Below, piece after piece: positions 1-64,000 of a stretch of 64,000 bases of DNA (the first letter of the stretch is position 1; the number at the start of each line of letters is the position of its first letter). Under the pieces are notes generated by a model. The model had not been told where the DNA came from, did no database searches, and was given only the letters and a program-made list of their open reading frames with translations. This DNA is from Lunularia cruciata (lineage: Eukaryota > Streptophyta > Marchantiopsida > Lunulariales > Lunulariaceae), in assembly GCA_948567375.1 (NCBI GenBank), contig OX419759.1, forward strand, positions 43,118,593-43,182,592, given 5' to 3'. The position numbers and the translations under genes were made by a program.

Positions 1-223
1 TTCCTCACCAGTTTTCTTTTCTCTCAATTTTTTTTTTCTTTTCTCTCACTCTATTACTAATAGAATATATACATGACTAACACCATCTGAGAATAATCTA
101 CTCTAGGGAACATAAAAGGTTCAAGTTGCTCCAAGATTTCTATAGCAACATCAAATCCTAGAGTGCATATTAATCTAACTCTCATGGATAGTTTATCCAT
201 AAGTTGAAATATTATCTCCATCA

Positions 224-697
224 CTAATCTTGAGAACTAGCTGATGAAGGTGGTAGTATTTCTGTAGCTGTACTAAGACTCTCTCCAAGATCCTTTACCA
301 AAGTCTCCAAAAGTGCTTTTACTCCACTACACTCATGTCCTTTTGGAAGTCCTTCCACTCCACAAACCTCACACAACTCCTTGGTCTTAGATCTTCTCCC
401 TCCTAATCTTGGTGAAGAAGGTCCAACATGCAAACCCAAGTCAAGTAAGCCTCTCCTTTCCCTCAATCTCTTGCTCTCAAAGGTCAATGGACATGAACTT
501 TCCTTATGTCTCTTCTCTCCACATAGAAAGCACTTAGACTCACTCTTTCCTCCAAGTGGTGTAGGTTTTTGGATCCTCTCAACACTCTCTTCAAATTCTA
601 TTGTAAATTCTCTTTTCCTCAAATCCACCCCTACAATCACCTCAAACTCTTGGGGAACCTTGCATAGTCTCAATTTCCACTCTTGGTGACCCTCCAT
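224..697 (-). CDS. Gag-like CCHC zinc-knuckle protein of the left-edge retrotransposon
   Basis: A 157-codon frame on the minus strand. Around residues 56-69 it has a classical retroviral zinc knuckle, CFLCGEKRHKESSC (C-x2-C-x4-H-x4-C), which in Gag proteins binds the element's RNA. A second cysteine cluster (CEVCGVEG...GHEC) follows at about residues 109-123. The C-terminal end is rich in Ser and Thr. No capsid-like or protease domain is visible, so this is either a short Gag or the C-terminal part of one whose upstream part is frameshifted. It lies downstream of the LTR and primer site on the same strand, which supports assignment to that element. The overlapping plus-strand frame is its antisense shadow. 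Confidence 0.55.
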   Translation of the reverse strand: MEGHQEWKLRLCKVPQEFEVIVGVDLRKREFTIEFEESVERIQKPTPLGGKSESKCFLCGEKRHKESSCPLTFESKRLRERRGLLDLGLHVGPSSPRLGGRRSKTKELCEVCGVEGLPKGHECSGVKALLETLVKDLGESLSTATEILPPSSASSQD

Positions 698-1535
698 GTT
701 CCCAATATGAATCTAAACACTCAAACATGCTTTTTGTTGCTCTCAAAACTCCTCATGCATGAGATCTCCACTCTGCAAAATTGACCCTTCCTCACAATTT
801 CACTCAGATCTCTCAACTAGTATGTGACAGTCCTCTTAAATTTTTCACACGTGATCACAAATCTAGGGTGTCCCTCCTGCAAAATTTTAGATCTTTTCAT
901 CAAGCCATTTGGCCTAGACACCGTTCTATTCAGCACACATATTTCAGATTTGGTCTGAAACCCACTCTCTTCACTTCAAAAACTCATAACTCCTTGCACA
1001 AGAATGATCTCTCTCTAATTTTTGTGGCAGCAAGTAGGATACAATGCACTGAATTTTCTTAGAAAATTTCATGACAATTCACTAAAAATTGAAGAAATGG
1101 AAGACTCTGTACAATTTTCCATAGAGCATGCAACTGCAAGAGCAGTTTACCCTATCAACTTTCAAAAATTGTAGCCCAATGCGCATAATAGCTCTCACAA
1201 TAATTCTAAGTGTGCTAACTGAAAGATAACCCAAGCTATCATGTGTAGAGATTTCAAGTTCAGATCTCAAGCTTGAGATTTTGCCCAAAATCACCTTAAT
1301 CCCCCAAAATCTACAATCCACCTCACACAATCTCTCCAAATCCTCTCATGTGTACAAGATGTACAAAATCACTTCAAAGACATCATAATGAACTACATGG
1401 TATACAAATGGATCTTGGTTCTCTCATATAAGTTTAGCACTCTCCTCTCTTAATGTTCTCTCCAAGTGAGCTCTCATAGCCTCCTTCTGTCTAATGTAGA
1501 ATTGAACGCGGAACATTATCTTGCCTTTTAGAGAG

Positions 1536-1555
1536 GTCCCGACAACGAAACCAAA
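1536..1555 (-). other. Putative tRNA primer-binding site
   Basis: Immediately inside the LTR end, the minus strand reads TTGGTTTCGTTGTCGGGACC. It resembles the TTTGG-CGCCGTTG-CCGGGGA type of primer site of Athila/Tat gypsy elements. Its position two to three bases after the CA terminus of the LTR is what is expected for priming of minus-strand DNA. The tRNA was not identified. Confidence 0.5.
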
Positions 1556-1557
1556 AA

Positions 1558-2248
1558 TGTGAGCCGGCGCGTCTCTCACTTAGGATGAACCTCTGATGGC
1601 TATTATGGTAGCACACCATGGACTTAGAAGGCAAGGAACCCCAACTCCATCATACTCCTTCAAGGCTTACACTCCAAGACTCAAGACATTGCTCATTAGA
1701 GAACTCAATGAGAGAGATAGTTGCAAAATGAAAGGATGATGAGTACCTCCTCACCCCTTGTTTATATACTTGTGAAATAGTTACGTACCAAAGTTACTAA
1801 TTACCGTAGTAACTCAAGTTACTAGACTAAAAGTCAGGTAAAGTCAAAAAGTAGAAAGGAATATCCATTCACATGGGCATATTCCCCTAAGCATGTGATC
1901 TTATCTTGACCCAACCATTAAGTCAAGGATTTCTTCACATGGGCTATCCTTGGACTAAAGAAGAATCCAAAACAAAAAGGCTTGCGGGCCCAAGAGTTCT
2001 CAACTCTTTCCTCAAAGCCAAACACCTAAGAATAATACCAAGTCAACACACTAAAATCCAAAATAGTGGTGCTCATCTTTTCAACTTCCTCTAAAGTAAG
2101 GTCCCCTCTATCTTAGCTATGACTAACTTTAGCTAACCATGACTAATATAGAACCATCTTTTATCTCTATATAAATAATATCCCTTAAGTACTTATAATA
2201 CCAAGCTAAATATCACAATACCACACACATGCACAAATGGGTGTTACA
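1558..2248 (-). repeat. 5' LTR of the left-edge element
   Basis: Read on the minus strand, the segment begins TGTAACACCC and ends GGCTCACA, the TG...CA termini of an LTR, and is 691 bases long. A TATA-like sequence (TTTATATAGAG) lies at about 2168-2178. The partner LTR is outside the window, so the boundaries rest on the TG/CA ends, the primer-like site next to the inner end and the exact return of the copy A sequence at 2249. Confidence 0.65.
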
Positions 2249-3560
2249 GTACTTGCACTTACTTCTGACAAAACTATGGCTACTCGGATTGAGCAATTGG
2301 AGCAGAGATTGGCTCTGAGCAATATCCAAATGGCTATTGCTCAGAGGAGATCAGATTCGGGTGCTGAGGCTTCCACCTCATATGATGGTGATAGAGATGC
2401 TTTGGACTTCATGTGCAGAGCAGCAAAGGTGGATGCATCTGCAATAGTGACTAGGAGTGCAGTACGTGCTCCAGAGCCTAGAGGAGCATCAATGGAGTTG
2501 GACCCACAGAGAGGAGAGGTTGGGAGACAAGGCAGACTTCCCTAGTCTTTCATACTATCTGAGGCATTGCAGACAATATCCATGGTTTCTAGATGTCCTA
2601 GTGTAGGTGTGGTAGGTGGTGATGGAGTGCATGATGGACTAGCTACTAGTCAGCCACTTGCTACTACAGAAACTAAGTCTAGCATAATGTTGGGGGTAGC
2701 TCAGCTGATTATGTGGCATCCTTTGTTTTTGGCCAATGACATGTTTACATTGGGAGTTGACCCAACCCCAATGTTCCGGTTGGCTGCCACACTTTGTGAG
2801 AGTAGGGATGATGCGGTTCCTACTACTAGGGCAAAGGTGGTTGATAGTGGAGCTGACTTGGTTGAGGAGCATGGGATTTGTTCAGCAACTAGTGGTTTGT
2901 GGTAGGCAGCAATGGCTAGATTGGAGGAGTTGCCAGCTAGACCGGCCTTTGAGAGAGCACGGTTCACACCTGGTGTTGTCCTATTGGATAACCAGAGGGG
3001 GATTTTTTGTTTGGTGGGACCTTCATGGAAGGTCAATACACCCCAGAGAGTCTTGTTAGACTCTGGTGCGCAACCTCTTATGTTGGGGAAGGCTACAGTT
3101 GTTGGTCTGGAGTTACGGAAGACCAATGTGGAGAGGTATCCATTTCAGATCCAAACATCTCTAGGTGGTGGTTTGACACAATACATCACACGTGAGGAGC
3201 TTGTTGTCTAGGTTCAGCTTGGTCATCCGACTGATAGCTCGGTGGTGAGAGCTCAAGCTATTGCAACATAGCTGAGTCATATGATGTGCTAGTTGGGAGA
3301 GCAGTGTTATACCCCATGGGTTTCAGTATTGACTATTGGGAGGAGATAGCCTCTTATAGACATGGTTGGCAGTTTGGTGAGGGATGGGTATGTCGCCTAC
3401 CAATACGCTTCAGTAGTGGTAGTCTTGGCTCACTACAGTCCGGGACCATGGCAGTATCAGTTTTAGCTTTTCAGTGGTGCAATTACTTGGCTTGGTGACT
3501 TGTTGGAGGGGAACACCCATGCAAAGGATACTCTAGTACCAGAGGAGATCACTCGGCTTT
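2249..3560 (+). pseudogene. Copy A: Gag C-terminal part and retropepsin
   Basis: The stretch aligns with residues after the zinc knuckles of copy B Gag (ATRIEQLEQRLA) and then with the protease. The protease core VLLDSGAQPLMLG is readable at about 3047-3085 and its DSG triad is intact. The codon that is TAG at the Gag-Pol junction of copy B is CAG here (about 2701-2703), so Gag and Pol were originally one frame. Small insertions and several stops (3209 among them) break the frame, so no product is expected. Confidence 0.75.
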
Positions 3561-3765
3561 GGAGTACGAGTGGGATTGTTCCATCCACCTTGGATGTTCT
3601 ATTGTGGAGTTCAAAGGAGGCATTGTAGCAGTATGTAGATTGGTGCAACAGGCTTGGAGTGGAGCCTTTGTACCATCATGAGATGAGTGTGAGGATGAGC
3701 CTCCAGAGGTGATTGCTTTGACACCTCTGGATACCACACTCATTGCTTGACAGTATCCAGTAGAG

Positions 3766-4740
3766 AGGATATGTCTATTGGAGTTGTTCGGTGGGATTAG
3801 CACCAGACTAGTTGCGGTGTTATAGACGGGTATACGAGTACAAAGGTACTTGTATGTAGAGAGAGATGAGATTGCTAGGCAAGTATCTGTACATCATGTG
3901 GCACACTTGGCCTATCAATATCCGAAGTTATTACCGATGTCAACAGTCAGAGGTTACCAAAAGGTCCTACTAGCAGACATTTCCTTACTGGGAGCACCTA
4001 ACCTAGAGAGACATGTGCCTATTCACTTGGTGATTTCTGGATGGCCATGTCAAGGACATACACATGCTGGTACAAGATTGGGTCTTTAGGATCCTCATTT
4101 TGGTGTGCTTTGGGAGATGTTATGGTTACTAAGACATCTCTAGGTTCATCAGTCTGTTTCTCCAACTTATGTTTTGGAGAACATTCCTTTGATGGGTGAT
4201 TCTTGCACCAAAGTGGTGGCGAGTACACATCAGGTCCATTCTTGGATGGGACCTACTATATTGTTAGATGCAGCCAGAGTGGGATCACGGGCTCATTGTC
4301 TTTGTCTTTGGTGGACGAACCTCTTACCCAAAGAGGTTTTACAACGTGCTTATGATGGGATTCAGGGACTTGACCACATCCTTGTTGATGGCATCTTGGA
4401 TGTTGGACGTCAGTCTCAAACAGTGGTAGTGGCCGATAGGTCACCTATGGCAATTGTGAACCTAGTGGGACAGCTTAGAGCTGCATTTCCCACACTCATG
4501 AGTTTCCCAAGCTCTCATGCTTTTTGAGAGGCAAGACTTGGACTTGTTTGGGACTCACAGTTATAGTAGTTGGTGGAGCTCAATGCTGATGAGAGAGAGC
4601 GGGCGATGGGTTTTTGCACTGGTATTACCGTTATTCCAGCATTGTCAGAGGCATCCAGGTGTCAGGTGTTAGGTCAGGCTATGGACCTAAATTGTTTGAC
4701 CTGGATTGTGAGCCTTGGCTTGTCAGAGCAACGTAAGATG
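3766..4740 (+). pseudogene. Copy A: DNMT3-like cytosine-C5 DNA methyltransferase domain (decayed)
   Basis: The domain can be followed motif by motif: motif I (LLELFGGIS, about 3778-3805), the catalytic motif IV (SGWPCQGHT, about 4036-4062), motif VI (ENIPLMGD), the motif VIII arginine region (SRAHCLCLWWTN, where the arginines of copy B have become cysteines) and the closing motif ERERAMGFCTGIT. Stops at 3748, 4087, 4141, 4525 and nearby break the frame. Loss of the motif VIII arginines and the stops mean that this copy encodes no active enzyme. It shows that the methyltransferase was already part of the family when copy A inserted. Confidence 0.85.
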
Positions 4741-5049
4741 CACTTGATTGGCATCACCACTCGAACACTTGTGAGCCTTGTGCCTATCGAGACGATTCAG
4801 GGACATGCTAAGGGCAATGGACCAAGTGGACATGGTATTCTTGGGACACATCCAGTAGCTACTAGGGAGAGTGGTTTACTTGGAGTCCATCTAGGTGAGC
4901 GTGGGCTACTTGGATTACACCCTTGGTCCACTTGGGATGCAGCTAGAGGACGTGTGGAGCTTGCAACCAGAGTGGAGGGATTTTTTCACATAGAGGTTGG
5001 GACCTCTAGTGGTCAGGAGCATGACACTATTGCTCCCAAGGGCCCAATG

Positions 5050-5058
5050 TAGCAGCCA
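5050..5058 (+). promoter_or_regulatory. Conserved amber codon in a leaky-stop context (copy A)
   Basis: The bases TAG CAG CCA follow the methyltransferase-linker frame and precede the reverse transcriptase in the same frame. They match the tobamovirus-type readthrough context UAG-CAR-YYA exactly. Copy B carries the same nine bases at the same place (16,577-16,569), although the flanking codons differ (ATG/GTA before, ATC/GTC after). In copy A it is a relic because the surrounding frame is broken. Confidence 0.6.
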
Positions 5059-5106
5059 ATCAGTATGTCTTCCACTCCTACTACAATTACATAGGATACT
5101 TGGGAG

Positions 5107-6540
5107 TCAGATCTGGACCCAAGCTTACAGGAGAGAAAAAAACATAGGGTTTGGAGGTTCTTGAGGAGCCACATGAGTTGTTTTGCCTTCAGTATGAAGG
5201 ATTTGGGTGCTCTGAAGGGATGTGGTATACAGATTGAGCTGACTAGCGATACACCATTTTTCCAATGTCCTTATCGTTATAGTGACATGGAGAGGACATT
5301 GATTCAAAGCCGGAGTAGTGATCTTTTTGAGGCTGGTTTGGTGGAGATTTCACATGGAGAGTATGCATCAGCGATAGTGATGCCAGCCAAGAAAGATATG
5401 CATGACAACTACACAGATAGGCGGATGTATGGAGATTACTGTCCCATCAACCGACAGACCAGGGCTGATCGGTATGCCATGCCTACACCGAAGGAGATTT
5501 TTGATGCAATTGGGCATGCAAAGGTCTTCAGTACTTTGGATCTGCAAGCGAGATATCATCAGTTGCTGATCAGAGAGGAGGATAAGTCCAAGACAACATT
5601 TTGGGCTATTGATTCTCACGGCAAGGATGTGTTATATTAGTGGAGATTCTTACCATTTGGGTTGAAGAACGCTCTTGTTGAGTTCCAGAGGGTCATGGAT
5701 AGGATCCTAGCTAGATTGGATTTTATTGGGTGCTATATTGATGACATTTTGGTTTATAGCACTACTATGGAGGAGCATGAGAGACAGTTGTTGGAGGTGT
5801 TTGAGAGGTTGAGATCTCATGGACTCAAATTATATATTGGGAAGTGTAGGTTCTTCCAAGAGCAGGTTGAGTATTTGGGTCACAATATCTATCTCAAAGG
5901 ACTTGGTGTTCAACAGACCAAGGTGGAGGCTATTGCACTTATTCCTTGGCCTATAGATGTGAGCAGAGTGCAAGCATTCCTTGGGTTGGCAAACTTCTAT
6001 CGCTGCTATGTTAGAGGATTTAGTGCTATTGCCAAGGCCTTGATGAAGCTAACCAAGCTTACATAGGAGTGGTATTGGGGAGATGAGCAGGAGAGAGCTT
6101 TTGTAGAGCTCAAGGAGAGGTTGACATCTGCTCCTATTTTGAGGAGACCGATCAGAGGATGACCATTTCAGGTTCATATTGATTGGAGTATGTTGGGGCT
6201 TGGAGCGGTGCTCACCCAGCATGATGATGAGGAGAAGGAGTTTGTGGTGGCCTATGCTAGTTGCTCCAACAATTCAGCAAAGGCAAAGTATAGTTCATAT
6301 GAGGGAGAGTGCTTGGTAGCAGTTTGGGCAGTAGCACATTTCCGATGTTACCTATTTGGTAACCCCTTCACTCTCATCACTGATCATCAGCCACTAAAGT
6401 GGTTGATGGAGTGCGACAAGCTTTCAGGGAAGCTTGCACGATGGGCTCTGATTTTACAGGAGTATGATTTCACGGTTGTTCATAGACCTAGAGTGGTGAA
6501 CCGTGATGCAGATGGGTTGAGTAGAAACCCATGTTCTAGC
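5107..6540 (+). pseudogene. Copy A: reverse transcriptase and RNase H
   Basis: The reverse transcriptase is recognisable from IELTSD through FSTLDLQARYHQL, LPFGLKNA and the catalytic YIDDILVY at about 5740-5763. The connection domain AFLGLANFYRCYVRGF and an RNase H domain (DWSMLGLGAVLTQ, then LITDHQPLKWLM) follow. TAG at 5638-5640 replaces a CAG of copy B, and further stops at 6064 and 6160 break the frame. The codon CAA at 5971-5973 lies where copy B has TGA. Confidence 0.85.
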
Positions 6541-6549
6541 CAGCAGGAT

Positions 6550-7335
6550 CAGACCGGAGCACGTTGGCATGGTGAGACAGATGAGGAGATTGTGCCAGGT
6601 TGGCATGCATCTGCCTTTCTATGTATATTTTCTAAGGCTTTGGTGGTATCTCTCTCAGCACATACAGGAGGAGTTATTGAGGTCACAGATCTAGAGAGTG
6701 AAGATATTGGTATAGTTCAGCGAGACATTCATGATGATGTCTTAGTGATGGACTATCTTTGCACTGGTGTTGTGGGTGGCACAATTGGGGCCAAGGAGAG
6801 AGACCGTGTTCTTCAGCAAGCCCAACGGTTCAGATTGGAGAGTAGAGACCTTTTGCGTGTATGGGAGGATGGTAGAGTGCGAGTAGTACCACTTCCATCT
6901 CAGAGACCACAGTTGGTCCGTCACGCTCATGAGGAGCTAGGACATTTTGGAGTAAAGCAAACATATAGCTTACTCCAGAGTCACTATTGGTGGCACGGTA
7001 TGCAGACTAAGGTACAGTAGTTTGTTGCCAGATGTGTGGTTTGTGACCAAGTTAGAGCATCATTCAATGCTCCTACACCACAATTACACCCATTACCTAT
7101 CATGGGATTGGGTTATCATTGGAGTTTGGACTTTGCTGGACCTTTACCGCTGACTGTGAGACATCATCGGTATGTTTTGGTGATGGTGGAGCACTTCTCC
7201 AAGTGGATTAAGTTGGTGGCACTTCTTGACAAGTCTAGTGAAGGGACAGCTTACTCATTCTTGGATCGAGTTCTTAGTCATTTTGGTGCACCAGCTGAGG
7301 TTTTGACTGATCAGGGTACAGAGTTCTTGGGAGAG
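6550..7335 (+). pseudogene. Copy A: integrase, N-terminal and first half of the catalytic core
   Basis: The HHCC zinc-binding module is readable (HAHEELGHFGVKQTYSLL, then CVVCDQVRA). It is followed by the start of the DDE core: the first Asp in SLDFAGPLPL and the second in LTDQGTEFLGE. The frame then runs directly into element X at 7336. TAG at 7018-7020 stands for a CAG of copy B. The integrase resumes at 11,139. Confidence 0.85.
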
Positions 7336-7712
7336 TGTGGTGCCCACATTTTTTGTTTTTTCCAAAATAAAGGAGAAGAAGTGTATAGAGAAGTCGGATT
7401 ACGCTTGTATGGCCGAAGAAGACGAAGAAAATTGTCTTCGGGGTGAAACCCGAAGTAAAGTGACTTCGGGTCATAAGGCAAAGTACTCTGAAATGTCGTG
7501 TCAGCACACAATACAAAGTAAATTGTCTTCGGCTCGGGGGGAGCTCAACCCGAGGCAAAGACAGTCTAACAACCTTTTGTCGGGGCAAGAAATTCAAGAA
7601 GGGGCCGTTTCAAAATTGGTGGCTCATACGCGCGAAGGTGGGGTGACAATGACAGGTGCATGCCGGAGGTGTGATTTCTCGGTAGAAACTTGAAGCGACG
7701 GAAGACAAAGAA

Positions 7713-10337
7713 GTGCAACTCTATAAAAATCAAAACTGCAACGACAAAATGTTGAGCAATTTTCCTTCGCCGTTGAGGAGTCGTCTTGCAGGTGATCGGG
7801 GAAAGGGAAATAGAGTTGGACTCGTGTTAGTGCGTAAGGGAGAAGTCGAGAGAGAGAAATCAAGAGACCGAAAGAAAGCAGAAGAGATGGGAGGAGGGAA
7901 GAAGAACTCTGAATTTGTAGTGAGAAATCATGCAATTTGGAGATTAGATATAGTAGCGAGGATCGAAGTCTTGAGCCGACTTTGGATCACTTTTCTGGCA
8001 TGGAACTGGAATGTAAGTTTTCCAAGATTCATGACAAAAATCATCAAGAGTAAATGTCTCGATGGTTCCGAGGAAGAAGGGAAGAGAGGAACTCCGGCTC
8101 GCTGGACAGAGTCGGATTGGAGACTCGTACTCGGGAAGGCGGCAGGCTCGGAGCAGGGAGCCACGTTCTTGGGGAAAGGAGAGATAGCCCAAGAAACACA
8201 GGAGGTGAGAGATGCCTTCTCGTCGAAGAGGACAAAGAATGGGTATAAAGTTGAGAGCTATAAGGACCCAGTGAGGAGAGGAATTGTGAGTGCACTAATG
8301 GCACTCCTGAAGCCGGAGAGAACTACCTATGTGATGAAACACCAAGCGGTGTTCTTTCACAAGTTATTTGCAGGAGAACCGATAAATTGGGCAAGGTGCT
8401 TTCACGGAAGAACGAGGCAGATGGTGTGGAATCTGCGGGATAAGTCGCCTCCACACTACATCATACCATTTGCAGCCCATTTTTACCTTGGGTTAAATCT
8501 GCTCAATGTGGCGGAGCGTAATCGAATGGTGTCTCATTTCCATCCTGATTTGAGAAGAGAAGTCGACGCGGAGGAGCAGCAATACATTCTCCAAATCCGG
8601 AGCACAGACGATTACTACGCGAAGACAGGGAAGAACGTGGAAGTCGTTGAAAGTACCCCGACGAAGAAGAGAACTTGGCAAGCAAAAGCCGAAGAAAACA
8701 AGAAACCTTGGAAAATGCAGAAAAATAACCCGAGGCAAGGAATGGTGGTGATTGAGTCGGAAGATGAAGACTCAGGAGGCAAAGCCGAGCTCAAGACGGA
8801 GGACTCGGACCGTGAGGAGGAACCTGAGCTGACATTGCAAAGTGGAGATATGAGCAGTGACAGTGAGGAAGGAGGAGAGATGACATCGGTACCAGCGGCT
8901 AAAGAATACAAAGAAGAAATGCCAGCCAAAGTAGAAACCAAAGACAATGCGGCGCTAGAAGACGAAGTACCAGTGTGCGAGGAGAAGAAGATCGCAGTAT
9001 AGCAAGGAATTCGCTCGAGACATAAGGCGAAGTGTGAAGCGGGACCGAGTAGAGTGAAGGAAGAGGTAGAAGGAAGCTCGGGCAGTGAGGCATCGATTCC
9101 GATACGAAGACTCCAGAGAAGAAGGCGAGTATCGGGAGAACACGAGGAAAGAAGAGAGACCACTCCGTGGGAGGACAAAGTTGTCAATAATGGAGTAGAT
9201 TACCTGTAGATGGTAGTATGCCCGCTGTTGGTGAAGATGGAGAAGAAGAAGAAGGAGATGCAGTCTATTTGTCCAGAGGTAAAGACTGTGTTGCAGGTCT
9301 TATCAAGATTGGAAGAAGAAAACTCGGAGTTAAAGAAAAGTATAACCCGAGGAGAGGAAGAGAGAGAAGTACTGCAAGCAGAAGCAGTCAAGAGGAGTCA
9401 AGTAATCAAAGACCTAAAGAGAGAAGTGAGTTATAGAGAAGATCTTGCGAGGAAGAGTGACATCGCAAGGGAGAGACAGGTAGCGGAGCATGAAATCTTG
9501 AAGCAGCAGTTTGCTGATTCAAGAGTCGAACTCATCCATGCTATGGCAAGGGTAGCATCAAAGGATCAAGAGCTCGATCGAGTGATGGAGAGTATGGAGG
9601 AGAAGAAGCAACTCTGGCAGCGAGAGTTGGCTGCGAGATATAGAGAAGAAGAGAGATTACAAGACTTACTTCGTAATCAGGAAGAGAAGGTTGCACAGAA
9701 GGAGAAAGAGAAGGGAGCGGTGAAGGCCGAATTCAAAGAAGAATTGGCGATGTACAAAGAAGAATGGCTCGCAGATCAGGAACGCGAACGCAAGACAAGA
9801 TTGGAGCCATTGAAGGAAATTGTCCTCAGAGTAAACGCAATGTTGAGTACAGAGGCCAGCGTTCGAATTGAGGAGACGAGATTGCACGAGTTAAAACTAT
9901 TGGTGCAGGGAACGAGGCGAAGACAAGCAAAAGATATAGATTTGAGTGCCTTGTTGATTAAATTGAGAACTTGTGTAGATAGGAAGATCTTAGAAGTAGA
10001 AGACAATATCGCAATTAGATTAGACTTAGTGAGAATAGAGTTAGAAAAGCTTCGGCAGGATGTTAAGGCCAAACCTGAAGTAGATAACATCGGGATCCAA
10101 ATGTCTTCGGAGTTGCATCGGATCCAAATGTCTTCAGAGACATTAGAGAAGAGTGGGTCAAAGGATGAGGAGTTAGATAGATTACCCACTAGTGCAATTT
10201 CAGATCAGGAAAGAGAATTGCTGGATCTGGTAGAAGATGTGGGAGATCTGAAACCCGAGGAAAGAATAGTAGGAAGTAAGATTACTTCGGGTTCAGGGTT
10301 GAAAGCCGAGGAAGAAGTAGACATTGGATCGGATTAG
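7713..10337 (+). pseudogene. Element X long coiled-coil protein, one frame with two in-frame amber codons
   Basis: One frame of about 875 codons runs from 7713 to 10337 and is broken only by TAG at 9000-9002 and TAG at 9207-9209. The N-terminal half has a globular-looking region with many tryptophans and aromatics (about residues 180-290), followed by a very acidic stretch (ESEDEDSGG, SDREEEPE). The C-terminal half is Lys/Glu/Arg-rich with long heptad-like stretches, a probable coiled coil. No zinc knuckle, protease or polymerase motif is visible, and I do not recognise the family. The true start may be a later Met. The C-terminal region is conserved in the second element X copy (GIQMSS, LEKSGSKDEELD, AEEEVDIGSD), so it is a genuine part of the element. 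A Gag-like or accessory role is only a guess. Confidence 0.6.
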
Positions 10338-11138
10338 TAACCGATTTGAGATTTGAAGGGGCAGATATGAAGAGGTGCATTGTCATTTTGGATCTTCAGG
10401 TTAGAACAGTTGTTGTAGAAACGGTATAGTTGTTAGAACTGTCGATTGCTTCACTATTTAAGAGTGGCATTCGTAGGAAATTGTTGTTCAGTGCTCATTA
10501 TTTTTGAGAATAGATAAAGCAAAATGCTGTGAAGCAGTGCTCGTCGCTTGAGCTTGATTCCGAGTATCAACTTTGTAATTGTGTTTGTGAATGTTTGGAG
10601 AAATTCGAAGTGCAAGTCAGAGTGCTTGTTGGATGTTGGATTCCACAGCCTTGATCTTCATTCTGTGTGTTTGATCCTGAGTGAAGTGCAATCGAAGCAA
10701 TGCCTTCACAGATCTGAGAGGAATTGTAGTGTTGGTAGTATTCTGCATTTGTGAGTGCAGTGCGAAGTTGGTGTGAAGCAATTTTGATTGAGGAAGTTGT
10801 GCCTTCAGTGGAAGGGTGGAACACAATTCTGAGGCGAAGTCGTTTTGCAGTGAAGTGCCGTTTTCGGGAGAGCCTGAATCATCACAATCAAGATTGTTTG
10901 GAAATAATTGATGGAGTTGTGATTAAGGAGTGTGAATTTGTGACAAGACTGTGAGTCAATGCTTATTACTCTCTGTTACTCTCTGGGTGTGGTTTCTACC
11001 TGAGAGACTAAAGAAGAACTCAAGAAGAACTGAAATTGTTACTTTGCTTTGTATTTGGACATTTCTAACTCGTATCTCTGCGGGAACGAACTTTACTTAC
11101 CTGATTACCGCAAAAGTGATATTTGTCGGGTTGTCACA
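10338..11138 (+). other. Element X 3' tail with TATA-like box
   Basis: Noncoding 3' part of element X. A purine run (TTGAAGGGGCAG, about 10354-10365) just after the stop codon looks like a polypurine tract. A TATA-like CTATTTAAGAG lies at about 10454-10464. The last 400 bases recur inverted at 12,262-12,629 and are conserved up to the terminal TTGTCACA. The arrangement resembles a U3-R-U5 tail, but no matching copy exists at the 5' end of the insert. Confidence 0.45.
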
Positions 11139-11974
11139 AAGAGTTTCAGGTCTTGTGTGACAAGGCTTTGATTGATCATCGTACTACATCCCAAGATCAC
11201 CTTGAGACAGATGGCTTAGTAGAGAAAGTGGTTCAAACGGTGAAGAGAAGATTGCAAAAGTATGGTTTGCAGAGAGGCCACTTGGGATATTGGGATCTCC
11301 AATTACCTTGGTTGGCCATGGGCTATCGGTTCAGCCGGCAAGCCTCCTTAGCATCCTTCTCTCCATACTTTCTACTCTATGGACAAGATCCAGATTTACC
11401 TGCAGCCATTCGTCAAGATGCTATTGTAGTTTTGGACTTGGATGACCCAGATGTATGGATGAGCGCATGTTCTCAACAAGCAGAGATCTTTTGGAGAGTG
11501 ATGCCAATGGCCTTTGAGAACTTGGCAATTGCTCACCATAGAGATACTTTACGCTGTGCTACCATTTGAGGAGGAGGTTATAGACCCTTGATCCGTCAAT
11601 TTCATCCATGCGACTATGTATATCTACAACAGACAACACCGACGACACTTGATGTTTCAACGGGTTGCACTATCTTGAGAGTGCATGAGGTTTTGCCATT
11701 TGGAGTCTTTGTGTTTGAAAGACGTGATGGTGTTGTTTGGAAGGATCATGTGCGCAATTGTGCACCATGACACCTCCTAAACATTGATGGTACTATGGAC
11801 CCAAGCTTGGCACTTGTACATGCAGGCTTGAGGTGTATGTTATGTGGCTCTTCTGGTAGAGCTGCTACTATGTTAGTGTGTGATAGTTGTTTGAGAGGAT
11901 GGCATATGGCATGTATGACTCCTTCCCTCACGGTGGTTCCTCAAGGACAATGGTTATGTCCTAGATGTACTTGA
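11139..11974 (+). pseudogene. Copy A: integrase C-terminal half and PHD finger
   Basis: The integrase resumes after the element X insertion (FQVLCDKALIDHRTTS). It contains the region with the third acidic residue (ADGLAER in copy B is decayed to TDGLVEK here), the C-terminal barrel-like module (FHPCDYVYLQQT) and a C-terminal PHD finger at about 11,833-11,970. All eight zinc ligands of the finger are kept (CMLC, CDSC, H-x2-C, CPRC). A stop at 11,569 and a TGA for TGC at 11,768 break the frame. The codon at 11,384-11,386 is CAA where copy B has TGA. Confidence 0.8.
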
Positions 11975-12141
11975 CCTATAGTTAGTTCATTCTTTATATG
12001 GTATAGATTACAGACATGCGACTAATGATGGGGCTCCATAGCACATGGCCTCCTGATCTTTGCCCATTATAGGGTATACCATATACTTGGAGTAGATGGC
12101 TATATGGAGTTAGAGGGACCCAACCGCCAGCTAGGGAGTGA

Positions 12142-12261
12142 TTGTGGCACTTTAGAGTTCATGTATGACTTATGTGTGAGTTGTGCTTCTATAGTGTATG
12201 ATGTTGACATCGATGTATGTTATGTAGCAATGTATATACGCACGATAGCTATCATGCCATT
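12142..12261 (+). repeat. Copy A 3' terminal repeats, left part (103-bp repeat and LTR start)
   Basis: After the PHD stop codon and about 165 bases of 3' leader comes a copy of the 103-bp repeat (TGTGGCACTTTAGAG to TATATACGCACGA) and then the first bases of the 449-bp LTR core (tatcatgccatt). The core is cut at 12,261 by element X copy 2. The last five bases, ccatt, recur at 23,973-23,977 where the core resumes. Confidence 0.75.
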
Positions 12262-12632
12262 TGTGACAACCCGGCAAATATCACTTTTGCGGTAATTGGG
12301 TAAGTAAAGTTTGTTCCCGCAGAGATACTATCCAAAATTGGTCAAATACAAAGTCAAAAGTCACAATTGCAGTTCTTCTTGATTTCTTCTTTAATCTCTT
12401 AGGTAGAAACTACACCCAGAAGAGAGTAACAAGCTCACAATCTTGACAACTTGTCATGAATACACACACATAATCACATCATAGCAAATTCTGTCCAAAC
12501 AACTCTTGATTGTGATGATTCAGATTCTCCCGAAGACGGCAGTTCACTACGAAGATTGATTTTGTCTCAGAAATTGTGTTCCACTCCTCCATTGAAGGCA
12601 CAACTTCCTCGATTGAAATTGCTTCACATTGT

Positions 12633-12735
12633 CGTGCGTATATACATCGCTACACAACATACATCGCTGTCAACATCATACACTATAAAAGCACAACTCA
12701 CACATAAGTCATACATAGACTCTAAAGTGCCACAA
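12633..12735 (-). repeat. 103-bp direct repeat, outer copy
   Basis: Identical over 103 bases to 13,190-13,292. It starts with GTGGCACTTTAGAG next to the 3' LTR core and ends TATATACGCACG just before the element end GACA. Similar copies follow the LTR of copy A (24,430-24,532) and end copy C (29,512-29,600). It is missing at the corresponding place of the 5' LTR of copy B. Confidence 0.85.
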
Positions 12736-13184
12736 TAATCAGATTGCTTAACACTTTCAACTCAATTCAACTCAGATCAGTACTTGATCTGTCACTCTAT
12801 AAACTGCCAACAACTGGGCACTGATTACAGTCAAGCCACACCCACTCAAGCATAGAGAATCCAGGTGACGCTCACCGGCCTCTGTCCACCATAGCCAGGA
12901 ACTCGAAGGCTCAACATCAGAGAAGTGAGCTCTCTGGAGCTCACTTCAAAACTATACCCCCTGGACTCAAGCTAGCCCTGAAACCCTAACGGTCCCGCTG
13001 ACGGCACACTCGATGGTGCAAACGGTGCAAAGTGACGGTGGGCCCCACCGTGAAGTCAGTACCCCGAACACAAAATCTAACCGTCGGAAAGTAGTCCCTG
13101 AGAAACAGCTAGAATAACTCTAACTACCATCATTGGAACTCCAGTGTCCGAGCATCTAGATGCGGAACTACAAATGGCGTGACA
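12736..13184 (-). repeat. 3' LTR core of copy B (449 bp)
   Basis: On the minus strand it reads from TGTCACGCCATTTG to AATCTGATTA. It matches 22,488-22,040 with about ten substitutions, which identifies the pair as LTRs. Further copies lie at 23,978-24,425 and, truncated, at 12,250-12,261. A weak TATA-like GTTTATAGAG lies near 12,795. Confidence 0.88.
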
Positions 13185-13189
13185 GCTAT

Positions 13190-13303
13190 CGTGCGTATAT
13201 ACATCGCTACACAACATACATCGCTGTCAACATCATACACTATAAAAGCACAACTCACACATAAGTCATACATAGACTCTAAAGTGCCACAATCGCCCCC
13301 CTA
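13190..13303 (-). repeat. 103-bp direct repeat, inner copy, with polypurine tract
   Basis: The 103-bp repeat (13,292-13,190) directly follows a purine run AGGGGGGCGA (13,303-13,294), the natural polypurine tract for plus-strand DNA priming. A polypurine tract normally abuts the 3' LTR, which argues that the LTR begins with this repeat. The 4-base target duplication, however, places the element end after the outer repeat. The two signals conflict. Confidence 0.7.
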
Positions 13304-13460
13304 GCTGGCGGTTAGGTCCCTCTAACTCCAGATAGCCATCTACTCTAAGTATATGGTATACCCTCTAATGGGCAAAGATCAAGAGGCCGGGTGCTATGGA
13401 GCCCCATCGTTAGTCGCCTGTCTGCAATCTATACCATATAAAGAATGAACTAGCTATAAG

Positions 13461-14048
13461 TCAAGTACATCTAGGACATAACCACTGTCCCTGAGGAACC
13501 ACCGTGAGGGGAGGAGTCATACATGCCATATGCCATCCTCTCGAACAGCTATCACACACTAACATAGTAGCAGCTCCACCAGAAGAGCCACATAACATAC
13601 ACCTCAAGCCTGCACGTACAAGTGCCAAGCTTGGGTCCATAGTACCATCAATGTTTGGGAGGTGGCATGGCGCACAATTGCGCACATGATCCTTCCAAAC
13701 AACACCATCACGTCCTTCTAACACAAGGACTCCAGATGGCAAAACCTCGCGCACTCTCAAGATAGTGCGGCCTGTAGAAACATCAAGTGTCGTCGGTGCT
13801 GTCTGCTGTAGATATACATAGTCGCCTAGATGAAATCGACGAATCAAGGGTCTATAACCTCCTCCTCGAATGGTAGCATAGCGTAAAGTATCTCTATGCT
13901 GAGCAATCGCCAAGTTCTCAAAGGCCATCGGCATCACTCTCCGAAAGATCTCTGCCCGCTGAGAACATGCGCTCATCCATACATCGGGGTCATCCAAGTC
14001 CAAAACTATAGTAGCATCTCGACAAATGGCTGCAGGTAAATCTGGATC
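13461..14048 (-). pseudogene. Integrase C-terminal domain and PHD finger (copy B)
   Basis: Continues the polyprotein frame after TGA 14,051-14,049. The first 100 residues hold the integrase C-terminal module (FHLGDYVYLQQTAPTT, RVREVLPSGVLVLEGRDG), which usually contacts DNA. A complete PHD finger closes the protein at about 13,605-13,465: CMLC, CDSC, H-x2-C and CPRC, with the hallmark GWHMAC, the proline-rich turn and the Trp two residues before the last cysteine pair (GQWLCPRC). PHD fingers bind histone H3 tails, mostly by the state of Lys4. At the end of an integrase it takes the position that a chromodomain has in chromoviruses, so a role in choosing chromatin targets is a reasonable inference. 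Which mark it reads cannot be told. Confidence 0.88.
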
Positions 14049-15653
14049 TCATCCATAGAGTAGGAAGTATGGAGAGAAGGATGCTAAGGAGGCTTGCCGG
14101 CTGAACCGATAGCCCATGGCCAACCAAGGTAACTGGAGATCCCAATCTCCCAAGTGGCCTCTCTGCAAACCATACTTTCGCAATCCTCTCTTCACCGTCT
14201 GAACCACTCTCTCTGCTAAGCCATCTGCCTCAGGGTGATCTCGGGATGTAGTACGATGATCAATCAAAGCCTTGTCACACAAGACCTGAAACTCTCCCAA
14301 GAACTCTGTACCCTGATCAGTCAAAACCTCAGCTGGTGCACCAAAATGACTAAGAACTCGATCCAGGAACGAGTAAGCTGTCCCTTCACTAGACTTGTCA
14401 GGAAGTGCCACCAACTCAATCCACTTGGAGAAGTGCTCCACCATCACCAAAACATACCGATGATGTCTCACAGTCAGCGGTAAAGGTCCGGCAAAGTCCA
14501 AACTCCAACGGTAACCCAATCCCATGATAGGTAATGGGTGTAACTGTGGCGTAGGAGCATTGAATGATGCCCTAACTCGGTCACAAACCATACATCTGGC
14601 AACAAACTGCTGTACCTCGGTCTGCATACCACGCCACCAATAATGACTCTGAAGTAAGCTATATGTACGCTCTACTCCAAAATGTCCTAGCTCCTCATGA
14701 GCATGACGGACCAACTGTGGTCTCTGTGATGGAAGTGGTACTACTCGCACTCTACCATCCTCCCATACACGCAAAAGGTGTCTACCCTCCAATCTGAACC
14801 GTCTGGCTCGCTGAAGAACACGGTCTCTCTCCTTGGCCCCAACTGTGCCACCCACAACACCAGTGCAAAGATAGTCCATCACTAAGACATCATCATGAAT
14901 GTCTCGCTGAACTGTACCAATATCTTCACTCTCTGGATTTGTGACCTCAATAACTCCTCCTGTATGCGCTGAGAGAGATACCACCAATGTCTCTGCAAAT
15001 ATACACAGAAAGGCTAATGCATGCCAACCTGGCACCATCTCCTCATCTGTCTCACCATGCCAACGTGCTCCGGTCTGATCCTGCTGGCTGGGACATGGGT
15101 TTCTACTCAACCCATCTGCATCACGGTTCACCACTCCAGGTCTGTGAACAACCGTGAAATCATACTCCTGTAAAATCAGAGCCCATCGTGCAAGCTTCCT
15201 TGAAAGCTTGTCGGACTCCATCAACCACTTCAGCGGCTGATGATCAGTGATGAGAGTGAAGGGGTTACCAAATAGGTAACATTGGAAATGTGCTACTGCC
15301 CAAACTGCTGCCAAGCACTCTCCCTCATATGAACTATACTTCGCCTCCGCTGAATTGTTGGAGCGACTAGCATAGGCCACCACAAACTCCTTCTCCTCAT
15401 CATCATGTTGGGTGAGCACCGCTCCAAGCCCCAACATACTCCAATCAGTGTGAACCTGAAATGGTTGTCCCCTGATCGGTCTCCTCAAAATAGGAGCAGA
15501 TGTCAACCTCTCCTTGAGCTCTACAAAAGCTCTCTCCTGCTCATCTCCCCAACACCACTCATGTGTAAGCTTGGTCAGCTTTGTCAAGGCCTTGGCAATG
15601 GCACTAAATCCTCTAACATAGCGGTGATAGAAGTTCGCCAACCCAAGGAATGC
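14049..15653 (-). pseudogene. RNase H and integrase catalytic core (copy B)
   Basis: Open from the TGA at 15,656 to the TGA at 14,051. It begins with the RT connection (AFLGLANFYHRYVRGF). The Ty3/gypsy RNase H follows, with the catalytic Asp in HTDWSMLGLGAVL, the Glu in YSSYEGECLAAVWAV and the Asp in LITDHQPLKWLM. After a spacer comes the integrase: the HHCC zinc module (HAHEELGHFGVERTY, CMVCDRVRA) and the DDE core with Asp in SLDFAGPLPL, Asp in LTDQGTEFLGE and Glu in ADGLAERVVQ. RNase H removes the RNA template and integrase inserts the DNA copy. All catalytic residues seen are intact. Confidence 0.92.
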
Positions 15654-16574
15654 TCACACTCTGCTCACATCCGTAGGCCGAGGAATACGTGCAATAGCCT
15701 CCACCTTGGTCTGCTGAACACCAAGTCCTCCGGGGTAGATAGTGTGACCCAAATACTCAACCTGCTCATGGAAGAACCTACACTTCCCAGGATGTAATTT
15801 GAGTCCATGAGATCTCAACCTCTCAAACACCTCCAACAACTGTCTCTCATGCTCCTCCACAGTAGTGCTATACACCAAAATGTCATCAATATAGCACCGA
15901 GCAAAACCCAATCCAGCTAGGATCCTATCCATGACCCTCTGGAACTCAGCAGGAGCATTCTTCAACCCAAATGGTAAGAATCTCCACTGATATAACACAT
16001 CCTTGCCGTGAGGATCAATAGCCCAAAATGCTATCTTGGACTTATCTTCCTCCCTGATCGGCAACTGATGATATCCCGCTCGAAGATCCAAAGTACTGAA
16101 GACCTTTGCATGCCCAATCGCATCAAAAATCTCCTCCGGTATAGGCATGGCATACCGATCAGCCCTGGTCTGTCGGTTGATAGGACGGTAATCTCCACAC
16201 ATCCGCCTATCTGTATAGTTGCCATGCATATCCTTCTTGGCTGGCATCACTGTCGCTGATGCATACTCTCCATGTGAAATCTCCACCAATACAGCCTCAA
16301 AAAGGTCACTACTCCGGCTCTGAATCAATGTCCTCTCCATATCACTATATTGATAAGGACGTCGGAAAACAGGTGTGTCACTAGTCAGCTCAATCCGTAT
16401 ACCAGGTCCTTTCAGAGCACCCAAATCCTTCATACTGAAGGCAAAACAACTCGTGTGACTCCTCAAGAACCTCCAAACCCTCCGTCTTTCCTCTCCAGTA
16501 AGCTTGGGTCCAAGATCTGGCTCCCAAGTATCCTCTGTAACTGTAGTAGGAGTGGAAGACGTACTGACTGGCTG
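15654..16574 (-). pseudogene. Reverse transcriptase (copy B)
   Basis: Downstream of the shared amber codon the frame is open to TGA 15,656-15,654. The first Met is at 16,466, but readthrough would enter directly at 16,574. The Ty3/gypsy RT motifs are complete: IELTSDTPVFRRPYQYS, PAKKD, DYRPINRQT, FSTLDLRAGYHQLPI, LPFGLKNAPAEFQRVMD, the catalytic YIDDILVYS at about residues 192-200 of the Met-started frame, and KCRFF...VEYLGH. It copies the element RNA into DNA in cytoplasmic particles. The TGA lies in the codon where gypsy elements usually have Arg (VRAFLGL or similar), consistent with CGA to TGA. Confidence 0.92.
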
Positions 16575-16577
16575 CTA
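16569..16577 (-). promoter_or_regulatory. Amber codon in leaky-stop context between methyltransferase and RT (copy B)
   Basis: On the minus strand the bases are TAG CAG CCA, exactly the readthrough consensus UAG-CAR-YYA known from tobamovirus replicase genes. The same nine bases lie at 5050-5058 in copy A. The frame is open on both sides, so occasional reading through would join Gag-PR-MTase to RT-RH-IN-PHD. Shared presence in two diverged copies argues that it is not a random lesion. Function is inferred. Confidence 0.6.
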
Positions 16578-18920
16578 TACTGGGCCCTTGGGAGCAATGG
16601 TGTCATGCTCCTGACCACTAGAGGTCCCAACCTTTGTGTGAAAAACTCCCTCCACTCTGGCTGCAAGCTCCATACGTCCTCTGGCTGCATCCCATGTGGA
16701 CCAAGGGTGTAATCCAAGTAGCCCACGCTCACCTGGATGGACTCCAAGTAGACTACTCTCCCTAGTAGCTACTGGATGTGTCCCAAGAATACCATGTCCA
16801 CTCGGTCCATCGCCCCCAGCATGTGCCTGAATCGTCTCGATAGGCACAGGGCTCACAAGTGTCCGAGTGGTGATGCCTATCAAGCGCATCCTACGCTGCT
16901 CTGCCAAACCAAGGCTCACAATCCAGGTCAAACAGTTCAGGTCCATAGCCTGACCTAACACCTGACGCCTAGATGCCTCTGACATTGCTGGAACAGCGGT
17001 AATACCGGTGCAAAAACCCATCGCCCGCTCTCTCTCATCAGCATTGGGCTCCACCAACTGCTGTAACTGTGAGTCCCAAACAAGTCCAGGTCCTCCCTCT
17101 CGAAAAGCATGAGAGCCTGGGAAACTCATGAGTGTGGGAAATGCAGCTCTAGGCTGTCCAACTAGGTTCACCACTGCCATAGGTGACCTATCAGCCACTA
17201 CCACTGTTTGAGACTGACGTCCAACATCCAAGATATCATCAACAAGAATGTGGTCTAGTCGCTGAATCCCATCATAACTACGCTGTAGAACCTCTCTGGG
17301 TAAAAGGTTCGTCCACCAAAGACGAAGACGATGAGCCCGTGATCCCACTCTGGCTGCATCTAACAATACAGCAGGTCCCATCCAAGAATGGACCTGATGT
17401 GTACTCACCACCACTCTAGTGCGAGAATCACCCATCAATGGAACGTTCTCCAAAAGGTAAGCTGGAGAAACAGACTGATGAACCTGGAGATGTCGTAGTA
17501 TCCGTAACATCTCCCAAAACACACTAGAACGAGGATCCTGAAGACCCAAACCGCGGCCCGCACGTGTATGTCCCTGACATGGCCATCCAGAAATCACCAA
17601 GTGAATAGGCCCATGTCTCTCTAGGTCATGCGCCCCCAATAAGGAAATGTCTCCTGGTAAGGCCTTCTGGTAACCTCTGACTGCTGACATTGATAATAAC
17701 TCCGGATACCGATAGGCCAAGTGTGCCACATGATGTACAGAGACTCGCCTAGCAGTCTCATCTCTCTCTACATACAAGTACCTCTGTACTCGGATACCCG
17801 CCTGTAACACCGCAGCTAGTCCGGTGCTGATCCCACCAAACAACTCTAATAGACATATCCCCTCCACTGGATATTGCCAAGCAATGAGTGTGGTATCCAG
17901 AGGTGTCAAAGCAATTGCCTCTGGAGGCTCATCCTCACACTCATCCCTTGATGGTACGAAGGCTCCACTCCAAGCCTGCTGCACCAACTGATCTGCATGC
18001 TGCTGCAATGCCTCCTCTGAACTCCACAATGGAACATCCAAGGTGGATGGAACAATCCCACTCGTACTCCATAGCCGAGTGATCTCCTTTGGTACTGGAG
18101 TATCCTCTGCATGGGCGTTCCCCTCCAACAAGTCACTAGGCCAAGTAACTGCACCGCTGAAAGCCAAAACTGATGCTGCCATGGTCCCGGACTGTAGTGA
18201 GCCAAGACTGCCACTATTGAAGCGTACTGGTAGGCGACATACCCGTCCCTCACCAGACTGCCAACCAGGTCTATAAGAGGCTGTCTCCTCCCAATAGTCA
18301 ATACAGAAACCCATAGGGTATAACACTGCTCCCCCAACTAGCACATCATATGACTCAGCTATCGTCGCAATAGCCTGAGCTCTCACCACCGAGCTATCAG
18401 TCGGATGACCAGGCTGAACTTGGACAACAAGCTCTCCACGTGTGATGTATTGTGTCGAACCACCACCAAGAGATGTCTGGATCTGAAATGGACACCTCTC
18501 CACATCGGTCTTCCATAACTCCAGACCAACAACTGCAGCCTTCCCCAACATAAGGGGCTGCGCACCAGAGTCTAACAAGACTCTCTGTGGTGTATAGACC
18601 TTCCCTGAAGGTCCCACCAAACAAAAGATCCCCCTCTGGTTATCCAATAGGACAACACCAGGTGTAAACCGCGCTCTCTCAAAGGCCGGTCTAGTTGGCA
18701 ACTCCTCCAGTCTAGCCGCTGTTGCCTGCCATAAACCACTGGTCGCTGAACGGATCCCATGCTCCTCAACCAAGTCAGATCCACTACCAACCACCTCTGC
18801 TCTAGTAGTAGGAACCGCACCATCCCTACTCTCACACAACGTGGCAGCCAACCGGAACACTGGGGCTGGGTCCACTCCCAATGTAAACATGTCACTGGCT
18901 GAAAATAAAGGATGCCGCAT
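16575..18920 (-). CDS. Retropepsin and DNMT3-like cytosine-C5 DNA methyltransferase (copy B)
   Basis: A 781-codon segment of the polyprotein; the Met at 18,920 is only the first after the Gag TAG. Residues about 85-205 are an aspartic protease with the active-site triad in VLLDSGAQPLMLG (Asp 117). Residues about 354-670 are a cytosine-C5 methyltransferase with motifs in the unpermuted order: I (LLELFGGIS, 357-365, AdoMet binding), IV with catalytic Cys (SGWPCQGHT, PCQ 447-449), VI (ENVPL, 491-495), VIII (HRLRLWWTNL, 530-539) and IX/X (ERERAMGFCTGIT, then RRQVLGQAMDLN). The HRxRxxW-x-NL form of motif VIII and the spacing resemble DNMT3 rather than plant DRM, which is permuted, or MET1/CMT. All key catalytic residues are present, so the domain may be active. 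A linker with three LLGxHP-like repeats (about 709-740) leads to the amber codon. Retrotransposon-borne methyltransferases have been reported in dinoflagellates and charophyte algae. Confidence 0.9.
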   Translation of the reverse strand: MRHPLFSASDMFTLGVDPAPVFRLAATLCESRDGAVPTTRAEVVGSGSDLVEEHGIRSATSGLWQATAARLEELPTRPAFERARFTPGVVLLDNQRGIFCLVGPSGKVYTPQRVLLDSGAQPLMLGKAAVVGLELWKTDVERCPFQIQTSLGGGSTQYITRGELVVQVQPGHPTDSSVVRAQAIATIAESYDVLVGGAVLYPMGFCIDYWEETASYRPGWQSGEGRVCRLPVRFNSGSLGSLQSGTMAASVLAFSGAVTWPSDLLEGNAHAEDTPVPKEITRLWSTSGIVPSTLDVPLWSSEEALQQHADQLVQQAWSGAFVPSRDECEDEPPEAIALTPLDTTLIAWQYPVEGICLLELFGGISTGLAAVLQAGIRVQRYLYVERDETARRVSVHHVAHLAYRYPELLSMSAVRGYQKALPGDISLLGAHDLERHGPIHLVISGWPCQGHTRAGRGLGLQDPRSSVFWEMLRILRHLQVHQSVSPAYLLENVPLMGDSRTRVVVSTHQVHSWMGPAVLLDAARVGSRAHRLRLWWTNLLPREVLQRSYDGIQRLDHILVDDILDVGRQSQTVVVADRSPMAVVNLVGQPRAAFPTLMSFPGSHAFREGGPGLVWDSQLQQLVEPNADERERAMGFCTGITAVPAMSEASRRQVLGQAMDLNCLTWIVSLGLAEQRRMRLIGITTRTLVSPVPIETIQAHAGGDGPSGHGILGTHPVATRESSLLGVHPGERGLLGLHPWSTWDAARGRMELAARVEGVFHTKVGTSSGQEHDTIAPKGPV

Positions 18921-18926
18921 AATCAG

Positions 18927-20783
18927 CTAAGCCGCCCCCAACATCATGCTAGACTCGGTCTGTGTAGTAGCAGGTGGCTGACTAGCAGGTACTCCATCAC
19001 CACCTACCACACCTGCACTGGGACGTCTAGGAACCATGGATGTCGTCTGCAATGCCTCAGATAGCGTGAAAGACTGGGGAAGTCTGACCTGTCTCCCAAC
19101 CTCTCCTCTCTGTGGGTCCAACTCCACTGATGCTCCTCTAGGCTCTGGAGCACGTACTGCACTCCTAGTCACTGCTGCAGATGCATCCACCTGTGCTGCT
19201 CCGCACATGAAGTCCAAAGCATCTCTATCACCAGCATATGAGGTGGAAGCCTCAGCACCCGAATCTGATCTCCTCTGAGCAATAGCCATACTAGCCAATC
19301 TCTGCTCCAACTGCTCAATCCGAGTAGCCATAGTTGTGTCAGAAGTAAGGGCAGGTACAGCACCCCTACTAGGAGTAGATCCTCTACCACCTCGTCCTCC
19401 ATGAACTGGAGCTCCTCTACTACCTGTCATAGCAGCCCTACCACTCCGTAACTCCGGGTGTAGGTCAAAACACCGGTCACTAGTATGACCAAATCTATGG
19501 CAGTGCTCACACTGCCTCTGTGCTGGCTGTGATGCACCAGAGGTATCAGGTCCGCTGCCCTGAGTACACTCTCTCCTATGGTGAGGTCCACCACAAGTCC
19601 AACAAGCAACACCACCACTCACTGGCTGCTGCTGACCCAAAAATGAGGGTAAGGGTCTAACTCCACTAGGCCCTCCACTCGCTCCATAGGATCTGGGCTG
19701 TCCACCCTGTCCTCGAAAACCAACTGGGCGTGGTGCACTCTGCTGCACTCTAGAAGAAGTCACAACCGTAGATGAGGTCTCTCTACCAAATCCAGCTGTC
19801 ACCACTCTCTCCTCCACCATGTTGAGCTCAATACGCTCAGCCAAACCAAAGACTACTGCCAAAGTGGGCGAAGTAGCCTGCAACAACGTAGCATCACGAA
19901 CTCTACGTCGCAACTCCCTGTCCAGTATCCCATACCAAAACTGGACTGCCTGGGCCTCAGTAACTCCTTGAGTGAAACTGATCAGCCGCCTCATGCGAGT
20001 GTATGCCTCGCGTAGGCTCTCTCCAGCCTTCCGCTGGAACTCCTGCAAGCTCCTCAGCTTGTCAGTCCGCACTCCTTGGTATTTTTGCCTCAAACATAGG
20101 AAGAACTCCACCATGGGGTTAAACCCCGGTACCACACCACCTCCTGCAGCGGTACCTCCACTCGTAGTAGCACTATCTCCAGCTAGTGCACCTCCACTAG
20201 CTCCACCAACACTACTCGAGCTAGAACTCGTAGGTACAGCCGACCTACTCCTGGCCACCAAACCTGAAGTGATGGAGACATAGTGTGGAGACCAATACTG
20301 TCTCCATAACTCAATCTCCTCCAAATGAGCTCTCCTGAACTCATGGTAGTCGTCCATCGGTGGACCCTCCAAGTGCTTAAACAACCCCTTCCATGCCATG
20401 AAAGGTGTGAACAAAGTCGGGTTCCGCATCTGCTGCAGATCACACCAACTATCAAACTCCTGGATGAAGTCATCCAACTCAATGGTACCCACTGTACCAG
20501 AGTAACGCCTAGGGCCTTTGGAGGCCCCATAAATCTCGTCCATGTCCCACAACAACGGTGCGGACACACCAAGTGCACTCTCAACTGAATCAGCTCCTGT
20601 GTCGAACTCCAACTCAGAGTCAATCTCCTCCCTCACTGGGACCTGAGATACAGGCTGATACCGAGCACCACTCCGAGTAAACCCACTATGTACTGCAGGG
20701 CTAACTCCTCTGGAATCTCCAAAGAACTCCGTCGTGACCACGTAACTGCAACAGCAAACCCGAACCACCAACTGCAACCGCAA
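18927..20783 (-). CDS. Gag with two CCHC zinc knuckles (copy B)
   Basis: The 618-codon 5' part of the polyprotein frame. Residues about 85-170 are a conserved-looking N-terminal region (IELDDFIQEFDSWCDLQQMR). Residues about 220-330 form a typical retrotransposon Gag capsid region (FFLCLRQKYQGVRTDKL, SLREAYTRMRRLISF, QAVQFWYGILDRELRRRV). Two zinc knuckles follow at 394-406 (CWTCGGPHHRREC) and 425-438 (CEHCHRFGHTSDRC), which bind element RNA. The end has a short coiled-coil-like stretch (ATRIEQLEQRLA). Gag assembles the particle in which reverse transcription takes place. The terminating TAG at 18,929-18,927 is CAG in copy A, and its context (TAG CTG) is not a known leaky one, so it is probably a CAG to TAG mutation. 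The start Met is the first in the frame; a later Met is possible. Confidence 0.88.
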   Translation of the reverse strand: MRLQLVVRVCCCSYVVTTEFFGDSRGVSPAVHSGFTRSGARYQPVSQVPVREEIDSELEFDTGADSVESALGVSAPLLWDMDEIYGASKGPRRYSGTVGTIELDDFIQEFDSWCDLQQMRNPTLFTPFMAWKGLFKHLEGPPMDDYHEFRRAHLEEIELWRQYWSPHYVSITSGLVARSRSAVPTSSSSSSVGGASGGALAGDSATTSGGTAAGGGVVPGFNPMVEFFLCLRQKYQGVRTDKLRSLQEFQRKAGESLREAYTRMRRLISFTQGVTEAQAVQFWYGILDRELRRRVRDATLLQATSPTLAVVFGLAERIELNMVEERVVTAGFGRETSSTVVTSSRVQQSAPRPVGFRGQGGQPRSYGASGGPSGVRPLPSFLGQQQPVSGGVACWTCGGPHHRRECTQGSGPDTSGASQPAQRQCEHCHRFGHTSDRCFDLHPELRSGRAAMTGSRGAPVHGGRGGRGSTPSRGAVPALTSDTTMATRIEQLEQRLASMAIAQRRSDSGAEASTSYAGDRDALDFMCGAAQVDASAAVTRSAVRAPEPRGASVELDPQRGEVGRQVRLPQSFTLSEALQTTSMVPRRPSAGVVGGDGVPASQPPATTQTESSMMLGAA

Positions 20784-21285
20784 GTCGCAACTACAAGTGC
20801 CCCACCAAGTGCCAACACCAACTAGACACCACCCACTAATGTAACTCTAACCGAGATAACTACACTAGGGGAAGGGCAACCTGTAACCTGCCATCATAAC
20901 ACGCACTCTCACGGTCTGCAGGTCATCACTTCCTGCCTCACCGGAGAGAAACAAAGGTAGTCTGACTGGTCATCACTCCAGCCTCACCACCGAGAGCACA
21001 CCAGAGCACCAACGTTCAAAAGTCAAGGCACCTCACACAAACGTGGTGCACAAACAGGAAGCAGAGCATGGAGGGGATCCAATCACAAGAAATCTAAATG
21101 AAAACCCTCCATCTCATAACACAACACGGGACTGACTCTGCCACCATTTGGCATTTGACATAAGAGTAGTTCGTATCTAAGTCCTAAGCTACCAGGATCA
21201 CCAAGAATGGGATCAAACTGCCTCTCCTAGCCAAAGCTACATGTGTATAGATAACAGTGGCACAGTCACTATGACAACAAGTGAG

Positions 21286-21355
21286 GGTGGACCAGTTGGC
21301 TAGGGCACCAGTCTAGGAACAAGAGATCTAGGGGTCAAACCCTGTTGCGCACAAT
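21286..21355 (+). mobile_element. tRNA-like SINE fragment, antisense in the copy B leader
   Basis: On the plus strand an RNA polymerase III A-box-like TGGACCAGTTGG (21,288-21,299) is followed about 33 bases later by a B-box-like GGGTCAAACCC (21,332-21,342), which differs at one position from GGTTCAAACCC. The context (GGCACCAGTCTAGG, AACAAGAGATCT, GTTGCGC) closely resembles the tRNA-related head of Au-type plant SINEs. It is not a functional tRNA gene: no cloverleaf with a full acceptor stem can be drawn. The body and tail of a SINE are not evident. Confidence 0.45.
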
Positions 21356-21538
21356 CTAGCAAGAAAGGCAGATTTTGCCAACCAATGACCAAGATCTACA
21401 CTAAACTAGCTAGCATCACGCCAGCAAGCTGGCTTGCTGGCCCTTCTAGGCCTTCGTAGCCTCTCATAGCCCACCGCCCTATGCCTCGAAGCCTCTAAAC
21501 GCCGAAATTCAGCCAAATGAGGCCTTTCTTGTTGCCAC

Positions 21539-21655
21539 TTCGAACCTCCTCCAAAATTGGCAAAACTTCTCCAAATCTGCGAAACTCCTCCAAACTAGCG
21601 AAACTTCTCCAAATCTGGCCAAACAGCGAAACTCCTCCAATTCTGGCCCAAAATC
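21539..21655. repeat. Degenerate short tandem repeat in the copy B leader
   Basis: Five or so units of about 20-25 bases built on CGAAACTTCTCCAAATCTGG with variants CGAAACTCCTCCAAAC. No coding meaning is evident. Confidence 0.55.
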
Positions 21656-22037
21656 TGACGTAAACCCTAAAGATGGATGTCCGCCAAATCCCCCGCTAAC
21701 TTTCCACTCGAGCCAAATTGACAAAACGGGTTTTTCCAAATCACAATTTCATGAGAAGAGCTTTCCAACTCCACCTTCAATTTCACTTTCTGAGCCCAAC
21801 TCGTAGCACATTGGTCCTGCCTTCACCTCCTCAAAAATTGCTCCTTCTTTGCTCGAAATTTGGCCAGCGCTTCCGCACACCGCCCGCCTAACTGCCAAAT
21901 TTGCATCAACTACACGAGCTTCTGCACACTAGGGAAACATAGAACCTAAATCGAGCTACCACGATCCACCGAGCTTGGAGATACCACCAACACTCAACGT
22001 TCCTGCAACCGATTTCCCCCTGACTTCACTTCTCTGA

Positions 22038-22488
22038 TGTAATCAGATTGCTTAACACTTTCAACTCAACTCAACTCAGATCAGTACTTGATCTGTCACT
22101 CTATAAACTACCAACAACTGGGCACTGATTACAGTCAAGCCACACCCACTCAAGCATAGAGAATCCAGGTGACGCTTGCCGGCCTCTGTCCACCATAGCC
22201 AGGAACTCGAAGGCTCAACATCAGAGAAGTGAGCTCTCTGGAGCTCACTTTGAAACTATATCCCCTGGACTCGAGCTAGCCCTGAAACCCTAACGGTCCC
22301 GCTGACGGCACACTCGACGGTGCAAACGGTGCAAAGTGACGGTGGGCCCCACCGTGAAGTCAGTACCCCGAACACAAAATCTAACCGTCGGAAAGTAGTC
22401 CCTGAGAAACAGCTAGAATAACTCTAACTACCATCACTGGAACTCCAGTGTCCGAGCATCTAGATGCGGAACTACAAATGGCGTGACA
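22038..22488 (-). repeat. 5' LTR of copy B (lacks the 103-bp tail)
   Basis: On the minus strand it runs from TGTCACGCC at 22,488 to CTGATTACA at 22,038 and pairs with the 3' LTR core 13,184-12,736 (about 98% identical). Unlike the 3' end, the core is not followed by the 103-bp repeat but goes straight into the leader. Either the repeat and part of the primer site were deleted or the LTR limits differ from those assumed here. Confidence 0.85.
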
Positions 22489-22924
22489 ACATCAACTTTG
22501 TGTTGCACTCACCAATGCAGAATACTACCAACACTACAATTCCTCTCAGATCTGTCAAGGCATTGTTCCGATGCACTTCACTCAGGATCAAACACACAGA
22601 ATGAAGATCAAGGCTACAAATTCCAACATCCACAAACACACTGACTTGCTCTTTGGAATTCTTCACACACTCACAACTACAAACATGAAATTGACAATCG
22701 AAATTAAGCTTAAGCGACGAGTACTAAGAACATCACTTCACTTTATCTATCTTTAGAAATATGAATACTGAATAATATTATAATGCGAATGCTCCCCTTA
22801 AATACTGAAGCAAACGGCAGTTCTTCCTACCTATGCACCGCTTCTTAACATCTCTTCCTACCTATAGATCCCAATTGATAATCTATCTCTTCATATTTGC
22901 CTCTTCCTATCTCAAAATTGACAC

Positions 22925-23233
22925 TTACACCGATCCGATGTCTACCTCATCATCGGCTTCCAAACCCGATAATCTTCTTATTACTTCTCCTTCTTTGGGT
23001 ATAGCTAATTCTACCAATTCCTTCACTATTTCTACTACTTCTACACTACAATCTACAATTGAGCTCATGGGTAATCCATCTACATCCTTATCTCCTGACC
23101 CACTCTTCTCTAATGTATCAAATAACAAGTCCGATGACACCTGTACTCCTACTTCTACAACATCTGGTCTAATTACAATAAATTCCTTTGCTAATTCTAC
23201 TATATCCTTATCACAAATTGTAATTGAAAGCAT
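22925..23233 (-). pseudogene. Element X copy 2: remnant of the C-terminal coding region
   Basis: A 102-codon minus-strand frame that aligns with the C-terminal end of the long element X protein: VGVQVSSDLLFDTLEKSGSG corresponds to IGIQMSSE...LEKSGSKDEELD, and LEADDEVDIGSV corresponds to LKAEEEVDIGSD. The N-terminal and central coding parts are missing. It shows selection on, or at least common descent of, this C-terminal segment in both copies. Confidence 0.65.
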
Positions 23234-23977
23234 GTGTACACTATCTACGCCTTCAATTTGTAACCCACTTTCCCCTAATCAGTCATGTTATTGACCCGAA
23301 GACACTTACAATCTAATCTTGCACTTTGGGTTTATTCACTACTGCTACTTTTCCTTCAATTCCTATTCCATCTTCAATTGGAACTAAAATTGAAGTCATG
23401 AGTATCCTAATTATCTATTCTTTCTCTATCCTAACTCTCTTTAATGCCTCTGGCAAGATTCTCGAAGTCATTTTCATTGCACTCCGAGGTCCGACTATCT
23501 CAGATACAGTCATCTTCGTCTTGAGTTGAAGAAGCTTCTAACCCAAAGTTGTGTAAACCTGAAGTCCGAAGTCCGAAGACGCCAACCCGAAGACACTGAA
23601 CTACTTTGTACAGTTACTCCCAAAACTTTAAACTTGTAACTTGTTCTACAGACCTCCAAACTTTGCAATTTTGGTAGCCACGAAAAGCCCTGAACAAGAA
23701 GCTTCCAAAAAAATATAGCACGCTTGATTTGGACTTGTGAACATTGAGATATAGCCCCCGCAAGAATCTCGACCTGTAACTTCTATTCCTCCTTCAGGTC
23801 TGTCTTCTTTCAATCTTGGCTGAGTCCGTCTTCATTTGACACAAAGTCGACTTCTTTGGGCTTGATCAAAATACAAATTTCCTCTCATTTCTTCTCCATT
23901 TGGTTTCAATTTGGTTTCAACAAGGCACTTCTTCTTCAAAACTCGTCCAAAATGAAAAATGTGGGTACCACACCATT

Positions 23978-24532
23978 TGTAGTGTCAGATCTAGATTGCT
24001 CAGACACTAGAGTTGCAGTGATAGTAGTTAGAGTTATTTCAAAAATTCCTCAGAGACTACTTTCTGATGGTCAGATTTTGTGTTTGGGGTACTGACTTCA
24101 CGGTGGGGCCCAGTGTCACTTTGTTGCACCGTTTGCACCATCAAGTGTGCCGTCAGCGAGACCGTTACGGTTCTGACCTAGCTCGAGTCCAGGAGGTATA
24201 CTCTCGAAGTGCAGCTCCAGAGAGCTCACTTCTTTGATGTTGAGCCTTCGAGTTCCTGGCTATGGTAGACAGAGATCAGCGAGCGTCACCTAGATTCTCT
24301 ATGCTGGAGTGGGTGTGGCTTGACTGTAATCAGTGCCTAGTTGTTGATAGTTTATGGAGTGATAGATCAAGTACTGATCTGAGTTGAGTTGAGTTGAGTT
24401 GAGAGTGGTAAACAATCTGATTATTATGGCACTTTAGAGTCTATGTATGACTTATGTGTGAGTTGTGCTTCTATAGTGTATGATGTTGACAATAATGTAT
24501 GTTGTGTAGCGATGTATATACGCACAATAGCT
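23978..24532 (+). repeat. Copy A 3' LTR, right part, with 103-bp tail
   Basis: Resumes the 449-bp LTR core of copy A after the element X copy 2 insertion and continues to AATCTGATTA. A diverged 103-bp repeat (ATGGCACTTTAGAG to TATATACGCACAATAGC) ends it. Copy A thus also has the order 103-bp repeat, core, 103-bp repeat. Downstream sequence at 24,533 is unrelated. A (GAGTT)n run of about five units lies near 24,380-24,402. Confidence 0.8.
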
Positions 24533-24984
24533 TGAAATCTTTGAAGGCAATTTTGGAGACCTAAACGGATGAATTAGGCCTCGAAAATATGCATAATCCC
24601 CTCCCCCCCATTAAAAGAAAGGTTGGCCTTCCCTCCCCCTAGTTTGTCTCATTGAAAGCTTTCCAATAGTACCTTACTCACATGATTCTGAGACTCCTAC
24701 AAGAAGATTCCCTAAAAGATTCCCTCCGGTCAAAGCTTGTATGACCAACCAGATAGGACCTAGACCGACATATCACCCATCCAAGTAAGTAATCCAAGGG
24801 TGGAGCTTGATGACATGTCACCTATCTGTGTGCCTAATCCTATGGTGGAGCTTCCTTGGAAGAGATCTTCTTTGTCTATATAATAAAGAGAAGGTGCTCC
24901 TTTGGGGCACCGGATGTTGAGTGTGTACTCTGTGTTTTCTCTCTTCTCTTGTCCTCAGAGTATTACAAAGAGGTACTATGTTAT
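24533..24984. other. Unassigned segment with TATA-like box, possible LTR fragment
   Basis: Between the end of copy A and the minus-strand gypsy fragment. It holds a TATA-like CTATATAATAAAGAG at about 24,878-24,892 and a C/T-rich region further on, which is how the promoter end of an LTR often looks, but no partner repeat is in the window. No coding frame. Confidence 0.3.
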
Positions 24985-25273
24985 ATGAAGTCCTTCTCCA
25001 ATAACTCTATAAGTGTTGTTTGTAACTCCTCCAACTCCTTGGTGAGAGCCGATAGATCGGTCTACTTAATGGAGTACTCCCTGGCAATAACTCGATCTTG
25101 AAGGGCATACCTCGATCGGAGTGTAATCCCTTTGGAAAATCATTTGGAAACACGTCTGTAGACTCTTGAACTATCCGATCAACCATTGCTTGATGAGGCT
25201 CTCGGCACTCCACAGATTGTTCTTGTGCAATCGGCTTGATCCACACCGCAAATACAGACTTATCTTCCTCCAA
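24985..25273 (-). pseudogene. Gypsy reverse transcriptase, N-terminal fragment
   Basis: Reads VFPNDFPKGL, then FKIELLPGSTPLSRPIYRLS, the standard entry of a gypsy RT domain. After a one-base shift KELEELQTTLIELLEKDFI follows, and a stop ends it at about 24,985. The polymerase palm with its YxDD motif is absent, so the domain is truncated. Confidence 0.8.
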
Positions 25274-25440
25274 AGCTTGCTCTATGGCTGCTTTACTAAC
25301 AAACTTCCCTTCTATGGACTCATCTCTCTTCCAAGCCTACTCCCTGGTTGCCTTATTGGCAAACTTCCCATCTTGGGACTCATCTCCCTTCCAAGTTTGC
25401 TCTATGGTTACCTCTCGATAAACTTCCCATCTTGGGACTG
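25250..25440 (-). repeat. Three 60-bp in-frame repeats between protease and RT
   Basis: On the minus strand three units of about 60 bases encode variants of SQDGKF-x5-9-EQ-x-WKGDE, separated by one frameshift and one stop. They form a charged linker between the retropepsin and the RT of this gypsy element. Confidence 0.65.
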
Positions 25441-25810
25441 ATTTTTCTTAGGTGTCTTACTCAGAGGTGCCAAACAACCTAATCGGAAATTCCTACCTTG
25501 GTGTTGTACTTGAATCTGGCGTCGGGTCCAATCAAATTGAACCTTATGATGTTCAAGCCAAGGTAGATCCAGAATGATATCATAGTGTAGAGGTGCCACT
25601 ACAAATCTCATACCCTCCAAATACTCCTTCCCAATCTTGAAGGTAACAGGATGCGAGGTGCGGAATGCAGAACCCTTTCTACCATCCGCCATCATCAAAC
25701 TACTTCCAATCACTGGCTTGATAAGAATACTCAATTCTTTTGCTACTTGCATAGACATGCAATTCTCTGAACTTCCAAAATCAACCAAAATCCTACAACC
25801 CTAATTAGAT
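25408..25810 (-). pseudogene. Gypsy retropepsin
   Basis: The minus-strand frame reads VDFGSSENCMSMQVAKEL near its start, where gypsy retropepsins have D-S/T-G. The Asp is kept but the next residue is Phe (DFG), so activity is doubtful. Then come FKIGKEYLEGMRFVVAPL and IILDLPWLEHHKVQFDW, the conserved C-terminal half of the fold (usually ILG-x-PWL). It matures Gag-Pol in an active element. Confidence 0.75.
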
Positions 25811-25849
25811 ATCGTACCTTGCAAGTGAAGCAAACTTGCATAGGTCAAG

Positions 25850-26800
25850 CATTCAATCCCATTGGAACTAATCAAGCTCCCAATAGGTGGCTCAAAATCT
25901 CCTATTGGGATTCCTTGATTCCCTTATCATTCCGCTCCACAACCTCCACTTGGGCAACTTGTCAAGGTCGTTTATTCTTGAGTGGACATTCAGCAATGCG
26001 ATGCCCCAATTGGCAATAATAAAAACAACCACCATTTTGTTGTAGTTTCTCTCTATCTACCGTGCCAAGTGGTCTTCATAGAATTGCATCAATCTCCATT
26101 GGTATTGGCTCCTCCACTTGTGTGTAGTGTATTGGTAGGCTCTATGGAGGTCAAGGTCAAGACCAAGTTGTTACCACCAAGGAATCAAAATGTTCGGCCA
26201 ACCGCATGGCTTCCTCCAAGTGTTGTGGCTCTTGCATGGTTACCTCTAATTTGGTTCTTACCTTCAAGCCCCTCACAAATCAATCCACAGCTTCACCTTC
26301 CAATATATCTGGAATTTGCATGATGTTATTTTGGAACTTCGTGATGTAACTTCTTATAGAGCCAATCTGTTTCAACTTTGCCAATTTATCCCGTGCAGCT
26401 TGTGTGGCATTTATGGCTTGGAACCGACTAATTATTGTGCTCTTGAATTCTGCCCATGTCAAGATTGGTGCAACAATTTATTGTTCCGCTCGCTCCACTT
26501 GGAATCTCCACCATAGCTTTGCTACTCCATCCAATTGGCTAGAAGCCAAGAGAAATTGTTTTTACTCGTCTTGTAGATTGGTAGCTTCAAAATAACGTTC
26601 ACAATCAAACACAAAATTCTCCACTGCACCTGGAAGATTCTTGCCTTCAAATACCTTGGGTTTAGAGAATCTGATTTGATCTTCTCCTTCTCGAATTGGT
26701 ACACTCTCCACCTGCTCTTGTCGTCAAAGATCTTGTTCATCCAACAATTGAGTAAGGTGCTCAATTTGTTGCCACATAGCAAGGATAACATTGGGTATTT
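25850..26800 (-). pseudogene. Gypsy Gag (frameshifted)
   Basis: Pieces of a capsid region are readable in different frames: PGAVENFVFDCERYFEA-like text at about 26,610-26,660, then TWAEFKSTIISRFQA and ARDKLAKLKQIGSIRSYI at about 26,330-26,460. A zinc-knuckle-like CFYYCQLGHRIAEC lies at about 25,990-26,030. The order fits a standard Gag. Several frameshifts prevent a product. Confidence 0.72.
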
Positions 26801-27061
26801 CCGCCATGGTTGCTACTCTATCACACCACTCCCAATCTATCTAATTTATTAACCCATAGAAATAGCACATCCATCATTCTCCATAAAATAAAACTAGAAG
26901 CACCAAGGGTTCCTCAAATATGGTGAGCATATGTAGAAAATCTTGTCCAAAGTGCGAAGTGATGAATTGTGTGAAACAATGCTTGGGTAATACTTGGACA
27001 TGAAATCTCAATGGTTTGATGGAAGTGGATTTGGTGGTCCATAAATTCCATCCATCCCATT

Positions 27062-27077
27062 CCTACTCTGATTCCAA
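27062..27077 (-). other. Primer-binding site (initiator Met tRNA type)
   Basis: On the minus strand TTGGAATCAGAGTAGG directly follows the LTR end TTTACA. It differs from the common TGGTATCAGAG primer site by one base. It fixes the orientation and the LTR inner boundary of the gypsy fragment. Confidence 0.7.
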
Positions 27078-27630
27078 TGTAAAAGACCAAATCCGAGGAG
27101 AGAAATAGGAGAATGGAAACTCACATTGGGACACTTGAATGAGGGAAAACTCCAAATGCCTAGCATGAGCTTTGGCTTTGGTATTTATAGGTAGCATACA
27201 AGGCCCTTGAGAAACTTCTCAAGAAGCTTCCTTGAGCCACTTTCTTAGAGTGCAAGCCAAGTTCTAGAAGCCGCTTACTTGGCGTGCAAGCTAAGCTAGT
27301 TAGAAGCTTCTAGAATCTACCTGCTTGGAGCGCAAGTTAACTAGTTAGGAAGCTTCCTAGATGCTTTTGGAATATTCTAGGCTAATTTGGCTTGTTCCCT
27401 ACTTCGTTAGCCTTACTAGCTACGTCGCTAAACTCCATATTATTACAGTTGGTAGCTCAATCGGAGTTTTGATTTTCCCTAGTGTGCAAAAGCTCGTTTG
27501 ATTGATGCAGTTTTGGCAGTGAGGCAAATGATGTATGGAGCGCTGGCCAAATTTCAAGCAAAGAAAAGAAATTTTTAAGTGCTAGTTGTGATTTTGAGCT
27601 TAGGAGGTGAAAGTAGGACCAATTTGGGTG
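27078..27630 (-). repeat. Probable 5' LTR of the gypsy fragment
   Basis: The inner end is well placed by CA and the primer site. A TATA box CTATAAATACC lies at about 27,184-27,194 on the minus strand. The outer end is uncertain; it must lie before the copy C sequence that starts near 27,636. No partner LTR is in the window. Confidence 0.5.
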
Positions 27631-27635
27631 AGTTG

Positions 27636-29344
27636 CAAGAGTATGATTTCATTGTTATTCACAAACCTAAAGTGGTGAACCGTGATGTAGATGAGTTAAG
27701 TAGAAACCCATGTCCCAACCAACAAGATCAGATTGGAGCACGTTGGCTTGGTGATATAGATAGGAGATGGTGCTAGGTTGGCACACATCTATCTTTCTTT
27801 GTATAATTTTTTGAGGCTTTGGTGGCATCTCTCTTAGTGCATACAAGAGGAGTTATTGAGGTCACAGATCCAGAGAGTGGAGATAGTGGTACAATTCAAC
27901 GAGACATTCATAATGATGTCTTGTTGATGGACTATCTTTGCACTGGTATTGTGGGTGGCACAATTAGGGCCAAGGAGAAAGCAATGTCCTTGAGCAAGCC
28001 AAACAGTTTAGATTGGAGGGTAGACACCTTCTTTGTGTATAGGAAGATGGTAGAGTGAGAGTAGTACCACTTCCATCTCAAAGACCATAGTTGATCCGTC
28101 ATGCTCATGAGGAGCTAGGACGTTTTGGAGTAAAGCATACATATAACTTACTATATCTAGTCATTATTGGTGGCATGATATGTAGATGAATGTACATCAA
28201 TTTATTGCAAGATGTGTGGTTTGTGATCGAGTTAGAGCATCATTTATGCTCATATGCTATAGTTACACTCATTAACTATCATGGGATTGGATTACCATTG
28301 GAGTTTGAACTTTGTGGGACCTTTAGAGTTGACTGTGAGACATTATCGGTACGTTTGGTGATGTTGGAGCACTTCTCTAAGTAGATTGAGTTGGTGGCAC
28401 TTCTTGATAAGTCTAGTGAAGGGACGGCTTACTCGTTCTTGGATCGGGTTCTTAGTCATTTTGGTGCACCAATTGAGGTTTTGACTGATCAAGGTATAGA
28501 GTTCTTGGGAGAGTTTCAGGTCTTGTGTGACAAGGCTTTGATTGATCATCACACTACTTCTTGAGATCACTCTAAGGCAAATGGCTTAGCAGAGAGAGTG
28601 GTTCAAACAATGAAGAGAGGATTGCAAAATTATGGTTTGTAGAGAGGCCACTTGGGAGAGGCGATCTCCAGTTACCTTGGCTGGCCATGGGCTATTAGTT
28701 CAACCGGCAAGCCTTCTTACTATCCTTCTCTCCTTACTTTCTACTCTATGGACAAGATCCAGATTTACTTGTTGCCATTCCTTGAGATGCTATTGTAGTG
28801 TTGGACTTGGATGATCCAAATGTATGAGTGCATGTTCTCAACGGGCAGAGATCTTTTGGAGAGTGATGCCAATGGCCTTTGAGAACTTGGCAATTGCTCA
28901 ACATAGGGATATCTTACGCTATGCTACCATTCAAGGAGGAGGTTATAGACCTTTGATCTATCAATTTCATCCATGTGATCATGTATATCTACAACAAATA
29001 ACACAAACGACACAACAATGTTTCTATAGGTTGCACTATCTTGAGAGTGCACGAGGTTTTGCCATCTAGAGTCCTTGTGTTGAAAGGACGTGATGGTGTT
29101 GTTTGGAAGGATCATGTGCACATGCAATTGTACGCCATGCCACCTCCTAAACATTGATGGTACTATGGACCCAAGCTTTGCACTTGTACATGTAGGCTTG
29201 TGGTGTATGTTATATTGCTCTTTTGGTGGAGTTGCTACTATGTTAATGCGTGATAGTTGTTCAAGAGGATGGCTTATGGCATGTATGACTCCTCCCCTCA
29301 CAGTGGTTCCTCAGGGACAATGGTTATATCCTAGATGTACTTGA
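27636..29344 (+). pseudogene. Copy C: RNase H end, integrase and damaged PHD finger
   Basis: Follows copy B from the end of RNase H through the HHCC module, DDE core (LTDQGIEFLGE and ANGLAERVVQ are readable) and the C-terminal module. The PHD finger at about 29,205-29,340 has lost several zinc ligands: CMLY for CMLC, RDSC for CDSC, GWLMAC for GWHMAC and LYPRC for LCPRC. Frameshifts and stops are frequent. The codon corresponding to the late-integrase TGA of copy B is CAA here too. Confidence 0.82.
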
Positions 29345-29511
29345 CATGTGGCTACTTCATCCTTTATATGGTATAGATTGCAGACAAATATCTAACAATG
29401 GGGCTAGATAGCATTTGGCATCTTGATCTTTTGCCCACCATATGGTATACCATATACTTGGAGTAGATGGCTATTTGGAGGTAGAGAGACCTAAATGCAA
29501 ACTAGTGACCG

Positions 29512-29600
29512 ATTGTGGTACTTTAGAGTCCATGTATGACTTATGTGTGAGTTGTGCTTCTATAGCGTGTGATGTTGTGCAACGATGTATATACGCACTA
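29512..29600 (+). repeat. 103-bp terminal repeat, copy C version (shortened)
   Basis: ATTGTGGTACTTTAGAG to TATATACGCAC, a diverged and slightly shortened copy of the repeat next to the copy A and B LTRs. It marks the 3' end of copy C. The following bases TACACAG belong to different sequence. Confidence 0.7.
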
Positions 29601-30319
29601 CACAGATAACATGATACATTTTGATAATCAAGTAAAACACCTATGGTTATCATTCAGAGAGATCTATTTAATTCATTTGAGTATATCATATGATTAACAA
29701 ATAATAAGCAACTATTCAAATAAACAATCACCTTGACTTCTATTTAATACAAGTAATAATTCAACTCAAATAGCCATGGTTAAATGAACTAAGAGGTATC
29801 TACATAAGAAAAAATTCCGTCTTCTGGTCTACTTTGATTGGTGGAGAGATTGGAAAGAAAATAATCCGCACATAAGTAAGGACTAGAGAAGAAAGATAGC
29901 TCCATGAGAAGAAGAGAAAAGACAAAATAATAGCAAAATTTCTCATTTTGAGTTGAACTATCTGTAGATTTTACTTATTTTCTCTTAAACAAATACATCT
30001 AATATCTTTTCTCTTAATATGATGCGAGAACCATTTCATTCCTTACAGAAGTCTATTCTAACTTAAATTGAATACAAGCTTAGGTCCCGTCCCGTTTGGC
30101 ACCAAGACATCAAAAGCCAATATTCACGTAAACATTTTATTTCATTAAGTGGCTTGACAAGTCGACAGTACCCGGCCTTGTGCGAAAGCTAGTCTTCGCA
30201 GATCTATAAAGAAGAAGAAAACGTAAACACGACAGATACAAGAACAAGAACGATGGAAGACCGATCAAGTACAAGGGATAAAACCATAAGAGGTATGGGG
30301 CTACCACATACCTTCTTAT

Positions 30320-30365
30320 GAGACATCTGTCTTACGATGCCTGAGACATCTGTCTTACGACGCCT
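30320..30365. repeat. 23-bp tandem duplication
   Basis: Two units of GAGACATCTGTCTTACG followed by A-T/C-GCCT, one base different. A third, partial unit (AAGAGATCTG) follows. Confidence 0.7.
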
Positions 30366-32865
30366 AAGAGATCTGATCGATGACACAGAGGACCCTCTTT
30401 TGTAAAACCGGCGAGGGCTTGAAAGAAGTCTGTGCGGGAGTCACAAGCGGCTACGAGTGCCAAGGCGTCTGTTTTGCATTCGTTCTTGACCACCTGGCGC
30501 CAGCGGCTGGCAACTGGCAACTGGCAGGCATCCGCCCTGGCAGCTCTTGCATTCGCCACTCTACTCGTTCCCGTGCTCAGTGACCGAGCGCCGCCAATTT
30601 GTCCAGTTCCCCCTCACGCCGACCCGGAATCCCGCCGGTTTTATTGACCGAACATTGACAATGCAATACCATCGTCCGCAAAGTGAAAGCCAGTTTTTCT
30701 TAATCAATCAACTGACGTGAAGGAATATATAACTCTGACATTAAACTGACAAACTCATCATGTTCAAGCGACTGTGGCGATACTTGATGACAGATTTCAA
30801 AGTGCGAACGATGACAACAAATCTGACCTGGATGGGAAGTTCACCCAAGACAGAGTCCGGGTTTCGATGTGTCCGTGAGTTTGCCAGAACTCGCGGTCTA
30901 ATGTACACACACCCGTGTGATAATTACCGGCGAGGTTAACGTCAATTTGTCCGACTTTGCGGATTACATAGAGAAACAGAAACCTGTCTCTATGTCCCCC
31001 GAGAAAATAAACCTGGATAGACTGGAATACCCATCGTAAATGATATGGGGTTGCCTTCAATTATCCGTCATATAAAGTTGAGATTAAAATTATTTAACAA
31101 AACCACAAAATATATTAAAATATTATATTATAATTTAATAAATTTTCAATTTATGTAAACCTCAGAACGTATATCTTGGTAACTTCGAAGATAAGGGCCT
31201 AAAGAGTATTGATTCAAAAGTCTTTGATATACAAATAGTTTCCGAGCAAGGATCAATCAAAATAATCTTAAATAATTTCATTAGAGTTTTAATGGTTTAA
31301 TTTATATTAGTAATCCAATCGAATTTCATATGGACCAAAATATAAACTACTCATAGAATAGGTTATATAAGTCAAGGTATAGTGTTCCTATGTTTGAAGC
31401 TAGTAAGATATACATTCTAAGGTTTACATAAACTGGAACTATATTAATTTATCATATAAAATTTTGATATTTTACATGGAATTTAGTATATAAATAATAG
31501 TATATACTTGGAAGAGATGCACCTCCTAGAGCCTTCGCTTAATGATTGACTTTTTAATGTGATACTATATAACATACATGTATAATGTAACAATCAAATA
31601 CAAAGAGTGATGGATATGAGGAATATATGGATAGATGAATTAAATGATTGGAGATTCTAACGGACATGAAATAATATCCAATCATGGTAACACAAAATCC
31701 TTGTTATCTTTTTTAATTCCAGGATAAAATTCGAAAGTGACACGCAAAGATAACAAGAAGGATAGGAAAGCCCATCAAACCTAAATAGATACTTATAAAT
31801 ATACCTTATATAAAGTCTGTCAACGTCGTTAATAACGTCGTACTTATTTATTCTAGTTTAAGCGTAGATGGATCAAGTCATTTAAAAATGATTCAAATGA
31901 ATAAGTATTTAAGGATGACAAGTTGGACAAAGGAGAAGTCACTTTAAGAATAAGATGGTGATGAATCATATAGAACATATATAACGTATGTATGCATTTT
32001 ACTTATTGGTAACATTTCTATGAAGCGCTTGATTCATAGAGATCATGCTTTCTAATAGAATATAAAAAGCTAAGAAATTAATTTTAGTAGAAAAGATAAT
32101 CAAACATAAATAAATACACATCAATATGAAAAAAGAAATGATTGAAACTAAAGAGTACAAAGAGAGAAGTTTTCTTAGTCTTGATTTATGGCCAATGAGA
32201 AATTTAGCAAATGAGCATACATTTTCTATATAGATAGATTAATAAGAAAAGGTAGTTAATTTCTTGAGATTTCTTAATAATGATAAAATATGATATAAAT
32301 TGATGAAGCATCGAACCGAACTATATGGAAACATGAAATACTTTACAAATATGATAACTAAAAGAAATTGATTAAAAATTATGAGCAAATTTGAAAACCA
32401 CTGTGTCAAAATCATGTACACAATAATATTATATATTCTTTGAACTTATTCTAAACGAGAATGTTCTTAATCTCAATAATGTTGCATTGTCTGATCGTAT
32501 GACATTTATATAGTCACCAGCATCTAACAGACGTGAAATACTCATAAATAAATTGAAATCTATGCGGAGAACTATGATATTTTCATTCTAGAACGTTTTC
32601 ATGAAATGATGAAAAATAACAATTGTTCACTTCTGCTTTCCAAAGCAATGAATTTCTAACATCAAATATGGAATTTGTTTACATTTATTTTCTTTAGACC
32701 CACTTTCTATTCAACCCTCCTTGTAGACTATGACAAACACCAGTGAAGTTCAGAACTGGACATTCAGCCTTCAATTCTTCCCTGAGGCAAGAAGCATTAG
32801 TCAAAGCATTCTTCTTTGGGCCGAATTGCTGAGTTCTGCTTCTACTTTTCTTACATGCATCACTG

Positions 32866-32889
32866 CACTTCCACTTCCACTTCCACTTC
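32866..32889. repeat. Hexanucleotide microsatellite (CACTTC)4
   Basis: Four perfect units of CACTTC followed by G. Confidence 0.8.
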
Positions 32890-34473
32890 GAGGGAAGCAT
32901 TTGCAATTCATAAACCCAAGATGGAGTCGCTGTTTCTTGCCAGAAGTTGAGCTAGAATGTACATCTACTTGTTTTGAAGAGGTCTAGCATTACATTGAAT
33001 TCGGCTGTGAGATTCATGCTATGCTAGTCTTGTGGCATAATTCCCCCCCTTCCTTCGTATCGGACTAGTCTGGATAGAATAGTCTGCAGAGTCTTTCGCA
33101 AGTGATGATTTCCTTGGGTGGATCAAGTCAAGATGAGAATCGACTTCAAAGAAGTCAACTACTTTCGTAACTCATAGCAAGCGTTTAGCGAAATGTAGAG
33201 ATCCACAACTCAGGTTTCTCCGGAGTACTAGCAAAGCTAACGTAGGGGCGGTTATACTTGGTGAGCTGAATGTTCTAGACAGGTCTGCCTGTCCTCGAGC
33301 ATCTTTTCCCAGCACTTCTTGGGACAGATTGGAACTTGATAGGTTGTACCGAAGCGGGATGCTTGCAGAGGTGCTACACTGGCTGTGGCTTGAATTGCTT
33401 TGATCCTCGTCTCGTATAATTCTGCGCGACTGGACGCTACTGTTGGACACGACCTGCTCATAACATCCTGGAAACAGCTACATTGTCATATCATTCTTTT
33501 GATCTAAGAAGTCCGTATGCTTCTAGAGGATGTCCATGCCTCACGTTTTTCAGTTCGTTTGCTTGAACAAAGCTGACGTTTGCAGGGCAGAACTACGGTA
33601 TCCCAGGTAGCTTTGGAATAGTGGAGGAAGATGCGCTTGGCGACGCGGACAATGCAGTTTAGGCATCATGCAGAGAAGGAGTAGGTTTAGAACGTTTGTA
33701 GGAGCAAATCCAAAACACGGAACGAACGTTCTAAGTGGAGTCGCGGAAGTTTGCTTGCCTGTCACGCTTTCGAACGGGAAACGAGGGACGTATGCGGTGA
33801 TTCTGTCCCTTGACTATTATGACACAAAAATTTTCAAGTCGCAGTCGATACCCCGGAACTAGGAACGCTACTAATATTTGAGCTATGAGTTTGTCGAATT
33901 TATACACTTCGCATCCAATTGAATTGTTTTACCTGGCTCTGGGCTGGGGCCCGCGGATCCAGCGTATCCTTCTGTCAAAGTAACTAATTGGGAGCACAAA
34001 TCTTTACCTTGGTCATAGACGGTCAAACACGCTCCCCTGAGTATGCAGTAGTCGGCCATAGCAGCTGAATCTCTCTTATCCTTTCTGCTGTTTTTGTGTA
34101 TTTCTTCCTGGTGGCGGTAGGACCATTAGGGCAAAAGCTTAGGCTGAATGGGGAGAAAACCTCGCGAGAGCATTAAAGTCAGGAGCTACATTTCGTATTT
34201 AGAGATAAGGAGTACGGTCTAGGGCATTGAATTGACCTTGTGTATGGGCAAATGCCCATCTTTTGGTATGGTGCATTCTTTATCTTGAACAACGTACAGC
34301 ACACGACAGTAGAAATGAGGACATTCCATGGGAACATGTCTGGTTCTGGGGGGAGTTCAATCGAAATGTGAATTTTCAGCGAAGTGAGGGCCAGATGATC
34401 GAAATTTGGGATGCACAGATTCATGGGGTGTTGGGGAGAAGAAACGAGAGTAGTGGATAACTGCTGTTAAGAC

Positions 34474-36345
34474 TTGTCGTGCGCCATCGCGATGATCAGC
34501 GTGCAGCGGTTCCGAGCGGGAGTTCCCTCGATCGCCATTCTCCCGTGGACAACCATCGCTTACATCTTGTCCTTGGTTCAGTCAGCGGCTTGTAGGAATC
34601 GCACGTCCGAAGTATGCCGTGCATTTCGACTCCATGAACGCCAGTCAAGGAAGTCCTTAGCTTTGCGGTGCCTTCAAAGACACCTTGGTATGGTCCCTCG
34701 TTGTTTCTCTTCTGTAACAAATCTTGATCTTTCGACCTTGACTCTATTACCAAGTGACGTTCCTTCATTGCCACCCGAAGAAATTCATCAACTGAGGCTT
34801 GCAAGAGCTTTCCCTAGTGTTCGCGTCTTGAAAGTGATGAACGTGAATGATGATTGCATTAAGATCATCGGCCGCATATGGCCTCAAGTTGAAGATCTGA
34901 CACTCGTCTATCGCTGTGATGTGCTACCTCAACCACAACTTCAAACAGTCCTTGAGACCTTTAGGTACCTCAAGGTTCTGGATGCGAGAAATCTGTCTTG
35001 CGACAACGTAACATTGACTCTGAACAAGTCAGAGTCTCTAAGTCTGCAGTCTTTGAATCTGGAGACGATTCCAGTTTGGAAGGATCTTGATTTGGAAATC
35101 ATTGCCAAAGTATGCACGAGTCTTGAGACGCTCTGCATCACTGTCCATCTTCGGCAATTCACCGGGAAGGGGTTTCTTTCCCTGGCAAATTCCTGTAGAG
35201 GACTAAGGAAATTACGTTTGTTTCTGTACATCGGTTCTGAGCGAGACTTCGGTGCTGAGAGTGCACGACAATGTCTACAGACCCTGGTGAAAATGGTCGC
35301 GGATTTCCCTAGAATCCAGCTCCATATTTCTCTAGGGCACATTCCCGCATCAATCACAGATCTTTGGATGGATTGTCTAATTAAAATAGGTGGAAACATC
35401 CGTTCCTTGATGCTCTATTTTTTGGACACTGAAATTAGAGGAATTCTGAGTTGCAAAAACCTTACCGAAGTTACCTTCGGATCTTGTGAGAGCTTAGGGG
35501 ATGAGGACCTTTTGAATGCAGTCAAAGCATGCCCTCAGCTGTCTACACTCCGTATCCTGGACTGCAAGCGGATCACTGACAAGGGATTAGCACAAGTGGG
35601 CCAAGCAGCTTCTTTGAGTTCCCTCTCATTATGTTGTCTCAAAATCGGCCTCAAAGCACTGTTAAATGCCATCAAGCCCATGTCACATTCGTTATCTGCT
35701 CTACGTCTAATGATAAGTGGGACAGTCGATTCTCTAGGTGGCTTGAGCGGGTGGCCAAATTTACATCGTCTTGATTTGACGCTCACCACCAGTATCGTCT
35801 CAGAGGTGTTTTCAGAGCCGTGGTTGGAGTCGTGTCCAAATCTGAGGCATCTGGGAATAGTCTTCCAGAACTGGTGTCCATCTAGTCTGCAGTTTCTTTC
35901 AGTTTCGCGAACACTTTCAACTATGTCTATATCGTTTTCGAACAAGGTACCCAGGAATGTTCTGCTGTCACTCCTGGAAGACATTGCCCGTCTTCCCCTT
36001 CTTTCTTCATTGGCCCTATACATATGTAACGAGGAATGGCTGACGGAGGATGCAGGAGCGGTGATTGCGAACTGTCCAAAGCTTCAAACCCTGAATATTA
36101 CTTGGACCTCGAATCTGCTTGCTATCGAAGATTTCGAATTTGGTTTACGACCATTCCTGATCAAGCTGCTGAGTATGAAGTGTCTTCAAAACGTTCAGCT
36201 GCCTTGCTCCTTGAGTGATGAGAACGATATGAGGATTTTCTACCGGGGTTTGCATGCCCACACGATGTACTCCCTGTTGAAGAGTATATACGACCTGAAA
36301 GCTCGAGAAGAATATAGACAGCGGCCATCGCTGAGGAGAAGGTAG
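34474..36345 (+). CDS. F-box/LRR-repeat protein, single exon
   Basis: An uninterrupted 623-codon frame. Residues about 20-70 form an F-box-like helix set (LPWTTIAYILSLVQ, then SEVCRAFRLHERQSRKSL), the part that docks to SKP1 in SCF ubiquitin ligases. The rest is a chain of leucine-rich repeats of the Cys-containing F-box type, for example CKNLTEVTFGSCESLGDEDL (about 326) and CPQLSTLRILDCKRITDKGL (about 353), which form the horseshoe that binds the target protein. The length and layout fit plant F-box/LRR proteins of the TIR1/COI1/FBL size class, but I see no feature that assigns it to a named receptor. The start could be the first Met or Met 7. The codons are unbroken, unlike the transposon region. 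Function: probable substrate receptor for ubiquitination; target unknown. Confidence 0.82.
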   Translation: MSCAIAMISVQRFRAGVPSIAILPWTTIAYILSLVQSAACRNRTSEVCRAFRLHERQSRKSLALRCLQRHLGMVPRCFSSVTNLDLSTLTLLPSDVPSLPPEEIHQLRLARAFPSVRVLKVMNVNDDCIKIIGRIWPQVEDLTLVYRCDVLPQPQLQTVLETFRYLKVLDARNLSCDNVTLTLNKSESLSLQSLNLETIPVWKDLDLEIIAKVCTSLETLCITVHLRQFTGKGFLSLANSCRGLRKLRLFLYIGSERDFGAESARQCLQTLVKMVADFPRIQLHISLGHIPASITDLWMDCLIKIGGNIRSLMLYFLDTEIRGILSCKNLTEVTFGSCESLGDEDLLNAVKACPQLSTLRILDCKRITDKGLAQVGQAASLSSLSLCCLKIGLKALLNAIKPMSHSLSALRLMISGTVDSLGGLSGWPNLHRLDLTLTTSIVSEVFSEPWLESCPNLRHLGIVFQNWCPSSLQFLSVSRTLSTMSISFSNKVPRNVLLSLLEDIARLPLLSSLALYICNEEWLTEDAGAVIANCPKLQTLNITWTSNLLAIEDFEFGLRPFLIKLLSMKCLQNVQLPCSLSDENDMRIFYRGLHAHTMYSLLKSIYDLKAREEYRQRPSLRRR

Positions 36346-39300
36346 TAGGTCGAGAAGGGTCCCAGATAATGACTAAAATCCTCTCATGTTAGAGACTCGG
36401 GCAACCCTTTGAGCTGTGCAGGTCATACAAGTCACGAAAGCTTTTGGTTAGCAAAGGCTGCCACATTATTTCGAGCTATTAAGGTAATGCAACTTTTGAA
36501 CTCCATACTTGTCTGTATGCCTTATCTGCTAGCTTAGCACAATTAGTTTTCCCAGAAGCTGGTTCAGGTCAAGAACTATTCTGCCTCCCATGCTTGATTT
36601 GTTTCATGGGTAACATGTAATTGAGTATTCTGTAATCAAAACGGATCCATGTACCATGTTGGATGGCCCGGTAGAGTATCTTATCTTATCTTAACCCTTT
36701 TCTCATGTCTTTCAGCGTCAATTTCAAGCATAAAAGAGGTGAATGGATTGATGGGGATCACGTCTTTTCTGTTCACGTGATAGCTACATCTCAACCTTCT
36801 TGTGCGTCAACAGAGCTGCAAGAAGTCGAAGATTCTTGCCAGAGAGTTAATCTCTGCTCCAAGTTGAGATATTGCTTCATATGGATTGCGTGATTCGGAG
36901 TAAAAGCATTGTTTTCTGTCTAGGACTTGAGCCTTACTTGAACTTGTGCATATCCACTGCTAGGCTTGAAGCTAAAATGCCAAGTGCATTCATGATTCTG
37001 GAATAACTAAAGGTTCAAAGCAATCAAGGACGGAAACTTGTCGACATTTCTTGTTCTTTATCTATGCTTTGTGCAACCGTCACCAAACACTAATTCTCCA
37101 TCAGGTTATTACGGGCCTTAGAATGCACTGACCACGATGCATTCTGGATGAAGGTGTCGTATGGACTTTTGTCTAAGCACCGCATCACTTATTGATCTAC
37201 ATTGACATGTAGAACTAGCATTCACTTAGAAGTGTAAGTGATAACTGTGGCCATTATAAATGCCAAAACCAGATAGAATTAAACCAAATTCCAGTCTATC
37301 CAGCTTTCTTACACAGCCGACAGTAGTTTTACCAAATGTTATGAGCAACAACGTTATCATGTCCACTTACTCAATCTGCCATACTCGTCCAAAGGGATGT
37401 ATAAGGCAGCAGAAATCACGTCTACTAACCACTTGACCGGACAGCGCATGCGCAAATACTTGATACTTCAGCATGTAGGCTTGTGAAGACATGCTACACC
37501 AAAACTTAACAACTCAAATCCATCATAGTAATTCACTCCTCTCTTTCATGGACAGAGACAGACAGACATCTATGAACGAGATACACCATTGTTCGCAAAT
37601 TTAGCAAATCTGAAGAAGAGTGACAGGACTGCTACCGGTTGATGTGACTTGTCATTGCAGAGCCAGCAGTCAAGTGTCGAATCGTATAGAGCTCCAGCAC
37701 AGGGAGGAGACAGTAAAAATCTGATTTAGTCGGTTGTAAAAGATAGTCCAGTATTCGTTCGAAAGTCAATGTTAAGCAAGGAGCACGGAGTGAAAGAGAT
37801 TTTATGATGAACAAATCTAATCGTACTGACAACAGCTGTACCGAGTATTACTGAAAAGTCTGCTAAAGTCTTCTAATCGTACTGGTAACAGCTGCATTGA
37901 GTATTTACTGAATAGTGTGCCAAAGTCTTCGAATCGTACTGATAATAGCTGCAGCAAGTATTCCTGAAAAGTCTGCTAAAGTCTTGGTCGAAGGTCTGTG
38001 AGAGAGAATATACGTAAAATTTAATTCCAAACATCCTTTGAAATTCTGTGTTATAACTGTAATTGCCATTGAAGAAGAAGAAGCTTTATTTGTGTTGTAA
38101 CCACTTGGTAATCATCACAGTTTAAGAAATAGAGTTAAGTAATTCAGTAAGCCGAATTGGTATGGTAATCCAAGTGACAGGTATTGATGTAAACCACTTC
38201 ACAGCACTCGTACCGTTCACTTTAGTACCTAGGCTAAAAAGGAACTTCCGTGTAAGTTCTTTGTGCCGCTATTTTTTCATTATGATTTGGGAGAACAGTT
38301 AATGCTTACGGACATTATGATGCAAGAAATCCCTTTTAAGTAATAATTTCTAGTATATTTCAGCAAGCACAACAATATTTTGGTGAATTAATCAAGATAA
38401 TATGTGATATAATACTCCATCGTTTCAACTCGATTGATATGTAAGATTTGAAGTTTCATTATACCTTTTTTTCCTTTTTTCTTTTTTCTATATTAAGATC
38501 AATAGTCTTATAATCTCTGCGATCTCAAGCTTCGATCATATCCATTCATACTTCTAAATTTAAAGCTCTTGTTTTAATTAAACCTTAAAATAATTTAATT
38601 AAACTTAAAAATTTAAGTAACATTGAGAGTTTAAATCTTCCCTTTGTTTACAATTATTTAGGAAGTTCTTACTTAACAAGCAACAAAGCAACCCCTTGCC
38701 ATATGTTGATTTCTTGTCTACTACCTCATCGATACAGTAACGATATTGTAAACATATTTCTTTCTAATAGTGATATTGTAAACATATCTCTTTGCATAAA
38801 TTTCTAATAATACGTCCATGAGGGAAAACATTTTTGAAATATCACACATTTAGTATCTTATTGATCGGTGAAGCATCTTTAGAACAATGTGTACATCTAA
38901 TATCTCAATATAATTAGTGTGAAGAACCATCTTTGGAGCATTTATTAACATTCAGCTTTAAATATCTTCAAGTGTATTTAGAGTAGTTGGGAACTCATTT
39001 TGGATGAGAAGCGATCCAAACTTTATGCACACAAAGCTTTTCAGCTCAGCTAGGGACAATTGCAAAGCGTATAAGATTAGTGATCGACATAAGAGTCGGA
39101 AGAATCGTGAGCTGAGTGAAGTAGGAGTAATCTTTCTATTTATCTTTCATTGCGTCCATGATTTCAACGAAATGGAGAAGAAGGTATCTCCACTGAAAAC
39201 CATACTTAATGGTGGGTATATAACATAGAGAAGACAAACTGGTCTCAAGACAATATATTATTCTGGAGACAAAAGTCTTGGCTGATCAAGTTTTAACTTT

Positions 39301-40084
39301 CCTTCCGTTGAAGTTACTGTAGTTGAAGATAGTATTCCCTGCCAAACACTAACATTGTATTCTACACAATTGCTCAAATTTCCCATGTTCAGCTCCAGAA
39401 AATATCAACTTTTGAATGACTAGTACTTAGTAAGATTAAGGACAGAATCACATATGCCAATTCAATTCCAAAACCTACAATACTTCCTATGTTCAGTCAG
39501 GCATCACACGTATGTTGAAGTGCTACAACTGGTCACACGCACTGGAAAAACATCCAAGTTAGGCCACACATTTCTGCTGATCCCCTTAAGACTACCATTG
39601 TTAAAACTGTCGCTTTTCATTTCCTCAGATAAGAGAAGAGGTTCACACCTTTCTTCCTTTTGAGATACCTGTAATTTAACAAGGACTTGGAGAAATCCGG
39701 TGATATCAAAGTGGCAGAATCACCCAAAACGAAGGAGGTAGATCATGCCTCTTCAAGCCATAAGATGAAGACATGTTCTTTTCTGTAAAGCTAGAAGCAA
39801 GTCGAAGAGACAGCATATGCGAAACTAATCAACGCCAAGACGCACTTGCCTCTTCAACAAGAAAGTGTTGTATCAAGTAAACTACAAGCACATGCATCTC
39901 CTTCTGCTGGTAGCAAACTGGTCCAAAGCACAAGCTTTTCTGGCTACTTACGCCACAGGCATGTAACACAATTCAATTTTGAGAGACATGAGCATCAGCA
40001 AATAAAGTCAAGAGTAACTGTTAAATTGATCTGAGTTTTGAGTCCACTCGTCCAACATGCTGATGTGATTCATGTGACTGATGC
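36346..40084. other. Intergenic region
   Basis: No supported gene. A pyrimidine-rich stretch ending in CTTTCAG at about 36,715 could be a splice acceptor of a 3' untranslated exon of the F-box/LRR gene, but nothing confirms it. 38,300-38,950 is AT-rich. One tandem repeat is listed separately. Confidence 0.5.
37816..37986. repeat. Three 56-57-bp tandem repeats
   Basis: Units start at about 37,816, 37,872 and 37,929 with TC-T/G-AATCGTACTG and share ACAGCTG, GAGTATT and CTAAAGTCTT. They are diverged by several substitutions each. No coding or promoter role is evident. Confidence 0.75.
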
Positions 40085-42089
40085 CTAACGATCCATCAAA
40101 ACGATCAATGAAGCCACGAAAGCAAGATCAACTCCCGGATGGACAGTGACTTTCAAATCCTTTTCTCCTTTCACAACTTTAGCCTGCAAATATACGATGC
40201 TAGTAAGATGACAAGGATCTGAAATATTCAGATCATAAGCTAAACTGAATTACTGACAACACAGTCTTTCACTCAGAGTCGGATATGTTCTGTATATTTG
40301 CCGTTCGTATCACCTCAGATTCAAAACATTGAAAGCGACCACAAATGGTGACAAAGAGACAACTACATGTAATGCAGTGCAGGATATCTGGGAAATAATC
40401 AACCATGTGATGAAAACGGATGGTGAGAATGAAAAAGCTGTGCCTAGAAGCTTACGAACTTCAACGAAGAATTGCCGGACAAAACACAGACAGCCGTGTC
40501 ACGTGTGTAGGACACTTCTAATAGCTTTACTAAATGAAACAAAATTATGATCCACAAGATAGAAGTTACTAAACCAAGAGAGTTAGTGTCACAAGATGGA
40601 GATGGATTATCGCTCTAACTAATCTGGACCTTGGCTTAGATGTGTGCTCTCGCTCGTTCTTGTGAAAGTCTTTTTCACTCACACCCAACCCAACGCACTC
40701 AATCCTCAGCCAGTAATTTCGTGGAACCTGACTCACGAAAGAGGACCTGATGGGTACTTCAAGTTCACTAATCTGCATTTAGTCATTAACGCAGGAGACC
40801 ACAAGAGTACAGTGATAAAGACAAGTCTATTACATTCTTGCTCGAGGAGCAGACGCTTAACTCTCCCAGTCTTCTAGGGTAGTTTTAGTCAAGGCCAAAA
40901 GCGAATAAACTAGATTATTCACGCCATGGTGCGGAAAGTCCAGACTAGGACCACAGTTAAAAAATGTGGAGCTTTCCTGAAGCTCAATGCTTTCCCGAGG
41001 GAAGTGCAAATGTTTCAACGAAACTTCTCCCCACGTGATGAATTGGTTCCGTGTAAGGACCAAATCCAGAATGCATGAAGGGAAACCAATCCTTCTAATC
41101 AGCGTGACGCCATGGTTTGGAAGCTCAAACCAGATCATTGCTGACGAAGTAAGGTACACTTGCTGGACATAGAGGGTTAGAAGATGGATTGTTGCGCTCC
41201 TGACTTCCCTACATGCTATCTGTTGAATTTGACAGTCATGCTCACTTGTTTCAGGTGAGCTCCAGAAGTCAGCCTTAATCAGATCCAGCTTTTCAGAGGT
41301 TGACGATCAAGTGGGTTGAGCATACAGTTTGTTTCTTGCATCAGCTTGTAGGACCCCAAGTCGTCCTCCCATCATCTAAAAGATACTTGAAGAATCCAGA
41401 GGAGTTTTTGAAACGTACCTCAGTAATGGGCCTGCTTCCACTGCCTTTATAGTACACATTGAAACTTCGATCGCGACTGCTTTCTTTCTTCAGAGTGAAG
41501 TCAGGTTTGTCTTGCTTAGGATTGGATGGCAAAAACACTCTGAATTCCTTCCTCCCGGAGTGCTTGAAAGTGTACAGAGGGCTACTTCTATCGCCCTTTT
41601 CTCCCAGATAAACCTTCCAAGTGCGCTTAAAAGCTAGAAACTGCGTTTCAAACAGAAGTCCATCTGAGCCTTCATAATTCTGAACCCTAAAACCCTAGAC
41701 CATGCAGAAAAACAAAGTCCTAACAGTGACGAACATTGAAAAGCAGCAATTTAATACACCTTATTAATTACTCAATTTCTTGTAGGTGTAGGGTACTCTC
41801 TGCAAACGATCACTCAGTAGTCAGATCGGAATACCTGTTGCTCCAAATACACGAGCCCATTTCCTGAAATGTCTCGCAGAAGAATGCTCCCCCAACCTGA
41901 GCTCTCGACGGTGAAAGGCCGTTGAGCATGGTCGTTCTCAATGGTCAACTCTTGCCGGTAACATGGCCACTGCTTGTTGCTCCCAATGGACAGACATAGG
42001 CTCTCAGAAACAATGTACTGAGCGCTAACAACTTCTGGCACGTCAAACCTCGGCTTGTCAATATCTGTAAGTTCGTCCTCCAACTTCAT
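40085..42089 (-). CDS. LURP-one-related (LOR / DUF567, Tubby-C-like) protein, three exons
   Basis: Predicted exons on the minus strand are 42,089-41,835 (85 codons), 41,694-41,419 (92 codons) and 40,183-40,085 (32 codons plus stop), giving 209 residues, the usual size of the family. Donors CAG|GTATTC and GAG|GTACGT, acceptors TCTAG|GGT and TTTGCAG|GCT; both introns are phase 0. The protein reads like a LURP-one fold: PEVVSAQYIV near the start, SILLRDISGNGLVYLEQQ joined to GFRVQNYEG, then TWKVYLGEKGD, FRVFLPSNPKQDKPDFTLK, and the closing strand-helix DLKVTVHPGVDLAFVASLIV, which is the family's signature membrane-like C-terminal helix. Founding members in Arabidopsis are linked to defence against oomycetes; the biochemical role is unclear. 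The frame is open further upstream of the chosen Met, so the start could be earlier. The second intron (1.2 kb) is long, and a small extra exon cannot be excluded, but the join is in frame without it. Confidence 0.82.
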
Positions 42090-43953
42090 ATCGTTCGAAC
42101 AATTTTGAACTGTGAGTCTTTCCAGTACCTCACAAGCTGCTGCTGATACCCGACAGAGTTGCGAGACTGATAGGGAACACTTCCCACGACACGAGATTGT
42201 GCATGCCTTGTATTCTGACACCCAGCTGGACCAATTTACGTCTCCGTATAAGACGTTAATCTCATTATACGCATTCAATTCCGCTGCAGACAGAGAACTC
42301 ACTATCCCCTCGTAGCACCTGGAGAAGGGAATGCATGCCTGCAACACACTGTAAACTGTCCGCCAACACTTTGAAATTCGGTCGTAATGTATGATGAAGT
42401 GAGAGCAGAAAGAGCGTGACACATTCTCCAGTCAATTGGCACGATAGATTAGACAGCTAATATGGGTTTGTCCGGTCTGGCATTCCTGAAGTATTATGTT
42501 GACCTAATTTACCTGCATCTAACAGGTCGATGATTGCAAGGACCTGGAGACTTCAAATTTGAGCCAATCTCTACCTTTGTGGACTCTCGATTTCTCCACC
42601 GTACCAAATTACCACTGGAAACCATGAGTGATGGTGCTTAAATTCTTGACATACATGTACAAATACGGATCGACGATGAGTAGAAGTAGCTAAACTGTGC
42701 ACTGCAAGCTTTCTGGTTCGGGAGAAACATCTGGATTTCGAGAACAGAGCAGAGTCTGTCTACTCTGCGCGGGCGCCATATCATGCGCTTTCTAGACTCA
42801 CGTCCGGAGCCAATCCCCGTCGTATTCGCGAACATTAGCCGAGCAACTTGGAGTTGCAAACCAAATCATATGGATCATCTTCAGAGATATTCATCTGGAG
42901 TACTGGTTGATCATCGGATCTGCCAGAACTCTGTGATCCACAGAAAATTTGAACAGCAATGACGTACTGTTCACGTAGCCGGCTCCGGGTGTAGCGTTAA
43001 GATTGTTGAAAATGTTCCAAACACGACAGTGCTCTCGATTTTCACCTGCCACATCCCCATCCTGCCTTTCTGTTAGACAGTATGCTGTCAGCTCAAAGAG
43101 CTCATTCGCACGATATCTGTCCCGATCTGTTGTCGATTTAATATATCAGCTCTAATTCTTTCTCTGTTACTCCTTTTGATGACGCCCTTAGAGAGATGTT
43201 TTGCTCATGGTCTAAACCAGTTGCGACGCATTTGCATTAGACTTATTCAGTAACCCCGACTTCAGTCCACGTCTGCAACGTGGGTGGCATCTCTCCACAC
43301 TTGGGAATTTTACACTCGAGAGGCTGGCAAGGTGCTAGGAATGTGATAGTGTCCCGATGGGTTGTGTCTCTAGCTTATGCAATTCAAGATTTTATGGCTA
43401 GTTACATCTTCAAATTTTCAAATCGTTGCAATCCTTTCAAGTCCTCTCCATATATTCACAGTGCTGCTGCTAAAGATTTCAGTTTTCCTTTGCTCTCTTT
43501 CAGGCATTGCTAGAGGACCATAGTTTCGCGTAAGATGGATCCATTCGCCATCCTCCTATGTTGTACTGATCCCATTACGGATTTTTTAATATTTAGTCCC
43601 TAAAGTTCATGGGCGATCCTGATAACTCCGTGGACTTTATCTTGAATACGTTGAATTCTGAAGATCCCTGAACATGGAAATTTAGCTTCTTTGCATATAT
43701 TGTCTGATCTAATATTACATTAACAATTAAACCAACCTTCCCATGTTGTGCTCAGCAATTTCAATTCACTCGTTGAAGTTAAATTTGTTCGAACTACGTG
43801 GAGATATTGTTCCGTCAGTTTTTCAATCTCAGAAGTGGGTGCTTCTCATTTTCTTCGTGAGCAACAACTTAGCGGACTATTTGATTTGTTGAAGACTTGG
43901 GACTGACTCGTGCCAATTTCCTTCCTGCCAGTTGATATCAGATTCATGATATT

Positions 43954-44027
43954 GATAAGAATTGGAACTTGCTTCTATGGGAGTTGCTTCTATGATAAGA
44001 ATTGGAACTTGCTTCTGTAGGAGTTTG
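43954..44027. repeat. Short direct repeat, two units 40 bp apart
   Basis: GATAAGAATTGGAACTTGCT continues TCTATGGGAGTT at 43,954 and TCTGTAGGAGTT at 43,994. Confidence 0.75.
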
Positions 44028-47000
44028 TATGGTGAATGAAGGACTTTCTTCTCATGCCAATCAAAGCAAGGAGCGGACTCGTAAGTTAACTGGGCCAGAT
44101 CGTCTCCCATCGAGTTCAAGCCAGAAAATGGTGGTGAGCGTCTGGTGGTCTCAAACTCGAATCTCGTGTCCAAATCCAAATCCCTATACTCAGTCAATCA
44201 AGTCCACGATACTAAATTCCAGGTTGCTTAGATCGACACCCTCTTTTGATATACGAGATCCATGAGCTTGTGAACAGTCAACATAAAAGTAATTGAGAAG
44301 AAACGTATGGAGTGATGGTAGTCAACCGGCCCTCTCCTTCTGTAGTTCTGGTTCAGGCAGCTTGCCAACTTGTTTTCCGGAATCATCATTGTGGCAAGGT
44401 ACGATTCCCATTATTGCAGCAGTCCTTCGATTCCTATCGAAAGCGGGTGCCCACCTGCATTCGTGGACTCCAGAACTCTTCGTGGGCAGTCCGTAATTTC
44501 ATACTGACTCATTGGTGATATGGCTTCCACCACTTGAGTAATTTTCTTGGGCACCGTGGAGCAAAACCACAAAACCAAGTCTATTCAATCAGGTCATTGG
44601 ATTAAGAGTACGTCAACAAACGTTTCTCCTATGGCCCCAGATGTCTGCACATGTCTGTAGAAACGTTTCATATGAGCGTTCCTTGGAGTCTTCCTCATGA
44701 CACGACTGTGTGCTCCCTCCTTAATCGGTGAGAAGGGAACAGGCCAAACCGTCAGACGTGGATGACTTGCGAGCAGACCCGAAGGGTAGCAGGAACTCTG
44801 GGAGATCGAACTTTTCATTGCTGTCCTCGTGCACTAGCAATCGCATAAGGAAATCTTCAAGCATATCTAAAGCATAAGTGTGTTGGTTTTCCACCCATCC
44901 TTTTTTAAAGATCGTCACTCCTAGCTTGCATTACAACAGTATTCCACCTCAAACTTTGTGATCCGTGAAGCTTTGGTGCATGCAGGCATGCGCAAGATCC
45001 AGCTCAAAGTTCTGCCATATGAGGTGAAGTTCGTAAGACATATGATTCCGGTGAAATTAGTGATATTTTACTCGACTTCCCAGTGTTCTAAAGGCCCGTT
45101 GTACGACAACGTCACGTTCTTTGCGGTCATTATCCATGTTACTGCTGAGCATCATCCATCTCAAGCGCCAGCTATTGTGATCGTGAAATCATTCAGAAAT
45201 TTTAGCTGCAATTAACGATTTTGATCCATTATGGAAGCCGGATGTACATGAAAATCTGCTTGAAGTCAGGGAGTCAATGAACTGTCAGGTCCTTGAATCG
45301 ACAAGTGTAAACTGCATGAGATCATGATTATAGCAATTTGAGGAACGGCACATCTAAATAACAATCAAACCTGAACTAGAAACTGGTCGTAAATGTGAAT
45401 CACGTTTATGTTCTCAAGATTATTGTGTAGTCATCAAGCAGCTCAATATGCTTCGAAATTTCTACGATCTCGCAACCAAACGAATGAAGCAATGCTGGGT
45501 TTGATTCAAAGAAGTGGTCAAGAGTCATGAACTCATCCATGACGAAGATATATTATTCTAGCCGGCTAGCAAAATTTATCTTCAGGGCTCCTGGTGCTAC
45601 AACAAAGCAAATCCCATGGATTCTACCAGCAACATTTAGGAAGTTCTGATGTGGAACATGTCACTGTTTTGAGAATTTGTTCATGAAACAACCTTTCTTG
45701 TGTCTTTACTGCTACGATATGCAGATAGGCATCGGTGCACAACTGACTGTAAGTTATAACCCACTTACTGCTACTCTTCCTTCAGTAGGCAGCGATGTCT
45801 ATTCGATTCTGATGTCTACTTCTTCGTGCACCTTCGAAACTTCATTTTGTAACTCGTGAACTATATCGTGACTTCAGGACCCGACCCAAAATGAATGTAG
45901 ATCAGATTTTCTGTAGGCTTTTATGGAACACCTACTTATTCGCTTCTGTCAGGCAACCAAACCTAGCGATTCCAACAAACGTAACCACGAGAAACGTCAT
46001 CTGAACTTCCGGATTATCATATTGAACTTTGATACAACTCCTACAAATATACATGCAGGTATTCTATAACCTGAATAGTCAGGGAATATGGTCTATAAAA
46101 TCTGACTATTTGTGTAGTTTTAATGCACGACGTTGCAATACTGTACAAAATCATGTCCATCTTGGATCCCTTGATATCAAGTACCGCCCCGGAGAACAGT
46201 TGCATAGAATCAGATGCCTGAAATTGATGGAGCAAACTAATCTCCGATGTCAGTTACTTTGCTATTGACTCTCTCAGACGAGAGAACAGATATTACAGTG
46301 ATTATGAACAACGTTAGCTCCCTCAGACATGTGTTTGTGTACTCTCAAAGTTGCAACTGAGGAGTTGAAGTTATTAGCTTCTGAAATTACATCCACACTA
46401 TGTTCGACTTCGTGGGGATACTCATTCACCGCTTACTGAATTTCGATAGCATGACTGTCTGATGAACATTAGGGATAGGACTGCCTGGCCCAGGCGACTG
46501 CTATGCTTCACAGGACAACCTAGGTTCTACAAAAATCAGTGGATACTAAAACTCCATGTGGCCCCAGCAGCTTTGGAAGCGGATGTTCTGTTCGCAGAAT
46601 ATAGTTAGATCTTCATTTGTCGTATGTCGGATGAATACTACTGTGTAGCAGTTACTTATAGCCTTCTTGTAAGAGTGAGATTGTCCGCTGGAAAGGAAAC
46701 AGTAAAGAACTTTGAAACATTGAAGTGCTGTATCTGTCCATCACTACCATGCAGAGGTACTAACGAGTTCAGCTCTGGAGAAAGACAAGTTTGATCTTTG
46801 TCGACAGAAGACTCAAAGTAGAGTCCCGCCTGGCGAGTTCACATAACCATTGCTACAGTTCGGAAGGAATCGTTTTAGACAGAGCATCGGACAGCGAGTA
46901 AATCTTTTCAAAAGTGATCTCCTGGCTGTTCCCTGGCTGCAGTAAGCGAGATGTTCACGAGAGGGCAGAGTAGTGCTGTGATACCCGGTCTGCCAAATGG

Positions 47001-50000
47001 TCATGTCTACTATCTACTTATCGCCCTGCAATGCTGTGCCCATAAAGCCGGATCTTCCTCTTCCTGGCTCTAGTTTTTATTTGGTTAATGAAAGAGATTG
47101 CAGTGCGCGGGTGTTTCCTGAGTTTCCGACGTAGGCTTTAGCAAGCAAAATGCCGCATTGCACTTGAGATCCTTTCATCCTTTCATCATCCTCTCTCAAC
47201 CTCCCGTTAGACTAAAGCATCTTTTCTCGAATCGCGGCTCGAAGTTGTATCAACATCTATCAAAACTGTTCATTATCCAAATCAATAGTTACAGTAGTCC
47301 TGTGTTCGCTATCCAGACTGAGTCAAGAAAGTCATGTTCTGAACCCCAATGTTTGTTGGAGAACGTGGAGTCCATCCTCGACTTTTTAAAAGCACAGGAA
47401 ACGTGGAATACTTTAGTGTAGGGACACTGAGGATCTCCAGAAGGTTTGTTCCGAAGCCTGCGCAGTGAAGTCCATGATAATCTTGGAAACTCTAAATGTG
47501 TAGCCTTTGCCAACTGGAATCAGTCTATACGTATATTTGTATTACTGTCATGGACATCAGACTCATTAAACATCTACAACAGGGAAGGGTGTGCACGTCT
47601 GATGGGTCTGATGTTCATGACAGTCCATATAAATACACATATACACGTGAACGTGCAAAGACAGAGCAGTAAACGTGTGCTGTGGATAAGTGCAAAAGCA
47701 ACTTACAGCATCGACCAGTATAGCTAGCAGATGGCACACTGACTAGCGGAGCCAAACGGTATCGCAAGAAAGTAGAAGTTGCAGAGGAGAATACTACCAC
47801 TATATGGAACACTTTCTCCTTTGTCACCTAACTTCTTTGAGCAAACGGATGGTATGAAACCCTGAAGATCGAATAAGGACGAAGTTGAGCTATGCCCGCA
47901 AAGAACATTTACACTACAGAAAGTCGTAAAGTAAACTGTCATAATCGATGGCACGTTTGGGTGTTGAATATTGGATAAGCGAAGTCAAGCCAACAAACTC
48001 CGGAGGACGGTGAATATTCATTCATAAGCGTAGACAGAGAGGAGCAATTATCTTATCACTTGCACACGGTTCTGTCTGAGGCCGACCTAATGAACTGAAG
48101 GATGATGAAGATTGCTTGGGTTTCACGGTTGACGCCTCCACGGGCTCCCTAGTTGAAGTCAAAATTGCATTGCGACGAAGAACTGTTCACGAGCAGCATC
48201 TCTGGACTAAAACCGCTCCATGGGCCAGTAACCCTTTTTACTCACTCTGATGCCGACTGGCATCAACATGTCCAATCTCCAAGCTAGTGAGATGTATCTC
48301 TCCTAGGAGCTAGCGACCGCAACTGTAATCTGCAACTCATAACATCATTTCAAAGCTCATGACTATTCTGATCCATAAGTTATGTGGTGGACATGCGTGC
48401 GCTCTAAATCTGCTGATGCATCGTTCCAAACCCCAGCCTCTGACTCACAGCATTTATCTACGTGTTTGATGGCACAGGCCAGGTTCTGTTGCTTTTCTCA
48501 AACTTGCGGATGGCGCGCAGGATGCACGGTGTCAACTTGAGAGCTCAAACGTATACGCTTAGCCAAATTTGGACCACTGGGAGCCACAAGAGAAAGCATG
48601 ATGTAAGACTGCAAACGTTTATTTCTCGGGACTCCTTGTCTATCCCATGTACTTCGTTACATAGCAGTCACCAGAAAACTTTCTGCTTTAGGATCGGTCT
48701 GCAAAATATCTCGTGACAGTTTACAACAGACTGAGGGCGGTGCTCGAAGGGATTGACAGTGGTTCTGAAGATAATTTATTCACATGTCCAGGACATTTAT
48801 ATCAGAGCAGTTATTCATGCATGAACGTGTCGTCAGAGAAGCTAAGTTACATAACAGTACCTAAAAATACAGCACACGCAGATGCTCCAAAGTTAATGAG
48901 ACGAGATTGAGCTCGTCAACCGATACTATCAACTGCACACTTTTGAAGATGTACAAATTCCCAGGATCAACGGACCCTGCAGCTCAGGGATTTAGAGTTT
49001 CCTTGAAATGAGATAATTATTCATATCTGAGGTTTTATGATTATCATGGAGTTTTCGAGATCTCTGATATGTGCCTTAGCAGGTATTTCTGTCTCTTGCT
49101 TATATTCTCCCCTGCGAATCCTTGCCTTGAGCCTTGCAAAGCGCTCTGCTATTTACCGCGGGTCTCACCCTTGAGAGCATCTTGATCGAAGTGTTACAGT
49201 TAAGTTGGGTATGTAAGAGTGAGCAAATGTTCTGAATCTCAACTGTGCACAAAAGTCCTTCAATTCATAGTATTCATGGACAGCTATATCTGCATGGAAA
49301 CAAAGTTTCACTGGAGACTTTGTTTCTCGAACCACTGCGCAAGAAACATGATATCTCATCAACAGTCCGCATCGACAAACTCGAAACTACGACAGGAAAC
49401 CAATCGTAGGATCGACTGATATTTACATGGGAAAGCGAAGTATAAATATCTGCTGCATAGGGCCACTTTTCTGAAGGCATCTCCAAGGTATTTCTTTCTC
49501 AATATTTGCTCTGCATATATATGGACATAAACTATGAGATGTTCAACTAAATCTAACGTTGGCGTGGTGTGCACAGGAGAGGCACTGAACAAGCACAATC
49601 AACTTTCTTATCTGCTTCCGAATACACCCTTCCTCCACTGCCGAAAGCATGGGGAGGTCAATCATGGAACCCAGTTTGATAGCTTCTACATTGGCTACAT
49701 AGTAAATTGGGTCATTATCACCAAACGGATCTGAGCGTGAACTGAGACTTTTGTAGATTCCTTTAAGGCCCGGGACAAAGTTGACAAAAAGGTCTCAATG
49801 TTGACTGCACATGTGGTTCCCACAATAAAAGCGGAAAGTAGCAGAAGCTTGTCCTTATTCAGACTGGGTTCGTAGGTGACTTAATGTTCATTTTGAGATG
49901 GATTTGCCTCGACATGTGGCCATACCATTTTGGCTCTTAATCGACTGGATTAACAGTCAGAGACTGTCAAAAAATTATGGAATGCCAAGTCCCTACAGTT

Positions 50001-51083
50001 TTCTGCAACTGCATGGCTTCAGATATAGTCCTCTCATAGTTAGGAATGCAGATTTTTAGTATTTCGCGACATAAATTTCTGCATCTCCGTCCTATACACA
50101 CCCTTCCAGAGCTTTAGAAGCAATCAGGAACGTTCTAACCTCAACAGCTAGCTAATCTCCACGATATTTTCTCGGCTTCCTTGAAGAAGTTCCATGCATC
50201 CACAACATCATCTAAAGATATAAGCTAGTTGACCAGCGGTAGAGGATCGAGTTTGATTCATCTCACTGATCATGAACCGACGCATCAATTGTACTGCAGT
50301 GGGCTTCCTATTGCAACACCGTTGTGAACCGCAGAATGGTGTAACCCTGCACGCTTACGTTACGCAGTAATCTGACCTCAATGTAACGGACACTTCCCTC
50401 TCCAGAGAAAATGGCTGGGAACAGAACCTAAAATAAAATTTCAACGCTGAATAGATTGAGGATTTCGTTGAACTAGAAATGTGCACGGCTTTATCATCTT
50501 GCGTACCAGGCAAAGAACCAAGCTAGCCCTGACTGTACAAGAAGGTGGTAGCCGCCTGCACTGTGGTAGAACTCGATATGAGGTTCAGAACGCGTTTTCC
50601 AATGTGTAACAGTTTTCCTTTAATTTCTTCACCAAATTAAAACTGTCCTTGTTGGGTAGTATTGGACGATTGCTGTCTGGCGATAGTCTCGAGCTGATCC
50701 TCTATTTAAAGGACTGGTCGATAACTTTAAGTACGATAGTAAAACCGAAAACGCGTTTATTAAAAGTTGCAGGCAGGGAACAGAGATTTTAATTTCATCA
50801 ACATCGCAGAAAAAGTATAGGTCTGTCCAAACAGAGCAACTTTGGAAGATGCTGTCCAAGATTTTAACTTTGGCCACGTATGCCTCTAAGGAATAGTTTA
50901 TCGAAAGGTGGAGGAAGAGGAGATTGCTTAGGAAACATGAAGGAAGGGAAAACCCATCAAGCCGCACCAGGACGAGACAAAAAGTGGTAAAGTGAGGCTG
51001 ACGAGACAAAAGTGGTCAAATGAGACTAAGTATCAAAAGGATCGGTGTGAGAAATCTACCCTATGGCACCTAAGATATCCTAG

Positions 51084-51157
51084 CTAGATAAGTAGTAAGG
51101 TTTACAAACCACGGGAATATCTAGATAAGTAGTAAGGTTTACAAACTATGGGAATAT
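51084..51157. repeat. 37-bp tandem duplication
   Basis: Two adjacent units beginning CTAGATAAGTAGTAAGG and ending GGGAATAT, differing at three or fewer positions. Confidence 0.8.
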
Positions 51158-53011
51158 CGAGATAAATGTCGATTAGTGTGATTATTCTCTTATGGATTGC
51201 ACCCGCCTGTACTCTTTGCAGAAATATACTATCAATGATGAGAGTGAAAGTGATACCCTGACATCTAATATGACATGTTCTCATGCACTCTCTAACAAAT
51301 AACAAATGTGTTAACCATCATATCCATAACTTCCAATAACTAGAAAAAAAAACTTGACCTTGTTGCATACCACTGTACTTTTAGACCTTGCCTGCACCCA
51401 TCAAGGGGATGAAAAGTAGTCACTTTTGTTATAACTCGGTGGACAACAAAATGAACTCTGTTTACTATGATAGTATTGACCGAGTCTGGTGGCTACATGG
51501 AAGCAAAAGAATCATGGATCTCATAAGCACAAGGTAAGTATAGAGTATATTAGATCATGTATTACCCTAGGCTCATCATATTACTCCAAGCACAAGCTAA
51601 TACAATGCAATACTAAAGCATATGTACATGGGAAACTATGTCGGCTGGCTCATCTATAACATATTATTGCATAGATAGTAACAACTTAAATAGGGTGTGA
51701 TGACATTCCTTCGCCGGGATGAGGATGTATTTCAAGAATGATCGTGTCATAGCATACATCACTCATAACATGTACTAGTTATCCTTTATCTTCTATCTGA
51801 TGAGCTCGTCAGAATTATGTATCCTCTCCCCATCATAGAACTCATGATGCAACATGCCCTACCTTCACCTGGCCGAGATATCAACACAACATTGTATCAT
51901 GATCCACCAGCCGTACATCCACAAAGTCACAAACTATAAAACTGCAAAAGTCATCCACATGGTTATAGCTCATGTCACGGGTGCAATCGTATTATACCAT
52001 AAACTAGGTTCTAGTCCACTTGTGTATTTGGATGTACCATGGAACATCTAAGGAACCGATGTCTAATAAACGTATGCAAGACATCAGATTTTCCACATTG
52101 TACTTATGATGCCATACCATATGGTCAACCCTAAATCTACAAGCGTATCTGTATCACAATGAGTTTATTCCTTAACAGATGGACCGGATCATATATTAAG
52201 ATCTATCGATCCATCAAGCTTTACTATAACAACGCCTCTCAAATTGGACTACATGGGAATTATACATCTCACAGTACAGCAGCCCATGGTCTCCATCATG
52301 CATACATTAAGTTCTTATCATGGTATGCTTTCGATCTTTCACTCCCGGGTATCCCACATGCTTCTCTTCTCATTTTTCTCACATTTGCATATATCATATA
52401 TGAGCATATTACCCCGGAATAGCAACGGTACTTCATACACTGAGCGAATGCTCAACACTGCTTAAGATGCTAGTTGCAACAACAAGTCAGGGACATCACA
52501 AAAACACGAGAAATTATCAAAGAGGAGGTAGGGTTTAACTTGGGTAGTTGCACTTGTGGAAAGAGATCGTCGATACTCATAGCTTTCGCTGATCCGGGCT
52601 GGTGAGATATTGGTGAAATTGTTGTCGAAGAATCATGAACCGACCATGGTATGAATTCAACCTCCTCTCTCGGGAAGTGCAACTTGCTGAATCGGGTACG
52701 GTTGCTGTCGGGGGTTCAAGGAAAGGTATCTGCAGGAAAACTGCAAATGTGCAAACTTCAGCATGGTGAGTTACTCTACCCTCATTCAACAACAATTTAG
52801 CACCAAATTCTATACATTGAATATTGAAAATTTTATGAGCTTGAGACAGATTTATACATCAATTATTAAATACAAAGAGCATTAAAGACTACAAAAGATT
52901 GTGCATAGACTTTTTTTTATTATAGATCTAATCATATAAAATGAGAAGTGAATTACTTGTAGATTAGTATACAGGTTCTAAACTATTGCAATACTGGGGA
53001 CGATATGTTTA

Positions 53012-53325
53012 ACCTTGCCTCTCTTGACTACTGCAGCAAATACTCTCACATCCTTGCTGCAATCTTCTTGACTGCACCCTTAGTATCTTTAGGGAACTTT
53101 TTCACACTAGAAGACCTATGTAAAAGCATAGGGAGCTTTATGCAAATATACATAATATGGACTTCATGGCCTTGTCTCTCTTGACTACTGCAGCAAAGAC
53201 TCTCACATCCTTGCTGCAACCTTCTTGATTGCATTGTTAGTATCTTGAGGGAACTTTTCACACTAGCAGACATATGCATGTATAAGCCTAAGGTGCTTTA
53301 TGCAAGTATATATAATACATTGTAG
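53012..53325. repeat. 156-bp tandem duplication inside the copia terminal region
   Basis: Two units starting ACCTTGCCTCTCTTGACTAC and GCCTTGTCTCTCTTGACTAC, with TCTCACATCCTTGCTGCAA, GGGAAC and CTTTATGCAA in common. The right-hand terminal region (57,210-57,380) has one unit, so the duplication arose in the left one. Confidence 0.72.
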
Positions 53326-53639
53326 TAGCTATAACAACTTCAACTACCAAAAATCACATATACTACCATCTTAATGCAATTTCAACACTTTCACTCATTG
53401 TAGAAATGGTAGTACTCTCATTAAACTTCTAATCTTACAAAATTTGTATATACTTTTATATAGTACTTATATATTAGTAAAGCTTTTGTAAAAATATGTA
53501 CAATTTGATTGTTGATGTAATTGAAACATATTTCCTATGTTCTCTTGCTTCTCTTATACATATCGATACAAGATCTTTATGTATTTATTTATTTTTTGAA
53601 ATTTTTTGTTGTACACCACTTTGATAAGCAATTATTATT

Positions 53640-54130
53640 ATTGTAGATTAGAGTTGGACCATCTTGTCCAAACTACAAATCTGTGAGTAATCTCATTAAA
53701 AAGTCATTAAGCTTTTGATTCTAGTTCCTGGAGGCTTGATTCAAGCCATGAAAGTTCTTCAGCAATCTGCATAGGCTTTTCACTATTCTAGCTTCTTTGT
53801 ATCCTTATGGTTTCTCCATGTTTTCTCATGCAAATCTCCATCAAGAAAAGTTGTCTTGATGTCTAATTGAATTATCTACATGTCTTCTATAGTAGCTAAC
53901 AAAAGAAAAAAGAACTAATAGAATCTAACTTGACTTCAGAGGAGCAAATGTACACTCATATTCAATCTTGCAAGCAATGAATATCCCTTGGTTACAAGTC
54001 TAATCTTGTGCATTGAGATGTTGTTCTTAGTATCAAGCTTAGTTCTATAAACCTACTTACATTTTATTGCTTTTCTCCCTTTAGGCAAAGTTGTTAGCTT
54101 CTATTTCATGTTTTGCTTCAATGACTTGAA
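53640..54130 (-). pseudogene. Copia reverse transcriptase fragment
   Basis: The minus strand reads LPKGRKAIKCK, VYRTKLDTKN and HKIRLVTKGYS (about 54,080-53,960), then IIQLDIKTTFLDGDLHE (about 53,870-53,820). These are the first catalytic Asp region and its approach in copia RT (usually QMDVKTAFLNGDL). Many stops; the YVDD part is not recognisable. Confidence 0.75.
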
Positions 54131-55035
54131 TTTTTCATCCATGTGCTTCACCCAATGATTGGATTGCATTGAATATTGGAAATTAATAGGATCTATATCC
54201 ATATCTCCTCCTTCAATCTTAGTTGTAACTAAGATGTCTTACTGCAATCCCACTTATTGAGTCTTTGTGGTGGTGTTTTCATTCTCCCACGTTTACAATT
54301 TTCTCCAACTTGAGCTCATTTGCAAATCAAGTTAAGCATCTTGATTTTCTCCACTCTTTCTTGAAGTAGAAAAATGTTAGTCTCACGTGTGGATTCTTCT
54401 ATAGCTTTGTTTTAGACTCTCTAGAAGATTTTTGAAAATCTCCATCAATTTATGTATCATCAATACTCATTCTAGCATTGGTTTGCTATCCATTTCTCTC
54501 TTGAAAGTAACTAGCTTCTAGGTTCAACATTTGTAATCATTGATGATTGATTAGTTCCTCTTTGCACATGAAGTTCATATTTTCACATTTATCTTTCTTT
54601 CATGATCCCATAATCTAAAGGCTCTGCATTCTAAAGTATATGCAACAAAAGATAACTCTTGTCCCTTTGGATCAAATTTATTTCTCATACTCTTTGATGT
54701 GTGAACACAAATTAAGCAACCAAAACTTCTCAAATATAAAATTGTTGATTTCGTTCCATGCCAAAGCTCATAAGAATTTTCTTTGAAAGTTTACTAAAAA
54801 CTCTATCCAAAATGTTTAGCAAATCTCACTACTTGTGCATAAAAGTTAAGAAAGCAACATGGTTTTTGCTATTGAAACACTATTCTATGATCTCTTGGAA
54901 TAGATCATGGAATACCATTTTGCTTTGGAGTGTAAGGTGTTATAAGTTCATGGACTGATCCAGTACTTTCTACAAAGAAAAGAAGTTCCTTTTCAATATG
55001 TTCACCTCCTCTACTAGATTATAGTTTGTTGATCT

Positions 55036-55450
55036 TCACTCCACATTGACTTTCTCCATGTATATAGAGTTTTTTAAAGCAATAGATAGTTTTTCTTCTC
55101 TTTCAAGAAAAATGGAATTTGAAATCATTAGGATCATCCTTGAAAAGGATATAATATATTGATCTCCTATGTATCTCATGCTCGTAAGACCACAAACATC
55201 ACAATGAAAGAACTCTACAACCTTGTATTTGCCTCTATTCTTCATGGATTTTGCAAAAGGTAGTCTACATTATTTTGCTAAAGCACATCCATCACAATAG
55301 AAAATATTTTGATTACCATATTCTTCTGGTTTTAAATAGAGATCCTCTACTAATCTTTCTTTCTAAATCTTCCTAATGTAGGCAAGATTGAGATAATTAA
55401 GTTTGTCAAAGTGCAACATCTCATTTTTGATATTCTTTTTTCTTTTCTAG
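55036..55450 (-). pseudogene. Copia integrase fragment
   Basis: A pre-integrase-like EMLHFDKLNYLNLAYIR (about 55,425-55,375) precedes VVEFFHCDVCGLTSMRYIG and QYIISFSR (about 55,230-55,140). That is the start of the copia integrase core, usually HSDVCGP. Frameshifts interrupt it. Confidence 0.75.
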
Positions 55451-56191
55451 CTTCTTTTTCTTGATATTTCTTGCGATAGTAGAATTGGCTTGGGAGATTT
55501 TAGTAACTTTGATATGAAGTGTGTAGAGCTTTGAATCATTGACTTGGTTTTCACCGGTTGCTTTCTCTTTCTCCATGTAGCAACCTTCTTTGATATAGGA
55601 GGTTTGGATGCCTTTGTTTACTATTTGATTAATTTTGAACATCCTTCTTTAGTATAGGTGGTTTAGATGCAATTTCTTTATTAGATGACCAATATTAAAC
55701 AGGTTTTGCTTCAACTCTGGACCGTAAAGAACTCTTTTGGTGACTCTTTCTTGTCTTGCACAAATCTCCCAAACTTGGAATGTCTCCTACTCCAACAATC
55801 CAAACCTTATGATCATCATCAATATACATTGGCCAAGTCTTAATTTAATCTTCTTGAAATCATGGAAACACTCCAATCTATCAATCATGTAATCGCGGAG
55901 TGTTTTGTGTAAAGCGTCACACTATCCTCACGGGGAAAGCCCAAGGGGTTTTGTAGCATGCAGGTGAGAAGAGGAACATGGCATGAAACCGATAATGCTA
56001 AGCCGTTCTCCGAGCTAAGCTTTTTCATACCAAAGATCTTTGTCTAAATATTCATCGTACCTTTTAATAGTGCTAGAGAGAGAGGAGAAAATATCATACT
56101 CTATATCGTTAGAGCATTCTCTTGACTTCTAAGATTAGAAGTATTGTGTGACTTTCTTTTTCTGCTCACCTTTGCATTGCCTTATCTAATG

Positions 56192-56900
56192 CTACTTCCT
56201 TTTGTACTTTTTATAGTTTGTACTCTTCTTCAATTGAGAAATATTGGTCATCTTTAAAGTCCAACCATCATAACTACCTCCATTGCTTCTTCTTTCAAGT
56301 ACTAAAAAGTGTCTCTTCCTTGAACTATCTTCTTTATCTTCTGTACATCTGTTCAAGGTTACTTCCTTGAGTAGTCTTGTAGCAAGTAGCTTAATGGTTT
56401 GTTGCTCCTCTAGTACATTTTTCCATACCTCTAATTTTTTTGGCAATAAATTTATAGCAAACTAAACATAATCTTGGTGATGATTGATAAATTATCTATT
56501 TTTATACCAAGGTTATTTAACTGACTAGCAATAGTTTCTATTTGACTGATAAAAGATGCTATCTTTCTTTTGATTTTGTTTGTAACTGAAAGGATCTTTG
56601 TTGTATAACATTCTTGTTTTTTGAAGCATAGTGCTCATACAACTTAATCAATCTACTTACTCAATCAGTAGGAATCAATAGGACTCTATGTAACTATTTC
56701 TCTTCTATGACTATACGGATATATTTCTACAAAATCATTCTTGCTTTGCCAATCTATCTATCTCTTCCCCATTTGCTATGACTTGTTCTATAGCCTTGGT
56801 ATTCCATTTATGGCCTTCATAAGTCTCTTTGACTTGAAAATAATCATCATATAAATTCTAAAAATTTCTCCATTAAACTTTTTAATGTACTTGTTCCTAT
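56192..56900 (-). pseudogene. Copia Gag fragment
   Basis: Begins with KKFNGEIFRIYMMIIFKSKR and AINGI at about 56,890-56,790, the usual copia Gag opening (FNGxNFxxW). It continues with a charged region (LLKEVTLNR, SSRKRHFLVLERRSNGG) typical of the part before the zinc knuckle. No intact knuckle is seen. Confidence 0.65.
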
Positions 56901-57450
56901 CACACCCCAATCTACTCTCAAATCTGGAATATCTATTCTAGTCTCGATTTATCAATCAAGATTTCACACAATAATAATCTTTTATCACTCTTGATGCACT
57001 AGGAAGCAGGTGCACGTAGTAAACTAAGTAGTGAGTTTGATGCAAATCTACGCTTCAATTACAATATTCAAGGAACAATTCAATACTTTAAAGCATTTCC
57101 ATATACTTCCCTTTTGTTACAAATCTAGAAACATGAATGAAGAATGAATCAATTGCAGGCTAGTAAGAAGATTCTAAACTAATAAAACGTTTGGATGTGC
57201 TATCTACCCTTACCTCTCTAAGCCTTGTCTCATGTCCTTACTGCTCAACCCTTCTTGACTACTACGCTGAGTTTTGCATAGGAAGAGTAACTCCCTATAT
57301 ATGCTCGGGGTGCTCTGTGTAAACTTTAACTCTCACACTACTGGCAGGTGCTTGCTGCAAACATTCAACTTTCGTGGCTAAATAGTAGCAGCTATATCAA
57401 CCTCAACTATTACATGCCCCATGAACTACCATCTGAACTGCAATTCAAAC

Positions 57451-60400
57451 ATGATATGCGTAAAGCAGTCCGTAGAACTCGTTTCCCGATTTTCTTCTAA
57501 ATCTGGCTGTAGTCACTCTGGGCAAGTTATGCTGTTCCGACCGGAGGTCTAGCTGTGGGCCCAGGTTCATACCCTCTATTAGTTGCAAAGAACTCATGAT
57601 AACAAGTGCTGATCGTGTCAACGAGCTGAATGCTGACATCAACGAAACCACTCGTAGCAATTGTGTGATCATGAACGTGAATTATTCTGATAGGGAGCGG
57701 GTGATGTGGATCGCAGATACAACGGTAGATGATGGCGTCGATGAGGAGTAGAAATGTCAGACTTGTCGAAGGATTTCGCGAACGCAGTTGGATTGTACGT
57801 GTTGCCCGTTGCGGAAACTTGACAACTTGGCATCAAAGAGGAACTAGAACCAGGTAGAGGGTGGATTTGTGCGATGGTGGACCAACAAAGCTCAGGTTCT
57901 TAAGTTTCGACCGCGTCAAGTACTAGTTACTTCGCATTCTTCCAAGGCAGTTCCCTCTCCGTCCAATCAGCTCAGAAAAGACTATCTACGCCTGTAACCA
58001 CCGACTATCCGCGCATTCAGAGATGCTCAGCTAAATCTCGAAATCGGGGTATCTTCCGCGTGGAGGAGTCGTCCGCCTGCCCATCCATCTAATGCCAACT
58101 CAAATTCTTCGAGGCATAGGAAACGCACCAACCATTCATGATAAAATGGTAAAGCACCTACAAGTTGTAGTCCATGTCCATGACTCTATACTAATGAAAA
58201 TATCTACGGTAGTACATATCCTAGCTGCAGTGAAGACTTCATTGGATCCAGCAACTAATGGCCCACGCGATATTTGGGTATCAGGAGTAATTCTTAGAAA
58301 TTCGTCGAACTAGCAGCTAAAGAACACATGGACGTATACACCGGCCCTCGTCTGTACAGATAGCCAAACTAGGCAGAAAACCTGACAATCAAATCACGTT
58401 CTCTATATCGTGACCCCCTACAACTCTGGTTTATTCCACTGTGGAGAACGGGTACAAACGATATGCATAGTGCAGGACGAGGGAATATCTACATATTACG
58501 GCGTCGAGGCCGATAGACTTGTACTATATGTGTCCCTTTTAACGCGGATCTAATCTTTGCTAGTAACCGATATCCACGTCCGGTGTACCAATTTTGAACG
58601 CGAGTTCTATATTCTTCACGGCATTCCCATATTGTATCCATTTCCGTACTTTCCATGAGATTGGCTCCAGATAAGAATTCAGAAATTAAGCACCAGTTTC
58701 AGATGCATCAGAAGCTCGTCATGTCAGCAGGCGCATCACGTTGTCTTGAACCTTCTGCTCAGAGCGGCACTCTATCGACGGAGCTGAAGTCGAATGAGAG
58801 CAACTGTAGACATAAACATCCTCTACATGTACAAAGCTTGAGAATGGGACATTATGGTGATCCGAAAGAGGGAATTAATAGAACATCTCAATGAATGAGT
58901 AGATTTTATCCTGGTCGGGAATGCCTTCCCAGCTTCAAGGTGCAAATATTCTTACGTTCTCAAATTGATTACTTTGTGGTGCATCGTCAGTTATCTAGAA
59001 ACCTGCCATAGTATAGGATGCATGTTGCACTGCTGCACATTAATAGTGCGGTGGAAACTGGTTTCAGTTGGAGCTATTTGCCGGCCGCGGGTATAGCCAG
59101 GACTTACAGGAGACCAAGGGGTTAGCTAATGTGCCCTAGGTTTTGCCTACACTTTCCAAGATCCAAAAGCAACTTTGAGCATGTCATGCATCCAAGGATT
59201 CCATTTACTTGTAGACAAACTTGACTTCAACATTTTCAGAGAACATCCGGTACCTGGGCACGCACATCATGACACATTATCTGGATCCTCGACTTTACAC
59301 GAGCCTACTCGTGGATAATTTGCTGCTACCACACCGTACTATGCCAAGTTCAAAATGAGGTGGGCATTCGATAGTACGCATGGAGAGCATTAATCGCGAT
59401 AAAGTTTTTCTTTGACCATGCCAAAAGGTTCGAAGTTATTCAGGTTCGATCTCTTGGAAGATATTATGAAATATTGCCAAAAGTTATGCGTAGATGTCAA
59501 TCTAGGTGACAAACCGGTCCAAGTTGAGATCTGAATTGATGTTGTCTTAAACCACTTCCATCAGCGCCTGAGTTGAGCCAGGATGTTGTCGGCTCAATCA
59601 GCAGTGAATTCAAAGGTTACTGTTAAAATTTAGTAATCTGTGAGTGGCCTCGCAACTTGGTAGGTCTCTAGATGAAAGTGGCATTTAGGTTACCAAATGA
59701 AGGAGAAATACACCTCACGGAACCCCGAATCAAACAGCTGTTTGTGTGAACTAGTTTTCTTGTGAACCGAGGTAAGTACTCATGAATGATATTGCTCCTT
59801 TGTATTAATTTGGTTTCACTGATAGCCAAAACAGTGATATTAGTGCCCGTAACACTAACGTTAACGTGGGCCAGGTACCTTGAATCTCACGTGTGCAAGG
59901 ACTCATCGTGGACTCCTTAAGCAAATTCGAAAGCTAAGGCGTTTCTAACACTAATCTACAGCTTTTTATAAACAATTACCCTAGGAAAAGGTTGATGTTG
60001 ACGCTTACAGCTTGGTCTACCTTTACATCCCAGGGAACTGAAGCAATTTTTACAAGTCTCTTATCTAGATCTACGCCAATTGTATTGACCTAATAGTCTT
60101 CAGTTGACCGGCAAGGTGACGTATAGCTCGAGGAAACTGCTGAGTCAGAAATTCTCAGAATGGAAGTAACATCAAAATCTTCAGTCCTCAGCTCCAAATT
60201 GAACATGCGTTTTGTTTGATCGTTGTTCTCGATGATTTCCTCGCCAGATGAAAATCTCCAGGGAGGCGTTTAGAAATTAGGTAGCAATTCGTAAAGATTC
60301 TAGGACCCTGTGTTAATTTCTGAAGATTAATGCGTTCTGCTCCTGAGATTTGTAGAAGCAGTGGCCAGTGTTCCTACACGTATGTAAATACATTGGGATC

Positions 60401-60462
60401 TGAATACGTGCGTGCTTGCAGCGGATCTGAATAGAATCCTGAGTCGGTGAACAGGAATCACA
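57451..60462. other. Intergenic region
   Basis: No supported gene. A plus-strand open stretch of about 92 codons (57,476-57,757) and an overlapping 75-codon minus-strand frame are not recognised. Elsewhere only short frames without motifs are seen. Confidence 0.5.
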
Positions 60463-61272
60463 TCATAGATCTACCGTAATGGACTTTAGAGTGCCACATC
60501 TGTCCGCAGTTTTGAACGAAAAGCTTGAACATTTTGGATTGGAAATTATCCAATGGCCAAGCGCAGGATCAAAAATCTCAAATGAATCGGAGTTTGCCTG
60601 CTGAACGTAAAATCTCCCCTCAAAAATCTCTCCTCGGCAGGGTCCGCACATGCTTTGCATACTTGAAATGTCTATCCAATGACCTGTAGAAAAATCGAAA
60701 ACCTCAGCGACAGCAAGAGCTTCGCCTTCCGCATCAAACCCTCCAGCTACTATGAGCTTCGAGTTGGTCGTCACAGGGTCGGTGAGAACCCCAACGGCGA
60801 AACTGAATCGAGCACGTCGCATTGGCTGCAACTGGTACCAGCAGTTGCTCAAGGGCTCGTACACGTCTACCCTTGAATACACAATCCATGCTTTGAATAT
60901 AGAACTTCTAGTGATGAGAGGGGACCTTCCACCGACAATAAACACGAGACCATCTGCTCCTGCTGCGCCAAACTGTAGTCTCTGGGGCCCGTCCAAGGTG
61001 GCGATTGGATGTACCAAATGTGATAGAGGATCAAATGCTCGGCCTTGAAGACCTTGATAGTTTCCGGATATGTACTCATTCTCAAGCTCAAATGTGCAGC
61101 TTTGAGTTAAACCAAGCGTCTTCCTAAGTCGCCGTAATAATTGAGCTTCGCCAAGCCTGAACCATCTCTTGCAAACAACTCTCACTCTTGGAAGATATCT
61201 CAATGGCAATCGAGCCAAGCACATGTGCAGCACTTCGTCCGGAAGATCGGAGATGCTCGTTTTCGGCTCCAT
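60463..61272 (-). CDS. F-box/kelch-repeat protein
   Basis: The frame is open from 61,347, but Met at 61,272 is the likely start because the F-box follows directly (MEPKTSISDLPDEVLHMCLA, RVRVVCKRWFRL), giving 269 residues. The F-box (about residues 8-50) would bind SKP1. The rest holds kelch-type repeats, for example VFIVGGRSPLI...VDVYEPLSNCWYQLQPM and KLIVAGGFDAEGE...AEVFDFSTGHW, with the double Gly and spaced Tyr/Trp that form propeller blades for substrate binding. Only two to three blades are clear. The protein is shorter than most plant F-box/kelch proteins (about 350-450), so a downstream exon or truncation is possible. Related proteins include SKIP and At1g-type F-box/kelch families; no closer assignment. 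No stop or frameshift inside the frame. Confidence 0.82.
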   Translation of the reverse strand: MEPKTSISDLPDEVLHMCLARLPLRYLPRVRVVCKRWFRLGEAQLLRRLRKTLGLTQSCTFELENEYISGNYQGLQGRAFDPLSHLVHPIATLDGPQRLQFGAAGADGLVFIVGGRSPLITRSSIFKAWIVYSRVDVYEPLSNCWYQLQPMRRARFSFAVGVLTDPVTTNSKLIVAGGFDAEGEALAVAEVFDFSTGHWIDISSMQSMCGPCRGEIFEGRFYVQQANSDSFEIFDPALGHWIISNPKCSSFSFKTADRCGTLKSITVDL

Positions 61273-64000
61273 TACTAACAGAATGCACTCTCCAGTGCCC
61301 AACATGAGTGACCAGACGCGTCGGTGAACCTGTCCCACATAGGGCAAATAATGATCAATCCATCAGTTCATCCATCTTCCTGGAGTACCGAAGATTGATG
61401 CAATGAAAGAAATCAGACGTGCATGACCAGTCCAAGTTCGGCGATTCAGTCCAATAATCAAGGAAAGTATGGACGGAGTCCAAGTGCACATTGCTGGTGT
61501 ACATATCGAGGTGAAATAAAATACATGATCCAAAACACCCCGTTGAATCCGTGCCATGCATTTGAATGCATTTCTAACGAAGAGGTGGAGAAGAAAAGCA
61601 CGAGGTGGACTGAATTCTACCATAAAGACTTATAGCATCTTTAAATGTGGACACGGCTCATCTCGTCATCACAATCGCGATGTTCAATCTGACAATTGTT
61701 TGACATGTCACCGCCTCAAAGTCCAAGACTTATTCCACCATCTCTTTCTTGCTTTCGCGACGAGCAACCAGTGATTGCGCTCCATCTACAGTATTTGTAC
61801 TTAAACGGGACAGATTTGAAGCTTGAGTTGCTACGGAACTGACAAGAAGTCGCTCAATCTCAACACATCTGACCCCAATTAACCACCACCATGCCCATCT
61901 GCTGCCGGTATATACCTGAAAATTCTCGGAATGAAATTTCCTCTCTCCTTTCCTCACTCTCTCTCTCAAAAGATCAGATAGCATCTTGTAGGAGGGCTCT
62001 CTCGCTATGAGAATGTTTGCTAGGGAAGAATCGGTCACCATAAATCTGAGATCTACGGAAAGGATTTCTCTCGTGGAACTTCAAACGATGACCATACCTT
62101 GATTCAGGAAACAGAAGACTGATGGTTTGATCCTGCAAGTAGCCTCTTTCCAGCGTACTGACGATCATGAAATTTTGAAGTATACGGTCAAGAGCTGTGC
62201 AGCGCGATCACATGGCGCCCTTGGTATCCCTTCTCGTCGATCCATATCTTGAGTGGATGTTAAATGTCGTGACGCATAGACTAGCTCCAAACGCTTCAGA
62301 TATTCTGTTTCTTAAGTTGTAGGATGTAGTCCAACACCGCAACTCGCAATGAACAACCATCTCTACAGCCGAAGCAGCTCGGACAGTTATATTACGGTTT
62401 GGCATTTATGCCTACCTCAGTTGGAAGTTCAGCTGTGGGCAAGGCAGCAGTTTATTACGTATCTTGTTTCTTGTTTCTTCAGCTAAGTAACCCCATCTTG
62501 ATCTTTCCCTCAGATCGTTTATCACTTCAAGGTCTTGGGCATCGTCCCAAAATGCGAACCGCCCAAGCTAAAAAGCTAACCCGACTTTCCACGACCGTAC
62601 TGGGGAAACTGACGTGCCCATGGCGCCGGAAATCTTGACGAAAAGGAACTAGATCTTCCCCTCTTCTGGTAATCCACCCCACCAGAGATTATCCTTCCTA
62701 TCCTGGACCACTTCAGCACTCATGAACGGCATTAAGACCGAACTGCAGACCACAGGGTTTTCCACTCTTGGTAAGGAATACGGAAAGAATCTGTCCGGAT
62801 GAAGATATTTATCTCGAAGGGACTGGACGACTGGATGGAACAGAACACGTAACTAGTTTGCAAATTATTATCCAAACAAATATTAAACGCTAAGGAAAGT
62901 ATGTCTACAGTACTCATTAAGATATTTAATCTTCATATATATCGGTGTGGTAGAAATGCTTTTTCCGTGAACGTCATCAAGATAATCATTTAAAATCCAG
63001 ACACACTAACTTACGATTAACTTGTACCATCCTCGCTTTCCGTACTAGAGTACAGTCTTACTAAGTTGCTTTTGGCATGAGAAAGTCAAAATTTCATCAT
63101 ATCACTCCTTATCCCTGGTGGATCCCAACAGGTTCAGTGGGACTCCTTCAGAGTCCATGACACCGTGTTTGTGTTCCGCAGTTAGTTAGACGGGAGCTCA
63201 ATACATTACAAGAAGAACAATTCGCTTTATAGTACGCGGAGGAACATTCAGAGGTTGCCCTTGTTACACCGTGAATGGATTATTATAGAGCGGAATCATA
63301 CAAACTTGGAATTGCCTTTTTGATCGGATTTTGTTCAAGGTGCCTAAAAAGACCAGAGGCGAAACCAGATTACTATGCCTACCACTGTTGTGCGGTGGTC
63401 GCATTCATTTCCCAGGATCCGTGAGGCTGTTCTTGATGGCATTGAGCTTTCATTGCCGGATGTGGAAGCCGAGAAATGAAGAATGGCAGGGAGCTGGGTG
63501 GATGGGATCAACTTCCAGTATAGCACATCAAGAGTCCACTTGGGTATCTGGTACTACATGTACAGTAGGTTTAATCCAGTCCACTTCAGATCGATCGTCG
63601 AAAATATACAGACCTTTTATGTAAGCATTTATTTTCTGGTTTATGATAGTGACTTCACGGCACTCCAGAAACTCGACACCTGTCCGAAAGGTGTATAAGC
63701 GCTTCTTTCGTCGACAACTCTGTTACTGTACTGGCCACTTACTTCCTCCTTGTACAGACGTTGTACAGACTTTCCTTATTGTACTAGAGACCAGACAAAG
63801 TGAATGGTGGCGGGTCTCCAAGATGGTGAGAAGGAACCTTGTTCCTCAAGGGAGTTCTCTGACGTCAGAGTCACTGGTGAGATCACAGAAGACGATGATC
63901 TGGGACTCAGAAAGCAATCATACAAACAGTAGGGGGTGAAAAGAAATAGTGGATTTGAAACGCACTCAAAGAGGATGAAGATCTGAATCAATGTCAGCTG
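61273..64000. other. Region right of the F-box/kelch gene
   Basis: No supported gene. It contains the upstream region of the F-box/kelch gene. A possible splice acceptor at about 61,331 (minus strand GGGACAG|GTTC) might belong to a 5' untranslated exon. Plus-strand frames at 63,331-63,698 are open over about 100 codons in two frames but have no recognisable motif. Confidence 0.45.

Follow-up and report, generated by a model that had tools for sequence, protein, structure and literature searches.

Architecture of the element and its copies

The window analyzed here, the whole 64,000-nucleotide stretch of Lunularia cruciata DNA, harbors a retroelement with a predicted cytosine-5 methyltransferase (MTase) in its polyprotein. 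One whole element, here named copy B, lies on the minus strand at 12,630 to 22,488, from a TG at 22,488 to a CA at 12,630, as delimited by self-BLAST and junction reading. The same analyses revealed that copy B sits inside a second element, X′, of which an uninterrupted paralogue, X, is located at 10,137 to 11,140.

The coding frame of copy B spans 20,846 to 13,461 on the minus strand, and motifs together with Pfam matches gave the order Gag-protease-MTase, UAG, and reverse transcriptase (RT)-RNase H-integrase-PHD finger. It begins with a Gag-like frame (18,930 to 20,846) carrying two CCHC-type knuckles recognized by eye, with a PF03732 match below the cut-off (E = 0.022). A protease region with a DSG motif follows (17,916 to 18,926); a Pfam search of the window's own open reading frames (ORFs) returned no protease match, and the protease was assigned by this motif alone. 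Next comes the DNMT3-type cytosine-5 MTase domain (16,821 to 17,915), identified by PF00145, PDB profile, AlphaFold model, folds, and trees. Beyond the UAG, the frame encodes the RT (15,657 to 16,574; PF00078, E = 3e-31), RNase H and an integrase with H2C2 and rve core (14,052 to 15,653; Pfam), and an integrase tail (13,464 to 14,048) ending in a C4HC3 PHD finger at about 13,464 to 13,601 (PF00628, E = 9.9e-12). We regard this anatomy, in its parts and their order, as very nearly certain.

Most of this layout had been noticed in a first-pass annotation of the DNA. The minus-strand frame 18,926 to 16,578 does contain the retropepsin-like DSG motif that it reported and, behind this, the motifs of a C5-methyltransferase in their normal order, and Pfam matches bear out the RT, RNase H, and integrase that it placed next in the same frame. 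The interval that it gave for the MTase, 16,911 to 17,861, covers the core of the domain, the edges of which lie at 16,821 and 17,915. The PHD finger after the integrase was missing from its description of the element.

The left end of copy B consists of a repeat, A1 (22,040 to 22,488), that is identical at 439 of 449 bases (2.2% divergence) to an internal repeat, A2 (12,736 to 13,184). A second repeat, B1 (13,189 to 13,293), follows the coding region and matches B2 at 105 of 105 bases; B2, with the terminal CA, forms the right end (12,630 to 12,736). The result is a plan of split direct repeats, A-coding-B-A-B, with TG...CA ends and a 4-bp target-site duplication, ATGT, at 22,489 to 22,492 on the left and 12,626 to 12,629 on the right. 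The duplication was recognized by comparing the flanks with X, where the target site is present once near 10,774, as GTGT (one of four bases differs). The sequence AGGGGGG immediately before B1 (13,296 to 13,302) resembles a polypurine tract and may act as one, and a search by eye for a tRNA primer site found only a weak ATCAGAG.

The order protease-RT-RNase H-integrase with a DDE integrase is a Ty3/gypsy trait. Two identical terminal long terminal repeats (LTRs) are not found in copy B, which has the order A-coding-B-A-B instead; because of this repeat order, we name the element Gypsy-type by its proteins and non-canonical as an LTR element. The order could arise from an opened circle with tandem repeats. 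We explain the element best as the liverwort representative of a Ty3/gypsy-type family of streptophytes that captured a DNMT3-type catalytic domain.

Further copies lie on the plus strand. Copy A carries the same fusion from the Gag part to the integrase at 2,249 to 7,336 (92% identical to copy B), continues with the integrase end, PHD region, B1, and the start of A2 at 11,140 to 12,264 (93% identical), and has the rest of A2 and B2 at 23,969 to 24,532 (self-BLAST). It also ends B-A-B and is split there by X′. The fusion is therefore older than both copies, as had been proposed from copy A. Copy C (27,633 to 29,590) is a truncated RNase H-integrase-B remnant, 86 to 87% identical to copies A and B.

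The window also contains a single-ORF gene of the F-box/LRR type at 34,492 to 36,342. Over its full length, it shares 82% identity with Marchantia paleacea, in agreement with the land-plant host that had been raised as a possibility, and over 98% it shares 63% with Riccia sorocarpa. These nearest protein matches point to a complex thalloid liverwort as the host.

The methyltransferase domain and its relatives

The MTase domain matched PF00145 with an E value of 9.8e-8 and a score of 32.2 bits, the cut-off being 22, and Pfam at E = 0.1 gave no second domain in its ORF. Motifs I, IV, VI, VIII, and IX/X are unpermuted and include PC, ENV, and RxR. In a PDB profile search, DNMT3A (2.7e-22) and DNMT3B ranked before DRM, HaeIII, HhaI, and DNMT2; the DRM match was weaker and restricted to motifs I to IV, and DNMT1 and CMT were missing from the best 60 of 61 matches, which does not exclude them. 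DNMT3A and DNMT3B are also the best solved structures for the domain, the fold of the predicted AlphaFold model agrees with theirs, and identities in structure alignments amount to 24 to 27%. Furthermore, an alignment with 23 homologues chosen by hand showed the same catalytic Cys, Glu, and Arg in all 24 rows. Identity was 45 to 71% to 19 of the 23 relatives and 35 to 41% to the remaining four.

Two trees were calculated. The first comprised 40 of 77 proteins (window included), namely those covering at least 280 of the 365 MTase columns; the second comprised 14 of these 40, the locus L008 (see below), and 17 of the other 29 loci of the set L001 to L030 as bacterial or viral rows. The MTase groups with DNMT3A, apart from the bacterial enzymes, with support of 100/99.5, in a tree where DNMT3A is the lone DNMT3 row, lacks the target-recognition part, and sits on a long branch, and which has no plant DNMT3, DRM, CMT, or MET1 rows. 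As judged by profile, predicted fold, and this tree against bacterial enzymes, the domain is of the DNMT3 type. The proposed capture of a DNMT3-like enzyme is supported, and the tree also keeps the domain inside the C5 methyltransferases.

Several other origins of the domain were considered and rejected. Chance similarity is ruled out by the concurrence of Pfam, PDB profile, fold, and tree, and a DRM-type enzyme by the normal motif order. A recent phage or bacterial origin was rejected as well: a scan of viral contigs yielded seven loci with best segments of 26 to 47% identity, and the bacterial rows fall outside in the tree. The RNase H-integrase protein gave zero matches in the viral-contig scan. 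That the MTase and Pol parts come from two neighboring elements was rejected, since copy A, copy B, and L008 have one junction in common, and relatives carry both parts on one contig or protein, as expected if they belong to one element.

L008 was found in a scan of prokaryote genomes, on a contig whose title calls it a cyanobacterial MAG, and is taken as a stray eukaryotic contig; its MTase is 52% identical over residues 4 to 344. The protease family PF13650 is listed for the relatives P0023, P0068, and P0070, and L008 matches it below the cut-off (E = 8e-4). In P0073, P0076, and P0077, the MTase is placed before the integrase instead, which means that the domain either changed its place or was captured twice. 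These three proteins and P0034 from Marchantia also have a PHD finger after the integrase region, which in P0073 is followed by a Tudor-type domain. The nearest solved relatives of the PHD finger in the window include those of CHD4, KMT2D, KDM5, and ATXR5. In the literature searched (titles and the starts of abstracts), no description of a PHD finger in LTR elements was found.

A search with the protease-MTase protein listed 56 matches, 23 from Marchantia polymorpha, 2 from Calypogeia fissa, 3 from Sphagnum, and 28 without an organism name. Closterium sp. NIES-65 was among the 26 listed matches of a search with P0026; these also include the query and five Marchantia proteins of the first list. 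Both searches scored approximately 8000 candidates, so that missing groups mean little; the name Klebsormidium does not occur among the 56 and 26 listed matches, half or more of which lack an organism name. With members in Marchantia, Calypogeia, Sphagnum, and Closterium, the family is present in organisms with good genetics.

Comparison of copies A and B gave dN/dS values of 0.44 for the MTase, 0.45 for the protease, 0.56 for the RT, and 0.33 for RNase H-integrase. The integrase end with the PHD finger gave 0.49, the tail behind the MTase 0.69, and the Gag part 0.77. These values mix functional history with decay after insertion, and the MTase is unremarkable among the parts.

The stop codon between methyltransferase and reverse transcriptase

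The polyprotein had been described by the first-pass annotation as one continuous frame, with the MTase inside it. Copy B does not have such a frame; it is interrupted by TAG at 18,927, TAG at 16,575, TGA at 15,654, and TGA at 14,049 before the frame ends at 13,461. In copy A, sense codons lie opposite the stops at 18,927, 15,654, and 14,049, and stop codons lie opposite those at 16,575 and 13,461; further stops and indels of its own are present at other places. Since copy A shares the stop at 16,575 while the other three are sense codons there, this stop looks like a part of the element itself. The reading of all copy B stops as lesions was set aside, the MTase-RT stop being shared and conserved.

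This UAG (16,575 to 16,577, minus strand), a probable programmed readthrough site, is common to copy A and also found in L008. Directly 3′ of it stands CAGCCA (16,569 to 16,574), which fits the consensus CARYYA, and copies A and B have the same TAG-CAGCCA. In the window, CARYYA follows 17 of 6512 stop triplets in any frame. In L008, it follows 2 of 395, the MTase-RT site being one; there the TAG at the MTase end is followed by CAATCA, so that the CARYYA rule is kept with letters unlike those of the liverwort. In L008, an open stretch of 1162 codons reaches from inside Gag to the end of the MTase, and downstream of the TAG the frame is open for 908 codons up to the end of the piece examined. 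Pfam matched PF00145 (6.8e-12) in the stretch before the TAG and RT, RNase H, and integrase in the one behind it. Downstream of the UAG, copies A and B have further stops, whereas L008 is open.

Because UAG-CARYYA is shared by copies A and B and found at the same place in L008, we assign the MTase to the Gag-protease precursor, which it ends, and not to a continuous Pol. Counting the window, the MTase end is complete in 38 rows, some of which may finish at contig edges. Of these, 29 stop 22 to 175 residues later, before the RT; the remaining nine comprise six gene models (five from Marchantia or Sphagnum and one from Closterium) as well as P0073, P0076, and P0077.

The RT-integrase-PHD part is probably made by readthrough of UAG-CARYYA, as far as sequence can tell. 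Alternatively, the stop after the MTase might be bypassed otherwise, with RT and integrase arising via re-initiation or from another transcript and the CARYYA match being due to chance. Gene models from Marchantia, Sphagnum, and Closterium in which the MTase is continuous with RT or integrase parts (P0005, P0009, P0010, P0013, P0025, and P0074) would speak for such a bypass; however, these joined models may be a product of gene prediction bridging a stop, and the conservation of UAG and CARYYA in L008, with different CARYYA letters and an MTase of 52% identity, makes it improbable.

The readthrough stop of Tobacco mosaic virus is UAG. The CARYYA hexanucleotide is described as important for readthrough in this virus in the excerpted text of PMC4132726. 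Stop and hexanucleotide rule are thus the same in tobamovirus-type readthrough and in the liverwort element; in the latter, however, the site lies between Gag-protease-MTase and RT-integrase and is known from sequence context.

Methylation scars, proposed role and comparison with known systems

Plants silence transposons by methylation, and a transposon with its own de novo methyltransferase is therefore a paradox. The copies in the window carry traces of methylation that bear on it. Relative to copy B, C-to-T changes in copy A affect 71 of 261 CG, 108 of 540 CHG, and 68 of 1757 CHH sites, and those in copy C affect 40 of 116, 62 of 169, and 50 of 663, respectively. In the reverse direction, such changes are present in copy B as well but are far fewer: compared with copy A, they affect 12 of 140 CG, 13 of 345 CHG, and 42 of 1876 CHH sites, and compared with copy C, 5 of 46, 3 of 41, and 31 of 723, respectively. 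The loss of both CG and CHG in the older copies A and C fits the mark expected of methylation on silenced plant elements.

A different pattern was observed within the coding sequence of copy B, where 33 codon-border CG were counted against 120.7 expected under synonymous shuffling (z = -11.1), a test that fixes codon counts and thereby forces part of the TG/CA balance. CWG (CAG and CTG) was not reduced in the same test (z = 1.5). Each of five copy B coding pieces alone is depleted in CG (z = -2.8 to -6.2), and two host genes and two X ORFs showed no CG loss (z = -1.5 to 0.4). L008 also has too few CG (57 against 93.4 and 45 against 60.6 expected) and no CWG loss (z = -1.2 and -0.7); its depletion is milder than that of copy B, with a CpG observed/expected ratio of 0.73 to 0.82. 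Since copy B and L008 lose CG without CWG, the replicating lineage was seemingly methylated at CG only. Such a scar would fit self-methylation of the element, because retroelement DNMT3 enzymes methylated CG where they were active. Host MET1-type CG methylation of active copies could equally give CG depletion.

We propose methylation of the element's own DNA as the main role of the MTase and assign this reading a probability of about 0.5. Most ribosomes would stop at the UAG, so that the MTase would be made with Gag and in excess over RT and integrase; the readthrough layout predicts many MTase molecules per RT. The protease would then release the MTase, which would be packaged and methylate CG in the new DNA of the element, either while this is still inside the particle or soon after it has inserted. 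New copies would thereby resemble host-methylated DNA. The PHD finger of the integrase may steer insertion via histone H3 tails, and old copies would later fall silent and decay under CG and CHG methylation by the host. More tentatively, and with doubt prevailing, we suggest a lineage older than land plants in which DNMT3 would be a Gag-level product of the structural class that CG-methylates the element's own cDNA in every cycle, leaving a CG-only scar distinct from the later CG and CHG decay caused by the host; together with the integrase PHD finger, such an element would be equipped both to write and to read chromatin marks. Through the CG-only scar, self-methylation becomes testable across whole genomes without further experiments.

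The enzyme might instead act in trans on the host genome or its regulators, relaxing or redirecting silencing, and the CG depletion would then be a trace of host methylation. Abundance and independence of RT and integrase, as expected of an enzyme made at the Gag level, suit this role, and the CG and CHG trace of the older copies is the pattern of the host; copy B, however, lost CG without loss of CWG, unlike these older copies, and we consider action in trans rather unlikely. The MTase might also restrain the element, lowering transcription of new copies by self-methylation, reducing harm to the host, and preserving the family. Benefit to a whole family selects more weakly than benefit to a single element, and for this reason restraint appears unlikely to us, although it would come with the same anatomy and CG-only footprint and the family is known from Closterium as well as from liverworts and one genus of mosses. 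This option is among those discussed for retroelement DNMT3s in the main text of PMC5890265.

A passenger MTase without current function in the liverwort would be compatible with the stops in copies A and B, with copy C being a truncated remnant, and with an MTase dN/dS between copies A and B that lies inside the 0.33 to 0.77 range of the other parts. Against it stand the open frames of L008, the invariant catalytic residues, and the extent of identity to the relatives (at least 35% throughout), which make a mere passenger very unlikely. Self-methylation of the element's own DNA remains the reading that we prefer.

The kind of element is already known from the alga Klebsormidium nitens, the one alga for which the Gypsy case is detailed in the literature searched. 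The MTase of KnitGypsy-Dnmt3 is described as part of the Pol ORF, and a figure legend gives Gypsy proteins and DIRS-like repeats (de Mendoza et al. 2018; PMC5890265). Compared by description in that text, the two elements share the Ty3/gypsy set, an unrearranged DNMT3-type MTase in the polyprotein, and DIRS-type repeats. The liverwort element differs in that its MTase closes the Gag-protease part before UAG-CARYYA, in the PHD finger after the integrase, and in its land-plant host; the main text of PMC5890265 does not mention a PHD finger or readthrough.

That text bears also on the expectation, voiced when the locus was first annotated, that published retroelement enzymes methylate CG de novo. 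It holds for the dinoflagellate DIRS elements, two SymbioDIRS-Dnmt3 copies having done so in yeast, and not for the charophyte Gypsy enzyme, the single related Gypsy enzyme with a published assay, which gave no methylation in yeast, a result called inconclusive by the authors (PMC5890265). The same authors see the SymbioDIRS and Gypsy cases as unrelated. SymbioDIRS-Dnmt3 resembles the liverwort element in its DNMT3-type MTase and its A-coding-B-A-B repeats, as described there, but has a tyrosine recombinase where the liverwort element has a DDE integrase. With DIRS elements in general, the liverwort element has split direct repeats in common, and it carries an rve integrase.

A 2025 survey, in its main-text passages, notes that retrotransposons harbor some of the DNMT3 members, a situation earlier reported in streptophytes and dinoflagellates (PMC12344493); those passages name LTR Copia and DIRS and no bryophyte. 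Plant Ty3/gypsy lineages, as described in the main text of PMC6317226, have a like domain set and target-site duplications of 4 or 5 bp, and the words PHD, methyltransferase, Marchantia, and Klebsormidium have zero occurrences in that text. In the literature searched, whose scope left most subscription papers, supplements, and Repbase outside, the bryophyte range, an MTase tailing Gag-protease with a readthrough stop, the PHD finger, and the CG-only scar are unreported.

Among cellular enzymes, the catalytic domain of animal DNMT3A/B shares fold, motif order, and catalytic motifs with the liverwort MTase, which differs by a wider spacing of motifs I and IV and whose PHD finger is located after the integrase. 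The motifs of plant DRM are described as rearranged in the text of PMC5890265, in contrast to the normal order of the liverwort MTase. The liverwort element thus takes DNMT3-carrying Gypsy elements, known from an alga, into land plants.

Order of insertions and the interrupting elements

The nest of elements spans positions 2,249 to 24,532 of the window. Copy A, the older copy of the methyltransferase-carrying Ty3/gypsy-type element, is interrupted by two further elements, X and X', the latter inserted in the A2 repeat of copy A and in turn interrupted by copy B, the second copy of the methyltransferase element. This nesting of copy A, X, X' and copy B gives the relative order of the insertions. 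Element X (7,337 to 11,139, forward strand) is 3.8 kb long and contains open reading frames of 438 and 375 amino acids, neither of which has a Pfam match. Its shorter relative X' lies on the reverse strand (12,260 to 12,628 joined with 22,489 to 23,968) and has a 5-bp duplication, CCATT. The termini of both elements are alike, with TGTG at the start and CACA at the end.

Surroundings of the nest

A retropepsin-like fragment of another LTR element (PF13650, E value of 1e-4, just under the cut-off) is located beside the nest at 25,408 to 25,800 on the reverse strand. Copy C, a truncated remnant, seemingly ends in a single B repeat without A2-B2 (29,512 to 29,590), an arrangement that recombination between B1 and B2 would give. 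Two host genes were also found, a single-ORF F-box/LRR-type gene (34,492 to 36,342, forward strand) and an F-box/Kelch gene (60,463 to 61,362, reverse strand).

Relatives outside the window

Contig CADCWO010000201.1 bears a eukaryotic-type methyltransferase retroelement and belongs to a GTDB genome labelled uncultured Synechococcales cyanobacterium; its presence in this cyanobacterial metagenome-assembled genome is probably due to contamination. In the homologous proteins P0073, P0076 and P0077, the DNMT3-type methyltransferase domain is located between RNase H and integrase, or ahead of integrase, with the PHD finger behind, and P0073 additionally harbors a Tudor-type domain (PF21743). The methyltransferase domain either moved or was captured twice.
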